From: Patiria pectinifera
Taxonomy: Eukaryota; Echinodermata; Asteroidea; Valvatida; Asterinidae
Direction of reading: 5' to 3'
Assembly (NCBI GenBank): GCA_029964075.1
Contig: CM057135.1
Coordinates: 17,820,863 to 17,884,862 of the forward strand
DNA: 64,000 bases
The translations under genes were made by a program, and so were the position numbers. The notes under the pieces were generated by a model. It was not told the DNA's origin and made no database searches. It worked only from the letters and a program-made list of their open reading frames with translations. Of the stretch, positions 1 to 64,000 are shown in pieces. The number at the start of each line of letters is the position of its first letter. Positions within the stretch are counted from its first letter, which is position 1.

Positions 1-984
1 TGTAAAATTATGGCACCTGGTGTGAAGTCATTTTCAAGAAAACGGTATTTTTGTATACATTTCCAACGGTGATCGGCCGACCACCGTTGGAAAAACCTAA
101 CTATATTTCAACTACTGCTCCAAATTTACCTTTTTTTCAGTCTAAATTTTGTTTGGTATTGGTAACATGTTCATGAACGGGTGCAGGCCAGCTAGACTGG
201 TTCCCTTACCTTACAATTTTCTGGCAACTATAACTTGATCCATTTCATCTTTAGTGGAGTCAGGGAACCAGACTACTTGAACGCTTTTGTTTTTCTTGGT
301 TTTTCCAGCATTTTCGAACATAAAACTTCAAACATGTCAGTGTAACAATATTTGATCTATTATACTAACCCCTCAAGTACTCCATTTCTGAAAATTACAG
401 CAAAATCCAATGATGTACATTCCCTTTAAATTTATCTAAACAAAACCTGCTCATGTTAATGCTTTGTAGTTCAAATTGTGTATTTCCCTGACTCTCGCTA
501 CAAGTTTCAAGTTCTTTTTTTTATATAGATGATCTCATCATTATCGTGTTCCTAGTTTTAACCACTTGTTTGGATGCCGATGTCAAGTCAAGTTGAAAAG
601 CAATCTTCTGAAACTTGAACAAATTCAACGTTATTTGCTGGTCTCTTTGTTTCTGATGATTTAAATTGCCTCTTGGTGGGTGGTTTTCTTGGTTTGGTTA
701 CCTTGGTCCAAGGAAAGATTGACGGTATCGCTCGGTCATCAGTCTTCTGGCCACCTTCAAAATGTTCGCTACAAATTCCGGTGTTCTCCGAGTCAGCCTT
801 CAGATTCTTATTTCTTATGACTATATCATACAGCTTTCTTAGTTTTTGTCTTTTGGGATTCGATAGAAGTGGATATTTTTATTACGAGTTGTATTCTGAC
901 ACAGAGGTACACCACAACAACGCATTGTCAAATGACCAGCGAAGTAATTTGAAGCGCCCTCAAGCGTTCAAAAATACCATGCAT
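1..984. other. Left-edge non-coding stretch
   Basis: AT-rich sequence with no convincing exon. The only long open frame (673-1008, +) has no recognisable motif and runs into the minisatellite, so I do not call it a gene. The one structured feature is a near-perfect 32-bp palindrome at 61-92. Confidence 0.5.
61..92. repeat. Near-perfect 32-bp palindrome
   Basis: The segment reads almost the same on both strands, with GGCCG at its centre and CCAACGGT/ACCGTTGG at its ends; only one symmetric position pair breaks the symmetry. No neighbouring gene gives it a role. It could be a dyad protein-binding site or the end of a decayed inverted-repeat element. Confidence 0.5.
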
Positions 985-1580
985 TGTCATGTAAACCAGA
1001 CGGATTAAAAGTTGTGTAAACCAGACGAATAAATAGTCATGTAAACCAGAAGGATTTAATGTCGTGTAAACTAGGCAGGTCTATGGTTGTTTAATCCAGA
1101 CGGATAAAAAAATTGTGTAAACCACATGGGTAAATACATGTAGTCGTGTAAACCAAACGGATCAATAGTTGTTAAACCAGACAGATTAATAGCCATGAAT
1201 ACCAGTTGGATCAATAGTCGTGTAAAGCAAACGGATAATTAGTCGTGTAAAGCAGACAGATCAATAGTCGTGTAAAGCAGACGGATCAACTGTCGTGTAA
1301 AGCAGACGGGTCGATTATCGTGTCAAGCAGACTGATCAATAGTCGTGTAAACTAGACAGGTAAAAAAGTCGTGTAAACCACACAAATCAATGGTCTTTTA
1401 AACCAGACGGATCAATAGTCATGTCAACCAAATGAATCAATAGTTGTGTAAACCAGACGGATCAATAGTCGTGCAAACCAGACGGACAAACAGTTGTGTA
1501 AAGCAGAAGAATAAATAGTCGTGTAAACCAGAAGAATAAATAGTCGTGTAAACCAGACGACTATAATTTAGTGTAAACCA
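985..1580. repeat. Minisatellite, ~25-28 bp unit, about 22 copies
   Basis: A short unit containing GTCGTGTAAACCAGACGGAT and an AATA-like spacer repeats head to tail with substitutions (AAACCAG versus AAAGCAG, CGGAT versus CGAAT). Units range from about 24 to 30 bp. The array is non-coding and ends abruptly near 1580. Confidence 0.85.
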
Positions 1581-1619
1581 GTCAATCTGTTGATCAATGA
1601 ATGATGACAATCACTCCAA

Positions 1620-1850
1620 ATAATTGTGGAGCATCGTTGTCAAATTCACAGCTGAGTGTGGCATTTCAGATGATGATCACTCACTATGACTTTGTTGAGC
1701 ATCGTTGTCACAGCTGAGTGTGGCATCTGACGGAGTCCGTCTGTTTATGATTGGATGATGAAGATTACTCCAGAGCATCGTTGTCGCATTCACATGCATG
1801 AACAACGTGCATTCACATGGATTCACTATGCATGAACAACGTTTTAAATC
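1620..1850. repeat. Short direct repeats with GAGCATCGTTGTC motif
   Basis: The motif GAGCATCGTTGTC occurs three times (about 1629, 1697, 1766). Two of the copies are followed by CACAGCTGAGTGTGGCAT, and a CATGCATGAACAACG block is repeated after them. This looks like a diverged tandem duplication. No reading frame is associated with it. Confidence 0.55.
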
Positions 1851-2289
1851 GAATCCGACCTATGATTCTTATTTTCTCTCTCTTTTTTAAAGAGGTTGTA
1901 GAATGCTTGAAGACATTTCCGTCATTTTTGGGGTATATGTAACCTAAGGTGTGATGAAATGAAAACAACAGTTGTGTCTGTCATGAAATAAGTACTTTTC
2001 AGAGCTGTTTTTTTGGGTCCTGTTTCTACGCGGAAATGCAATTTGTGTAAAAGTCATCGTTGGGGGCAGCAAACAAAACATATTTATACAAAACAATTTA
2101 AGATGGCGTCACATGTCCTGTGATGACGTAATCATGATGTCACTTGGCAGTGCATATTATTTACATGTGATTAAAATACTCTGTGCACGTGATGAACACT
2201 TGATGAAGTCACTTCGAAAGTCATCTGCCAAGTGAAAAGTCAATCAGACATACAGTGCCAAAGTACATGGTTTGAAGAAAAACGTGTAC

Positions 2290-4330
2290 AAAACCTGGGG
2301 AAAATGTATCTTTAATGTAAAGTAACCTTAAACCTGACGATGTCAGGATCATGAATTTCTTCTAAGACCATCTGTGGGTGGTAGTCTAAGTGTGTACCAA
2401 GTCTAACGTCGATCGGATTGACGAAAGTGCCAAAGTAGAATGTTTTAAAACGTGTACAAACCCTACGGGGAAAAATGCATCTTTAATGTGACGTAACCCG
2501 ACACCTGATGACGTCACGATCACAAATTTCTTCTAGGACCATCTCTGGGTGATGTTCTAAGTGTGTGCCAAGTCTAAAGTCCATCGAATTTACTAAAATG
2601 CCAAAGTGGAGTGATTTCAAACGTGTACAAACCCTATGGGGAAAATGCATTTTTAATGTGACGTAGCCTGACACCTGAGAATGTCACAGTCACAAATTTC
2701 TTCTAGGGCCATCTGTGGGTGATGGTCTAAGTATGTATCAAGTCTGAGGTCGATCAGATTTACAAAACATATGGGGAAAAATGCATCTTCAATGTGATGT
2801 AACCCGACACCTGTTGACGTCACAATCATGAATTTCTTCTAGGACCATCTATGGGTGGTGGTCTAAGTGTGTAGTAAGTCTGAGGTCGATCGGATTTATG
2901 AAGAGGCCAAAGTGGAGTGTTTTAAAACGTGTACAAAACATATAGGGAAAAATGCATCTTTAATGTGACGTAACCCAACAACTGATGACGTCACGGTTAC
3001 GAATTTCTTCTAGGACCATCTATGGGTGGTGGCCTAAGTATGTACCAAGTCTGAAATCGATCGGATTTAAAAAAAAAAAGTGCCAAAGTGGACTGGTGGA
3101 AGAAACGTGCGCTAAACCTATGGAGAAAAAGTCTGAAAAAGGAGAAGAAAAAAAACCACTAGAAATGTGTTTGTGGACAAACACCAGCTGTTTCGGATAT
3201 TTGAAACACTCTGTGCACGTGATGAGCAATTAGTGACGTCACTACAAATGTCATATATAACAGCACATTGGTACATATCAAGTTACAACCAAAATGTGCA
3301 TACAGTTCTGTAGATAAAGGCCTTTAATAGAAAAGTGCCCCTTTAATGGACGTCACATGACATTTGATGATGCCATCACGTGAATTTTCATCTTTAACAC
3401 AACCTGGTATGTTTATATATCAAGTAACAATCCAATCAAACCTATGAATCTGTAGATATAGGCCAAAGAAAATGCCCTTTTAATGTGACGTCACATAAAA
3501 TGTGGTGACGTCATAATGACGTTACATCGATTTCCATCTGTAACACATCATCGGCTGTAACACATCATCGGGGACCATCTTTGGCTGCTGGTCTTAGTGT
3601 GTGCCAAGTCTAAAGTCAATAAGACATGTGAAAGAGCCAAAGTGTATGGTTTGAAGAAAAACATGTACAAAACTTATGGGGAAAATGTGCATCTTTAATG
3701 TGACGTTACGTGACACCTGATGACAGCACGATCACGAATTTCTTCCACAACCATCTGTGGGTGGTAGTCAAAGAATATACCAAGTCTAACGTCGATCGGA
3801 TCTATGAAAGTGCCAAAATAGAGTGTTTTAAAACGTGTACAAACCCTATGGGGAAAAATACATCTTAAACGTGGTGTAACCTTACACTTGATGACGTCAC
3901 GATCACGAATTTCTTCTAGGACCATCTGTGGGTGGTGGTCTAAGTGTGTACCAAGTGTAACGTCGATCAGATTTACGAAATTGCCAAAACGATTTGTTTT
4001 AAAACGTGTACAAACCCTATGGGAAAAAAATGTATATTTAATGTGACGTAACCTGACACCTGATGACGTCACGATAACGAATTTTGTCTAGGACCATCTG
4101 TGGATGGTGGTCTAAGTATGTATTAAGTCTAAAGTCGATCGGATTTACGAAGATGCCAAACTTGAGTGTTTTAAAACGTGTACAAAACATTTGGGGAAAA
4201 ATGCATCTTTAATGTGACGTAACCTGACACCTGATATCGTCACGATCGCAAATTTCTTCTAGGACCATCTTTGGGTGGTGTTCTAAGTATGTACCAAGTC
4301 TGAAATCAATCGGATTCCAAATGTGCCAAA
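2290..4330. repeat. ~170-bp satellite array with a CRE-like site per monomer
   Basis: The anchor AATTTCTTCTAGGACCATCT recurs at about 2355, 2525, 2695, 2831, 3001, 3737, 3907, 4080 and 4251, mostly 170-173 bp apart. Each monomer also has a GTCGATCGGATT block, AAAACGTGTACAAA, a CCTATGGGGAAAA block and TGATGACGTCACGATCAC. The middle (about 3230-3690) holds more diverged, related sequence. Minus-strand ORFs across the array simply read the monomers. Two or three further monomers lie at 38400-38840. Confidence 0.85.
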
Positions 4331-4388
4331 GTGGACTGGTAGAAGAAACGTGTACAAAACCTATGGAGAAAAAGTCTGAAAAAGGAGA

Positions 4389-4520
4389 AGAAACTAGAGG
4401 TATGCGTCTGTTTTGAACAAAGCACACGGCTTTTCCGTTGTCTGTATTTTTGTGTTTGATAATATTTGTTTTAAAAAATCGGACAAATGACTTTATATAG
4501 TGGAGTACTTTCAAATTGAT
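4389..4520 (+). repeat. 130-bp direct repeat, left flank of the dispersed repeat
   Basis: This segment, beginning near AACTAGAGGTATGCGTCTG and ending at ACTTTCAAATTGAT, recurs almost exactly at 6282-6411. The two copies bracket the 1.75-kb dispersed repeat, as long direct repeats would flank a composite insertion or a recombination product. Confidence 0.7.
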
Positions 4521-6273
4521 CATACATGTATCAATAACTCTTTTATGATGAGAAATATATTTACCATTTCATTTTGTCTCTGCAGCAGAAACATGTGCAG
4601 CCAGATATTAAGATATCAATTGTTAAACTTATCAAAGGTCTAATAAAGATTATTAAAGTAAAAGAAATTCTGCCGGTTTCATTTGTTTTCCACAACATGT
4701 AGCATTCAGATATGTTTTTCCCTCTTCTGACATATAGGCCTACCATACTAATGCCATTTTGAGCAACTACTGGTCTGCACAATCTGATGCAATCATGACT
4801 CCTTATATTTCAAAACTTCAAATACTAATAACGACATTTTCTACTAATAAAAAAGTAAATAAAATAGACGGGTAGAGGGCTATAGATCATTGCAATCAAT
4901 AACATTGGCGTAGTTAACTTCTATAGTAGAAAAATATACAGGGCGGCAAATCATTTCAACGGCGAAAGCCATGCACACACGGTTGAGTGGCAATAGCCAA
5001 GTGCGTATGGTACAGCCAAGTGAGTATATAATTTACGTCAATAGAGGGCAGCAGATACATTTAATGTTTAACTTGCATTGCATTTATAGCTGCCGAATGC
5101 TAAACAAAACTAACCATTAAAGGTATATGCTGCCCTCTGTTGGCGAAAGGAATACTTGCTCTACGTGCGCATTATTGCCCAAAATCGGGAATTACGTGAT
5201 TTCGTCCGTTTTTAGACTAAAAAGTCTCCTTTAAATTTCTGGAAAATCTGGCTATAGGTTGTTTTTTTTAAATTTGTTTCGAAGTTTGTAATTGATCGGA
5301 TTCAAGATAATTCCGAACTTGTCAATTGAAAAACGTAATGAAACTTTGAAAATAATATATATTAAAAATCAATTAAAAAAATAATGATGACGTTAACATG
5401 ACGTATTTTTTTATTTTAAATATAACATACACATAGCTGTATATTTGCCAAGTTTCAGCCCAATTGGCTTTCTAGAACAATAGTTATAAAATGTTTAAAT
5501 TATAATTTGTAAGATGAGGTCACAAGACTAATGACGACGTCATTATGATGTGACTTGTTTAAGACCAACTTTACCGAAGGGCCTTGTACTGTGCGTAGTT
5601 TAAATTTAATAATGATCCTATTTCATGTACAATGTTGCAAGTAGAAGAAAATGTCAAAGTTTAAAAAAATTATAACAAATCAAGCGATGACGTCATCATG
5701 ACGTCACTTCGGATTTTGCATACTAGTAACTGTATCTGCATATCCACCAAGTTTCAAGACGATCAGACTTACCCTTATATGTGAAATACAAAAGTCGCAT
5801 TTTTGATGACGTCATCATGACGTCATGCACTTTTCACTTTTTTGGTCCAAGTATGCATTACCTAACAAACCCATTGCAAAAAGAATTTTGAATTTACCAT
5901 GTTCCGTTGATAAGATATGGTTTGAGGGTCCAAAACTTCAAAAATTCTTATAAAATCACACGATGACGTCATCGTGACGTCACTCCAATTTTTACCTATA
6001 ACACATCCCGGTCTACCTACATACCAAGTATGAACCAAATTGGACTTACCATTCTCGCGATATAGGGCCCTAAAGTATGCACCTTTAAGATGACGTCACA
6101 TGACCCATGATGACGTCATCATTGCGTCTATCTTCGCGAAAGACCTTTGCTATATGTTCTTTGACTATGTAAAGTTTCAATGTTATATGAGTATGCTTTA
6201 TGCAAAAAGTGCCGATCAGAAAAAACGTGCACAAAGTCTATGGCATTTTGGTTGGAAGTCCCAAGAGAAAAAA
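4521..6273 (+). repeat. 1.75-kb dispersed repeat, copy A
   Basis: The same sequence, nearly identical by eye, reappears in the same orientation at 36276-37918. The second half is packed with TGACGTCA palindromes, often paired as GATGACGTCATCATGACGTC. I see no transposase-like frame and no clear terminal repeats, so it is probably non-autonomous. Copy B lacks about 85 bp present here (around 5574-5660) and a shorter block near 6075-6105. Confidence 0.85.
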
Positions 6274-6281
6274 AAAGAAAA

Positions 6282-6411
6282 ACTAGAGGTATGCGTCTGT
6301 TTTGAACAGAGCACACGGCTTTTCCGTTGTCCGTATTTTTGTGTTTGATAATATTTGTTTTAAAAAATCGGAGAAATGACTCTATATTGTGGAGTACTTT
6401 CAAATTGATTT
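6282..6411 (+). repeat. 130-bp direct repeat, right flank of the dispersed repeat
   Basis: Partner of 4389-4520, differing at only a few positions. The next about 200 bp contain related but more diverged sequence (ACTTGGGATAATGTGCA appears twice, near 6413 and 6629). Confidence 0.7.
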
Positions 6412-7212
6412 GACTTGGGATAGGCCTAATGTGCAAATTAGAAACTAGGAGAAATAATAAACTTTCAAAAATTAATACTAGAGGTTTGTCTCTTTGAACA
6501 GAACACAGGGCTTCTTTCTTTTTTTAATTTTATGTGAGTAAAAATCTATGATACATTGTTATGTAATATGTTTAAAAAAGTATGATATTATGTGAAGATT
6601 GTATATTATGAAGTATTTTGAAATTGATTTGACTTGGGATAATGTGCATATTAGAAATACGGAGAAAATAAGAAATAATGAAAATTAATTTTTAAAAATG
6701 AACTGATGACGTCATGGTGACGTCACTTCACATTTGTCATCAAAGCCCATGTAGGATCGACATATTGTCGCTTATAGAGTGTGTAAGTCTCGCGCGGAAA
6801 GGTCACCAACATGTGGTTGATTTTGTTTTCTATAATACTTTGTTTTTGCTAAGGCCTGAACAAAAAACGGCCATAAATGATAACAAATTAGAAATGAATT
6901 TCCCATAGTATCAGAATTTGCATTACTGTTCAAATTATTGCAGAGAAAGTGGGGAAAAATGTTTAACCTGAGTGTCAAGTTGCATCGTGATTGGCGATCT
7001 GAGGCCCGCCCTTAACATTCCTGCATAATATGGTTTTTAGCCAGGATTATGCATGGAAGGTAGTTTAACACGGTTATCAAATAGTATACAAATATAACAT
7101 GGTTTGAGGTTGAATAATCGATTTTAGCTTCCCGGGGTATTGGAAGTTGACAAACTGAGTTCGTCAACCGAAATAAACCATGTTATATTTTTTACTATAC
7201 CTCATGCATATT
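6412..7212. other. Non-coding, repeat-derived stretch
   Basis: Contains another CRE-like pair (GATGACGTCATGGTGACGTC near 6705) and diverged copies of the flanking repeat. The short ORFs here lack motifs and codon structure. I see no gene. Confidence 0.5.
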
Positions 7213-7215
7213 CAG

Positions 7216-7486
7216 CATGGGCGTCGCGAGGGGGGGGGGGTTCTTGCCCCCCTCCCCTGGAAAAGCAACCAAAAAAAATTAAAAAGGAAGAAAAAAAGAG
7301 AAAAAAAGAAAGAAAAAGAGGCGCGAAGTCATAGTGGTGTAAATTTAATGAGTTGGGGGGGGGGCCCAAAATGTCCCTGCCCCCGTCTTAAACTGAGAAA
7401 TCGAGAATTTGTTCAGAAATACAAGATTTTTTGGGGAAAAATATGTTTTGCCCCCCTCTAGAAAAAATCCTGGCGACGCCGCTATT
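7216..7486. mobile_element. Inverted-repeat element (GGCGTCGC termini), non-autonomous
   Basis: The segment begins with GGGCGTCGCGAGG and ends with CCTGGCGACGCC, an imperfect terminal inverted repeat. The interior is homopolymer-rich, with G and C tracts at either end. The termini resemble those of the 49261-49595 element. I cannot define a target-site duplication with confidence. The ORFs over it are artefacts of the G/A-rich interior. Confidence 0.6.
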
Positions 7487-7489
7487 ATT

Positions 7490-9330
7490 CAGCCATAGAG
7501 CAAGGACAGATGATTCAGCTAACCTCTGTGAAATAAAGCAGCCAGGATATATTACGGTGTTTTCGCAAACTTTTATTTCATTTTGGTTGAGAAATTTAAG
7601 TGATTGAAGCTGTTGTGATTCAGTTTCTGATTTTTTTTAGTCGAGGAGGCGTCTTTATTGTCGACTATTGTCTCCAGTTCGGCGTCACAAGTGAGCTCAG
7701 GAAAAGGCTATACCATACTCGTGTGTAATTTCAAGCGCAGCCGCAGCGGCCTTAGAAATCTTTACAGCCCGTGGATGGTGGATATGACGTCACTGGAATT
7801 GTTCGCTCTCCTTTTCCTAATGTGATTTATCGTTCAGATTTTGTAAATTGGAAATGAAAAATAGTATTTTTGTTCAATTTTGTATTCCCCTTTCAGTATA
7901 AAGAATATGGCCTCGAAACGAAATATTTCAAAAAATGTCTCGCTTCACACGTTGAAGTGCCTATTATGTTGACCCTCTCGCACGTTCTCGGGGTCAACTG
8001 GGGCGCTCTATCATGCAGCTGGTTCTGGAATTAACGCGACGAACAAGCGCGCAGATGCAGGTAGCTAGCTAGCTGTGAAGTGCAAGGCCTCCGGTTGTCA
8101 CGGAGTTATTCTTCGGCAAGCGTGGCATGGTAAGTGGAAAGTTGTATTTCGGTAGATGAAAAGTCCAAAGAAAGTACTGGTGTGTGCGAGCATGGAGTTC
8201 CATGGTGAGAGTAGTTAGATATTCCATAAGAAGTATGTTGATTTGGTAATGGTTGGACGTGTAAAGATGAATGGGTTTTTTGTAAGGGATGGTGTTGACA
8301 CGGAGGTACTAGGTGCATGGTTGGATTGGAAAGACTTGCAAGTTGCATCTAGGGCCTACACGTACGTACGGACTTTATGTTGTGCACGAATCTTATTTAA
8401 ATGGGAAAATGAAAGCCCTGCTCTCTTTCCAGAAACTGAAACCTGTTGATATTCAAGAAAGGTGTCATTACTAGCTGTGTAAACATGTGAAGAAGTATTA
8501 GCATGTTATTTAGTCGGCTGTTTTGGTGAGTCTTGTAACATGTGTAAATGTAATGGGGTCTTATTGGATGAATTCGAAAGATTGAGTAAAGTTGGCCTGT
8601 ATAAAAAAATTATAATTGTTTAGGATGTTGTCAACAGTTGGGCCCCCAGTCTACATGTACCTACATGTATGACCCAGTCTGGGGGCATGAGTGCAGAGAA
8701 AAGAGCAAAACATATTCACTGAAATTTATTCACTTTTTAGCTGACAGAATTCTTGAAAGTGTTAATGAGGTGTGAAGAGAAGGTGTTCAGTATTTCATCG
8801 GGCAAGTTGGAAGTCTGAATTCAATTGTTAAAGGAGTCTTTTCTTTAATTAATTTTTCCAAGACGTTATCAGTGTTTTTGGCAAAATAATTAAAGAGTGG
8901 CTGGATTGCTAAGGAATTAGTGTAGCTCGATGTAGTGATTAGTTGTTCTTTTTTGGTTGAGTGTGTGATATGTGGTTTAATTAGCCATTTGGTGACAAGA
9001 TTATTTGTTGCCAACAAGTAATGTGATTTTTGGAAAGGGTAAGATAGCAGGCAACTGTTGATTTACAAGCAAATGTCACAGTACTTATTTTGCGAGTGTT
9101 GTTTGAACAGTGTTTGTATCAAGACGGTTTTCATGGGGGTGGTTAAAGAGCAATGAATATTTGTAAGAGTTTGTGTAGCTTAACTTAATAGATGGACATT
9201 GAGGTTGTTGATGTTTTTTGTTGACTTTGATCATGTTGGTGATGTTTGTATGGCATTCCAATTGTATTGAAATTGTTGATTGTAAAAAGGTGTTGGAATT
9301 GTGTAATATGATATTGTTTTTTATTTGCAG
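7490..9330 (+). other. Upstream region of the RPA-like gene
   Basis: About 7640-8110 is richer in CpG than its surroundings and could hold the promoter and a 5' non-coding exon. From 8450 onward the DNA is AT-rich and intron-like, ending in a pyrimidine tract and AG at 9329-9330, directly before the ATG at 9331. That implies at least one untranslated exon somewhere in this stretch, but I cannot place it. Confidence 0.35.
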
Positions 9331-12300
9331 ATGGCAGTACCGCGGAGATTTACATTGAAGGTTCTGACAAGCCCTGTGAGGAGAAGGAAATCATGGTGTG
9401 TTGATATTATCACCAAGGATAACCCAGAGATACAGAGATTTATGAGCTATTCACAAGCTTTGAAGGGCACACAGCGAAGCTGATTGAGGGGCAGTGTGTT
9501 GTTGTGACATTGTGCAATTCTGTGCATGGCGAACATGGGAATGTTTTCCTGCGGTTGTCCAGCAAGTCAAAGGTAGGTTTACTTGCAGGATTGGGATGCA
9601 TTTGTTTGCATTATAGTAATTTTTTCTGAAGTTACGTTTTGTGGTTGCTGTAACTTTTGAAAAAAACCTAATGAAACCTAACCCTCCTATGCAAACATAC
9701 ATCCTGTGCCAAGTAGTTTGTGCAGTCAAAATAAATCAGGTGACTATTTTCAACTGTGCACAATACCAACCCAGTTTTTACCAGGATTGACTGGTTGTGA
9801 ATGTTTATGTAACCTGACTCACAGTGCTTTGGCTGGGGGTAATGGATATACCAGTTGTGACCACAACTTCCTGCTTTTGTCTGTTGACATATTTTGACTT
9901 GACACAGTACCAATGTGACAGATGATCTGGCTGTTTGTGAATAGCTTGTGGTAAAAGTGTAGCAGGGGAAGTGAAAGGAAATTTTGACTGGCCTTGACTG
10001 CTTAAATAGAAGGAGGGTTTTCTATTAGAAAAGATTTTGTATATTACTGCCACTTTTCAGAGCATACAAATGTATGGCCGATTTGAGTGTAAGATTTGTT
10101 GTGGTCCAAGGTGTATTGTGTATGTTGATATACATGCAAGGGTTTGTGTTTAGTAATGTTTGGTGTGTATATAGATTTTTAATTTTTTTTTTATTGAACA
10201 TTGTTATGTATTGTGAAGGAATTTGAACCAAAAAATGTGTGTGTAGAAAAGTTTGGACAATGCATGCACACATGTGATTGTGTGGAAGAGGCAGTTGTAA
10301 TTTTCCTAGAAAGATGTTGTTTGGGGCAATCTGTTAGTATAAGTTGTTATGGATTGATATCTGTATTTTTATGTGCAGTTGTTGGTGAACATTTATGCAT
10401 GGTTTGTGGTATGTTAATGGTTTATCATGTAGGTTGGAAAGTAGTGTTCTTAATTTGAAATTTGAAAGGCAATTGTTTATTATTATTTTTGAAATTAAAA
10501 ATAATGAATGTGGCTATGTATCTATTTTTACAGGTGTTCAGAGCTGAGCTGTTCACACCGGCCGAAGATGTGTTAGATACGTATTATCATTCTGTGAACT
10601 TTGCTGTTGGTGATGCACTGTTGGTGTCTCCAAAGAAGAGGATTTCAGTAACTGGGAATGTAGAGACGGTGAGTGGATTTTTAAAAATGTGTGGATTTTG
10701 TGAAATTGTTCGAAATAGTATAGTAATTTTATATTGATGTGTTTAGTGAGTTATATAGAAATAATAATGGGTGAAAAGTTGTAAGATGTGCAGGATACAA
10801 CTTTTTTTCAGATCCGCTGATGGTGTTCTCGGTTATGGTATTGTTTGTTTTGTGTGTTTTTTACAAATGTACTATTTTTTTCGGGGGGGGGGAATTGGTT
10901 TCCTTGAGGGTTTATTTTGGGGCGGTGTTTGATTCTTATGGTTTTTGTTTGTTGTTTGTTCGGATGTGTTTGCTGGTTGTTTGTTTGTTTGTTGGATTGT
11001 GGTTTGTTGGGCTGGTATGTGCATTTGTTAGTGAGCTGTTGGTCTGTGTATCTTTGTTAGTTTGTTTGTTGGGGTGTTTATCTTTGTTTTAATTGTTTTG
11101 AAACGGAGTGGAGTTTTTGTATTTGTATTGAATTTTAATTAGCTTTTTACTAATGTGCAATAAGTGTTAAATGTCTTGTAATTTTAATGTAAGTAAATAG
11201 AGTATTTTTTAAAAATAATTATATTTTAGTGTAATTTGTTTTAAATTTATTTTGTTTGTATTGTAATGGCATTGGAGTAAGAGGCCTTTGGGTATTAGTT
11301 TTTAAGTTAAGTTTTTCTTTATTCGACGTATGTGCCACTAGTTTATTTTATTGTATTGTTTTGTTCGTTAATAATTTGTTAATAATAATTAGTATTCAAG
11401 AAAACAATCAACAATGGAGATTAAATTTGCGAAAAGTAAAAAAATGTTAATTCAGTAACCATAGATTTCCTCAACAAAAAGTGGTAACAATTAAAATATT
11501 ATCTTTTTATAAATTACATCAGGTAATAATTAGCAGAATCTATATAGTATACATTAATAAGTTAAAAATCACTGTCATCAGATCCGGCTTATGTCCACGT
11601 CTGGTGATGATGATGTTGCGTCAAATATGATGATGTGAGATATATATATATATATATATTTATATATACATAGGTGTCACCTGTGAGGACAAGTGAATTA
11701 TCGAAGAGGAAGGAAGTCTGTCTGAGGGACATGAAGGATCCAAACAAGCGAATCAGAATCAGTTTGTGGGGAGACATGGCGGATACAGCTGTTCCAGGGG
11801 AGAAAACTACTGTTCGAATTAACAACCTAGGAACTGATACATTTCAGGGTGTGACTTCATTCAATTCAACTCAGCATACATCAATAGAGGTAAGTGATGT
11901 GTTACAAATAATGAAAAGGAATTTGTGTGTTTGTATTTTAGTGTACGGTGTAGTGATTAAAGGCAAAAAGAAATACTTCTGCTTCTGATTATACATACAT
12001 ATGCCATTTGAAAATAGGTGTAGGTAGGGAATTTTTTTAGGCGATGTTTTTGTTGTCGATCGATCGTATGTAGGTGTCTGGAAGTTGTCAAGGGCAAAAC
12101 CTATTTATTGATGGTTTTTGGTGTTTTTTCTATCATTTCTACTTGAACAAAAAATGGGGTTGGTGCTGTCAAAATAAGGTAGGTAGGGTAACAAGAAGCA
12201 GAACTGTTGGGGGGGCATGTAATATATTTGTTGTGAATAAGTCTTTGTTTTTGTGTCTAGTCTATGAGACAGTGTTACATTACAGGGACAAAGGGAAACA

Positions 12301-15283
12301 CAAAGCATTGTTGCGAAGGCTATAGAAATTAGTAACTGTATACAAGTCTTATGTTCACTGTGTGGATGTTTCAACAAAAGATATCAACATAAATGTGTTC
12401 GTAGAAAAAAAGGCTATAGAAATTAGTAATTATGTACATGTATTACCGGTACATTTTCTTTGTGGACCTTTTAACAAAAGATGGCAACATAAATGTGTTT
12501 TCAGATATATTGTGCATATTTATCCATGGTGTAAATTGCGGACATACATGTGCAGCATGATGGATGCATTGAGGATAGGAACCAAATTGAGGATAACGTT
12601 GATTAGAAAACGTGTATAAAACCAATGAGAAGTGTTGCTAAAAATATGAGGTATAAACAAAAGAAAACGAAAGAGGAATATTAGAAAATGCTTGATTTAA
12701 TTACACCATCAAGAAATGTGACCTGTGTCTGTATGTTGAGATTGGATGTGGTACATATTTTGTAGACATATGTGGATATGCAGCAGATGACAGGATGTAT
12801 TTTGTTGTGCTACTGTGGGTAGAGTAAAAGAAATTATATATAGTACTGACAATATAAGAATAGTTTTCTTTTTTTATTAATGTACATGTAGATCTCATCT
12901 GAGAAGATCATGGCAGAGGTCGTTATCAAGGGATTCTCTGAGGAATCCAAGTAAGTAAGCAGTATGTGTTTGTTAGATACGACAATATGTTTAAAAGAAC
13001 TGTGTACGAATTGTTACAATAAGTTTGTACATGTAGTATAAGAAGAAGAAATATAATATAAATTTGCAAGAAAGAATGTGTACGTGTTAATATGATATGT
13101 TGAGGTAATATGTATGGATTGAGTGTTCAGTATATAGGACTAATTTGAAATCAAAGTGGACAGGAGAAGAGTTACAAGGTATGGGGGTGTCACATCATGT
13201 ATCGTATTCAAAAAAACATTTAATATGATACATGTAGTTGCAAATTTTGAAGATTTACTTTTGAAGTTGAACTTATCGCACCGAAAAAATTAATATATTG
13301 AAAGTAATGAACATAATTAAATATTCATATATTTGGGGAGGAATTAGAGATGTTCAATGGTTAGTTTAGGGTGGATATTATCAGTTACACTCATGATGCG
13401 TGACGGTCTGTTGGCAAATTTCATGATGGCACCGTGTGCCTGCATTGAGGATGGTTTAGTGACATGTGTGATCTCAATTTGATGTAAGTTGTAAATAGCA
13501 AATACTACTATAAGTATTACAAAAGAGTTGTGTCACGGTGTGTCAAAAATGCAATTGTTGTTGCATTTTGGGGTTTGTAGTTAGCTGAAGTTTTTTTGAT
13601 GCAGTATGATTGGTGTTTGTAGGCAGTGTTGTATAATGTAAATTCATAAGTGAATCATGATTTATTTGATTAGAATAATGGAGAATGTTTTGTGGTACAT
13701 AATTGTTGTTTTGTTATTTTACAGCAATATGTTGGCTCTGGTCATAGATGACGACGACAAAGACTACATAGTCAGCAAAGAGAAGCTTCTCGCAGAGCTG
13801 CTAGTAGACAGCTTGGATGAGCTGCAACAGTTACTACCACAGGTAGTGAGGATTGGCTTTACCGAAGTGACTGGAGAGATTACTGAAGTGAATAAGATGT
13901 AAGTTTCATTTCAAATATATTGTTTTAAGTGAGTGATAGTTATTGTAATTTTTAATTGGGTTTTTCAAGAAATGAATTGTTTTTTGGTCATTTGACACAA
14001 CCCAGCTAGCACCGGACAATCGGCCCGGGGCTGGCACGATCCGCCATGGGTTGGTCCATCCAATAACCACGCAGGGCCAGTGCTGGCCCGCGGCTGGCAT
14101 CATTTCCTAAACAAGCGCAGTTGTTGCGAACCAAGGGCCAGTGCTGGACCAGGGCTGGCATTTTTTCGTAAACAATCCAGTTAGGGGTGGCAAGAACCGG
14201 CATGGGTTGGCCCAGCTCTGCCAACTCAGGGCCAGTGCTGTCCCAGGGTTGGCATCGTTTTGCAAGCAAGCCAGTTGTTGCCCGCTCTGGGCCAGAGCTG
14301 GCCCAGGTTTGGCATGGTTTGTTTTGTTAAAAAAGTACATATACAGAATAGAAATATTAAACAACATACAGGTGATAACAAAACAAAAAGTGGGGCCTAA
14401 ATAATAACAAAAATGTGTACTGTATATATTACAAATCTTCAAGAAATGGTAGTGTTGTATGTTTATAAATTTTGTATGCAGCAATTAATTACAAAATTGC
14501 TGAGTAATTGGCCTGAATCGGAACGTCTTAACCTTAATCTTAAACGCGCTCTGGGTTGCGAGTGGTATGGGTTTTACTGTAAATTGTAAAAATTGGAGAT
14601 GTGACGATTTTTTTTAGCATTACATACTAGATTTTGGTAAGGAAGTTGGTATGTAGGTCTTTTAGGATGTTTTTGTAGTGTTCCAGAGGGGTATAATCAG
14701 TTTTTGTACTCCCTTGGATTGCTTTGACTTTTTGGTGACGTGATTTCTGAATAGCATGATACAAGTCACCGATTATGCAAAATGAATATAGTAAGCGAGT
14801 ACACTGGTACCTGATAGCACACGAAATGGATCCACAGCATACCCTTAGAATCAACATGATAAACCCAAATTACCACACCCTTGAACCTGACCTATCGGTC
14901 TTAAGTTCCGTCTCCCCCATCTGGTGAAATGATATAAGTTTTTAGAAATGTTTTATATACCTGTATTATGTAGACACAATTGTGGTGCATGAAGTCAGTG
15001 CAGAATTTTGGCACTTCTGAATGGTTTTGAAACGACAAGTTTGACTGAAATGATTCTATTTTGAGAAATTGAATGCGGGGACATGGATGTACAGATCTGC
15101 GTTAGTAAGTCAATAAATATTTAGTCGAAGGAGGTTTGTATTGGGTTGCTGTGTAGTGTTTGTGAATTAACAATTACAAGACAAAATGTATATAAGAGTA
15201 CTTGAAAAATTAATGTGTAATCGATTTGTGCAATTTTGTCACCCTTTAGAATTGACCCTGAAGTTGATGAAGAAGAGCTGTGA
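9331..15283 (+). CDS. RPA-like OB-fold ssDNA-binding protein, six exons
   Basis: Six exons with good GT-AG borders can be chained: 9331-9572, 10534-10668, 11674-11889, 12892-12950, 13725-13898 and 15250-15283 (TGA at 15281). Phases match at every junction: the first three exons end in phase 0 and the next two in phase 2. The product is about 285 residues. Exon 3 carries an OB-fold-like strand pair (RIRISLWGD, then a valine/isoleucine strand and a later FNSTQHTSIE), as in the large subunit of replication protein A; the C-terminus is acidic (VDEEEL). Exon 1 changes frame near 9420: its first 30 codons and the rest are in different frames, consistent with one missing base, so the copy may be inactive or the base miscalled. 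Animal Helitrons are known to carry RPA-like genes. Its position upstream of the Helentron frame on the same strand suggests it is that accessory gene; a captured host paralogue is the alternative. Confidence 0.7.
13985..14325. repeat. GC-rich short repeats in intron 5 of the RPA-like gene
   Basis: Variants of GGGCCAGTGCTGGCCC and GGGCTGGCAT recur four to five times about 75 bp apart, separated by AAACAAGC-like and TTGTTGC-like spacers. The GC content is far above that of the surrounding intron. Each unit is itself partly self-complementary. The overlapping ORFs on both strands are by-products. Confidence 0.7.
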
Positions 15284-18200
15284 AGTGTGACGTAACGGTG
15301 AATGGTGAAAGTATCTGATTGATTTGGGAAGACTTTCTATAGAACCGTTTCGAAGTTTTAGTTTGTGAATTTTTGGTTGGGTAATTCTTTTACAGAAATA
15401 TGGAAATGAAAGAGCAGTACTTTATATACATGTTCAGTGAAAAGAAGTGTTTTGTTGATAAAAGTACGATGTTATTGCATGTTGTTATGTTTGTTTTATA
15501 TAGTTTATCTAAATTTTAGCTGAAAATTATTTGAGAGCATGTTTTGAGAATTGCATGTAGCAATGTTTGATTATGTGAAGTGGCTATAGGGTGATTAAAA
15601 AGAATGTCCCTTGGGATTTGTCGTTGTCTACAAGAAAAATAGGAGAGGTTACTAAATTTTTCGGTTCAGCCAAGATTTGGTCTGGTTGTTGAGGACATGT
15701 AAAAATTGTACTTATATTTAGGCATGCATGAGATGGTTATAGAGTTTTTTGTTACTACCCCAAAACACTCATTTGTTCTTATCAACTGTGGAGAGAGTCA
15801 TTGTTGGTATGGTATGGTATGGTATTCGTAAAAACATGGTGTTAGTAGTGTTTTGGAGAAGTTACAAAAAAATGTCTGTAATCTTGTCATGTATGGATGA
15901 ATATCAATTAAATATTTACAGATTATGGTTAATACTAAGAGGCAATGTTGGGTGAAGACAAAAAAATAGTTGTTTGTTTTTATGGGAGAAAAGGTCATTG
16001 CCAGGTCATGTGAATTTGTGGTCTAGCAGTGAACTTGTCATTGGGTGATCCATAGCGTGTGGTTCATCACTGCTACTGGACTATATTATAGGGTAAAGAA
16101 ACTGAAAATCATGTCCTTGATATAATCTCAGTGTGTGGTTTAAAGATGGAGGTGGTCTATTGAATATAAGTTGATTTGGGTATTTTACACATTTTAAAAA
16201 GTGTTTGATGCTGTATTGTTAATGCGCAAAGCATCATTTAATTGTACAATTTTAGTGTTGATGGAACATTGTATAAAGTGTTGAGTTTGAAAGTAGCAAA
16301 GCAACATTAGAAATGTGTAATTGTTGAATTAATAGTTAGAATGGCGGATGCACCATTGCAATTACTCCATAGGTGAAATGTGAAGTTTTAACACTTTGGG
16401 ATCATCAGTCTTTTTGTGTTTGTACCTGTCATTTTGTGGTGTGTTTAATCAAAGTGGGTGTTACTGCCAATGGTCAAATTTAATGTTAATAAATATCGGT
16501 ATAATGTGTATGGCAAATTGATTGATCTTGGTTGCTTTTGAAAATTAGTTTTAGTGTTGACGGAGTAATTATAGTATTTTTAGTATATTTATTATTGAGC
16601 ATTCTTTTGTTTTCATGAAAAAATGTAATAAAAGATGTTCCTTTAATGTTTGGATCAGTTGTTTGTGGTTGAGTTTTTTTACCACAGTATTTAATCAAAT
16701 TAGGTTTTGCCCTTACAGTATTTAATGTTCAGAAAGTTGATGTAACATGGTTTTTGGTTTTAATTTACGTATGTTTTTTTATATATATTTTTGAGTTGAA
16801 AGAGTTTGTTGTTAAGCTTAAGGTTCTTTTTTAGTTTTTAAAAGTTGAAGTGATAAATCATAGTCATTTAATGTTGATCAGTTTGATTTCAACGGTATTA
16901 CAAGTGTATCAATGAGAAGTGAAGTTTGACATCATGGTATGGATATGATTTGAAGTGGAAAGTATTATTTGTAATGAAAGTCAAATTTGAACAAATTGTA
17001 GCTGCAGGTATTGCAAATTCAGATGTGTTTTTCTAAAGCGATTTGATTGAGATGAGTCGATAGTCAATTAGTAGTATGTAATTTACAAAGTTATGTATAA
17101 TTTATTGAAATTAAAGAAATTGTTTAGAACCGAAGGTAATAAGAGATTGTTGAGAAATTTAAGGTTAAGTGTTGTGTAAATCATTTGTAGGTGTCTGTGT
17201 GGCGTCCTCAATATTGAGCATTTTGTGTACATAACAACAAAATTGATGTGTAACAAGAAAGACAAAGGGTACAGTTAAGGGCAAGCTTAATATAGAAATT
17301 CAATAGTTAGGTATCGTAATTGTTTAAAAAATTGGTGATGATCTTATTAATAATAGTTGTATAATTGAAGCCTATTTGCTTTATAAATGGTGCGATGGAA
17401 AAGTCTTCCTCAAAAATTGAAGTACAAACAAAAGAGGGATCAGGGGTGGACGATTGGAGGTAAATACAGACGTGTGTGTGATGCGTCTTTGTTGTGATGA
17501 TCATTTTTTTGGGCGGGGGTGCAGTTACGATATCGAATGGTGGAAATGGTTCAAGAGGAGAGTCGTGTACAGTATTTCACAAATATTCTTTTCAAGATGG
17601 CAAGATTACCGACGTTCGCACGAAATTTGAAAAGGGGAGTCTTAAAATGCTGTGATTAAAGGTCATCTTGATTTTTTTTTGGGGGGGGGGTTTAATATGG
17701 CATCTGTTAAAAAAATATATAAAATGGCCCATCTCCACAAATATTGCGCAACGGGATGAGGAATTAAACGTTGGTGAAAAGGCGACGAAGTTGAAAAGAG
17801 TAGTTTTACTAAATATTTTGGTAGAGGTCAAATTTCGCCCCCCCCCCCCTGCTCCCCAATGCCTGCGCTGGGTACGCACTAGCAGTCGAGGCTGTAGAAT
17901 ATCTGATGCGTTTATCGTTGGAATTTGAGATGTATAAAGAAGAGCGTGAGGTAAGATTTTTATTAGTAAAATTAAGTTATTGCCGAACGTGAAAAATGTC
18001 GAGATTATTTTGTTAGTATTTTGAGGGAACCCCCAAAAAAGTTTGATAGGTGAATGTCAGTGGATAAATTGTAAGAAAACCTTTTTTTTTAATAATAATT
18101 AATGTTGGAAAATATTAAATAAATGTAGGATTAAAATGTCTTTGTTTTCAGCATTGAAAAAAAGAAATTGTAGATGATGTTAAGTAAAACCGTAATGACG

Positions 18201-18310
18201 CAGTATATAATTTTTTAAAATGCATGAAACTTTTTTGGTGGTGTATTAAAAGAGCGATGGAAAAGTAGATGCGTAGTAGTTATTGCATTATTAAAAAATG
18301 AAGACCTGCA
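15284..18310. other. AT-rich intergenic stretch, no gene seen
   Basis: No exon chain, domain or RNA gene is visible. There is a G-run/C-run bounded patch at about 17660-17860 that may be a decayed inverted-repeat element. I see no AATAAA within 1 kb of the RPA-like stop codon. Confidence 0.45.
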
Positions 18311-18319
18311 GGTACGTCC

Positions 18320-18720
18320 GAAATCAATGATCTCGCGGCGGACGACGCGACGCTAGTACAAGTGTCGAAACAACTTAAGGAATGAGATGGAGCTTAGAAG
18401 TTCTTGACCATCAGAATAATGATTAGCGCCCTCACTTTGCGTTGGGCGTATGCGTATGACGTAGGAATAAAAGTTTGGTTTTCGCCTCATTAGTGTCATG
18501 TCTTTGAATGGAGCGGAGCCATGTTTTTGCGATGGGCGTGATAAGAGGATGCGCGATGTTCCAATCGCGCTCTGCTATCGGTCGATTGCGTAACTATCGG
18601 TAGATCGCGCCCAGATCGTGTCTACATAATTTTGTACAGGATCGATGGATCCCGCAAGTGTATGCGTGATATGCAGCTGTAGCGCAATCCATCGAATCGC
18701 GCCATTATTCAGCAAGCCAT
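18320..18720. promoter_or_regulatory. CpG-rich patch upstream of the Helentron frame
   Basis: A 400-bp island dense in CG dinucleotides (CGCGGCGGACGACGCGACGC near 18332, several ATCGCGC words) in otherwise AT-rich DNA. It lies about 2.7 kb ahead of the PHD-containing frame. It also holds an inverted pair, GATCGATGGAT and ATCCATCGAATC. A promoter is one reading; a foreign insertion with different base composition is another. Confidence 0.3.
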
Positions 18721-19122
18721 CGCGTAAGTGAAGTTTGGGTACTTTGAGGCAAAGAAAACTTCAGAGAAATTGTTGGTCTGTCGGATTAGTTTAACATTCA
18801 ATATCCAGTATTTTCATTTGGGTATACCTAAAAGTGTGAAGATGTATGTTTTGTAAGGGGTGGTTAACATAATTTGAGGAAAATCGTTGGGGGAAAAGTT
18901 CCATGCACGGACAGCATGCTCATGATGCTGCATGTTGTTTGTGGCATGGCGTGCACAAACATGCATGACAAACCCTATAACATGTAAAAATTATGAATGA
19001 AACTGCTTTGAAAAATTCTAAGTCAAGTGTTTTCTAAGTAAATGCTTCGATTTTCTCACTGCTGAATTCTACTTTTGTCATTGCTTTTCGTGGCTAGTTA
19101 TAGGTCACTATAGGGAAAAAAT

Positions 19123-19244
19123 TAGACCCAATAATTGGGGCATTTTCACTCCTTTTTTCGAATTTTGGATTTGGTGGGTCTAGAACGACCGACCAAATCT
19201 AAAATTCGAAAAAAGGAGTGAAAATGGCCCAATTATTGGGTCTA
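19123..19244. repeat. 53-bp inverted repeat with 16-bp spacer
   Basis: Left arm 19123-19175 (starting TAGACCCAATAATTGGGGC) is the near-perfect reverse complement of 19192-19244 (ending GGCCCAATTATTGGGTCTA). The transcript would fold into a long hairpin. The arms end in TAG/CTA, so it may be a very short fold-back element. Confidence 0.85.
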
Positions 19245-19304
19245 GGAAAAATAGGCGTTGCCCGTGTGAACTCTTGCCAACATTTTTAAGTGTTTTCTAA
19301 GTAA

Positions 19305-19671
19305 GGCCAAAAAAAAAAAGTCTCCGGTTTCTGGTATGGAGCTTTCCCCAAAAGTGGTGCGGCGACGTGGCTTTTTTTTTAAAAACTTTTTTTCCCTTCA
19401 AATGTCCGCTGATGACTGCAAATGGTGCCCGACTAAATTTAGTGCACATATATGGGAGTCCAGAGAGGCCACATAAATCTTATTCTCGATCATAACCCCA
19501 TCTAAAAACACGTTAAAATTGTGCAGCAGCAGAATTCCAGTCAAACCAGTGAGTTTGGCGGTTTTGAAACATCATCTTGTATTGAAAAAAAACTTTTTCA
19601 TTTTGCCGACGCGCATGGCTACGGCGACGCGCGCGCATACCAGAAACCGGAGACTTTTTTTTTTTTTGGCC
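19305..19671. mobile_element. 367-bp MITE with ~35-bp TIRs, PIF/Harbinger-like
   Basis: Termini GGCC-A(11)-GTCTCCGG at the left and CCGGAGAC-T(13)-GGCC at the right are inverted repeats continuing to CTGGTATG/CATACCAG. The trinucleotide TAA directly flanks both ends, matching the 3-bp TWA target duplication of PIF/Harbinger elements. There is no coding capacity. The family assignment is inference. Confidence 0.65.
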
Positions 19672-20820
19672 TAAGCCTAAATCAGTAAATGTTTCAATTT
19701 TCTCACTGCTAAATTTGACTGTTTAGGACGTCATTGCTTATCATGGTTGATAGGTCACTATAGCCTAGAAAAAAATAAGCGTCTGTTTATGGAACTCTTT
19801 CCAAACTTTTCAGAGCAGTGTCATTGGGTTTGTGCACAGGGTGTCGAGTGTTGTCCGTGTATGGAACTCTCAAATGAGATTTGGAAATGTGAGTGAAAGG
19901 AGTGAAATAGATAGATAGATATAGATTAACTGATCATTCAGAAGAACATTGTTCACAGAAGTGCGTAATATGTGCGGCTGTATGCATGAAATTTGGTGAC
20001 AATTTGTAAATATTATGCACGTGGGAAAGAGTTCCATACACGGACAACACTTGACACCCTGTGTAGAAACCTTATGAAACTGCTCTGAAAAAGTCCAAGT
20101 GTTTTCTGAGTAAATGCTTTAATTTTTTCACTGCTAAATTCGACTTTTTAGGATATGTCATTGTTTTTCATGGCTTGTCGGTAACTATAGGGAAAAAGAA
20201 GTGTTGTTCGTGTATGGATCTTTTTCCTGCACATGTATGATACATTTGTGCGTGGCAATTATTTTGGAAAGATATTTCGCAGTTGTTTTTGTAAATACAT
20301 GTATTTTAATTGAGTTGTAATTTTGTACAGAAGTATATTAATCATTTTCAGATGTGATTAAAGGTTTATAATAAAGTGTCCTAATTGTGATTTAATTTAA
20401 ACAAAAAAAGGGTTCTGACAACATCATTGGCGTGAAATTTTGAAATAGGTTTTGTTTTGTCAGGGTCATAGTACATCTGATCCACGTGATCCACACCGAG
20501 GCAACGATGTTCAGTTTATGTATTTATTGAAAGTTTTGAAAAAACAATTTAATTTAGTGGAATATGAACAACACAGTTACTTTTTACATTGGACTATTTG
20601 TGCGAACGTTATTTGTAGTGACTCAATTATGTGGGTTGTGCCTATTTCAATCATTTGTTAGCATGTTAATGAAATTAAGTTGGTTGATTGATGACGTTAA
20701 TATAAAAAGAAGTCGCCTTCCCCCCTTCATAATGAGTTGTGCATAGAATTTTTTTTTAAATAGTGAGAAAAATCTAGTTACTTGACCCAGTGATACTTGC
20801 ACTAAAAAATAGCGCTACTG

Positions 20821-20959
20821 ATGAAATATTGTAATTTTGCGCGTGCATGCATACATGTGCCACTGCATGGTATAATTCCATTGATCTCCATGCAGATCAA
20901 TGGATGTTGCCAACTAGTGGAACTTACACGCATGTGCGCGCGAAATTAGAATATTTCAT
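20821..20959. repeat. 139-bp imperfect palindrome
   Basis: Arms of about 66 bp fold around CCATGC at 20888-20893. The inner arms TTGATCT/AGATCAA and outer arms ATGAAATATT/AATATTTCAT pair with scattered mismatches. A single-hairpin non-autonomous element or a cruciform-forming site are both possible. The short ORF across it (20847-21068) is probably incidental. Confidence 0.7.
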
Positions 20960-21462
20960 GGAAACGGCTGATTGTTTCAAGTTGTCTAGTAGTGTCAGAT
21001 TGCATGAGAGCATCAAGAATCTAGAGTTGCGTGGGGTATTGGAGTTGGCCCTGGAGGTTATGGCATGAACTTAATGTTCTGTGCTCTGCGTTTGCATGAA
21101 TAAGTTTTAGTGTTCAATCTGTGGAAGGGCTTGGATGCATTTTTCATTTTAATTACAGTTACGTTTGTTGTTAGGTGGAAAGTCACTTGAAGGATGTTTA
21201 TAGAGCAGATGAGGAGATTGCAAATACATATAAAGTGGATCCACTGTATATGTGTTTCCAATCTCTGTAACACTTTTAGAACGGTGTGCTTGGGACTTTA
21301 CAAAGAAAACAAAGACTTGGGACCTAACATTGTCCTTGTTATATTGCAGGATTTGTATTAACAGTGCCTTTCTTATCAGTGTTTGACTGTATATGTTGCT
21401 GCTGAAGTGAATTTCTAATTAAATTGGATAACGTATTTTTTTTCATTTGTATTTTGCAGAAA

Positions 21463-24024
21463 ATGGTGAAGACTGTGAAGAAAACTCCAGGCCAGGACCT
21501 CTCCAGATGTAGCATTCCTTCAACTTCCCCGAGGTTGGCACCTCCTTGGGGAAGACGCATGCCCATTGGGCATTGCGCAAACCAGGTGGCACACATACAG
21601 CGTGTGTTCGTACTCCGGGAACTTGGGGGCCAGTGTACTCCCAATTCTCCCGACAAGGGTAGTGGGACCAGTGTGTCCTTCACTTGGATAGCGGCTCAGA
21701 AAAGGTGTAACAGATTTTTGATCAATGGCTTGACTAGCGGTTTGAGTAGCTTTCAAAGAGAATGGTTGAGGTATGGCTTGACTATGGTAATGAAAAGAGA
21801 TTACCAGAAGCAAGAACTGAGAGAGGACTATGCAGAGAAGACCACTGTGGCTGAACTGAAGAAGAGGAGAATTGTAAGGAAGTTCAAAGCAGTGACAAAG
21901 CTAAAGGTAAACAACAAGACTTGCTGTAGCAGGAGTAAGGTATTGGAGTCTGTTGTAGAGTATTGTCAAGAGGAAAGGAAGGTCTCAAAACCAAACAGAA
22001 AGAAAATGAGAAGACAAGAGCGTAAACATGCATATCGTAGGTCAAAGATTGGGAGAGTGGAAATTCGCATCGGTCGAGCAGAACAAAGAGCCCATGAGAA
22101 AGTACTGAAGAGTATTCAATGTCACACCAGAAGAAGTTTGAGTTATGTCATCAATAAAATGCACACAACAAACAAATGCAAAGAAAAGGAGAATAGCCGA
22201 ACTGTGGGTTGCAAACAGGCTTCGTTCAAGAAACATAAATGTTCAAATGGAGTAACACAGAATGAAGCAAAAACCAAATTGCATAAGCCATGTAGGAATG
22301 TTGAGGAGACACAGGCTAAGAGTGCAAAACGGTGTTTGAAGGAAACACAAAAACGATGGTGTTGGTTATGTGATCAGTTAACTGGTCCAGATGACAGAGT
22401 TGTGGAGTGCAGTTGTCATATCTTCTATCATGTAAACTGTATGGGATTTTCTCATATGCACACTCTTTTGGCAAGTAAGTCAGTATCATGGTTGTGTCTC
22501 AAATGTGGAAGATGTACTTATACAGAGTCTTTATTGTATGACCTTGGAATTCCTACAGATTCAAACAGATATGAGATGCCAGTGTGTGAATGCAGCATGG
22601 AGAACCTTCATGTACATACTGATGGTGGCATTTCTAGTACACGTGATTGCATTCAAGATTCAAGAAGGAATAAAAATGAAGGTGAGCAGGTAACCAAACA
22701 TGCAGATGACATGGGTTGCCAATATACATGTGTAAATGCAAACCTTAAGCAGAGTATAGTGCAGCAAACTGGTGGAGGATATTCTTTGCGGAGCAAGAAA
22801 AACACAAATGTTCAGAACAGTTGTAACAATGGAAAGGAAAACAAAGATGAGAATCAGGCTAGAGTACGGAAGACAAGAAGTACATGTACTAAACAAGACA
22901 AAGACAACAATGATACAAGCAGAAATCAAACGACAACAAAAGCCAGTACTAGATGTAGACTGAGAAGACGGAGGGATCAAGTGCTAGAAAATGAAAAGGA
23001 CAGTGATGAAAAAGTTAATTCAAAAAGAAAAGGTGAAGATAATGGAGAAAAGGTTATTGAAGATAGTGATGGTAGGAAAAAGCTCAAAGTCACTTTACAA
23101 AGAGACATTTCACAGAGAATGGTTAAAGCTGATGATCAAAATAAAGTACTGACACCGTGTAATAAAAACACTACTTTCACTGACAATCAAAAGATTGACG
23201 AGGGGAAAGACAGCAGATTTATTCAAGGTAGTTTTCACCAAGGAGATTGCAGATTTGCAGAGTTGGCTGGTAGACAGTGTGTTTGTATGAGCCTTTGTGC
23301 AATCCTCTTTAGTCAAATTAAGCAGTTGAAAATGTGGTCTTCCAAAGACATGGATTTTGTGTTACAAACTGGGAATGAATTGTACAGTTACTTTTCTCAA
23401 AGCTCAACAATGAGGAATGAATATTTATTAGTGACAGAGTTGCCCGACGAAATTGATGCATTTGGAAAACATTTTCACACGAACATTTATGAATCTGTTT
23501 GTGGTACTTTTAATGAACAAACACATGTGTCTGAATTCAATATGATTGCATTGAGTAGTGCAGTAGAGCTGACAGTTCAGAAATATTTTGCTTGTTTTAT
23601 CTGTTTTCGTGGAAGCACATTTTCAGTAATTGCTCAAGGTGGCCTGTATTACATTTTTGATTCACATTCTAGAAATCAGCAAGGACAACAGGATAGTGAA
23701 GGAAGAAGTTTGCTCAAGTGTGTGTCATCATGGCAAGGTGTGTGCAGGTATTGTACTGAACTTGGAAAGTCTATGAATGTCAGTGATAATGAACAGTTTG
23801 AAATTACAGGTGTTACTGCCTGGGTAGATGACCATGCCAGTATATATAAGAGCGATGATACTCTAAGCAGTGCTCGTAGTGAACATGCTAGCAGTACATG
23901 TATTGCACAAATCAAGGAATGCACTCAACAGGATGTACAAATTATTGAGGCTAATCAAACAGTCACTTTTACATTTGTTCCATTGAGTTATGGCCAGAAG
24001 GTCGCATTGTGTGAGAAATTGTAG
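21463..24024 (+). CDS. Helentron N-terminal segment: PHD finger plus C76/UL36-type cysteine peptidase
   Basis: 853 codons counted from the ATG at 21463, three bases after a strong acceptor-like AG. Residues 100-280 are very rich in Lys and Arg. A C4HC3 PHD-type finger follows (ligands C300 and C303, a CSCH-F-YHVNC block, C345 and C348), normally a histone-tail reader. Residues 390-590 are basic and low in complexity. From about 590 the sequence matches the fold of herpesvirus tegument-type deubiquitinases (family C76) as I remember it: GRQC with candidate nucleophile C606, a WSSKDMD..LQTGNELY block, YLLVTELP, a SVIAQGG strand, and FDSHSRN with D733 and H735 as the D-x-H pair. I infer a ubiquitin-cleaving role. 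The frame ends at a single TAG, after which the same frame continues into the OTU segment. Confidence 0.75.
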   Translation: MVKTVKKTPGQDLSRCSIPSTSPRLAPPWGRRMPIGHCANQVAHIQRVFVLRELGGQCTPNSPDKGSGTSVSFTWIAAQKRCNRFLINGLTSGLSSFQREWLRYGLTMVMKRDYQKQELREDYAEKTTVAELKKRRIVRKFKAVTKLKVNNKTCCSRSKVLESVVEYCQEERKVSKPNRKKMRRQERKHAYRRSKIGRVEIRIGRAEQRAHEKVLKSIQCHTRRSLSYVINKMHTTNKCKEKENSRTVGCKQASFKKHKCSNGVTQNEAKTKLHKPCRNVEETQAKSAKRCLKETQKRWCWLCDQLTGPDDRVVECSCHIFYHVNCMGFSHMHTLLASKSVSWLCLKCGRCTYTESLLYDLGIPTDSNRYEMPVCECSMENLHVHTDGGISSTRDCIQDSRRNKNEGEQVTKHADDMGCQYTCVNANLKQSIVQQTGGGYSLRSKKNTNVQNSCNNGKENKDENQARVRKTRSTCTKQDKDNNDTSRNQTTTKASTRCRLRRRRDQVLENEKDSDEKVNSKRKGEDNGEKVIEDSDGRKKLKVTLQRDISQRMVKADDQNKVLTPCNKNTTFTDNQKIDEGKDSRFIQGSFHQGDCRFAELAGRQCVCMSLCAILFSQIKQLKMWSSKDMDFVLQTGNELYSYFSQSSTMRNEYLLVTELPDEIDAFGKHFHTNIYESVCGTFNEQTHVSEFNMIALSSAVELTVQKYFACFICFRGSTFSVIAQGGLYYIFDSHSRNQQGQQDSEGRSLLKCVSSWQGVCRYCTELGKSMNVSDNEQFEITGVTAWVDDHASIYKSDDTLSSARSEHASSTCIAQIKECTQQDVQIIEANQTVTFTFVPLSYGQKVALCEKL

Positions 24025-25470
24025 GTGACAAACATTTGTCTGGATGCTCAAGAGGTACTCGCGAAATGTCAAAACATGGGTAGGCCTGAGTCTATAAAGA
24101 AGATCAGAGGTGATGGTAACTGCTTTTATAGAGCCATATCTTATGCAGTATCAGGAACTGAAGATAATCACATGCAATTCAGATTGGCAATTGTGAATCA
24201 TCTGTTGGAGAATGCAGCTCACTTCAGGTGTTATTTACGCGAAGGATATAGGACAGTGTTACAGTATGTAACAAATGCAAGAATGCTCAATTGTGGTACA
24301 TGGGCTACTGAGGTAGAAATCATTGCAACAGCACACATGTTGGATGTTAATATTTACACGTATGATGATGCTAATAAGTGGTATTTATTTTCAAATAGAT
24401 ACACATCTACAGAGAGTAGTATTAACAGTTCTGTTAAGTCAGGAATTTATTTGTATCACAAACACCGCATACATTATGATGTAGTCACTAGCGTTTCCAG
24501 TATGTGTGAGTCCTTAGACATCAGTGAAGAGGAAAGTAAATCAAAAAGACAGAAGCCAAAAAGTTCAAAATGTAAAAGACGAAAGAGTCCAAATATGTAT
24601 TTAAAGCAAAAATTAAAAAGAGAAAAGGCTAGGGAATGCTATCAGAAAAAGCAAGATTTACTAAACAGTAACCCTGACATGCCTGATCAAGTTAAAGTCA
24701 AGAAAACTAAGCTTAATGTACGGAATAAAGAGAGATATAAGAGTGATTTTCATTACCAATGTCACAAAAAGTCAGGAACAAAAAAGAGTTTCAAAGAAAG
24801 CAGTGAAGACAGGGAAAGCAGAAAGTGTGCAAAGAAAGAAAAATATCATAGTAATGTAAAACACAGACAAGATTCTATTGAGTATGCCAAAAAGAAATAC
24901 ACAGAGAATGCATCAAAGATGAAAGAGTTCTGGAGGCAAAAATATGAAGGCAATATTAAATATAAAGAGCATAAAATTAGCAGTGTAAAAGCCAAGTACC
25001 ATGAAGATTCAGAATACAGGCAGAAAGTGATCAATTTTGGAAAAATCAAGTATCATAAGAATGCCGAATACAGGCAGAAAGTGATTAATTTGGGAAAAAG
25101 CAAGTATCATAAGAATGCCGAATACAGGCAGAAAGTGATTAATTTGGGAAAAAGCAAGTATCATAAGAATGCCGAATACAGGCAGAAAGTGATTAATTTG
25201 GGAAAAAGCAAGTATCATAAGAATGCCGAATACAGGCAGAAAGTGATTGACTCTGTAAAGAGAAAGTATAAGATAGTAGAGTACAGGCAGAAAATGATTG
25301 ATTACGCCAAAAAATATGGTAAGCGAAAATATCAAAATGATTTGTCATATAGGAATGCTATCATTAGAGGGATAAAGACAAAGTATGCAAATAATAGATG
25401 TTTTAGGATAAAATTGATAAATTCACAGAAAACAAAGTATCATACTAATGAGAATTTTCGTATATCATGA
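24025..25470 (+). CDS. Helentron OTU cysteine peptidase with 18-residue repeats
   Basis: Open in the same frame as the preceding segment, directly after its TAG; I see no independent initiation context, so it was probably once fused or is reached by readthrough. Codons 20-155 form an OTU domain: GDGNCFYRA with D30 and C33 (nucleophile), a W-ATEVEI block near 92, and IYLYHKHRIHYDVV with the catalytic-type H150. OTU peptidases remove ubiquitin, and several animal Helitrons are known to encode one. The remainder is Lys-, Arg- and Tyr-rich, probably nucleic-acid binding, and includes nearly identical 18-residue units. It ends at TGA (25468), after which the same frame stays open (IEKGKRKY), so the stop looks like a point mutation. 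Confidence 0.85.
   Translation: MTNICLDAQEVLAKCQNMGRPESIKKIRGDGNCFYRAISYAVSGTEDNHMQFRLAIVNHLLENAAHFRCYLREGYRTVLQYVTNARMLNCGTWATEVEIIATAHMLDVNIYTYDDANKWYLFSNRYTSTESSINSSVKSGIYLYHKHRIHYDVVTSVSSMCESLDISEEESKSKRQKPKSSKCKRRKSPNMYLKQKLKREKARECYQKKQDLLNSNPDMPDQVKVKKTKLNVRNKERYKSDFHYQCHKKSGTKKSFKESSEDRESRKCAKKEKYHSNVKHRQDSIEYAKKKYTENASKMKEFWRQKYEGNIKYKEHKISSVKAKYHEDSEYRQKVINFGKIKYHKNAEYRQKVINLGKSKYHKNAEYRQKVINLGKSKYHKNAEYRQKVINLGKSKYHKNAEYRQKVIDSVKRKYKIVEYRQKMIDYAKKYGKRKYQNDLSYRNAIIRGIKTKYANNRCFRIKLINSQKTKYHTNENFRIS
25009..25255 (+). repeat. 54-bp in-frame tandem repeat, four to five units
   Basis: The unit encodes KYHKNAEYRQKVINLGKS. Three copies are essentially identical in DNA and the outer ones are diverged, so expansion is recent. 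Looser versions of the same K-Y-x(4)-Y-R pattern continue to about 25560, showing the array grew from an older repeated region. No frame disruption results, because the unit is a multiple of three. Confidence 0.9.
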
Positions 25471-25521
25471 ATTGAAAAAGGAAAAAGAAAATACTGTAAT
25501 GATAAAAGTTATCGTAAACAA

Positions 25522-27329
25522 ATGAAGCAAAGGAACAATGAACGATTAAAACAGAAGAGAGCAAGTAAACGCAGTATGAACAATGTCATGAGAAATTGGA
25601 GGCAGGAAGTATCAGCAGGACCTGAGTATGTGTGTGCAGTTTGTCATAAACTCCTTTTTCGCAACCAAGTTGTTAAGTGTAAGTCCAACAAATACAAGAA
25701 TAAAAGTTGCATATCTGATAAGTATTTGCATCGATGTGAAGAGAATGCAGAGTGTAATAATCAGTGTTGTCTATCTGAATCAAGTAGATGTCTTTGGGTT
25801 TGTTGGACATGTCATAGAAAATTGCTCCAGAATAAGATGCCATCAGAAGCTTGTGCTAATAATTTGTCATTGGAATACATCCCTGAGGAATTGAGTTGTT
25901 TAAATACATTGGAAGAACACCTGATTGCAATGAATATAGCATTTATGAAGATGATAGCATTGCCAAGAGGAGGTCAGAATGCAGTGCATGGTCCAGTTGT
26001 ATGTGTACCATCAACTGTTTCAGAAACAGTAACATCATTGCCTAGATGTGGAAAAAATAATCAGCTGATCAGAGTCAAGTTGAAAAGAAAATTGTCATTC
26101 AAAGGGTATTACCAGTATCAGTATGTTACCAGGGAACATGTTGAACATGCACTTTGTTATTTGAAAGAGAATAACTTGTGGTATAAGAATATTGATATAA
26201 ACTGTGAGTGGCAAAATCCACTAGAAGATGGAAATGAAAACGAACAAGGACATGAATCTGACAATTCAAGGCACAGTGATGAAGACACAGATGATGAAGA
26301 TGCAGATGAACGTTTGACAGGTGTTGCTTTGGATACATGTATGCAGCCAGTAAATGTTGCTTCTGAGGTCCTCGATCAATATTTTGACGATGTGGTTTGC
26401 ATTGCGCCTTGTGAAAGAAACAATCCTGTTAGAGTGTTAATGGAGGAAGCGAATGAGGCAAAGTGTTTCCCAGCATTATTTCCAACAGGCAACCCTATTT
26501 TCGATGATAATCGTGATGTTAAATTAAGTCTGTTGAGATATTTCCATAACAGGTTAATGAATGCAGATAATAGATTTGCAAAGAGTACTCAGTACATCTT
26601 CTATGCTCAATACCTGTCAGAAATACAGCAAGTCATGTCAAAAGTGTCAATTGCAATGCGTCAGAGTTCAGGCAGTGTGCATGCACATAATGCTGAAAAT
26701 GTAAACGCCTCTATGATTAAAGACAGGGATCAACTGAGAGATATTTTGCAATCTGATAGTGGTTATAAGTTCCTGACACCAATTAGAGGAACACCCCCAT
26801 ACTGGCAAGCAACACAGAAAGATGTAATGGCTATGATCAGACAACTAGGAATTCCAACATGGTTTTGCTCATTTTCAGCTGCTGATATGAGATGGCCTGA
26901 AGTCATTAATACATTATTGAGGCAACAACGTGATTCAAGAAATATTGAGGACTTGGATTGGAATGAAAAATGTAAACTATTGCGAAGTAATCCAGTTACT
27001 GTAGCTAGGATGTTTGACAAGAGATTTCATTCATTCTTGAATGATGTTATTAAGTCAGAAGCCAAGCCTATTGGAAAAGTGAAAGATTATTTTTATAGAG
27101 TTGAGTTTCAACAAAGAGGGTCACCTCATACACATTGTTTATTTTGGATTGAAAATGCTCCAAGGTTGGGAGTTGATAACGATAGAGATGTTATTAAATT
27201 CATTGATTCATATGTAAGTTGCAAGTTGCCAAGTAAGCAAACGGATCCAGAACTCAATGATATAGTGACTCATGTTCAGGTACATAGCCAAAAGCATTCT
27301 AAATCTTGTAAAAAAAGGGCACTGAATGT
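25522..27329 (+). CDS. Helentron DUF6570-like region and Rep N-terminal half
   Basis: The first ATG of this stretch is at 25522, though the frame is open back to the TGA at 25468. A Cys-rich block (CAVCHKLLF, then CISDKYLHRC and WTCHRKLL) looks like a zinc-binding module. The next 110 residues (LNTLEEHLIAMNIAFMKMIA, LPRGGQNAVHGPVVCVP) match DUF6570, common in Helitrons. The Helitron_like_N part follows (SGYKFLTPIRGTPPYW, WFCSFSAADMRWPEV) and then EFQQRGSPHTHCLFW, with the HUH metal motif His-Thr-His at 27127-27135. HUH Rep proteins nick the element and join ends in rolling-circle transposition. Near 27330 one base appears to be missing and the true frame moves. Confidence 0.9.
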
Positions 27330-28319
27330 AGATTCAACTTTCCAAGACCTCCATCCAGTAGAACATTTATTACTGATCCAGATCAATGTGATGACTGTGA
27401 TGAGAATGATAATGAATATGTTGCTAGTGATGATGAACAAAATGCTCATGATGAGGAGGATAATATTGATCAAAGTAAAAGTCATCGTACTGAGGGAATG
27501 AATCATATTCATGCGCAAGAATTATTGAAGTCAGTGTGGAATGGCATACAGTGTGAGGACAACCAACAGTTGACTACTACAGAATTGTTTGACAAGCTTA
27601 ATATAACACAGGATGATTTTAAAAAAGCTAATAATGCTTTAAGCACCAAACCTACTATTGTCATAAAGAGAGAACCACAAGATGTTTGGGTCAATCTGTA
27701 CAATCCTGATTTGATAAGATGCTGGAATGCTAACATGGATATTCAGTATATCAGTGATGCTTACGCTTGTGCAGCCTATGTTGTGTCATATATGTCCAAG
27801 TCTGAACGTGAAATGGGACAGTTATTAGCAAAGACACAGAAAGAAGCAGAGAAGGGCAATCTTGACGCTCGACAAAGTATGAAAGAGCTTGGTTGTGTAT
27901 ATCTACATAATCGTGAAATCTCAGCCCAGGAAGCAGTATTCCGTGTTTGTAGTCTCAGATTGAAAGAGGGTTCTAGAAAAGTAGAGTTTGTACCTGTTGG
28001 TGAGAATCCTGTGAGAATGAGTTTACCCCTCAGTGTAATTCAGAGTAGATCTGAGGATGATGATCGTGACATATTCATGCCTAATAGAGTTGATCGTTAC
28101 AAAGTACGACCAGACCTTGATAAATTTGATGATATGTGTCTTGGTACATTTTGCTCAGAATACAGAATTATTTATACATGTAATGCAAACACAAACAAGA
28201 ACAGAAAACATTCAACGGTTTATGCACTGAAAGATGGGTTGGGTCACATACAGAAACGAAGTAGAACTCAGCCTGCAGTGATAAGATTCCCTCGCTTTTC
28301 AGAGAAAAAAATATCCTGA
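27330..28319 (+). CDS. Helentron Rep C-terminal half (shifted frame)
   Basis: This frame continues Rep: it opens with [14 protein letters not shown], the block that normally follows the Cys-Lys-Lys segment just before the shift, then an acidic linker and a conserved [17 protein letters not shown]. The catalytic tyrosine motif reads [11 protein letters not shown], two tyrosines three residues apart (27777 and 27789), the Y2 arrangement of Helitron Rep. It reaches a TGA at 28317, but that stop is caused by one extra A in the A7 run at 28305-28311. The previous frame resumes there with [17 protein letters not shown]. The two shifts compensate each other. Confidence 0.85.
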
Positions 28320-30831
28320 GAAATACTATCACAGTATATTGCAGCTATTTCTTCCATATCGTGTAGATTCTCACTTGAAACCACCTCAGTTTGAAACTTA
28401 TGAACAATTTTATAAAAATGGTTCTATAAGTTTAAATGGTGAATTGAAATCTGTAAGATGCCTTGTTGAAAGTAATCGGTCATTGTATGACTTAAATGCT
28501 GACTCTCTTGCAGCTGCAGAAGAGTATGTCAAGAAATTTGGTGTTCAGGAAGATGCTTGGGCTTTGATTTGTCCTAAATCTGAACAAGAAAGACTAGAGT
28601 GTGAAGCAGAGCGTGAACCAGTAATCGAAGAAGAGAATGGATTTCATATTCCCGATTTGCAGGGTAATAAAACAGAAGACAAAATATGCAATATTGAACC
28701 ACATTCAGCAAGAATTTCTAAACAAGAAGCACTCGGTTTATTGAGATCATTGAATATACAGCAGAGACAGGTTTTTAATAAGATTCGTCAATGGTGCTTA
28801 GAGAAGATCAATGGGAAGAATCCTGAACCATTCAATGTGTTTGTGACAGGTGGAGCTGGAACTGGGAAAAGCCACTTAATCAGGTCTGTTCATTATGAAG
28901 CAACAAGACTGTTTGCTAGAATTGTTCATAATCCTGACAATGTCTCAGTGTTGTTGATTGCACCTACAGGAGTTGCTGCATTTAATATTAATGGTAGTAC
29001 AATACACAGTGCCTTGTCAATCCCAGTCGATGCTAGATTACCTTATCAACCACTTGGTGAAGAGAAGCTAAATACTTTGAGGAAGACTTTGCAAGATCTT
29101 CAAATTTTGATTATTGATGAAATATCAATGGTTGACCACAAGATTTTGTGTTACATTCATGGACGTTTGCGTCAGATAAAACAAAGACGGGATCATAATC
29201 CCTTTGGAAATGTCAATGTGTTAGCTGTTGGTGATTTTTATCAGCTGCCTCCTGTTAGAGGAAAACCCCTATATCAAGAAGCAGTCCCTGTTGATCTGTG
29301 GAATGATAATTTCCAGAAAGTTGAGCTGAAAGAAATAATGAGACAAAAAGATGATGTTGAATTTGCAGACATTTTGAATAGGCTACGTATTAAAGCAAAG
29401 AAAAAGAATTTGTTGGATAAAGATGTGGCAACTTTAAGATCGCGGGAAACTGGAGAGGATTGGGACGATGCATTGCACATCTTTCCTCGTAACAAAGAGG
29501 TTGATGAATACAATACACAGACATTATTTGCAAAGTGTACTGATTGTACGTCTATTCTTGCGAAGGATTTGCAGAAAGATTCAAGTAAAACATCCAGAAA
29601 AGGAAATGTAAAAGTTCCAAAGAAATCCACACGCACAAGCTTGCCTGAATTATTGTGGTTAGGTGTTGGTGCTAGAGTGATGTTAACTAAGAACATTGAT
29701 GTATCAGATGGACTTGTCAATGGTGTAGTTGGCACTGTACGTGAAATAATTATGTTGCCTGATAAATCTTGGCCAAGGTGCATTGAAGTAGAGTTTGATA
29801 ATAAAGAAGTTGGATCCAAGTTGAAAAGAAAGTACAAATCATCACAGAACGAAGGCATAGTACCGATTCAAAGAGAAGAGGAAAATGTGACTAAGCAGTG
29901 TGTCAGACAACAGTTTCCCTTAAAACTGGCCTGGGCATGCACAGTGCACAAAGTGCAAGGAATGACAACAGATAGAGCAGTTGTTTCTCTGAAAAATACA
30001 TTTTCAGCTGGACAAGCATATGTTGCACTGAGCAGAGTTACATCCATGACTGGCTTAGTGATTGAAGGATTTGATGAAAAATATATTTATTGTAATGAAA
30101 CAGTGGCACAATCATTAAACAGTATGCCAGTGTTTATTGATGATAAAGTAAATTTTAGGAAGCAAAAAGCAAATGGAATTGTTATTATGATGCATAATAT
30201 AGAAGGATTAAAGGAACACTATATTGATTTAAACTGTAATAATGAAATGATTAAATCTGATTTTATTTGTCTTACTGAAACTTGGAATGATGACGAGATG
30301 TGCCCAGATGCAGAATTAACTGAATTTCAATGCTATCATCAGATCAGAAGTGTTTCATACGATAATTCAACTGAGTTGACAAGAATGTTAAAGCAACAAA
30401 GCCATGGAGGTGTTAGTGTATATGGAAGAAGGAACAGAGCTTTCAGCAGGTTAATGCTATCAGTGCAGAATATTGAGTACATTGCATTTCAGATCATAAG
30501 TGAGATGTCATGTTGTGTTGCTGTCATTTATCGTCCGGCATCATATGCCATGAAAGAATTTATTGCCAATCTGAAAATTTTGCTTGAAGAGCTTCACAGA
30601 GTATCAAGTAGATGCGTTGTCATGGGTGATTTCAATGAAGACGTTATGAAACATGGAACACAGATTCAGAAATTCATACAAGGTCATGGCTATGAACAGA
30701 TAGTTACTGACTCAACAACTGAATTGGGCACATTGATTGACCATGTATATGTTAGAAATATGGATTCAGTGAATGCTTCAGTAAAAGCAACTTATTACAG
30801 TTATCATGAAGCAGTTTGTGTTACATTGTAA
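28312..30831 (+). CDS. Helentron PIF1-like helicase with C-terminal EEP endonuclease
   Basis: About 840 residues. The first 130 form the Rep-helicase linker. The helicase is SF1B/PIF1 type: Walker [11 protein letters not shown] (28849-28878), [19 protein letters not shown], Walker [11 protein letters not shown] (near 29107), [13 protein letters not shown], and the late motifs [14 protein letters not shown] and YVALSRVT. It would unwind DNA during rolling-circle transposition. From about 30178 an EEP (APE-like) endonuclease begins: [34 protein letters not shown] (30618-30644), LIDHVYV and YYSYHEAV. The last motif keeps its His, but Tyr stands where Asp is usual. An endonuclease here marks the Helentron branch. 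The frame is intact to the TAA at 30829. Confidence 0.93.
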
Positions 30832-30860
30832 GTTTTCCTGCACATTATAATGAATACACT

Positions 30861-30866
30861 AATAAA
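30861..30866 (+). terminator. AATAAA polyadenylation signal
   Basis: Canonical hexamer 30 bases after the stop codon of the helicase-endonuclease frame. It would end the Helentron transcript. Confidence 0.6.
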
Positions 30867-31809
30867 ATATAGACATATACTGTACTTTTGCTGAGAAGGC
30901 CTAAAGCAAAATACATTAATGTATTAAAGAATGTTCTTCACCAATTTTCAAGAATGTCTCATGCAAAAAAAAAGGCAAAGGAAAAATAAATAAATATATT
31001 ACAGATTTCATACTACACATGAAAAAAACTATAGCAATAATACATGTATATGTTGCATGTATAGATCATGCATATTAAGCACATGTGTACATTAAAACAA
31101 TACTGTGATTCTATGACTTTGGAACATTAGTAGTCATCCCTATAATCGGTGACCACTGTGCATCATTTAATTTCCAGGTTGAAAGTTACTCTCTCACACT
31201 ACCCCTGGTTGCATTTGTAATTTGAAGATACTCTTGAAGCCCATTTTTAAAGCTTGAATCTAGATTGAAAGCTTGAATCTACATGTAGACTGAAATAACG
31301 TCTTAAATTTACAGCCTTGAGATGAAATTTAAAAGTAAATTCTAATTTGTTTTTAAACCAACTTGAAAATAAAGATTGAATGCTATTTGAACACCAACAT
31401 GTAGATTAGCTTATAATTTCCCATATACGTCAAGAATTCAAGCTTCATTATAATTTGTATGTATAGTCACCTCTTGTTCATACAAACTCAGCCGGACCTA
31501 CCCAAAATATTTGTTATATAAACAGTTTTTATTAAGAGGAACTTCAGTCCCATTCACTGTGTGCATATACATGTATGCACAGTCGGGAGCAAGATTTTAT
31601 GTGTATTTATGAGAGTCGACTGCACTGTGATGTTAAAATGCAATAATATGAAGAAGAATCCAAGTTACATGCACTTTCACTTTTATGACTTTTGTAGCTT
31701 TACAATGCAAGCACCTCATCTTCAAAGGAGCAGAGAAGACTGACAAATGGGGTAGCCTGGAGCCAAGCATCAGTGATGACAGCCTTCTGTACCACACTGC
31801 ATGAGCTCA
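30867..31809. other. AT-rich stretch after the Helentron frame
   Basis: No gene seen. Two near-identical AAAGCTTGAATCTA words lie side by side at about 31250-31280. The Helentron 3' terminus could lie here or in the tandem arrays that follow; I cannot identify a terminal hairpin with confidence. Confidence 0.35.
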
Positions 31810-32102
31810 TCAAGCAGCCTTAAACTTAACCTGCAGGATCTTACCTGAAACGTAAGCCTTCGTCAAGAGTGAACTGTCTCTGCTCAAGATGGTGGAAGAC
31901 CTGCTCCTTCCAGTGGACCAAACCTGCAGGATCTCACCTGAAACGTGAGCCTTCGTCAAGGGTGAACTGTCTCTGCTCAAGATGGAGGAAGACCTGCTCC
32001 TTCCAGTGGACCAAACCTGCAGGATCTCACCTGAAACGTGAGCCTTCGTCAAGGGTGAACTGTCTCTGCTCAAGATGGGGAAAAAACTGCTCCTTCTTCT
32101 AG
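31810..32102. repeat. 93-bp tandem repeat, first block (~3 copies)
   Basis: The unit contains CTGCAGGATCTCACCTGAAA, CGTGAGCCTTCGTCAAG and AGATGGAGGAAGACCTGCTC. Because 93 is a multiple of three and no frame on either strand has a stop inside the unit, long artefact ORFs appear on both strands. The minus-strand phrase GACGAAGGCTCACGTTTCAG resembles the 3' tails of some invertebrate retroelements. Confidence 0.9.
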
Positions 32103-33127
32103 TGGATAGCTGCTCCTGACATTATTGACGGGTACATGTACTCTTGTGGTCAACTCAAGATGGAGGAAGACCTGCATCCTGGACCAAAGCTGCAGGATCT
32201 CACCTGAAGCGTGAGCCTTTCAAGACCTCCATCAGCTTGATCAAGCTTGCTGATGACGTCGCTTGAATAAATGGACAATCCTGTGAGGAAGACCTACTCC
32301 TTCCAGTGGACCAAACCTGCAGGATCTCACCTGAAACGTGAGCCTTCGTCAAGGGTGAACTGTCTCTGCTCAAGATGGAGGAAGACCTGCTCCTTCCAGT
32401 GGACCAAACCTGCAGGATCTCACCTGAAACGTGAGCCTTCGTCAAGAGTGAACTGTCTCTGCTCAAGATGGAGGAAGACCTGCTCCTTCCAGTGGACCAA
32501 ACCTGCAGGATCTCACCTGAAACGTGAGCCTTCGTCAAGAGTGAACTGTCTCTGCTCAAGATGGAGGAAGACCTGCTCCTTCCAGTGGACCAAACCTGCA
32601 GGATCTCACCTGAAACGTGAGCCTTCGTCAAGAGTGAACTGTCTCTGCTCAAGATGGAGGAAGACCTGCTCCTTCCAGTGGACCAAACCTGCAGGATCTC
32701 ACCTGAAACGTGAGCCTTCGTCAAGAGTGAACTGTCTCTGCTCAAGATGGAGGAAGACCTGCTCCTTCCAGTGGACCAAACCTGCAGGATCTCACCTGAA
32801 ACGTGAGCCTTCGTCAAGGGTGAACTGTCTCTGCTCAAGATGGAGGAAGACCTGCTCCTTCCAGTGGACCAAACCTGCAGGATCTCACCTGAAACGTGAG
32901 CCTTCGTCAAGGGTGAACTGTCTCTGCTCAAGATGGGGAAAAAACTGCTCCTTCTTCTAGTGGATAGCTGCTCCTGACATTATTGACGGGTACATGTACT
33001 CTTGTGGTCAACTCAAACAATAGAACGCATCCTGCAAAGCTGCACACTCTCTAAGCACGCCTTTTAGACCTCCATCAGCTTGATCAAGCTTGCTGATGAC
33101 GTCGCTTGAATAAATGGACAATCCTGT
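32076..33127 (+). repeat. Duplicated tail of the 93-bp arrays
   Basis: Both array blocks end in the same unrelated sequence: 32076-32160 matches 32933-33017 (GGGGAAAAAACTGCTCC through TGTGGTCAACTCAA). Likewise 32221-32285 matches 33063-33127 (AGACCTCCATCAGCTTGATC through GGACAATCCTGTG). The whole array-plus-tail module was therefore duplicated, with later unequal expansion of the second block. Confidence 0.85.
32286..32945. repeat. 93-bp tandem repeat, second block (~7 copies)
   Basis: Same unit as 31810-32102, here about seven nearly identical head-to-tail copies. A two-variant position (CAAGAGTG versus CAAGGGTG) distinguishes inner from outer copies: the first and last units carry GGG and the middle ones AGA. 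The open frames across it are repeat artefacts, not a gene. Confidence 0.95.
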
Positions 33128-33951
33128 GTGAGCACAGCTATGGCAGTGCAGTCAGCAAGACATCCCTTCATGGTTTCATAGACAGTCATGTCCTGCCTAT
33201 TATAATAATTACTGCCGATCATCCTCTCACCACAGAACAGGGAAGAAACACTATTCAGGTAAGTAGAAATAATTAGTGCTATTTTTTGTGTGTGGTTGTG
33301 TTTTTTTTTTGGGGGGGGTGTTATGACATTTTATCATAAGTCAACGACAAGCAAATTGCTTTTGGCAGATGTTGAACTGCATATGCATTTTACATATAAA
33401 ATTTGTTTTAAAAACATTGCGGGCGGGGGATAGTTGGCTCTGAAGTTGCACATCTGGTACAATGATTTTCCTAAGGCAACTTGTAAGGAAGTAAACTTGG
33501 TGATTATAACAGTGAATCAAACATCAAAACTTTCAGTCAAATCTAGACATTGTCAACATCTTGCTCTTGTTTTTTTGTTCCTATTACACACAGCCATGCT
33601 GTACATTCTACATTAAGCAACAGACATAGTGAGACAGTATCCTGGATAGATCCACACATTCATGACATTCCATAAGCTTGTAATTTTCCCAACTTGTTTT
33701 GCACATCTCCTTTTACAGATTTGTTCTAGATTCTATTTTGCAAGACAGGGGGGTTGAAATGTTTTCCTATTGACTCACGTTGCATGTACATGTACATGAT
33801 ACGCTTGAAGGTGTACAATGTAGATGATTGACCATTACAATAAAATCTTTTGTTGGATTGAATTAAAACTTCACTCATAATGGATGTTTCTACATGTATA
33901 TGCATGCCAAGTTTGAAAATGATCTGGCTTAGGGCAGCCAAGAATCCATTG

Positions 33952-34942
33952 CATCCCCCAACTGTGAGATGGTAAAAGAGAAGCAAGAAGTTTTCAATTC
34001 TCTGTTGTCTAGAATTCATAAAACAGTTTAACGTACATTCTTGGTTACGCAGGACAATTTTGTTTGCTGTTGAAGTCTTTAATCATGCAGCTTGTTGCTC
34101 CGATGCCATCAAGTTCTTTTACCCAACCCTAATTGCCACTTATCCTGTCGGCAGATGCCAGTGTAAAACACTGTTCACGTACATGTAAGTGTAACTGTTA
34201 CATATGTAAGGGAGGGTGTAGAGCTATCTTCCTCACCGTTACATGAAAATGGCACATAAATCTTTTCTATTACATCCCCCAACTGTGAGGTAGTAAAAGA
34301 ACAGAAAGAAGTTTTCAATTCTCTGTTGGTTGTAATTCATAAAACAGTTTAACAGACATTTTTTGTTATGCAGGACAATGTGTTGAAGTCTTCAATCTGC
34401 AGCTTGTTGCTCTGAAGCCATCAAGTTCTTTCTTTACTCAACCCTTACTGCCACCCTTCCTGTCAGCAGATGCCAGAGTAGAATACTGTTCAGGTAAGTG
34501 TAACTGTTAGTGGGGGGGGGTTGTAAAGATATCTTCTTGCAGATTTGACCTACATGTGCTTCGCTTAAGGAATTACTCCACACTACAGTCAACTAATTCA
34601 AAACATTCTTTGAATAAAGCATAGGTAACATGAAAGTGTAACTGTTACATATGTAAGGGAGGGTGTAGAGCTATCTTCCTCACCGTTACATGAAAATGGC
34701 ACATAAATCTTTTCTATTACATCCCCCAACTGTGAGGTAGTAAAAGAACAGCAAGAAGTTTTCAATTCTCTGTTGGTTGTAATTCATAAAACAGTTTAAC
34801 AGACATTTTTTGTTATGCAGGACAATGTGTTGAAGTCTTCCAGCTGCAGCTTGTTGCTCTGAGGCCATCAAGTTCTTTCTTTACTCCACCCTTATTGCCA
34901 CCCTTCCTGTCGGCAGATGCCAGAGTATTCAGAGCTATCGAG
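33952..34942 (+). repeat. Three tandem cassettes, each with an exon-like segment
   Basis: Units at about 33952-34188, 34189-34500 and 34636-34942 share CATCCCCCAACTGTGAG, TTTTCAATTCTCTGTTG and ATAAAACAGTTTAAC. Each then has an acceptor-like ATGCAG or ACGCAG followed by GACAAT, and ends at a donor-like GTAAGT or GTGAGC. The enclosed segments are 34053-34184, 34374-34493 and 34821-34942. Copies 2 and 3 are open in one frame (QCVEVF-LQLVAL-PSSSFFT, then LPPFLSADARV), while copy 1 has a TAA in it. I do not recognise the product. Confidence 0.6.
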
Positions 34943-36275
34943 GTGAGCGAATAATTATTTCCGAAATTATTAAGTCACTAGAGCTGTTTTGAATATATAT
35001 CAAATAATTGATTAACAACCAAACATTTGAATAGCAATTTCATGATTCGAATAGCGGAGTAAAAAATATACGCCCTACACAAATGCCTGTTATGTTATTT
35101 TAACAGTAAAGTATGCTTGATAATTTTTATACAACAAAAGGTGTGCACAAAATGTCAACGACCACCCCATAATTTTGAATACTGCAGGCAAAACCCTTGC
35201 ACTCTCTGCCTGGAACATTTAACTGGTGCAGTATGCAACTTAATTTGGCACGTGTAAACAAATGATCAGCAAGCTTTGAATATTCAAATATTCGGTTTAA
35301 CACAATTTCGAATACTAGAATGCTAAATTATTTGAAAATGAAAAGCCACATAAGTCACACCAGCTTTTTCCAAGTGAATTTCGAAAACGTGATTTCTAGC
35401 ACGTGAATGTGGAATCGCGATCAAGCAGTTATATAATTCCAAACGTGCAAATGTTTAGCCCTGACACAGCAGTCAGTTGTTAAGCTTCATTGGTATTTAA
35501 CAGTTTCCAACTTCAATTTTTCAGAGCTGAACTTACCCGTTTCCTATGCTTCAAACACTACAAGACAATACCCTGCCTATCGGAGTCATGAATTTCCCAC
35601 ACTTTTTTGCTCTTTCTCTAAATCTTTCTGTTTTTATGTTTGCAGGCTTTCCACCCTCTCTCCCATTCAGTGTTGGTACCAGTCCACCTTTTTCTGTCAT
35701 GTGCATGGGCTGTCATAATCCAGTTTCGTCTGGTGCCTTGGCCTCCCCTCTCTCCCGGTATCTACATGTGTATCAACTTATCAACTTCATGCTGCAGCTA
35801 CTGAGTATTAGCTGTTTTTTGTAAAAACTTCACCAACTTGAATCATAGCAGCATTAGCCTCTGAGATGTTTGTCTCAAGGAAACATAGAGTATGGACACA
35901 AAAATGATCACATGGAGATGGCTTATTTATTAAATGTCACATTCTGTATAATACTATCAAAGAAATGACCACTTGAAACAATTTCTACTGTTTTTTGTAT
36001 AATACATGTAAATCACATCCCTGTTAAACTGTCAGTGAATGAAATTTTTTGTACACCAGGTTTGTTTATAGACAACGGTACTCATACAGTTCCATTACAA
36101 TTTATGCAGTGCAAGAATTCCTTATAAATGTTATAATGCATTTACTAACATTTTTATAACTTCAAATATGACTTGGCCATGGCCTCAATAATTTAATTTT
36201 TTCATGTTTACCAATTGCATGTGTACAACAATCGATGAACAATTTATTTTAATTGTGTTAATTAACTTTTAATGA
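34943..36275. other. Non-coding stretch with one possible exon
   Basis: Mostly AT-rich. A segment at about 35646-35758 lies between a TTTATGTTTGCAG acceptor-like site and a CCCGGTATCT donor-like site and is open, but it has no recognisable domain. I see nothing else supportable. Confidence 0.3.
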
Positions 36276-37918
36276 CATACATGTATCAATAACGCTTTTA
36301 TGATGAGAAATACATTTACCATTTCATTTTGTCTCTGCAGCAGAAACATGTGCAGCCAGATATTAAGATATCAATTGTTAAACTTATCAAAGGTCTTATA
36401 AAGATTATTAAAGTAAAAGAAATTCTGCCTGTTTCATTTATTGTTTTCCACAACATGTAGCATACAGATATGTTTTTCCCTCTTCTGACATATAGGCCTA
36501 CCATACTAATGCCATTTTGAGCAACTACTGGTCTGCACAATCTGATGCAATCAGGACTCCTTATATTTCAAAACTTCAAATACTAATAACAACATTTTCT
36601 ACTAATAAAAAAGTAAATAAAATAGACGAGTAGAGGGCTATAGATCATTGCAATCGATAACATTGGCGTAGTTAACTTCTATAGTAGAAAAATATACAGG
36701 GCGGCAAATCATTTCAACGGCGATAGCCATGCACACGGTTGAGTGGCAATAGCCAAGTGCGTACAGTACAGTCAAGAGAGTGTATAATTTACGTCAATAG
36801 AGGGCAGCAGATACATTTAATGTTTAACTTGCATTTATAGCTGCCGAATGCTAAGCAAAACTAAGCATTACATGTATATGCTGCCCTCTGTTGGCGAAAG
36901 GAATACTTGCTCTACGTGCGCATTATTGCCCAAAATCGGGAATTACGTGATTTCGTCCGTTTTTAGACTAAAAAGTCTCCTTTAAATTTCTGGAAAATCT
37001 GGCTAGAGGTTGGTTCTTTTAAATTTGTTTCGAAGTTTGTAATTGATCGGATTCAAGATAATTCCGAACTTGTCAATTGAAAAACGTAATGAAACTTTGA
37101 AAATAATATACACTAAAAATCACTTAAAAAAATAATGATGACGTTAACATGACGTATTTATTATTTTAAATATAACATACACATAACTGTATATTTGCCA
37201 AGTTTCAGCCCAATTGGCTTGCTAGAACGATAGGTATAAAATGTTTAAATTATAATTTGTAAGATGAGGTCACATGACTAATGACGACATCATTATGATG
37301 TGACTTGTTTAAGACCAACTTTACCAAGTTTAAAAAAATTATAACAAATCAAGCGATGACGTCATCATGACGTCATTTCGGATTTTGCATACTAGTAACT
37401 GTATCTGCATATCCACCAAGTTTCAAGACGATCAGACTTACCCTTATATGTGAAATACAAAAATCGCATTTTTGATGACGTCATCATGACGTCATGCACT
37501 TTTCACTTTTTTGGTCCAAGTATGCATTACCTAACAAACCCATTGCAAAAAGAATTTTGAATTTACCATCTTCCGTTGATAAGATATGGTTTGAGGGTCC
37601 AAAACTTCAAAAATTCTTATAAAATCACACGATGACGTCATCGTGACGTCACTCCAATTTTTACCTATAACACATCCCGGTCTACCTACATACCAAGTAT
37701 GAACCAAATTGGACTTACCATTCTCGCGATATAGGACCCTAAAGTATGACCCATGATGACGTCATCATTGCGTCTATCTTCGCGAAAGACCTTTGCTATA
37801 TGTTCTTTGACTATGTAAAGTTACAATGTTATATGAGTATGCTTTATGCAAAAAGTGCCGATCAGAAAAAACGTGCACAAAGTCTATGGCATTTTGGTTG
37901 GAAGTCCCAAGAGGAAAA
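36276..37918 (+). repeat. 1.65-kb dispersed repeat, copy B
   Basis: Second copy of the 4521-6273 repeat in the same orientation, about 31.8 kb away. It carries the same paired TGACGTCA sites. Relative to copy A it has an ~85-bp deletion after 37322 and a short one near 37745. It runs into a long A tract at 37915. The two copies could support ectopic recombination across the Helentron. Confidence 0.85.
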
Positions 37919-37944
37919 AAAAAAAAAAAAAAAAAAAAAAAATA

Positions 37945-38065
37945 AGTACAGAAGCAAAGGCTTTTCCGCATTTAAGCGGAAAAGCCAACAAAAGAAAAAA
38001 AAAATAAGTACAGAAACAAAGGCTTTTCCGCATTTAAGCGGAAAAGCCAAAAAGAAAGAAAAAAA
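37945..38065. repeat. Two tandem perfect hairpins
   Basis: GGCTTTTCCGC and GCGGAAAAGCC, separated by ATTTAA, form a perfect 11-bp stem at 37959-37986 and again at 38021-38048. They lie within a 62-bp direct repeat that begins AAGTACAGAA. The surrounding sequence is A-rich. Confidence 0.8.
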
Positions 38066-38399
38066 TAGAGATGTGTTTGTGTACAAACACAGCTGTTTCG
38101 GATATTTGAAATACTCCGTGCACGTGATAAATATTCAGTGACGTCACGGTAAATGTCATATATAATAGCACATTATACTATGTACATGTAAGGTGTCAAC
38201 TAAATTGAAATTTGGAGTTTTGTGTAGATATTGATTTATGAAAGAATGAAATGCGCATTTGAGACCTTAACATGACATTTGATGATGATGTCACTTCAAT
38301 TTCCATCTATAACACATCGATGTGAATATGCATAGCAAGTTATAATCCAATCAGACTTGTACTTCTGAAGTTCAGTTTGAAGGCAAACATGTTCGAAAT

Positions 38400-38840
38400 C
38401 AATAGGGAAACAATGCATCTTTAATGTGATGTAATCTGATGCTTTATGACGCCACGTTGACGAATTTCTTCTATACCAAGTATAAAGTGGACATAATTTA
38501 CAAAAAGGCCAAAGTGTAGCTTTGTAAAACGTGTACAAAACCTATGGGGAAAATGTGCATTTTCTATGTGAAGTAATCTGAGACGTGACGACGTAACGAT
38601 GACGTTTTTTTAAAGGACCATCTGTGGGTGATGGTCTAAGTGTGTATAAAGTGTAACGTCGATCGGATTAACGAAAGTGCCGAAATGGAGCGTTTGAAAC
38701 ATGTACAAATCCTATGGGGAAAATATTATCATTAATGTGACGTAGCCTGACACTTGATGACGTTTTGGTCACGAATTTTGCCTAGGACCATTTGTTGGTG
38801 GTGGTATAAGTAAGACTTAAGTGTTTTGTCGATCGGATTG
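38400..38840. repeat. Additional ~170-bp satellite monomers
   Basis: Two to three diverged monomers of the 2290-4330 family, recognised by GTCGATCGGATT, GGACCATCTGTGGGTGATGG and CCTATGGGGAAAA. So both copies of the dispersed repeat have this satellite nearby, copy A on its left and copy B on its right. Confidence 0.75.
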
Positions 38841-39753
38841 TAATTGTTGGAAAGGGCTGGATGTTTTAGTTAGATAGGTGAATTTTGTTTTGTTGAGTAG
38901 GATGTATCCTATCAGAGACAAAATGAAGCGAAGGAAAGCGGGTTTAATGGAAAGGACAATGATATGGGAATAATGTTTACTTAATGAATAGCATTATAAA
39001 AACAGACCGCTGTAGGATGTTAGTGAAGCGTTTCCAAGTTAAAGAATAAGATTGAGTCACAATCAAACAAAGTTACAATCCCGTCAACAGGAATTTTTTT
39101 TATTATGCATGTAGGCTAATGTGCCATAAAAGGTTAAATGAAATGTTAAAGATATGATGTTTGTATTATATATGGTAGCGTCTAAAAGGGTACAGTTTGT
39201 CATATACTCTATACAGATTTGTCAAAATAAGCCAGTTCAGCATTTCAATGATCCCAGGTCATTTGGGGTTATATACCTGCTGTGATATTACATGTACACA
39301 AGTTAACCATCGAGCTGTGTCAATGGTCATGCCCGTGTAAGCCTGTTGCCTTCATCATGTGTCCATGTTCTTGCACCTTCAACATGTGTATCTGGAATGA
39401 CTCATTGTGCAGGTGTAACTGAAATGCGGAAGTGGCTTATTACTGAGATAGCAACAACATTCCTAAATGAAAATATATATGTGGGGTGTGTGGTAAATAA
39501 AGAAAGAGCGATATGGTTGAGTAAAATTATAAAAAAAAAATCACTTAGTTTCTGCACATACATGTAATTTATATTAATGTATTTCTGTTGTTTCTTTTTT
39601 AATTTTTGAAATCACTTGCAATTGACTTTGAAAATGGATAGTAAGTTTACCAGAAGTTTTGTATCTATTTGTTGGAAATCAGAGGATAATGTCAAGATGC
39701 AATAGAAATGATCAACTGAAATTGGCTGAAAGGTAGGATTTCACTGATTTGTC

Positions 39754-40265
39754 TTTGGTGCTTTTGGGTATTAAACAAAAAAATCTGAACTATTGGAGAA
39801 ACTGCTGGGATGATAGTTGCAAGAGGTATTGTTTAGTGTGTTTCTTGTTTTACTTATGAAGTTGTATACAGCAACGACCTTTTGGTTGTTCAAGGTAAGA
39901 ACTAGGAATGTTTGGTCAAGTCTGCTTAGTCAGTATATATCGAAATTTTGACTAATATGTTGTATGTAGTTATGTAAATTTAAAAATAATATGATGATTG
40001 TTCTCCATTTATGACTAGCACAAGTACCATTGGTCTAAACTAAATTAGCAAGTTCTAAAGCTGTATACATGTATGGTAGCGATGTCTAGCTTACTCAAGA
40101 TGAGAAGTAAATAATCTTAATGATACAAAAGTGACTATGTGTATATAACATGATGTACATTAGTAATATTGAAAACAATATGAACAGTAAGTAAACGCCC
40201 GAAATGGGTTGTAATGTGTTAGTATAAAATCCAAATACATGTCTAATGTTGTTTTAAAAATACTG
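39754..40265 (+). repeat. ~0.5-kb direct repeat, copy 1
   Basis: Shares long blocks with 40902-41400, including TTTAAAAATAATATGATGAT and AAGATGAGAAGTAAATAATC. Similarity by eye is roughly 85-90%, with several short indels. No coding signal was seen in either copy. Confidence 0.75.
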
Positions 40266-40901
40266 CATTAATATGTACAAGTCATGAATTGGGAGACTTG
40301 CCAGGTTTTTGTGAATTATGTAAAACAATTGTTTTTGTTTTTGATTTTGGTTAAGAATATAATAATTTGGGAAAACAAATTTTGAGCTTACTCTGTGGCT
40401 TAACACTCTAGCAGATTGTTTCAAGTCACTCAATTTGGCCATCATTTGTTCATGCCGGTTGCATGTTGCTCATGTCATTATCTTATCTCTAATTAGAAAT
40501 TTTGGAAACCATTTATCCATGAGTAGACAATCCATTGTAGGATGAAACATTTTCATTGTTTGTTTAAAATGAAATTACATGTAAACATGTTTGTATGGGT
40601 ACAAGATAATTAGACTGGTTCTTTGACCTTTCATTTTTCGGTGCATATAAATTGTTGTTTTTCATTGAAAGTGGGGTCACAAAATACTATTGCATGTAAA
40701 CAATGATTGGTTATCTTGGTTTGTGTTGAATCAGCATATGAAAAAAATGAGCGAACAAAATCTCCTATGATATGTGTACTTCTGTCATCAATCTCTTGGT
40801 GAAAATTATAGCAAGTGTATATGTGTTAAATGTATAAACTCGTATAAACTCCTATCTGCATGTTTACTTTAGCAAAGGCAACATTTTCATTGATTTTTGT
40901 T

Positions 40902-41400
40902 AGGTGGTTTTGGGTATTTATTAAAAATCAACCTTTGGTGAAACTGCTAGGATGATATTTGGGAAGTGGTACCATTTGGTGTGTTTCTGCAACGATTTTT
41001 GGGTTGTTCAAGGTAGGTAGTAGGAATGTTTGGTTAAGGCTGCCTAGTCAGGTTTATCGAACTTTTTACCAATGTTGTACGTTATTTTATAAATTTAAAA
41101 ATAATATGATGATTGTTCTTCATTTATGACTAGTACAGGTACATCTGGTACCAAATGAGCAAGTTCTAAAGCTGTATGTGGTAGCGATGTCTAGCTTAGT
41201 CAAGATGAGAAGTAAATAATCTTAATGATACAAAAGTGACTATATGTATATAACATGATGTTCGTAAGTAATATAGGAAAACAATATGAACTGTAACAAA
41301 ATGCTCTAAATGGTTATAATTGAGCATAAGTTTTTGAGTTAGTATAAAATCTCAATATATGTTTAAAGATGTATAAGTAATATTCTAAAAATATGTACAA
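40902..41400 (+). repeat. ~0.5-kb direct repeat, copy 2
   Basis: Partner of 39754-40265 in the same orientation. The unique spacer between the copies (40266-40901) is AT-rich and has no gene. Confidence 0.75.
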
Positions 41401-41682
41401 GTCGTCAACTTAAAGACTAAGGAACTTTTTTGTCAAATGCTATGTTTCTAGTTTTTTCTTGATGTACAAGTATTATTGAAACGTCATGGATGACCAAACT
41501 CTTCTAATTTATGAAGGAACGCTGACATAGCTCTGGTTTGATGATTTAGCGAAGAATGGATGGCAAGCAGCTTCTTTGAAAGGGTGGATCTAAAATATAA
41601 AAGAAAGACAAAACCGAAAGGAAATTAGGACATATCTAACTAATAGTTAATATTGGACAGGATATTTGCTGTGATTGTTAAT

Positions 41683-41774
41683 AATAATAATAATGATGAT
41701 GCTGATGATGCTGATGATGATGCTGATGCTGATGCTGATGCTGATGCTGATGATGCTGATGATGATGCTGATGC

Positions 41775-41832
<58 letters not shown>

Positions 41833-41854
41833 TGATGATGATGGATGATGATGA

Positions 41855-41908
<54 letters not shown>

Positions 41909-41981
41909 GGGATGATGATGATGATGATGATGATGATTGATCATATCATATAATAATAATAATAATAATCATAATAATCAT

Positions 41982-42058
<77 letters not shown>

Positions 42059-42062
42059 AATA

Positions 42063-42093
<31 letters not shown>

Positions 42094-42094
42094 T

Positions 42095-42131
<37 letters not shown>

Positions 42132-42132
42132 C
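41683..42132. repeat. Trinucleotide microsatellite, self-complementary
   Basis: (GAT)n with interspersed GCT at 41694-41938 is followed by (ATC)n at 41981-42057, its reverse complement, and then by (AAT)n. The two arms could pair into a hairpin of more than 70 bp. The Asp-rich and His-rich open frames are artefacts. Confidence 0.95.
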
Positions 42133-42439
42133 GGAAATTGATACATTTGGGCCCCATGTGAATAAATGCCATATTTGGGGGACAGTTCTATAAAGAGGCC
42201 AAAAAGGCCTCTTTCACATTTTCTCTTTGTAAACATTGATGAAATTTGGTGCTTTAAGAAATAAGGTATCTTTTTTTAGGGTAGCTCTTTGTGCAAAAAA
42301 CATAACTTTTTTGGTGTCACCTTAATCGAATCTCATGCAAAAATGATACATTAGGTTGCCTGTGTTATGTGTTGCCCTAATTAAGTATTATGCACTAATG
42401 TGCATTTGTGTCATTCCACGAGAGTCATGCCAGTTAAAG

Positions 42440-42720
42440 TTGAGATACCAACGTGGTGATGTGAGAGGTACGGTGATGGAGATGGGGTGATGGAGTTGGG
42501 GGGGGGGGTGTGGTTGGGTCGGAGGTGCCCGTCGGGTGGTGCCTCTGAGCTGGTAGGTTGGGGGTACTGGGATGCGGTGCGGGTGGGGTGGTGGAGTTGG
42601 GTCCGAAGGGAGGGGTGGGGCGGTTGGGTGTGAGGTGTTGGGTGGGATAGGGTAAGGGTGAGGTGGGCTTAGGGGTCGGGGAGTTCAGATGGTTTAGTTT
42701 AGGTGGGGCGATTAAGTTTG
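42440..42720. repeat. G-rich tract
   Basis: Runs such as GGTGGGGTGGTGG and GTTGGGGGGG dominate the plus strand for nearly 300 bp. Many sets of four GGG runs could form G-quadruplexes. The Pro-rich minus-strand ORF is compositional. Confidence 0.7.
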
Positions 42721-42732
42721 GTGGAGATTGGT

Positions 42733-43047
42733 TCATTCTAAAAGTTTTAATGATAGTGTTAAAGTTTTTGCTTCAGATTGATTGAGGTATAAAAGGGGAT
42801 GAAAAGTAGGATCTATATTATTCACCATAGACGTTTGATTTGCATCTAGCAGCAATGACGGCTTTGCTGTTCGTTTAGAAAAGAAATCAACCAAATCCTC
42901 CACCTTACAACATTTCTGCCACCACAATGCAGCACTGCCAAAATAGTTGGAACCATAGGAATAGCCTTTGAATGTTTTTTTCCATGCTTTAAAGGTCTGA
43001 CGTGATGAGGAGCAAGAAATCATGAAGCTGAAAACTGAAACTGACAC
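42733..43047 (-). other. Unrecognised open frame, possible exon
   Basis: A 104-codon minus-strand frame of mixed, protein-like composition (WKKTFKGYSYGSNYFGSAAL, then WWQKCCKVEDLVDFFSKR). A polypyrimidine-AG precedes it on its own strand, so an internal exon is conceivable. I do not recognise a family, and no neighbouring exon was found; chance is also possible. Confidence 0.25.
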
Positions 43048-43888
43048 CCAACTTTGATCAGAATTAGATAATTTTATTTTTCAAATTCATTTCAAACGCT
43101 CATTAACAAAAAATCAAACCTTTCTGTAAATTCAAAGTTCATTCTGACACATACTTTCAATATGACTGCAAATGTGTGTCCAATAAACGCCATAAATACA
43201 TTACTGTGGGCATGTTTAAAAACTCCAAAAATGCATTCATTATATTTCATTCAGAATACATTTCCCTAATATTATGGATTCATAGTTTCGCAATTTAAGT
43301 GACTTTGAGAAATGATACATGGCATTTAAGCCACCCTCCAGCCGAAGTTATTTTGCCGAGAATAATTAATTTTTAGAAGGAATTCTGAAGTGATGGCACT
43401 TTCATCATTAAAAAGATTTTAAAAAAATCAAAATATAAAAATATCACCAGATGGTATGGAAGTATTAGAAACTGGTAAAAATATCCAGTCTACCCGCCTG
43501 AGCGGACTAGTAATCTGCCCTTTGAAAAAATTGCAGTAGAATGTTACTTTGATGCCATGATAATGATCATTTGGACACATCCTTGTGACCTGGGCTGCAC
43601 ATTACTAAAACACCCAGTTTTGTTGAATATCCCTCATATCAGCACTGTCAAGCAACCATTTTCTTCCAGCAGTCTGCACTCTGTACAGCTCATAACATGT
43701 AAATAGCTGAACCAAATGGACTCAGTACTGGTTATATGTATGTTAATGTGAACTTTTCAAGGGAGCTTCAATTCGTCACCAGACTTCTTACTTAAGTGCT
43801 AATGTCAACAAACCTTGATGTCATCAAGGACAGGAATATATACAGTTCTTGAGGATGTAAGGAAATACTCAAGCAAACAACAGACTAA
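43048..43888. other. AT-rich stretch, no gene seen
   Basis: No motif, repeat boundary or exon chain was identified. Confidence 0.4.
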
Positions 43889-43955
43889 TTTTACCTCCAT
43901 GACAAATTTAACCTCTGTAACAGCTCAGACAAATTTCATCTGTACTGACAAATAT

Positions 43956-44421
43956 TAGCCCCATAAATGTGGCCTATTTACTGGACTATCTCCGTAAACA
44001 TAGGCCACACATCCACATGTACAAAAACGTGTCGCACTTTGCCAAATTTTGATTTTCACATTTAGGCTTAGTTTGTAGGGGATTTTTTTTTGCTTTAGAA
44101 GCATACTCACCCTCTTTATAGGCTAATCAGCAAGTGCTGCCTTTTTCAGATGTCTAATTTTTGTGAAATTTTATGTTGAAATTTTGATACGCAAACGTGT
44201 GCAAATGAATCTAAGAAATTTCACGAAAAATAGATCTGAAAAAGGCAGCACTTTCTGATTATCCTATAGGGTGAGTATGCTTCTAAAGCAAAAAAACCCT
44301 ACACACTAAGCCTAAATGTGAAAATCAAAATTTGGCAAAGTGCCACACGTTTTTGTACATGTGGATGTGTGGCCTATGTTTACGGAGATAGTCCAGTAAA
44401 AAGGCCACATTTATGGGGCTA
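43956..44421. mobile_element. 466-bp fold-back element with 9-bp target duplication, MULE-like
   Basis: The ends TAGCCCCATAAATGTGGCC and GGCCACATTTATGGGGCTA begin inverted arms of about 190 bp (to 44149, and from 44234) around an ~85-bp centre. GACAAATAT flanks it on both sides (43947-43955 and 44422-44430). The tandem copy has a single GACAAATAT at 45084-45092, the empty site. Long TIRs with a 9-bp duplication are typical of Mutator-like elements. No transposase is present, so it moves in trans if at all. Confidence 0.88.
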
Positions 44422-44714
44422 GACAAATATATGTCCTTGACATGGGGTGACGAACTCTAAAATGGAATTGTAAATGACTAACTTGGTTTTTCCAATAGAA
44501 CGTGAACTGAAATGAAAATGCTTTAAAGGAGCCTGAAAACATACAAGAAAGGCTCACAGTGGTTAAAAATTTATCAATCACAATTCACTTCAAATTTTCA
44601 ACGTGAAACAAAGAAATTATAACACAATTTCAAAGAATCGACAAGGAAAACCTGACCGCATATATTAAAGTTATAATTATTTCAGATTTCAAAGTGAAAC
44701 AGAAATTATTGACT

Positions 44715-44783
44715 AGAGCGGGTGTGAATATGTGACCCCCAGAATACCGATCCAGTGCTCTACCAACTGAGCTATCCAGCTCT
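44715..44783 (-). repeat. tRNA-like segment (SINE head or tRNA pseudogene), copy 1
   Basis: On the minus strand the sequence contains TAGCTCAGTTGGTAGAGC, a canonical tRNA D-arm and A box, followed by a 5-bp anticodon-like stem with a TCGGTAT loop. The ends (AGAGCTG and CCGCTCT) pair at six of seven positions. The T-arm (GGGTCACATATTCACACCC) departs from the B-box consensus and position 33 is C, so I do not call a functional tRNA. Confidence 0.6.
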
Positions 44784-45376
44784 TCATTGGCGGCCTCCCG
44801 ATTTAGTCAGGTATCTTTGTTTTAGGGCACCAGTCAGAAGCCACAAACTGGATACCATATCCAGGGATCACACCCACGACTTTAATATCTGCTTTGTCTC
44901 AATTTGAAATTATTGTAATGTATCTGGTCAATTTTCCTTGTGGTTTCTTTGGCAATTAACTTTATTTAATTATGTACACAATACTGTACTCTCTAAAATT
45001 TCCCCCAGACAGAAGTGTTGGGGAGTTTTACCTCCATGACAAATTTTACCTCTGTAACAGCTCAGACAAATTTCATCTGTACTGACAAATATATGTCCTT
45101 GACATGGGGTGACGAACTCTAAAATGGAATTGTAAATGACTAACTTGGTTTTTCAAATAGAATGTGAACTGAAATGAAAAGGATTTAAAAGAGCCTGAAA
45201 ACATACAAGAAAGGTTCACAGTGGTTAAAAATTTATCAATCACAATTCACTTCAAATTTTCAATGTGAAACAAAGAAATTATTACACAATTTCAAAGAAT
45301 CGACAAGGAAAACCTGACCGCATATATTATAGTTATAATTATTTCAGATTTCAAAGTGAAACAGAAATTATTGACT

Positions 45377-45445
45377 AGAGCGGGTGTGAACATGTGACCC
45401 CCAGAATACTGATCCAGTGCTCTACCAACTGAGCTATCCAGCTCT
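45377..45445 (-). repeat. tRNA-like segment, copy 2
   Basis: Duplicate of 44715-44783 in the second tandem copy, with two differences (loop TCAGTAT, T-arm CACATGTTC). It has the same features and the same reservations. Confidence 0.6.
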
Positions 45446-45683
45446 ACATTGGCGGCCTCCCGATTTAGTCAGGTATCTTTGTTTTAGGGCACCAGTCAGA
45501 AGCCACAAACTGGATACCATATCCAGGGATCACACCCACGACTTTAATATCTGCTTTGTCTCAATTTGAAATTATTGTAATGTATCTGGTCAATTTTCCT
45601 TGTGGTTTCTTTGGCAATTAACTTTATTTAATTATGCACACAATACTGTACTCTCTAAAATTCCCCCCAGACAGAAGTGTTGG

Positions 45684-46100
45684 GGAGTCTACTAGAGCAT
45701 ACCTACCCACACAGTACTATCAATGTATTTTGCCCAGGCATTGAAATGCTATTTGCTAAAAACTAGACCTATGTATAGTGCGCCTTCTCTAGACCCAGCA
45801 TGCACTGCGGTCCACCCCTGCTCAAACCTCATTTCCAGTGCGAAAGGTATTCGCTCAAGCCAAAATGAGGAGGATGGGAGGGAGCGTACTATGTGGATAG
45901 GTATGCTGTAGTAGAGCATACTGTCCAGGGGATCGAGTCTACTACACACAACCTACCCACACAGTACTACCAACGCAGAATAGCACTGCCACGTGGTGGG
46001 GGTAGCGAGGCCGCATAAGGAGAGTGTCTTGAGAGTAAGAGCACCCATCCATAGTGCGTTGGTAGTACTGTGTGGGTAAGTTGTGTGCAGTTGACTCGCA
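45684..46100. repeat. Nested inverted repeats with ACCTACCCACACAGTACTA
   Basis: 45933-45975 (GAGTCTACTACACACAACC, CTACCCACACAGTACTACCA) is the near-perfect inverse of 46056-46098. A related, shorter inverted pair is formed by 45684-45724 and 45886-45918. The pattern fits one fold-back element inserted beside or inside a relative. No coding capacity. Confidence 0.7.
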
Positions 46101-46739
46101 TATATGGACATTTGCGGAACTATGCTAAAATGCATGTGTGCATGCAATTATACTCACATGCATTTATATATATGGGGATACAATTATGGACACATATTCT
46201 ACCGTCGTGTGTGAGGTATGAGGCCACGTGACCGCTGTTGTTACATCGCTGGGCTCAGAGGTCAACTGTAACATTGCTGAATTAGCTTATATCAGCATTA
46301 TTTTAAGGAATCAAGTCAATCAAAAGTCAGTTCACAAGCTCCAGGAATTGAACAATAATAAATTAATGCTTTTGTCAAATTACATTTGAAAAATAGCTTG
46401 TGACATGACTTGTGATTGTCTTGAGTACAACTCTTTAACAATTATTAGATATCATCAGACTCATTTTTGCACATGTACATGTACCTTGTTTCATAGGTCT
46501 CACTGCAAATACAGCAAATGTTGCTTTATTCTCGGCGATCCAGGTGCTTTTCAAGCCGCCGCTTCCTAGCACTTTGCACGTTAAATACTTTGGTCCTGAC
46601 AGTTTGCCAAGAATATTGCTGGGCTAGGGATGGGTACTTATGGAGGAAGGTCAAAATGTTTGCTTTTCCTGTAAAGGCATGGGAAGTGAACACAAAAAAG
46701 ATGATGTTTAAAACAAGTGCATACGTGTTCTGAAGTCCA
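46101..46739. other. Non-coding stretch
   Basis: AT-rich. The ORFs on either strand at about 46520-46750 have no recognisable motif. No gene supported. Confidence 0.4.
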
Positions 46740-46748
46740 GTCAGGAGC

Positions 46749-46856
46749 AAGTGTTGGAGTCGAGTCCATCACAAGTCCTTTCACAAGACTTGCTTTTAAG
46801 ATGGGAGGCTTGTGATGGGACTTGTAGGGACTCGTGATGGACTCGACTCTAGCACT
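46749..46856. mobile_element. 108-bp MITE with 9-bp flanking repeat, hAT-like
   Basis: The ends AAGTGTTGGAGTCGAGTCC and GGACTCGACTCTAGCACT are inverted repeats. GTCAGGAGC lies directly outside each end (46740-46748 and 46857-46865). One base of each flank could belong to the element, so the duplication is 8 or 9 bp. An 8-bp duplication and CAGTG-type ends would fit hAT. The centre folds on itself as well. Confidence 0.75.
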
Positions 46857-46865
46857 GTCAGGAGC

Positions 46866-48597
46866 GCGTACCAGTTTGGCACCTTGCTGAGTCCAACCTC
46901 TGCTTCTATTCACCTGGCCTTCTCCAAGCGACCCATGCCACACATCTCTTTGAGGTACTCACTCATCTGCACTAGCCACAAAGTGCAGGGTATTCCCGGT
47001 GGTCTAAAAGACCCAACTAGATCCCAAACAGACAGGACTCTATGGGCAGGGCCCTCAACAGAAGCGCATATACAGGCTTTCCAGCAGACCCATGTGAAAA
47101 AAGTAGGAAATAGTAGGATCAATTTTTTCTTTAAAAAAGACAACAAAGGATATTGCAGGACAAAAGTGGGATGAAAGTAGGACTTTTTGTGGCTTGCAGA
47201 CCAGAGTAGTTTTCATTGATACTTACCCAGGTCACCATTATCCTAAACCTTGATGTCAAACTAGAGATGCACCACCTACGACCTGAAATGACTACTCACT
47301 ACTCCTGTGCCATTGTCTAATTAGGCAAAAATATTACTTTTGCTTCCGGTTTCCCCAACTGACCTATGATTAAGGGCCCGATCCTAAAGTTTTTATTTGC
47401 ATTTTAAAGTTAAAAAAAAAATGGGAATTTTTTTTTGTTCATGTAAAAAAATTGTCGTCTCAAAACCTGTTAATCTTTTTTAACTTTCAAATGTCTTCTT
47501 TGGCAACCTTACATGTACATTGTTTTTCCCCCAATGTGAACAGAATTTAACATACTTTACACGGACGGTAGTGAAAATGCACGTCCATTATGCATTAAGC
47601 AATGTTGAACTGGTTCCCAGCACGTGCTACATTATTGCCACAGTTATGAATAGGGACTATAGTTTGCAGGGCTGAATGACGGCTTGAATCTGCAGCAAAT
47701 TTCAGTTCAGCAATGCAGTAGAATATTTTGACATCGTAAAAATGCCGAAAAAAACATTGGTGGAGAACAGAACTTTCTGCCAGTTCGTTCTTCTTTTTGT
47801 ATGTATTTCCTGTTTTAATGTTGTAATGTTTCTATTTTGAGGGCATACTTCCACACAACAGACGTGCAGTTGCGACTGGCAGGCTACGTGGTGTTTTTTT
47901 TTCGGGATGATCATGCACGGACGTACACTACCACGCGTTGTACTGCGCTCGACCCACCACGTGCTGGTCAGTGACTGCGTGACTATGGAGCAATTTACGA
48001 AGTATGCATGGCTTTTAGGAGAATCATTGACATGAAATATTTGCACTAACAATTCACGCGAGCTGTGGTCACTTTTGAGGGGCGCAGTGAGTAGATTTTG
48101 TGGCACAAATTCAGTCCAATCTACACTGTACACATTATAATTACTCCATTCATACAGCACAAAAATTTAAGAATTAATGTGGGCTGACGTTGCAAACGTC
48201 AGAGGCTAAAACAGAAATGACAGAGGTACATACATTAACATGGGGGTGCACACAAACATGCAGGGCTGAAAGAAGAAACACAAAAGGAGGATTAGGTGGG
48301 AAAGGTGTAGAAAGATGCAGGGGAGGGTGGATGAGAGAACAAAGAAACAAAGGGAGATGGCAAACCACAAGGGGTCTGGTATGAACAGGGGAGGGACCAG
48401 AAAGGGGAAGGATCAAAGGTCACAGGGAGTGGGAACGGACAAAAGAGTGTGAAAGTGAAGGGGTATGATGCGGGGGGGGGGGAGGGGGGAACAGTATGGA
48501 GGTGGAAAGGGATGAAAGATGGGGGAAGATGGGTAAACACAAACAAGGAAGACCAGGTTGATTATCTGTAACAGAAGACAATGAAGGAAGAAAAGGA
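46866..48597. other. Non-coding stretch left of the Penelope-like element
   Basis: No convincing gene. 48180-48560 is purine-rich and G-rich on the plus strand and produces compositional ORFs on the minus strand. A 17-bp sequence at 47069-47085 is repeated inverted at 51489-51505, on the far side of the Penelope-like element. Confidence 0.4.
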
Positions 48598-48794
48598 TTA
48601 ATCATTTCCAAGTTGGATGTTGAGACCATGTGGTTGAATAGTTCGAAGACGATTCATCCACACTTTCTCTCTGCTGAGGCGAACTGAGTCCTTGCGATGG
48701 CCAAGAGATTCAATGCCCTGCAAAATCATATCAGAAATGGAGTGGTTAGGCAGGTTGAAGTGATGATCAACAGGGGTGTCTAGTTTCTTGGTGT
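48598..48794 (-). pseudogene. PLE C-terminal tail
   Basis: In the next frame the protein continues: TPVDHHFNLPNHSISDM, then GIESLGHRKDSVRLSREKVW and MNRLRTIQPHGLNIQLGND, ending at TAA (48598-48600). The pattern His-Phe-Asn, a charged W-x-x-x-L-x-T, and P-x-G-L-N is the usual end of GIY-YIG Penelope ORFs. This was too short to show up as a free-standing ORF. Confidence 0.85.
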
Positions 48795-49256
48795 TGACCG
48801 GTGGGCATAGAAACGCTTCTTGAGCGTATTTTTAGTCTCACCTACATACTGCACTCCACAGACCCTGCAAGAAATGAGATATATGACATTAGAAGTGTTA
48901 CAAGTGATGTTATCAATGGTTCTGTGGGTAGTGACAGAAGTGTGGCCAGAAAAGGAATCAGACTCCTGGATATGAATCTGGCAGACAACACATCTGGAAC
49001 TGCACTTGAAAGTACCATGCTGGGTGGGAGGGGATGCATCTAAGGATGGGACTTCAGCTCGAACAATCAAGTCCCGTAGATTTCGAGGACGCCTGTAAGC
49101 CAATGTGGGGCCGTTGGGGATGGCGCGGGCAAGGCGATCTGAAGTATGGAGGATATGATGATTGTCATTAGTGATTTTGCGAAGGGGAGGGAGATTGGGG
49201 TGAAACGTGGTAACCAAGGGAATCATGGGTTTGGCCATGGCATCAGGGGCCTTTCC
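48785..49256 (-). pseudogene. PLE GIY-YIG endonuclease domain
   Basis: After the insertion the frame reads GKAPDAMAKPMIPLVTTFHP, then LRKI, PTLAYRRPRNLRDLIVRAEV and a Cys-rich block (CSSRCVVCQIH). The GIY-YIG domain follows: NVIYLISCRVCGVQYVGET, then LKKRFYAHRS, with the paired aromatic-glycine motifs and the catalytic Arg. It nicks target DNA for insertion. The frame runs into a stop at 48780 because of a shift near 48795. Confidence 0.9.
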
Positions 49257-49260
49257 CGTG

Positions 49261-49595
49261 CAGTGGCGTCGCCAAGGGGTGCCCCCCCCCCGTGAAAACC
49301 TAGTGTCCCCCGAGTGCCCCCCCATCTGAGATTTGGGTTGGTAAAAAAATTCTGCGCGTTGTTAAAATCATTACCTAAAAAATAGCAATTTCTGGAGATA
49401 TCTTCAGATCGAATTTAGCATCAAATGTGGGACCATTTTGCATCTAGCCCATCCTCCGTATGCGACAATTTTCCAAAGGGAGACCCCTCCCCCAGGACGG
49501 CGATCCGTATCCACCTAAGTGCCCCCCATCAAATGCTGGTGCCCCCCCCCCGTGCCCCCCCCCTCCCCAGACTGAAAAGTCTGGTGATGCCACTG
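49261..49595. mobile_element. 335-bp inverted-repeat element inside the PLE, 4-bp duplication CGTG
   Basis: Ends CAGTGGCGTCGCCA and TGGTGATGCCACTG are 14-bp inverted repeats with two mismatches. CGTG flanks both sides (49257-49260 and 49596-49599). The host ORF is continuous across the reconstructed empty site, which fixes the boundaries. The interior is C- and G-rich with no coding capacity. A 4-bp duplication would fit groups such as Chapaev, Academ or Ginger, but I cannot assign the family. Confidence 0.88.
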
Positions 49596-50000
49596 CGTGA
49601 GAGCTAGATTTCTGGGGATAGCTTTAGCTTTGGCAATGGCACGATGAACTTGGCGAGAGCTGTGACCCCTGGCCACCAAGTTGTTCCTCAGTATCTGTGT
49701 ATGGCGGGAGAAATCGGAATCATCAGAACAAATTCTTCTGAGTCTGAGTGCCTGGCTAAACGCTATGCCAGTTTTGCAGTGCCTGGGGTGACAGCTGGAG
49801 AAGTGGAGGTACTGGTGGGTGTCTCTGGGTTTGGAATACAGGTCAGTGGTTAGTGAGTTGCCTTGCTTGCAGACGGTGACATCCAGAAAGTGGGTTTGGT
49901 GAGCCGAGAACTCCGATGTGAATTTGATGGTTCTGTGGAAGGGATTGATGTGGTTAGTGAAGGTCAAGAGAATGTCCTCATCACTGGTCCAGATGAAAAA
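49596..50000 (-). pseudogene. PLE RT thumb and linker segment
   Basis: Continues in the frame reached after the T8 run: FIWTSDEDILLTFTNHINPF, TEFSAHQ-like HFLDVTVCK, YSKPRDTHQYLHFSSCHP and LRLRRICSDDSDFSRHTQIL. These blocks match the RT-to-endonuclease region of Penelope-like elements. The stretch ends where the inverted-repeat element is inserted; excising that element and one CGTG copy would make the frame continuous with the next segment (LALT to GKAPDAM). Confidence 0.85.
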
Positions 50001-50703
50001 AAACATCATCAATATATCTCTCCCAGTTCCAAGGGCGACATGGGGCCGAGGCAAGAATGCGTTCTTCGAGGTCACCTATGAAGAGGAAAGCCATGGAGGG
50101 AGCCATGCGAGTGCCCATTGCAGTGCCGTGTACCTGTAGATAGTGTTCACCAAGGAAAGAAAAATTGTTCTTCGTTAGAATAAGTCTCATGAGGGTGCCA
50201 ACATCACTGATGGGAGGAGTCGTGTGTCCTGCCTTGGCCAGAGCCAAGGAGCAAGCACGAACACCCTCCTCATGTGGGGTGTTGGTGTACAGAGATGAGA
50301 CGTCGAAAGCCCCAATGATGGCTGTGCTGGGAATCTGGTCCTTGATTCCTTCAAGCTTGCGTAGGAATTCTGGGGTGTCGTGAATGTATGACGAAATCTG
50401 TGGGACAAGGGGTTTGAGAAAACTGTCAATGAACAGGGAGATGCGTTCCGTGGTTGAGCCATTACCGGTGATGATGGGTCTACCGGGGTTGCCAGCCTTG
50501 TGAATCTTGGGTAGAAGGTAAAATCTGGCAGTCCTACAATCACAGGGAGAAAGAAATTTGTGAGTTTTCTTGGACAAATGGTCACGTGATCGCATATCGT
50601 CAAGTACCTGTTGTATATCTCGACAGAAAGTGCCTGTGGGGTCAGAGTCAAGGCGGGTATAGTTAGTGCGATTATCCAACTGGCAGTGGGCCGCATCAAT
50701 GTA
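50000..50703 (-). pseudogene. PLE reverse transcriptase, palm and fingers
   Basis: Same frame as the N-terminal segment. Motifs in order: FYLLPKIHKAGNPGRPI, GAFDVSSLYTNTPHEEGVRA (motif A with its Asp), VHGTAMGTRMAPSMAFLFIG (motif B), and WERYIDDVFF (motif C with the catalytic Asp pair). The YIDD form and the TAMGTRMAP block are typical of Penelope-like RTs rather than LTR or LINE RTs. Directly after motif C a run of eight T (seven expected) shifts the frame. Confidence 0.92.
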
Positions 50704-51267
50704 CTACTGACGATCCATGATGACCACAGCTGAACCTTTATCTACTGGCTTGATGATGAAGTCGGTGCGAGAGCGCAAGGAGTTGAGAACCAGGCGCTCC
50801 TCTCTGGGGAGATTATCATGAGTCCTGTGGGGGAAGTTGTCCGGGTTAGTGACTTGGGAATTGATAACTTGAACGTATGTCTCTATGGCTGGCACACGAT
50901 TCTTGGGGGGTACCCATGAACTCTTGACTCGAAAAGGCTCTGGCTCACACGGTTCACTGTTCAGGAAAAACTCACGCAGACGGATTCTACGGTAGTATTC
51001 TGTGGGATCTTGGCTTAGCTTAACCTGGTTCACAGAACGGGGAGCGGGACAAAAATTGAGACCCTTGGAGAGAAGTTTGTGCTCTGCGTTAGATATTGAT
51101 GAGGAAGAAAGATTAACTACAGTGTTGACAGGGGGTTCTGGCGGTGGCGTGGTAGATGGGGACCTAGGACGTCTGAAACGTCTGTGTCTGCGTTGTTGTT
51201 GCTTGGCAAGCAAGCCACCAATCTTTTTGTTTCTCCTGTTGCGTAGGATTGAGTCATGGTTAGACAA
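50704..51267 (-). pseudogene. PLE ORF, N-terminal segment
   Basis: The first ATG-led stretch of 187 codons. Residues 20-50 are Arg- and Pro-rich. The region TEYYRRIRLREFF, SWVPPKNRVPAIETYV and LVLNSLRSRTDFIIKPVDKG is characteristic of the segment ahead of the RT fingers in Penelope-like elements. It stops at TAG (50704-50706) directly after VVIMDRQ. The same frame then continues with YIDAAHCQL, so the stop is a point lesion rather than a natural end. Confidence 0.85.
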
Positions 51268-54200
51268 ACCCCGTTCTCATCATGGAAAACAAAAATTTGG
51301 CAAAAAAACAAATATTTTCCGACCGACAGACCCTACTTTGGAAAGGCATGTAATCGGAAGCTGAAATTTTTTTTGGCCTTACAACACTGTACACTGGACT
51401 GAGAAAGTAAAATTTAATTTTCTTTCGGAACAGAAATTTCTTTTTTCAGAGTTATGCAACAAACGGATAAAGTAGGAAAAGTAGGATCGCTGGAAAGCCT
51501 GTATACATGTATATCACATTTATAGTTTCAAGCTCCCACAGCATGTGCAATGAAACACACTACAGTAAACTCTGGTTAAGTCGACACTGTACAACTCGTC
51601 ACATCGCTCAAGTTGGCCGTCTGACAAAAGTCCTGATTGTCTCCAATGCATGTCCATTGAAATTATTATTTCTAAGTCGGCTTTTGTGAGTCGCCATTTT
51701 GCTCAAGTCGGCGTCTTACTCATGGTCCCCTTCCCACAAAAACCACAAGAAATTCCTTTCTAAGTCGGCTGGACTTCTTCTTGAGTTGCGGTTTTCAAGA
51801 AAAGAAGTGTCAAGTGAGAAACTACCACTGCTTACTGACATCTGTATTCTGTTTACTGCATGGCCCGATTGTTTTATATATCGGTGTACTACAGTACCGT
51901 GTATGTACTTTGTACACTGTACATATATACAAGCCACATGCGATCGTAATACTCGGAAAGCAAGTGTATGCATGTTAGTGTTGTGGTGCACATACGTACG
52001 TGTTATTGAATGATGGCCGTATCCAAACTGCATACAATGGCTGCGGCTAGCTGTTGTAAGAGTATGTCCACGAGAGGACCATGCAGACCGTGACAAGGTG
52101 GGGGTCAGCGGATTTGGTTAAAATTTGGGGGGTAGGTGGGTCATAGGTAGCCTTGAGGTTGTACAAAATATTTGGCCAATCTGACCTCCGTAGCAGAAAA
52201 AAGAGCCAAAAATGTGTTTTTATTAGTGAAAAATGGTGATTTTTATGATTTTGGGGTACAAAAGTTTAAAGGCTTGCTGCTCAACAGGGGAAAGCAGCAG
52301 AGAAATGAAATTTGCATGGTCTTCAGCTGGTATCCTGACCTAAACCAGGAACTCAAAATTTAGAAAAAAAATACTCTTAGGAGGCAATGGCACTAAGGGT
52401 ACCCCCAAAGTTGAGTCATAAAAATAGCGATCTTTAAGTCGCCGTAGCGTTATTAGTGCAGGTCTTTGAACAATGACACTCAGGTGAAAGAGAGTTCTTA
52501 TCATGGTCTTTAAGTATCAAGAATAAAAAAATTGTCAGCAGTTTTTAGTATGAAATTGGCAGGAGCCTTATTTACCCCTATTTTTTGGTAGTAAAGGGAC
52601 GGGGGAGGGGCATACAGTGCCCCCCCCCCTTTTCTGTATTTTTAAAAGTCGACAACCAATTTTCATGAAATTTGCCACAAAGTTTTATTTTTCCAATTTG
52701 TAAATAATGACGTCAACAATGTTTTTAAAAATCTTTCAAAGAGGGCGTTTTTGGCACCTTTTTGGTCAAAAAAATGTATTTTTCACATAACTTTTGACTT
52801 TTTTCCTTGAATGTTATGAAAATTGGCAAACGTGTATATTTTCATGATCAATAAAATTAAAACCTACATTTGTATTTTAATACTAGAGACGCCATTAGGG
52901 GTGCTATAATCCCTTAATTAATCCAATTTTTAGGGTGGGGGGGATTCATCTTAAATCAATATGGCCGCCACCTTTCAGAGTCCAGGATGGAATGTATACC
53001 CTGCCCGATTTTTGGCAGAGGGAGTCCCCACAAATAATCCTATACTCAACACACACTTGTCTTTTTGTTAACAGAAGTATCCCCCAATAATCATCTAAAG
53101 AATTCCTGAGATTACCAGAACACAATGAAGACACAATGGGGGTGGGTGGGGGGTACACCCTGCCACATATCGTGCACCAAATGTGGAAATGATGAGGCTT
53201 GGATGACAATTCTGTTATTTTTTTGGCATGTTATTGTAACCCGGAAAATTAATAAACTTGGAAAATAATAAATTGATTGAGAAAAACGCTAAATGTTGGG
53301 GTACTCGCTGTCAAGAATGAGATAGACCTAGATGGGGTAGGAACAAGTAGAGATGAATTTGAATTAATAGAAACAATGACAAACACATTTTTGGAAAGAC
53401 AAAAAAGATTTATTTTACCAACCAAAATTTGAAGAAAACCATTCAAAAAAACCAATAATCAAAAAGGATCCAAAGTAACTTTTTCCCAAACCTTAAACCT
53501 GTTATCCCCCCAACCAAATAAGAAAAATGGTAGTACTAGTCGACTTATGTTATACAGTTTTATAAAGATGTCCTACTTCTGCTTATAAAGAGCAAATTCT
53601 GAGGTCTCGAATCTCTAGTTCTCATTGTGTTTCTTTGTTTCGCTGTCCTTTTATAGCAACATTTCTGTTTAAAGAGTTAGTTTGGGCGGTCTCACCGACC
53701 TTGCTATAACGAGAGTCAATCGTACAAGACTAAATTGAACTTTAAACTTAAATGGAAGTTGAAAGAAGAAAACTGAACCAACACAGTATCAAAATAGACT
53801 GACACATGGAACAACCTAACGATCAAACTCGAATAAAAAAAAAACAATTGAATATAAATCAAGAAAATCTTTTTCCTTTTTAAATTAACTCAAAATGAAA
53901 CTACTAGACCCACATTTGGATTTTTTTTCCAAAGATAGGAAAAAAAACTGTATAATCCATACAAAGTCTGACATTAAAAAACAAGAACAGTCACTGTCTT
54001 CCAATAACGAACCATGATAACCCTTTGTTTAAACACAAAATATGTAAAGGAAGAGAACTTGGATCCACTACTGCAAAAATGTTGGTAAAAAAGGATGTAA
54101 ATAAAAGGGGAAAAAATGAAAAATAAAAATAGTCGATAAAATTAAAAACATCCCATTGTTTAAAAAAAATGTATTTAATTTGACCCTCCAGTTACAGGCT

Positions 54201-54592
54201 GAAAACATCAAATCTAAGATGGCTGCCGGATGTAGCGGCCATTTTGAATTTCAACACTATCATGTGACTCATCACTCTCTTTTCAGGGGAAAAAAAGGAA
54301 AATTCTTTTTAAAATTCAATAAATTCACCAAAAAACATTTACAAAAACATATGACCAAAAGATCCTTTTTATATTTTGGGAAGTCCAAAAATTGTGGTGA
54401 TCAAATGCAGTCAATAAAAAAATACAAGTAAAAATAAGGTGGGGGAACATTGTAGTTCTAGTAGCCTCCTATCGGTTAAAAAAAGATACCGGTTGAAATT
54501 TTGATTGCCCATTTTACCTAGGCAGTCTCCATGCAATTCAGAGGAAGCAAACTTCTCACACTCTACGAAATTTAAGCAAACACAGTTGGTAT
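51268..54592. other. Intergenic stretch, no gene seen
   Basis: AT-rich with C/G homopolymer runs near 52620 and 53140 and several weakly related simple words. Segments around 51555-51720 (TAAGTCG and CAAGTCGGC words) look like the end of a decayed DNA transposon, but I cannot define a boundary. The ORFs here lack motifs. Confidence 0.4.
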
Positions 54593-54762
54593 TGTGACAA
54601 ATCACGAACTACACGTTTTACATTAGTCTCCCTTATCTCAACTGTATGAGCCAAATAGCACTGTTAAGTGGGTGTGTCTTTAGTCACCTACTGAAATCTG
54701 ATTGGTCAAATCCTTTTGTATTGAGTAAAGCACACGTGTACAAGATTATAGGGATGTTGGCC

Positions 54763-54770
54763 TATAAAAG
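54763..54770 (+). promoter_or_regulatory. TATA box of the 5' LTR
   Basis: TATAAAAG about 170 bases into the LTR, in a normal U3 position. The identical site in the 3' LTR is at 62666. Transcription would start about 30 bases downstream, so the AATAAA at 54784 lies close to the start of R. Confidence 0.75.
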
Positions 54771-54783
54771 GCAGAGCTGATGA

Positions 54784-54789
54784 AATAAA
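54784..54789 (+). terminator. AATAAA signal in the LTR
   Basis: The hexamer sits 15-20 bases after the TATA box; its twin in the 3' LTR is at 62687-62692 and would serve 3' end formation. Such closeness requires the 5' copy to be ignored near the cap site. Confidence 0.5.
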
Positions 54790-54888
54790 ACTCACTTCTT
54801 GATCAGGTGGGGCCGAAGAAGTCAAACCAATCTCCTGTGCCTAATTTATTGTTGATTGTCTAATTAATTATACTTGGTTAAAGGGTGT

Positions 54889-55027
54889 GGTCCACAGTGA
54901 TCCACATTAAATCCACCCGTGATCCACCCGAATCCACCCCCCTTTCCACAGTGATCCACCCAATCCACAGTGATCCACCCAATCCACTAGATCGCCCCGC
55001 CCCCGAATCAAACCACAAGTAATCCAC
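54889..55027 (+). repeat. Iterated ATCCACC motifs in the LTR
   Basis: About eleven TCCAC words, typically spaced 9-10 bases apart (roughly one helical turn), with consensus (G/A)ATCCACC. They lie downstream of the TATA box, in R/U5. Further copies are at 55167-55173, just after the primer site, and at 61142-61178, just before the zinc-finger ORF; the same array is in the 3' LTR. Confidence 0.85.
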
Positions 55028-55150
55028 ACTACCACTGAGGCATAGAAGGGCTCAACAAGAAGCATCCCGGAGCTGTGGCATTCAACCGAAGGTGCTGACG
55101 TCATTAGACCTGGCAGGGCTAGGGAAACCGATTGGCTACGCACGTTACAT

Positions 55151-55168
55151 TGGTGGCAGCGGTGGGAT
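55151..55168 (+). other. Primer binding site, tRNA-Leu type
   Basis: TGGTGGCAGCGGTGGGAT begins one base after the LTR. It is complementary over 18 bases to the 3' end of a metazoan tRNA-Leu(AAG) including CCA, as I remember that tRNA. It would prime minus-strand DNA synthesis. Confidence 0.85.
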
Positions 55169-55204
55169 CCACCGTGGTGATAAGTTGTTGGAGCCTGGAA
55201 GAAA

Positions 55205-56899
55205 ATGGAGCATCAGGATGGGATCCTGGAAGGGAGTGGAGACTCCGGAATCAAAGCGAGTAGTGGCTACTCGGGGACACCAGCGAGTATGGGATACTCT
55301 CAGACACCAGCAAGGGTGGTGAGCAGGACAAGCATAACACTGCAGCCTGTAGTGACACCATCACCTCCGAGGTTGACGCCGATGGTATCAACCACAACGT
55401 TTCCGCCGGGGCAAAGCTCTGTGAAAGGAGCAGGTGGAGTAATGTTGGTGGCAACTGATGGGCAGACAAAGGATGTCCAGTTGGACAAGAGGTCACAGGA
55501 ACTTCTCCCACAGGTCGCAGGAGGGGCATCATCAGTAATCTACCCATCATTATCGTCTCCTTGGCCGGGGTATATGTCGACACCAGTGGATCCGGGACCA
55601 AGGCGGGTGGAGGCGCCTGCTTATCAAGGTTTTGTGGGTCGATCCCAAACCGAATCCGAGCCGAGCAGTGCATCCTGGCAGAGACAAGCTGGCCCATTGC
55701 TACAAGATGGTTTTGCAGGTTCAGCTTACAGTATGACTACAACTCCGAGCGGCAATCCGTTTTTGACGGATGAGGTGAGATGTAATTTGCAGCACCAGTT
55801 TCATGGAACGCCACAACAGCCTTCGGTTACCGCACCGACAAGGACGCCAGCGGGAATCATGAGCACGGGGTTGCAGCAGCAAAGTCAGCCAGCGATTTGG
55901 CAAGGAGCAGCAGGGCTCTCATGGAACCCTCCTGACAAGGTCCCAACGGTGTCGCAGGGGGTGGAGCTACCCAAATCAGCCGTGGGTGCCAAGGTGGAAG
56001 GCAGAGTCCACCGCAAACCAAGCATGGTTCCTGACCGATTCGCAGGGGCTATCCCATGGAGAGACTACAAGGCCCATTTTGAGTCTTGCGCGGTCATCAA
56101 TGGCTGGTCGGCTGAAGAAAAGGCATATTTCCTAGCAGCTAGTCTGAAGAGTCAAGCTCAACAGGTGTTGGGAGACAGGGTCTCCGGTGATGTGTTGAGC
56201 TATTCGGAACTCACAGAGAGACTGGAGAGGAGATACGGGCCTGGTGAGCAAGCCGAAACGTTTTTAGCGGAGCTGCGAAGCAGAACAAGAAAAACAGGGG
56301 AAGGTTTGCAGGAGCTTGGGCAGGGCATACGTCGACTGACAGAGCTGGCGTATCCAGAGCTCCCGAGGGACAGCAGAGAGCGCCTGGCACGAGGGCACTT
56401 AGTGGATGCCATACCGAATGCAGAAATTCGAGCTGGAATATTTAGGGCTCACCCCAAGACACTGGACGAGGCTGTTAGAGCAGCATTGGAAACGGAGTCA
56501 TTTCTAAATGCGGAGAGACAGCGGCAACAAGTCCAGGGTGGACGGTTAGATAGAAATCCCAGAACAACAAGACAAGTGGAAATCGTCTCGAGAGAGGAGT
56601 TTGAACAGCAAACAAGGGCAATGTCGGAACAGTTACAGACATTGCATCAGTTGATGTCGAGATTGACTGAAGCGATGAAGCAAGAGGCTCCTCAACGTGT
56701 CAAGTGGGAGGGGGAGCCACGACGGAGGCTAAGCTGTTTCAATTGTGGAGAAATTGGGCACTTTAAACGGGACTGCCCTAAGCTCAACACTAACCCACAG
56801 TCGGGAAACGATGCAGGACCAACCCAGCGGGTCATGGGGAGGTCACTAGCAGAACCAGACCCAAACAAGGTGGTGGTCGTGGAGGCAAAGAAAAATTAG
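55205..56899 (+). CDS. gag: Gag polyprotein
   Basis: 564 codons from the first ATG after the primer site (leader about 55 nt from the LTR). Residues 1-265 are rich in Ser, Pro, Gly and Gln. Residues 268-438 are a retrotransposon-gag capsid-like domain (WRDYKAHFESCAVINGW, YFLAASL, RLERRYGPGEQAETFLAEL). One CCHC zinc knuckle follows, CFNCGEIGHFKRDC, with ligands C511, C514, H519 and C524, for RNA packaging. The TAG at 56897 lies inside the open pol frame: pol is open from 56794 and is -1 relative to gag, with about 100 bp of overlap. The frame is intact. Confidence 0.95.
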   Translation: MEHQDGILEGSGDSGIKASSGYSGTPASMGYSQTPARVVSRTSITLQPVVTPSPPRLTPMVSTTTFPPGQSSVKGAGGVMLVATDGQTKDVQLDKRSQELLPQVAGGASSVIYPSLSSPWPGYMSTPVDPGPRRVEAPAYQGFVGRSQTESEPSSASWQRQAGPLLQDGFAGSAYSMTTTPSGNPFLTDEVRCNLQHQFHGTPQQPSVTAPTRTPAGIMSTGLQQQSQPAIWQGAAGLSWNPPDKVPTVSQGVELPKSAVGAKVEGRVHRKPSMVPDRFAGAIPWRDYKAHFESCAVINGWSAEEKAYFLAASLKSQAQQVLGDRVSGDVLSYSELTERLERRYGPGEQAETFLAELRSRTRKTGEGLQELGQGIRRLTELAYPELPRDSRERLARGHLVDAIPNAEIRAGIFRAHPKTLDEAVRAALETESFLNAERQRQQVQGGRLDRNPRTTRQVEIVSREEFEQQTRAMSEQLQTLHQLMSRLTEAMKQEAPQRVKWEGEPRRRLSCFNCGEIGHFKRDCPKLNTNPQSGNDAGPTQRVMGRSLAEPDPNKVVVVEAKKN

Positions 56900-59800
56900 G
56901 GATTGACGAGGATGGTTCGGATGGAGAAACGGTTCAATCGCATCCAAAAGAAATAGGAGCACTTCATGGGGTGTATGTGGAAGGGCAAATCGGCCAACAC
57001 TCGTTGCCATTTCTGATCGACACAGGATCTTCAGAGACACTGATTAGTATCACAGAGTATAACTCGATGATCAGAGGAGTTCGTCCCAGTTTGGTGCCGA
57101 TTAGTGATGTAATCCGCCAGGCGGATGGTAAGCCACTAACAGCCAAGGGGAGTGCCCTGATGGGGGTACAAATAGGAGGATACCGTGCTGAAGTGGAGGT
57201 CATTGTCGCGCCAATTAGAAATAGGGGCATACTTGGAATGAATTTTCTGCTGACCACTGCCTGTACCCTGGACCTGAAAGAACTTCAACTCAGAATAGCA
57301 GAGCACACCGTGCCCCTTTGTGATGGCAAGAGAACCAGTTCATTTTGTTATAAGGTCCGTGCCGAAAAGACATCCCGGATTCCACCAGGACATGAAGCCA
57401 TCATCACGGGAGTCCTGGAACAACCGATGGAACTCCAAGGTATGGGAATGATTGAGCCCACTGACAGGAACGTCTTGTCCGAAAGAGGGTTACTGGTCGC
57501 CAGAGTGCTGGTGGATGCGGGAGTTGACAGCTACCCAATTCGAGTGTTTAACCCAGGTGCAAGCGTAGCGACAGTCAGTGGAGGATGTACAGTAGGGACA
57601 CTCACGGCCATAAATGAGGAAGACGTAGAATCCCCTGGGGTGTCAGTAACAATAATGGAGAGGGCGGACAAGGGATCAAGGGAAGTACCGGAACATCTTG
57701 TCGAACTTTACCAGCAGAGTGTAAGCCAACTGTCGGATGATGCCGACAGAGAACGAGTCAAGAAACTACTGATAGATTATCAAGACATATTTTCCAAGGG
57801 TTTGGGTGACCTGGGCAAGACAGATATTGTCCACCATAGCATCCGGGTTGATGAAACGACGCCAATTCGTCAACGAGCAAGGCGACTTCCCATCTGGCAG
57901 AGGGCGGAAGCAGATGAGCAAGTTCGGGAAATGGTGCAGAAGGGGATAATTGAACCGTCTAGCAGCGCGTGGGCATCACCGGTCGTACTGGTAAAGAAAA
58001 AAGACGGCTCTACCCGGTTTTGTGTGGATTATAGATCCCTCAATGCTCACACCCTGAAAGACGCTTACCCCATACCTCGGGTTGACGACAGTTTGGATTC
58101 ACTTGCTGGTTCCCAGTGGTTCTCAACGCTTGACCTGGCAAGTGGATACTGGCAGGTGCAGCTGGACCATGATGCCAAGGCGAAGGCGGCTTTTGTGACT
58201 AGATCTGGGCTTTATCAGTGGAATGTAATGCCATTCGGCTTATGTAACGCCCCTGCTACTTTCGAACGGCTGATGGAGAGGATTTTTGCTGGTCTCCAGT
58301 GGAGGACCCTTCTCTTGTACCTGGATGACATAATAGTCTTTGCCGAGAGTGTGGACGATGAAGTAGACCGACTGCGGGAGGTGTTCCAAAGGCTCAGGGA
58401 GGCCAATCTTAAGTTGAAGCCCAAGAAGTGCAGCCTTTTTCAGCAGTCAGTCACCTATCTTGGCCATATTATATCCAGAAACGGGGTATCCACAGATCCG
58501 GGGAAAGTCAGAGCGGTGGAGGAGTGGTCAGTGCCTCAGTCTACCAGGGATGTGAGGAGCTTCATTGGGTTGGCATCCTACTATAGACGCTATATAAAAG
58601 GCTTCGCCAAAATAGCTCAACCATTGCACCGGCTGATGGAGAAGAATCGGGTCTTCCAGTGGACAGAAGATTGTGATGAGGCCTTCCAGACACTGAAACG
58701 ATCACTGACAACTGCACCCATCCTTGCGTACCCTAAGGAAGTAGGGGAGTTTATCCTAGATACTGACGCAAGCAGCACTGGTATCGGAGCAGTTCTCTCC
58801 CAAAGGCAGGATGGAGAAGAAAAAGTCATTGCATACGCCAGCCGCACGATGTCAAAACCTGAAAGAAACTACTGTGTGACCAGAAGGGAGCTTTTGGCGG
58901 TTGTCACGTATGTAAAGCATTTCCGCCATTATCTCTACGGACGGAGGTTCGTTATCCGGACTGACCATGGTGCATTACGATGGTTAATTAATTTCCGCAA
59001 TCCAGAAGGGCAGCTTGCAAGGTGGATGGAGATTCTCAGCGAATATGACCTTGTCATCCAACATCGAGCTGGGCGTGTGCACCAGAATGCAGATGCACTA
59101 TCTCGTAAGCCGTGTACCCAATGTGGCAGAACCGGCGCTGAGTCAGATGAACTCCAAGCGGAGGAAACCCCAGGTGAGAAAGAGTCTGAGGAGCATTTCG
59201 ACCGTGACACCAGAATGGTCACCATCACACCAAAGTGGACTTTGCAGCAACTACGAGAAAAGCAGTTAGAAGACTCCACAATTAGACCTATACTGAGGGC
59301 AAAAGAGGATGGTGACAACAGACCGAAATGGGAAGTGATATCTACTGACTCAGCGCCGAGCAAAACATATTGGGCACAGTGGGAGCAGCTCAAAGTTCGT
59401 GAAGGAGTCCTGTGTAGGCGACATGAGTCGGACGATGGAAGACGGTGCAAATGGCAAGTCATCCTACCAACAGACCTCAGAGAGGATATCCTCGCGGAAC
59501 TTCATGACAGCAAAACCGCACGACACCAAGGGGTCCGCAAGACCCTTATAAAAGTTCAGAAAAGGTACTACTGGTCAGGGATGTCAGCCGACGTGCGTTC
59601 CAAGATCCGTAAATGCACAACATGTGCCAGAAGAAAATCGCCAGGAAAGAAATCCCGGGCCCCACTTCAGCAGTACACCGTGGGGGCAACAATGGAAAGA
59701 ATCGCCCTCGATATAATGGGCCCTCTACCCAGGAGTGAGCGGGGCAATGCATATGTGCTCGTAGTAGGTGACCCGTTCACGAAGTGGATCGAGGCTTACG

Positions 59801-60552
59801 CCCTGCCGGACCAGAAAGCTACAACTGTGGCGGAAACCCTGGTGGAGCAATTCATATGCCGGTATGGTTGCCCGAAGGAAATCCACAGCGACCAGGGGAC
59901 AAACTTCCAGTCAGCTGTATTCAGAGAGGTCTGCAGACTGCTAGGAATGGATCAAACAAGAACCTGCCCTTACAATCCCAAGTCAGACGGCTTCATCGAA
60001 AGATTCAATCGGAGCCTCGTCAATCTGGTTGCCCCATTCGTAAGACAAGACCAGCGAGACTGGGATGCCAACCTGGCGTATTCAATGATGGCATATAGGA
60101 GTGCTGTTCAAGAAAGTACGGGGGAATCACCATGCTTCATGCTCATGGGACGTGATATATCCTTACCTCTTGACGCACTGACCAAGCTTCCCGACGATTG
60201 TGATGACCATTTGTCAACAGATTATGCACAGAATCTTCGGCAGAGGATGACCCAAGCCCATGACCGAGCGCGAGAGAGCATGAAAACTAACCTACGACAG
60301 CAAAAGCGCAACTACGATCGCCATGTGGCCGGCCATAAAATAAATGTTGGGGAATTTGTGTGGCTGCATAACACATCACGCAAGAAGGGGTTGTCTCCAA
60401 AGCTTCAATTTAAGTGGCTGGGACCATACCTGGTGATAAAACAACTATCTGACGTGACTTTCAGAGTACAGGAGAAGCCGAGGTCGAAGCCAAAGGTCGT
60501 GCACTACGACAAGCTAAAGGCTTACATGGGTCCACCGCAGCAAGCATGGTAA
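56794..60552 (+). CDS. pol: Pol polyprotein (PR-RT-RNaseH-IN)
   Basis: Open from 56794 to a TAA at 60550; no ATG is needed if it is reached by -1 frameshifting from gag. Counting from 56971, the aspartic protease site is FLIDTGSSETLI (D17). RT spans about 290-470, with FCVDYRSLN (350), LDLASGYWQ, MPFGLCNAP and YLDD at 450-453. RNase H begins near FILDTDASS (D599). The integrase HHCC zinc region is near 845-880 (H-x3-4-H, CTTCARR). The DDE residues are D914, D974 and E1010, with the usual 35-residue spacing. A GPY/F module (KWLGPYLVI) lies at 1149-1157. All catalytic residues I can check are present. No stop or shift occurs over 1250 codons. Confidence 0.97.
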   Translation, partial: PTVGKRCRTNPAGHGEVTSRTRPKQGGGRGGKEKLGIDEDGSDGETVQSHPKEIGALHGVYVEGQIGQHSLPFLIDTGSSETLISITEYNSMIRGVRPSLVPISDVIRQADGKPLTAKGSALMGVQIGGYRAEVEVIVAPIRNRGILGMNFLLTTACTLDLKELQLRIAEHTVPLCDGKRTSSFCYKVRAEKTSRIPPGHEAIITGVLEQPMELQGMGMIEPTDRNVLSERGLLVARVLVDAGVDSYPIRVFNPGASVATVSGGCTVGTLTAINEEDVESPGVSVTIMERADKGSREVPEHLVELYQQSVSQLSDDADRERVKKLLIDYQDIFSKGLGDLGKTDIVHHSIRVDETTPIRQRARRLPIWQRAEADEQVREMVQKGIIEPSSSAWASPVVLVKKKDGSTRFCVDYRSLNAHTLKDAYPIPRVDDSLDSLAGSQWFSTLDLASGYWQVQLDHDAKAKAAFVTRSGLYQWNVMPFGLCNAPATFERLMERIFAGLQWRTLLLYLDDIIVFAESVDDEVDRLREVFQRLREANLKLKPKKCSLFQQSVTYLGHIISRNGVSTDPGKVRAVEEWSVPQSTRDVRSFIGLASYYRRYIKGFAKIAQPLHRLMEKNRVFQWTEDCDEAFQTLKRSLTTAPILAYPKEVGEFILDTDASSTGIGAVLSQRQDGEEKVIAYASRTMSKPERNYCVTRRELLAVVTYVKHFRHYLYGRRFVIRTDHGALRWLINFRNPEGQLARWMEILSEYDLVIQHRAGRVHQNADALSRKPCTQCGRTGAESDELQAEETPGEKESEEHFDRDTRMVTITPKWTLQQLREKQLEDSTIRPILRAKEDGDNRPKWEVISTDSAPSKTYWAQWEQLKVREGVLCRRHESDDGRRCKWQVILPTDLREDILAELHDSKTARHQGVRKTLIKVQKRYYWSGMSADVRSKIRKCTTCARRKSPGKKSRAPLQQYTVGATMERIALDIMGPLPRSERGNAYVLVVGDPFTKWIEAYALPDQKATTVAETLVEQFICRYGCPKEIHSDQGTNFQSAVFREVCRLLGMDQTRTCPYNPKSDGFIERFNRSLVNLVAPFVRQDQRDWDANLAYSMMAYRSAVQESTGESPCFMLMGRDISLPLDALTKLPDDCDDHLSTDYAQNLRQRMTQAHDRARESMKTNLRQQKRNYDRHVAGHKINVGEFVWLHNTSRKKGLSPKLQFKWLGPYLVIKQLSDVTFRVQEKPRSKPKVVHYDKLKAYMGPPQQAW

Positions 60553-60894
60553 GTTGAACAGAGGACGACGAGCCCAACGGAGGAGAACGACGAGGAAAAA
60601 GAGGATGTTACTGGCGAGATGGATCAAGAGAACGATCTACAAGTCATACCCACAGAAAGCGCAAATAATAAACCCACGGATGGTGATTCCCCAGCACTTG
60701 CTACCGGTACTCCGGTCAATCAGCCAGAATCAACCCCAGTAAAAGCAGCCGACAGTGCCAAGGTGACGACGGAAGGGGAGCCTGAAAATCCTCCAAGTTT
60801 CGAGGAATCACAGCGCCGATATCCGCAGCGGCGACGTAGACAACCGGCTGGATTACAAGACTACGAGGTTTACGGCCGTGAGTGCAGCCATTAA
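60553..60894 (+). CDS. Pol tail beyond an in-frame TAA
   Basis: The pol frame reopens directly after TAA (60550-60552) for 113 codons: an acidic and Ser/Thr/Pro-rich segment, then RRYPQRRRRQPAGLQDYEVY and a stop. The basic RYP-x-R-x-R-x-P ending is commonly the C-terminus of gypsy Pol, so this was probably one protein with pol. The stop codon overlaps a perfect donor-like GTAAGT (60549-60554). Either a recent nonsense change, readthrough, or a spliced product could explain the arrangement. The first ATG inside is at 60619. Confidence 0.75.
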   Translation, partial: VEQRTTSPTEENDEEKEDVTGEMDQENDLQVIPTESANNKPTDGDSPALATGTPVNQPESTPVKAADSAKVTTEGEPENPPSFEESQRRYPQRRRRQPAGLQDYEVYGRECSH

Positions 60895-61247
60895 TCATCA
60901 CGGGCGCCCTCAGTGGGCGAAACAATGCCAGTACCCACATTTCGTCTAGCCCCCAACCCTTGGCACGTATTGTGTAACAGTAATCGTGCGGAGTATCTAT
61001 CTACACTACCTTGTGCGCGTATGCGAGCATGATGCGTACGCGCTGGCATAGTTACGCCGAACATATCGCACCAGTTAGTTTTTGATCATCGTTCGGTAAC
61101 ATCATCGGTTTGAGTCTTCTCCAAAGCCAGCGTCATACACTCATCCACTTATCCACCCAGCCACCTTCTGTGATCCACCTGTGGATTAAGTCTCAGCGGA
61201 TTAATCGGAATTTGACATTTCGGTAGTCATACGTTCCTTACATCACC
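60895..61247 (+). other. Spacer between the pol tail and the zinc-finger ORF
   Basis: 353 bp with no frame of note. From 61142 to 61178 it repeats the LTR word family (CATCCAC, TATCCACCC, GATCCACC), the last followed by an inverted TGTGGAT. An acceptor-like TTTCGGTAG ends at 61226, 22 bases ahead of the ATG, so a spliced subgenomic mRNA is conceivable. Confidence 0.6.
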
Positions 61248-62006
61248 ATGCCGGAGGAGGGGAGCGACCGTCATCGAGACCAGGGCAGGTCATCGAGAAA
61301 GCACGTCGGCCGTGGCGATAAGAGAAAGAGGCCGGATGACAGCGGACACCACAAGCACAAGAAACAAACAAAGGAACAGAGCGACCGCCGCCCAAGTGCT
61401 ACCACCAGCCAAGACCGGCCCCAACATCAGCACCAGCACCAGCGGACCAAGGGGCAACCGTCAGCCACCAGCAGTGGACAGACACAAAAGCACACCTGCC
61501 CGGTTCCCGACTGCGGAAAAGAGTTCTCCCTGAAAGGCAACCTGGTAAGGCATGCAAAGGAGGCCCATCATCGGGGCAACGGTTCCTCAGGATTCACCTG
61601 TAAAACCTGTGGCGAAGCATTCACCCGGAACGCCAGCCTTCACCGTCATGAAGAACATCACGACACCGGCCGCAGGCCCCTCCCTCATCCATATCCAGTC
61701 TCCACGCCAGCTGCTCCCCCCACCGAACCCAGCGACCTCCCTCTACCACCGGAACCCACCCTGGAGCTCCTTCCACCCCCTTGCACACCCCCATCGACCG
61801 CAACATCCGGTGGTCATCCCAAGACAGGGGGAAAATCAATAAAGTTGCTGCGGCAACTGCAAACAGAGAGCACAAGAATCAGCTCGTCGACTGAGAGTGA
61901 GGAGCCAGAGGAGGGGGAGCGGATCGAGGCAACTACCACCATCAAGGTATTCCGCGGTGGCATCCTCTTCCACCAAAAACAGTCCAAGACCGTTGTGGAC
62001 ATGTAA
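61248..62006 (+). CDS. C2H2 zinc-finger protein in the env position
   Basis: 252 codons, ATG in a good context (ATCACCATGCCG), placed between pol and the 3' LTR where env would sit. Residues 1-80 are basic and His/Gln-rich with NLS-like DKRKRPDD and HKHKKQ. Finger 1: C84, C89, F93, L99, H102, H107. Finger 2: C118, C121, F125, L131, H134, H138; both fit the C2H2 consensus. Residues 140-195 are Pro-rich and 205-235 Ser/Glu-rich, with a hydrophobic basic end (IKVFRGGILFHQKQ). There is no signal peptide or membrane segment, so it is not an envelope protein. A nuclear DNA- or RNA-binding role is inferred; host-gene capture is the likely origin. The frame is intact in a very young element, suggesting it is maintained. 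Confidence 0.88.
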   Translation: MPEEGSDRHRDQGRSSRKHVGRGDKRKRPDDSGHHKHKKQTKEQSDRRPSATTSQDRPQHQHQHQRTKGQPSATSSGQTQKHTCPVPDCGKEFSLKGNLVRHAKEAHHRGNGSSGFTCKTCGEAFTRNASLHRHEEHHDTGRRPLPHPYPVSTPAAPPTEPSDLPLPPEPTLELLPPPCTPPSTATSGGHPKTGGKSIKLLRQLQTESTRISSSTESEEPEEGERIEATTTIKVFRGGILFHQKQSKTVVDM

Positions 62007-62495
62007 TTAAACCCTGGTTATTTAAGTTGAAAAGTTTACCCTTGAGAAAGTTTTTGTTAAAGCTGACCATAGAATTTGGTAGTCAGAAAAAAAAGAAAAA
62101 AAGGAAAGTGATATTCAAAGATTTGTTGAAATATGAGGATCAAAAGGCCATGATCTATGTTTTCGTATTTATTGATGTAAGAAAATATTGGGAAAAGAGA
62201 AAGAATTGTTCAAACCTGTATAAGTTTAACGTTAAAAGTTAGTGTAACCGAGTTTAAATTTTAAAGTTGTAACTTGTTCGATGTGTTTAGTAACCAAGTT
62301 TATACTCAAAGTTATGACGGCATACATGTACAATTTTAATAATCCACTGAATCAGCTGAAGCGATTGTTATGCTTACAAAACGAAGGATGTAACTGGAAT
62401 AGGAACACTTTCTGTTTTTAGTAATCATTTGAAGCAAAGTGGATAACATTGTAAAATTAACAATTTCAGGGACTGAAAAGTCTGGGGGAGGGTCA
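62007..62495 (+). other. 3' non-coding region and polypurine tract
   Basis: AT-rich region between the zinc-finger stop and the 3' LTR. The polypurine tract GGGGGAGGG lies at 62484-62492, a few bases before the LTR, and would prime plus-strand synthesis. No other frame of interest. Confidence 0.8.
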
Positions 62496-63052
62496 TGTGA
62501 CAAATCACGAACTACACGTTTTACATTAGTCTCCCTTATCTCAACTGTATGAGCCAAATAGCACTGTTAAGTGGGTGTGTCTTTAGTCACCTACTGAAAT
62601 CTGATTGGTCAAATCCTTTTGTATTGAGTAAAGCACACGTGTACAAGATTATAGGGATGTTGGCCTATAAAAGGCAGAGCTGATGAAATAAAACTCACTT
62701 CTTGATCAGGTGGGGCCGAAGAAGTCAAACCAATCTCCTGTGCCTAATTTATTGTTGATTGTCTAATTAATTATACTTGGTTAAAGGGTGTGGTCCACAG
62801 TGATCCACATTAAATCCACCCGTGATCCACCCGAATCCACCCCCCTTTCCACAGTGATCCACCCAATCCACAGTGATCCACCCAATCCACTAGATCGCCC
62901 CGCCCCCGAATCAAACCACAAGTAATCCACACTACCACTGAGGCATAGAAGGGCTCAACAAGAAGCATCCCGGAGCTGTGGCATTCAACCGCAGGTGCTG
63001 ACGTCATTAGACCTGGCAGGGCTAGGGAAACCGATTGGCTACGCACGTTACA
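62496..63052 (+). repeat. 3' LTR
   Basis: Same 557 bp as the 5' LTR with one difference that I see (C instead of A in CAACCGCAGG). TATAAAAG is at 62666 and AATAAA at 62687. GTAT follows at 63053-63056, matching the 4 bp before the 5' LTR. Confidence 0.97.
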
Positions 63053-63545
63053 GTATGTTGCCCAAGACTGGTCAAAATATCAACAGGTTAAACAGTTGTT
63101 TCAAAATGTTGTATATTTTGTCCCAAAAAATATGTGAATAGTTGTGGTAAGTGCTGACCAATTCTATAATCCTGTACTATCCTGACTTTTTAGTGAAAAT
63201 CACCATTTCCTCAGGATTAGAGCAAAGTAACCGAAATTTGCGCTTATTTATGTCATTACATGTAAACTCTGGAGGTACAACAAAAATCCTAATTTATCTC
63301 ATCTTTCTGACCCCCTCTTCCAAGCGATTTACCCTTTCTGATTGGTGTGGACCACTGAGTAGCTATAAGTGCAAGCTTTTGGATGTTTTAAGTAGTCAGG
63401 CCATAGTGAATTTGACCCAAAGATTTGATAGCGCCCTGGACACAAGATGGATCACTAACCCCAAAATGTGCGTCAATGATTAAAGTACGTGTATGCACTG
63501 GACGCCATTTTAGGAAGCAAAATTATTGATAAATGCACTCCACGT
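63053..63545. other. Spacer right of the LTR element
   Basis: The plus-strand ORF at 63151-63483 has no motif I recognise. No gene supported. Confidence 0.4.
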
Positions 63546-64000
63546 TTACACATCAGTCCAGCCCTTAGGTGGCAGTGTCCCTGATTTGTGTAGGGCAGCA
63601 AGACGTGAAAAGTAACTGGCTATCTGCTGGGCAGTCAACCAGTCATCTCTCTGGAACTGACTTTTGAAGCGCTGGGAAACAGTTTGTGGGTTTTCTTTTT
63701 TTCCTGTGTTAACACCAACCATGAATTGGGCAAGCAAAAAATCCTTGACTAGCTGTGAGAACCTCTTCTTCGCCTTGGACACTTTGCAAGCCCATCCAGA
63801 TTGGATTGCCAGGGACATGGAGGCTGAAGCTGCTTCTTCTGATCTCACCATCACACCACCTTGACTTGAATGAGAGGTGCCAGCTCGCATGTCACCAATC
63901 TTTTCAGCCCACTGACGTGCAATTTGGTCATAGTGAGATTCCTTAAGGGGACGAAACATATGACGTCCTGCTGCCAAATGATTAGTGAGGAGCTCATCAG
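63546..64000 (-). CDS. Partial ORF of unknown function, running off the right edge
   Basis: Open on the minus strand from the window edge to a TAA at 63546-63548, about 150 codons, with no start in view. Composition is protein-like: AAGRHMFRPLKESHYDQIA, MRAGTSHSSQGGVMVRSEEA, AKKRFSQLVKDFLLAQF and WLTAQQIASYFSRLAALHKS. The end, with its QQI-x2-YFSRLA helix, reminds me of proteins repeated in invertebrate genomes and linked to transposons, but I cannot name the family. It could be a terminal exon or a single-exon mobile-element gene. Confidence 0.55.
   Translation of the reverse strand, partial: DELLTNHLAAGRHMFRPLKESHYDQIARQWAEKIGDMRAGTSHSSQGGVMVRSEEAASASMSLAIQSGWACKVSKAKKRFSQLVKDFLLAQFMVGVNTGKKENPQTVSQRFKSQFQRDDWLTAQQIASYFSRLAALHKSGTLPPKGWTDV

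Follow-up and report, generated by a model that had tools for sequence, protein, structure and literature searches.

A probably decayed Helentron copy with VTD and OTU peptidases and a likely PHD finger in Patiria pectinifera

The closest described relatives of the locus presented here are Helitrons that carry deubiquitinases alongside their transposition machinery. Erven et al. (2022; PMC9741609) named the peptidase class VTD, reported that its members outside viruses come mostly from Helentron-subclass Helitrons and, in the main text, gave the number of VTD Helitrons that also bear an OTU domain as 121. Three zebrafish VTDs cleaved ubiquitin substrates, with a preference for K48 and K63 chains, and the OTU domains of the transposons were left untested in that study. 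The same authors suggested that the enzymes might spare transposition proteins from proteasomal degradation, and that herpesviruses probably got their tegument deubiquitinase from such elements. One of the zebrafish Helitrons, DrT2, is, like our locus, a Helentron with one VTD, active and assayed as a deubiquitinase, and one OTU domain; compared by its description in the main text, it differs in that no PHD finger is mentioned there and in that the copy described here is broken (PMC9741609). The OTU Helentrons described earlier likewise join Rep, helicase and endonuclease with an OTU domain, some copies having tandem repeats, but a VTD is not described in the passages on them and their subterminal inverted repeats (subTIRs) rest on many copies, whereas here there is one tentative pair (PMC4067079). 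A further parallel is found in Ginger1-9_HM, whose transposase also joins a ubiquitin-like protease (Ulp1) to a PHD finger; in contrast to our locus this is a cut-and-paste DDE element and not a rolling-circle one, and Ulp1 and PHD alone are listed for it in the text (PMC2836005).

A preliminary description of the locus had held that its combination of domains was undescribed. The main part of that claim was wrong, because the 2022 paper already presented Helentrons with both VTD and OTU, counted them, assayed VTDs and solved a Helitron VTD by crystallography (PMC9741609). The VTD and OTU pairing is thus already in the literature, and the less familiar part of the element is the PHD finger. 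PHD is mentioned nowhere in the main text of Erven et al. (PMC9741609), and a paper on platyfish Helitrons has PHD as a domain only in the title of a reference, as far as its text goes (PMC4021074). In the open-licence literature, judged mainly by titles and the first part of abstracts, we found no Helitron or Helentron with a PHD finger. Outside Helitrons, PHD domains reportedly occur in CR1 retrotransposons, to go by the title of a 2003 work by Kapitonov and Jurka.

The analysed window is a stretch of 64 kb from the asteroid Patiria pectinifera. Open-reading-frame analysis of this window delimited, at 21463–30831 on the plus strand, five colinear open pieces. The first three belong to one common frame split by two in-frame stops, and two further changes of frame follow, seen as overlaps of open frames at 27312–27501 and 28285–28319. 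We place these changes, by inference, at the A runs 27310–27316 and 28305–28311; programmed frameshifting was considered as their cause. Pfam matches together with motifs gave the order of domains as PHD-like, Herpes_teg_N/VTD, OTU, DUF6570, Helitron Rep, PIF1 and EEP. What the sequence itself establishes is this order and, for each of the two peptidases, its catalytic residues. The features of the coding region are as follows.

22360–22506, plus strand: likely PHD finger with the Cys4-His-Cys3 order (Pfam on the excised piece, PDB match, shuffles)
23230–23682, plus strand: VTD, a C76-type cysteine peptidase domain, with C606, D733 and H735 (Pfam, phmmer, motifs)
24022–24024, plus strand: in-frame stop TAG separating the VTD segment from the OTU segment
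24106–24480, plus strand: OTU cysteine peptidase domain (Pfam, PDB match, motifs GDGNC...HYD)
24987–25248, plus strand: in-frame tandem repeat of 54 bp (18 residues) after the OTU domain, with basic units of the KYHKNAEYRQKVI type
25468–25470, plus strand: in-frame stop TGA in the frame common to pieces 1–3
25828–26208, plus strand: DUF6570 (Pfam E 1.3e-20, piece 3)
26542–27141, plus strand: Helitron_like_N / HUH Rep domain with RGSPHTH (Pfam E 2.3e-38, piece 3)
27777–27791, plus strand: two-tyrosine motif YVVSY in the next frame (motif, piece 4)
28750–29355, plus strand: core of a PIF1-type helicase (Pfam E 1.2e-29, piece 5)
30256–30771, plus strand: EEP (AP-type) endonuclease domain (Pfam Exo_endo_phos E 1.7e-7, piece 5)

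The transposition machinery leaves little doubt about the class of the element. An HUH Rep domain with its tyrosines, a PIF1-type helicase and a C-terminal EEP endonuclease are all present, three of the features by which Helentrons are recognised, the others being subTIRs, a short palindrome at the 3' end and insertion within TT with no target duplication. The tyrosines are those of the YVVSY motif, which we take to be the Rep tyrosine motif and which lies in a piece that had no convincing Pfam match. The preliminary description had assigned the locus to the Helentrons, correctly, and the OTU, DUF6570, Rep, PIF1 and EEP parts that it named were all matched in Pfam; its coordinates and motifs were also borne out when the sequence was re-checked. 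The reading frame of which it had spoken is colinear but not intact, given the TAG, the TGA and the two frame changes. Because of these two stops and two frame changes the copy is probably decayed and inactive, and since it is broken, any function would be that of the family and not of this locus. Directly ahead of DUF6570, a Cys-rich stretch (25632–25826, plus strand; CAVCHKLL ... CWTCHRKL) was overlapped solely by a weak D5_N match in Pfam (E 0.079), and it might perhaps be another zinc-binding module, to judge from its residues.

The first of the two peptidases was identified by the Pfam family Herpes_teg_N, which covers residues 590–740 of the first piece with an E-value of 7.7e-11 and 42.4 bits, against a cut-off of 25. 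A phmmer search of the PDB retrieved 8ADD at E 8.2e-7 and, at E 0.0028, a large tegument protein. The former is a zebrafish Helitron deubiquitinase, DrT1-VTD2, solved by crystallography and rendered inactive by mutating C322, D451 or H453, the Asp-x-His order being a hallmark of the VTD class (PMC9741609). In the phmmer alignment these three residues are paired with C606 (codon at 23278), D733 and H735 (the FDSH motif at 23659–23667) of the first piece. Two more residues of DrT1-VTD2, E377 and D376, have been proposed to hold the ubiquitin tail, and changing either of them lowered cleavage (PMC9741609). Counted by hand from the same alignment, E377 has its counterpart in E659, whereas a threonine (T658) stands in the place of D376. 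The domain is therefore aligned with DrT1-VTD2 at the catalytic Cys and Asp-x-His and at one of the two ubiquitin-tail residues; the elements themselves differ, DrT1 having two VTDs and no OTU domain (PMC9741609). The fold expected for the class is papain-like, and an AlphaFold2 model made from the single sequence was of low confidence (pLDDT 37.6). Taking the profile match and the alignment together, we regard the second, non-OTU peptidase as real and as a homologue of the VTD deubiquitinases; the earlier proposal of a C76 or tegument-type peptidase was right on this point.

The OTU domain (Pfam E 2e-12) follows beyond the TAG codon. Its catalytic motifs are found at residues 29–33 (GDGNC, with the Cys codon at 24121) and 150–152 (HYD, at 24472) of its piece, and in the PDB it matched OTU domain-containing protein 5 (3tmo, E 1.4e-8). 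The tandem repeat behind it consists of 4.8 copies with 95% matches, with more diverged units in the adjoining sequence; its basic 18-residue units possibly bind nucleic acid.

The PHD finger is the weakest part of the predicted architecture, and its identity is likely but weakly supported. No PHD appeared in a Pfam scan of the whole 853-residue first segment at E-values up to 1. When a piece of 89 residues was scanned alone, PHD had the best E-value of the eight families listed (9.5e-4), with a score of 19.6 bits that lies under the gathering cut-off of 24; Gemini_AL2 was a close second (E 0.0014), and weaker matches were found to PHD_NSD, zf-HC5HC2H_2, C1_2 and RING. Against the PDB, the best two of the 13 matches listed were to Pygopus (E 0.0075 and 0.0076), seven of the 13 carried that name, and the last was an unrelated toxin RNase; the Pygopus chains are PHD fingers. 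A single-sequence AlphaFold2 model of the piece (pLDDT 45.7) was uninformative. All eight ligands are present where the preliminary description had placed the PHD finger, and a Trp precedes the last Cys pair. This part of its claim stood, but besides the low Pfam score the usual PHD spacing is departed from: only one residue separates the second pair of cysteines, closer than usual, and for this reason the strict PHD pattern fails. With the pattern widened post hoc for this short second pair, the eight-ligand order never arose when the 853-residue segment was shuffled 20000 times, and it arose in three of 20000 local shuffles. The stretch could instead be another zinc module (RING-, C1- or HC5HC2H-like) or a chance cluster of Cys and His. 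The sub-threshold score, the nearness of Gemini_AL2 and of the weaker families and the short Cys pair speak for such a reading, and the leading place of PHD among the families, the Pygopus matches, the aromatic residue and the absence of the ligand order from the whole-segment shuffles speak against it. We judge this alternative unlikely, with an appreciable chance nonetheless, and retain the PHD finger as the likely identity.

The ends of the element are less well defined. The candidate structures on both sides of the coding region are the following.

20804–20822, plus strand: candidate 5' subterminal inverted repeat with a palindromic core, TAGCGCTA (inverted-repeat search)
20821–20959, no strand: inverted repeat with arms 20821–20864 and 20916–20959, 80% complementary, inside the candidate 5' subTIR
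31828–32954, no strand: array of 93-bp tandem repeats between the coding frame and the candidate 3' end
33269–33287, minus strand: candidate 3' subterminal inverted repeat, pairing with 20804–20822
33321–33339, plus strand: candidate 3'-terminal hairpin with a 6-bp stem and a 7-nt loop (shuffle comparison)

The two candidate subTIRs are AAAAAATAGCGCTACTGAT at 20804–20822 and its reverse complement with three mismatches at 33269–33287 (16 of 19 positions complementary). One subTIR-like pair was seen among the 25 listed of the 73 inverted-repeat pairs between 18500 and 33500. Taking the pattern as given, only two matches with at most three mismatches occur in the window, compared to a mean of 0.02 in shuffles. 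When the flanks (20400–21462 and 30832–33600) were shuffled, 55 of 200 shuffles contained a pair of at least 16/19, so that the pair alone is not significant; the real flanks hold nine alignments of nineteen bases that are as good as this, where the shuffles average 0.61. As to the hairpin, such a stem was present in 64 of 5000 mononucleotide shuffles of the 63 bases that follow the 3' repeat, and its folding energy did not surpass that of shuffled sequence (z -0.21). Published Helentrons and HINEs carry subTIRs as well as a 3' palindrome, and some also possess tandem repeats and an internal repeat on the 5' side (PMC4067079; PMC7492417), and in DINE-1-type elements an internal inverted repeat lies near a position like that of 20821–20959 (PMC4067079). 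The extent of the element is accordingly put, tentatively, at about 20.8 to 33.3 kb. Just outside it, at 19123–20227, there is a cluster of inverted repeats with a 58-nt hairpin (95%) and a perfect 30-nt pair separated by 297 nt; perhaps these are short elements of a non-autonomous kind.

A second copy of the element was sought by blastn (E 1e-3) in the rest of the 64-kb window and none was found, and the entire window was also scanned against Rfam, with no matches at gathering scores. Four pattern scans of viral contigs gave no relative: they yielded 7, 0, 2 and 0 stretches, and all nine were unconfirmed by tblastn. The remainder of the window contains other coding remnants. At 55205–60552 (plus strand), an ORF of 564 aa with a zinc knuckle is accompanied by one of 1193 aa with matches to aspartyl protease, reverse transcriptase, RNase H and integrase, presumably the coding region of a Gypsy-type LTR retrotransposon. 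At 48780–50679 (minus strand), a GIY-YIG ORF (E 8.4e-5) lies downstream of an ORF that matched reverse transcriptase weakly and below the cut-off (E 3.2e-4), an arrangement suggestive of a decayed Penelope-like element. An ORF with C2H2 zinc-finger matches is found at 61248–62006 (plus strand).

All in all, the locus is best explained, with high probability in our judgement, as a decayed autonomous Helentron of tentatively ca. 12.5 kb (roughly 20800–33345), whose Rep/PIF1/EEP transposition protein is preceded by a likely PHD finger, VTD, OTU, a basic repeat and DUF6570. A different reading would see in the PHD-VTD segment (21463–24021) a gene of the host or of another element, captured by or adjoining an ordinary OTU-Helentron, with the common frame as an accident. 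The TAG stop does part this segment from the OTU segment, Helentrons are known to capture genes (PMC4067079) and the 5' end of the element is not firmly placed, but the frame is identical on either side of the TAG and the joint presence of VTD and OTU in Helentron frames has been published (PMC9741609), so that we hold this reading to be very improbable. That the locus might be a domesticated host gene of Helentron origin, still expressed, hardly deserves credence, for although the domestication of VTD genes has been proposed for flies and nematodes (PMC9741609), the coding region is interrupted along its length by two stops and two changes of frame, and Rep, helicase and nuclease all remain recognisable.

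If the locus is a decayed Helentron, its intact relatives would transpose by rolling circle, with a transposition protein that carries its own means of ubiquitin removal and might in this way be stabilised or alter repair or silencing signals. The two deubiquitinases may keep the transposition protein, or else other factors, from being degraded by way of ubiquitin; alternatively, they may alter ubiquitin signalling at chromatin or at repair sites. The PHD finger, if real, could tether the complex to histone tails. Going further, an invertebrate subfamily of Helentrons might keep PHD and two unrelated deubiquitinases in one polyprotein, the histone reader directing ubiquitin removal to donor or target chromatin and so allowing escape from ubiquitin-based silencing, a speculative scenario to which we give a small chance. 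As it stands, the locus adds one more case to the Helentrons that combine two deubiquitinase folds, and it mainly confirms published work. Should the PHD finger turn out to be conserved in intact relatives, it would provide a concrete lead to where the deubiquitinases of these elements act.
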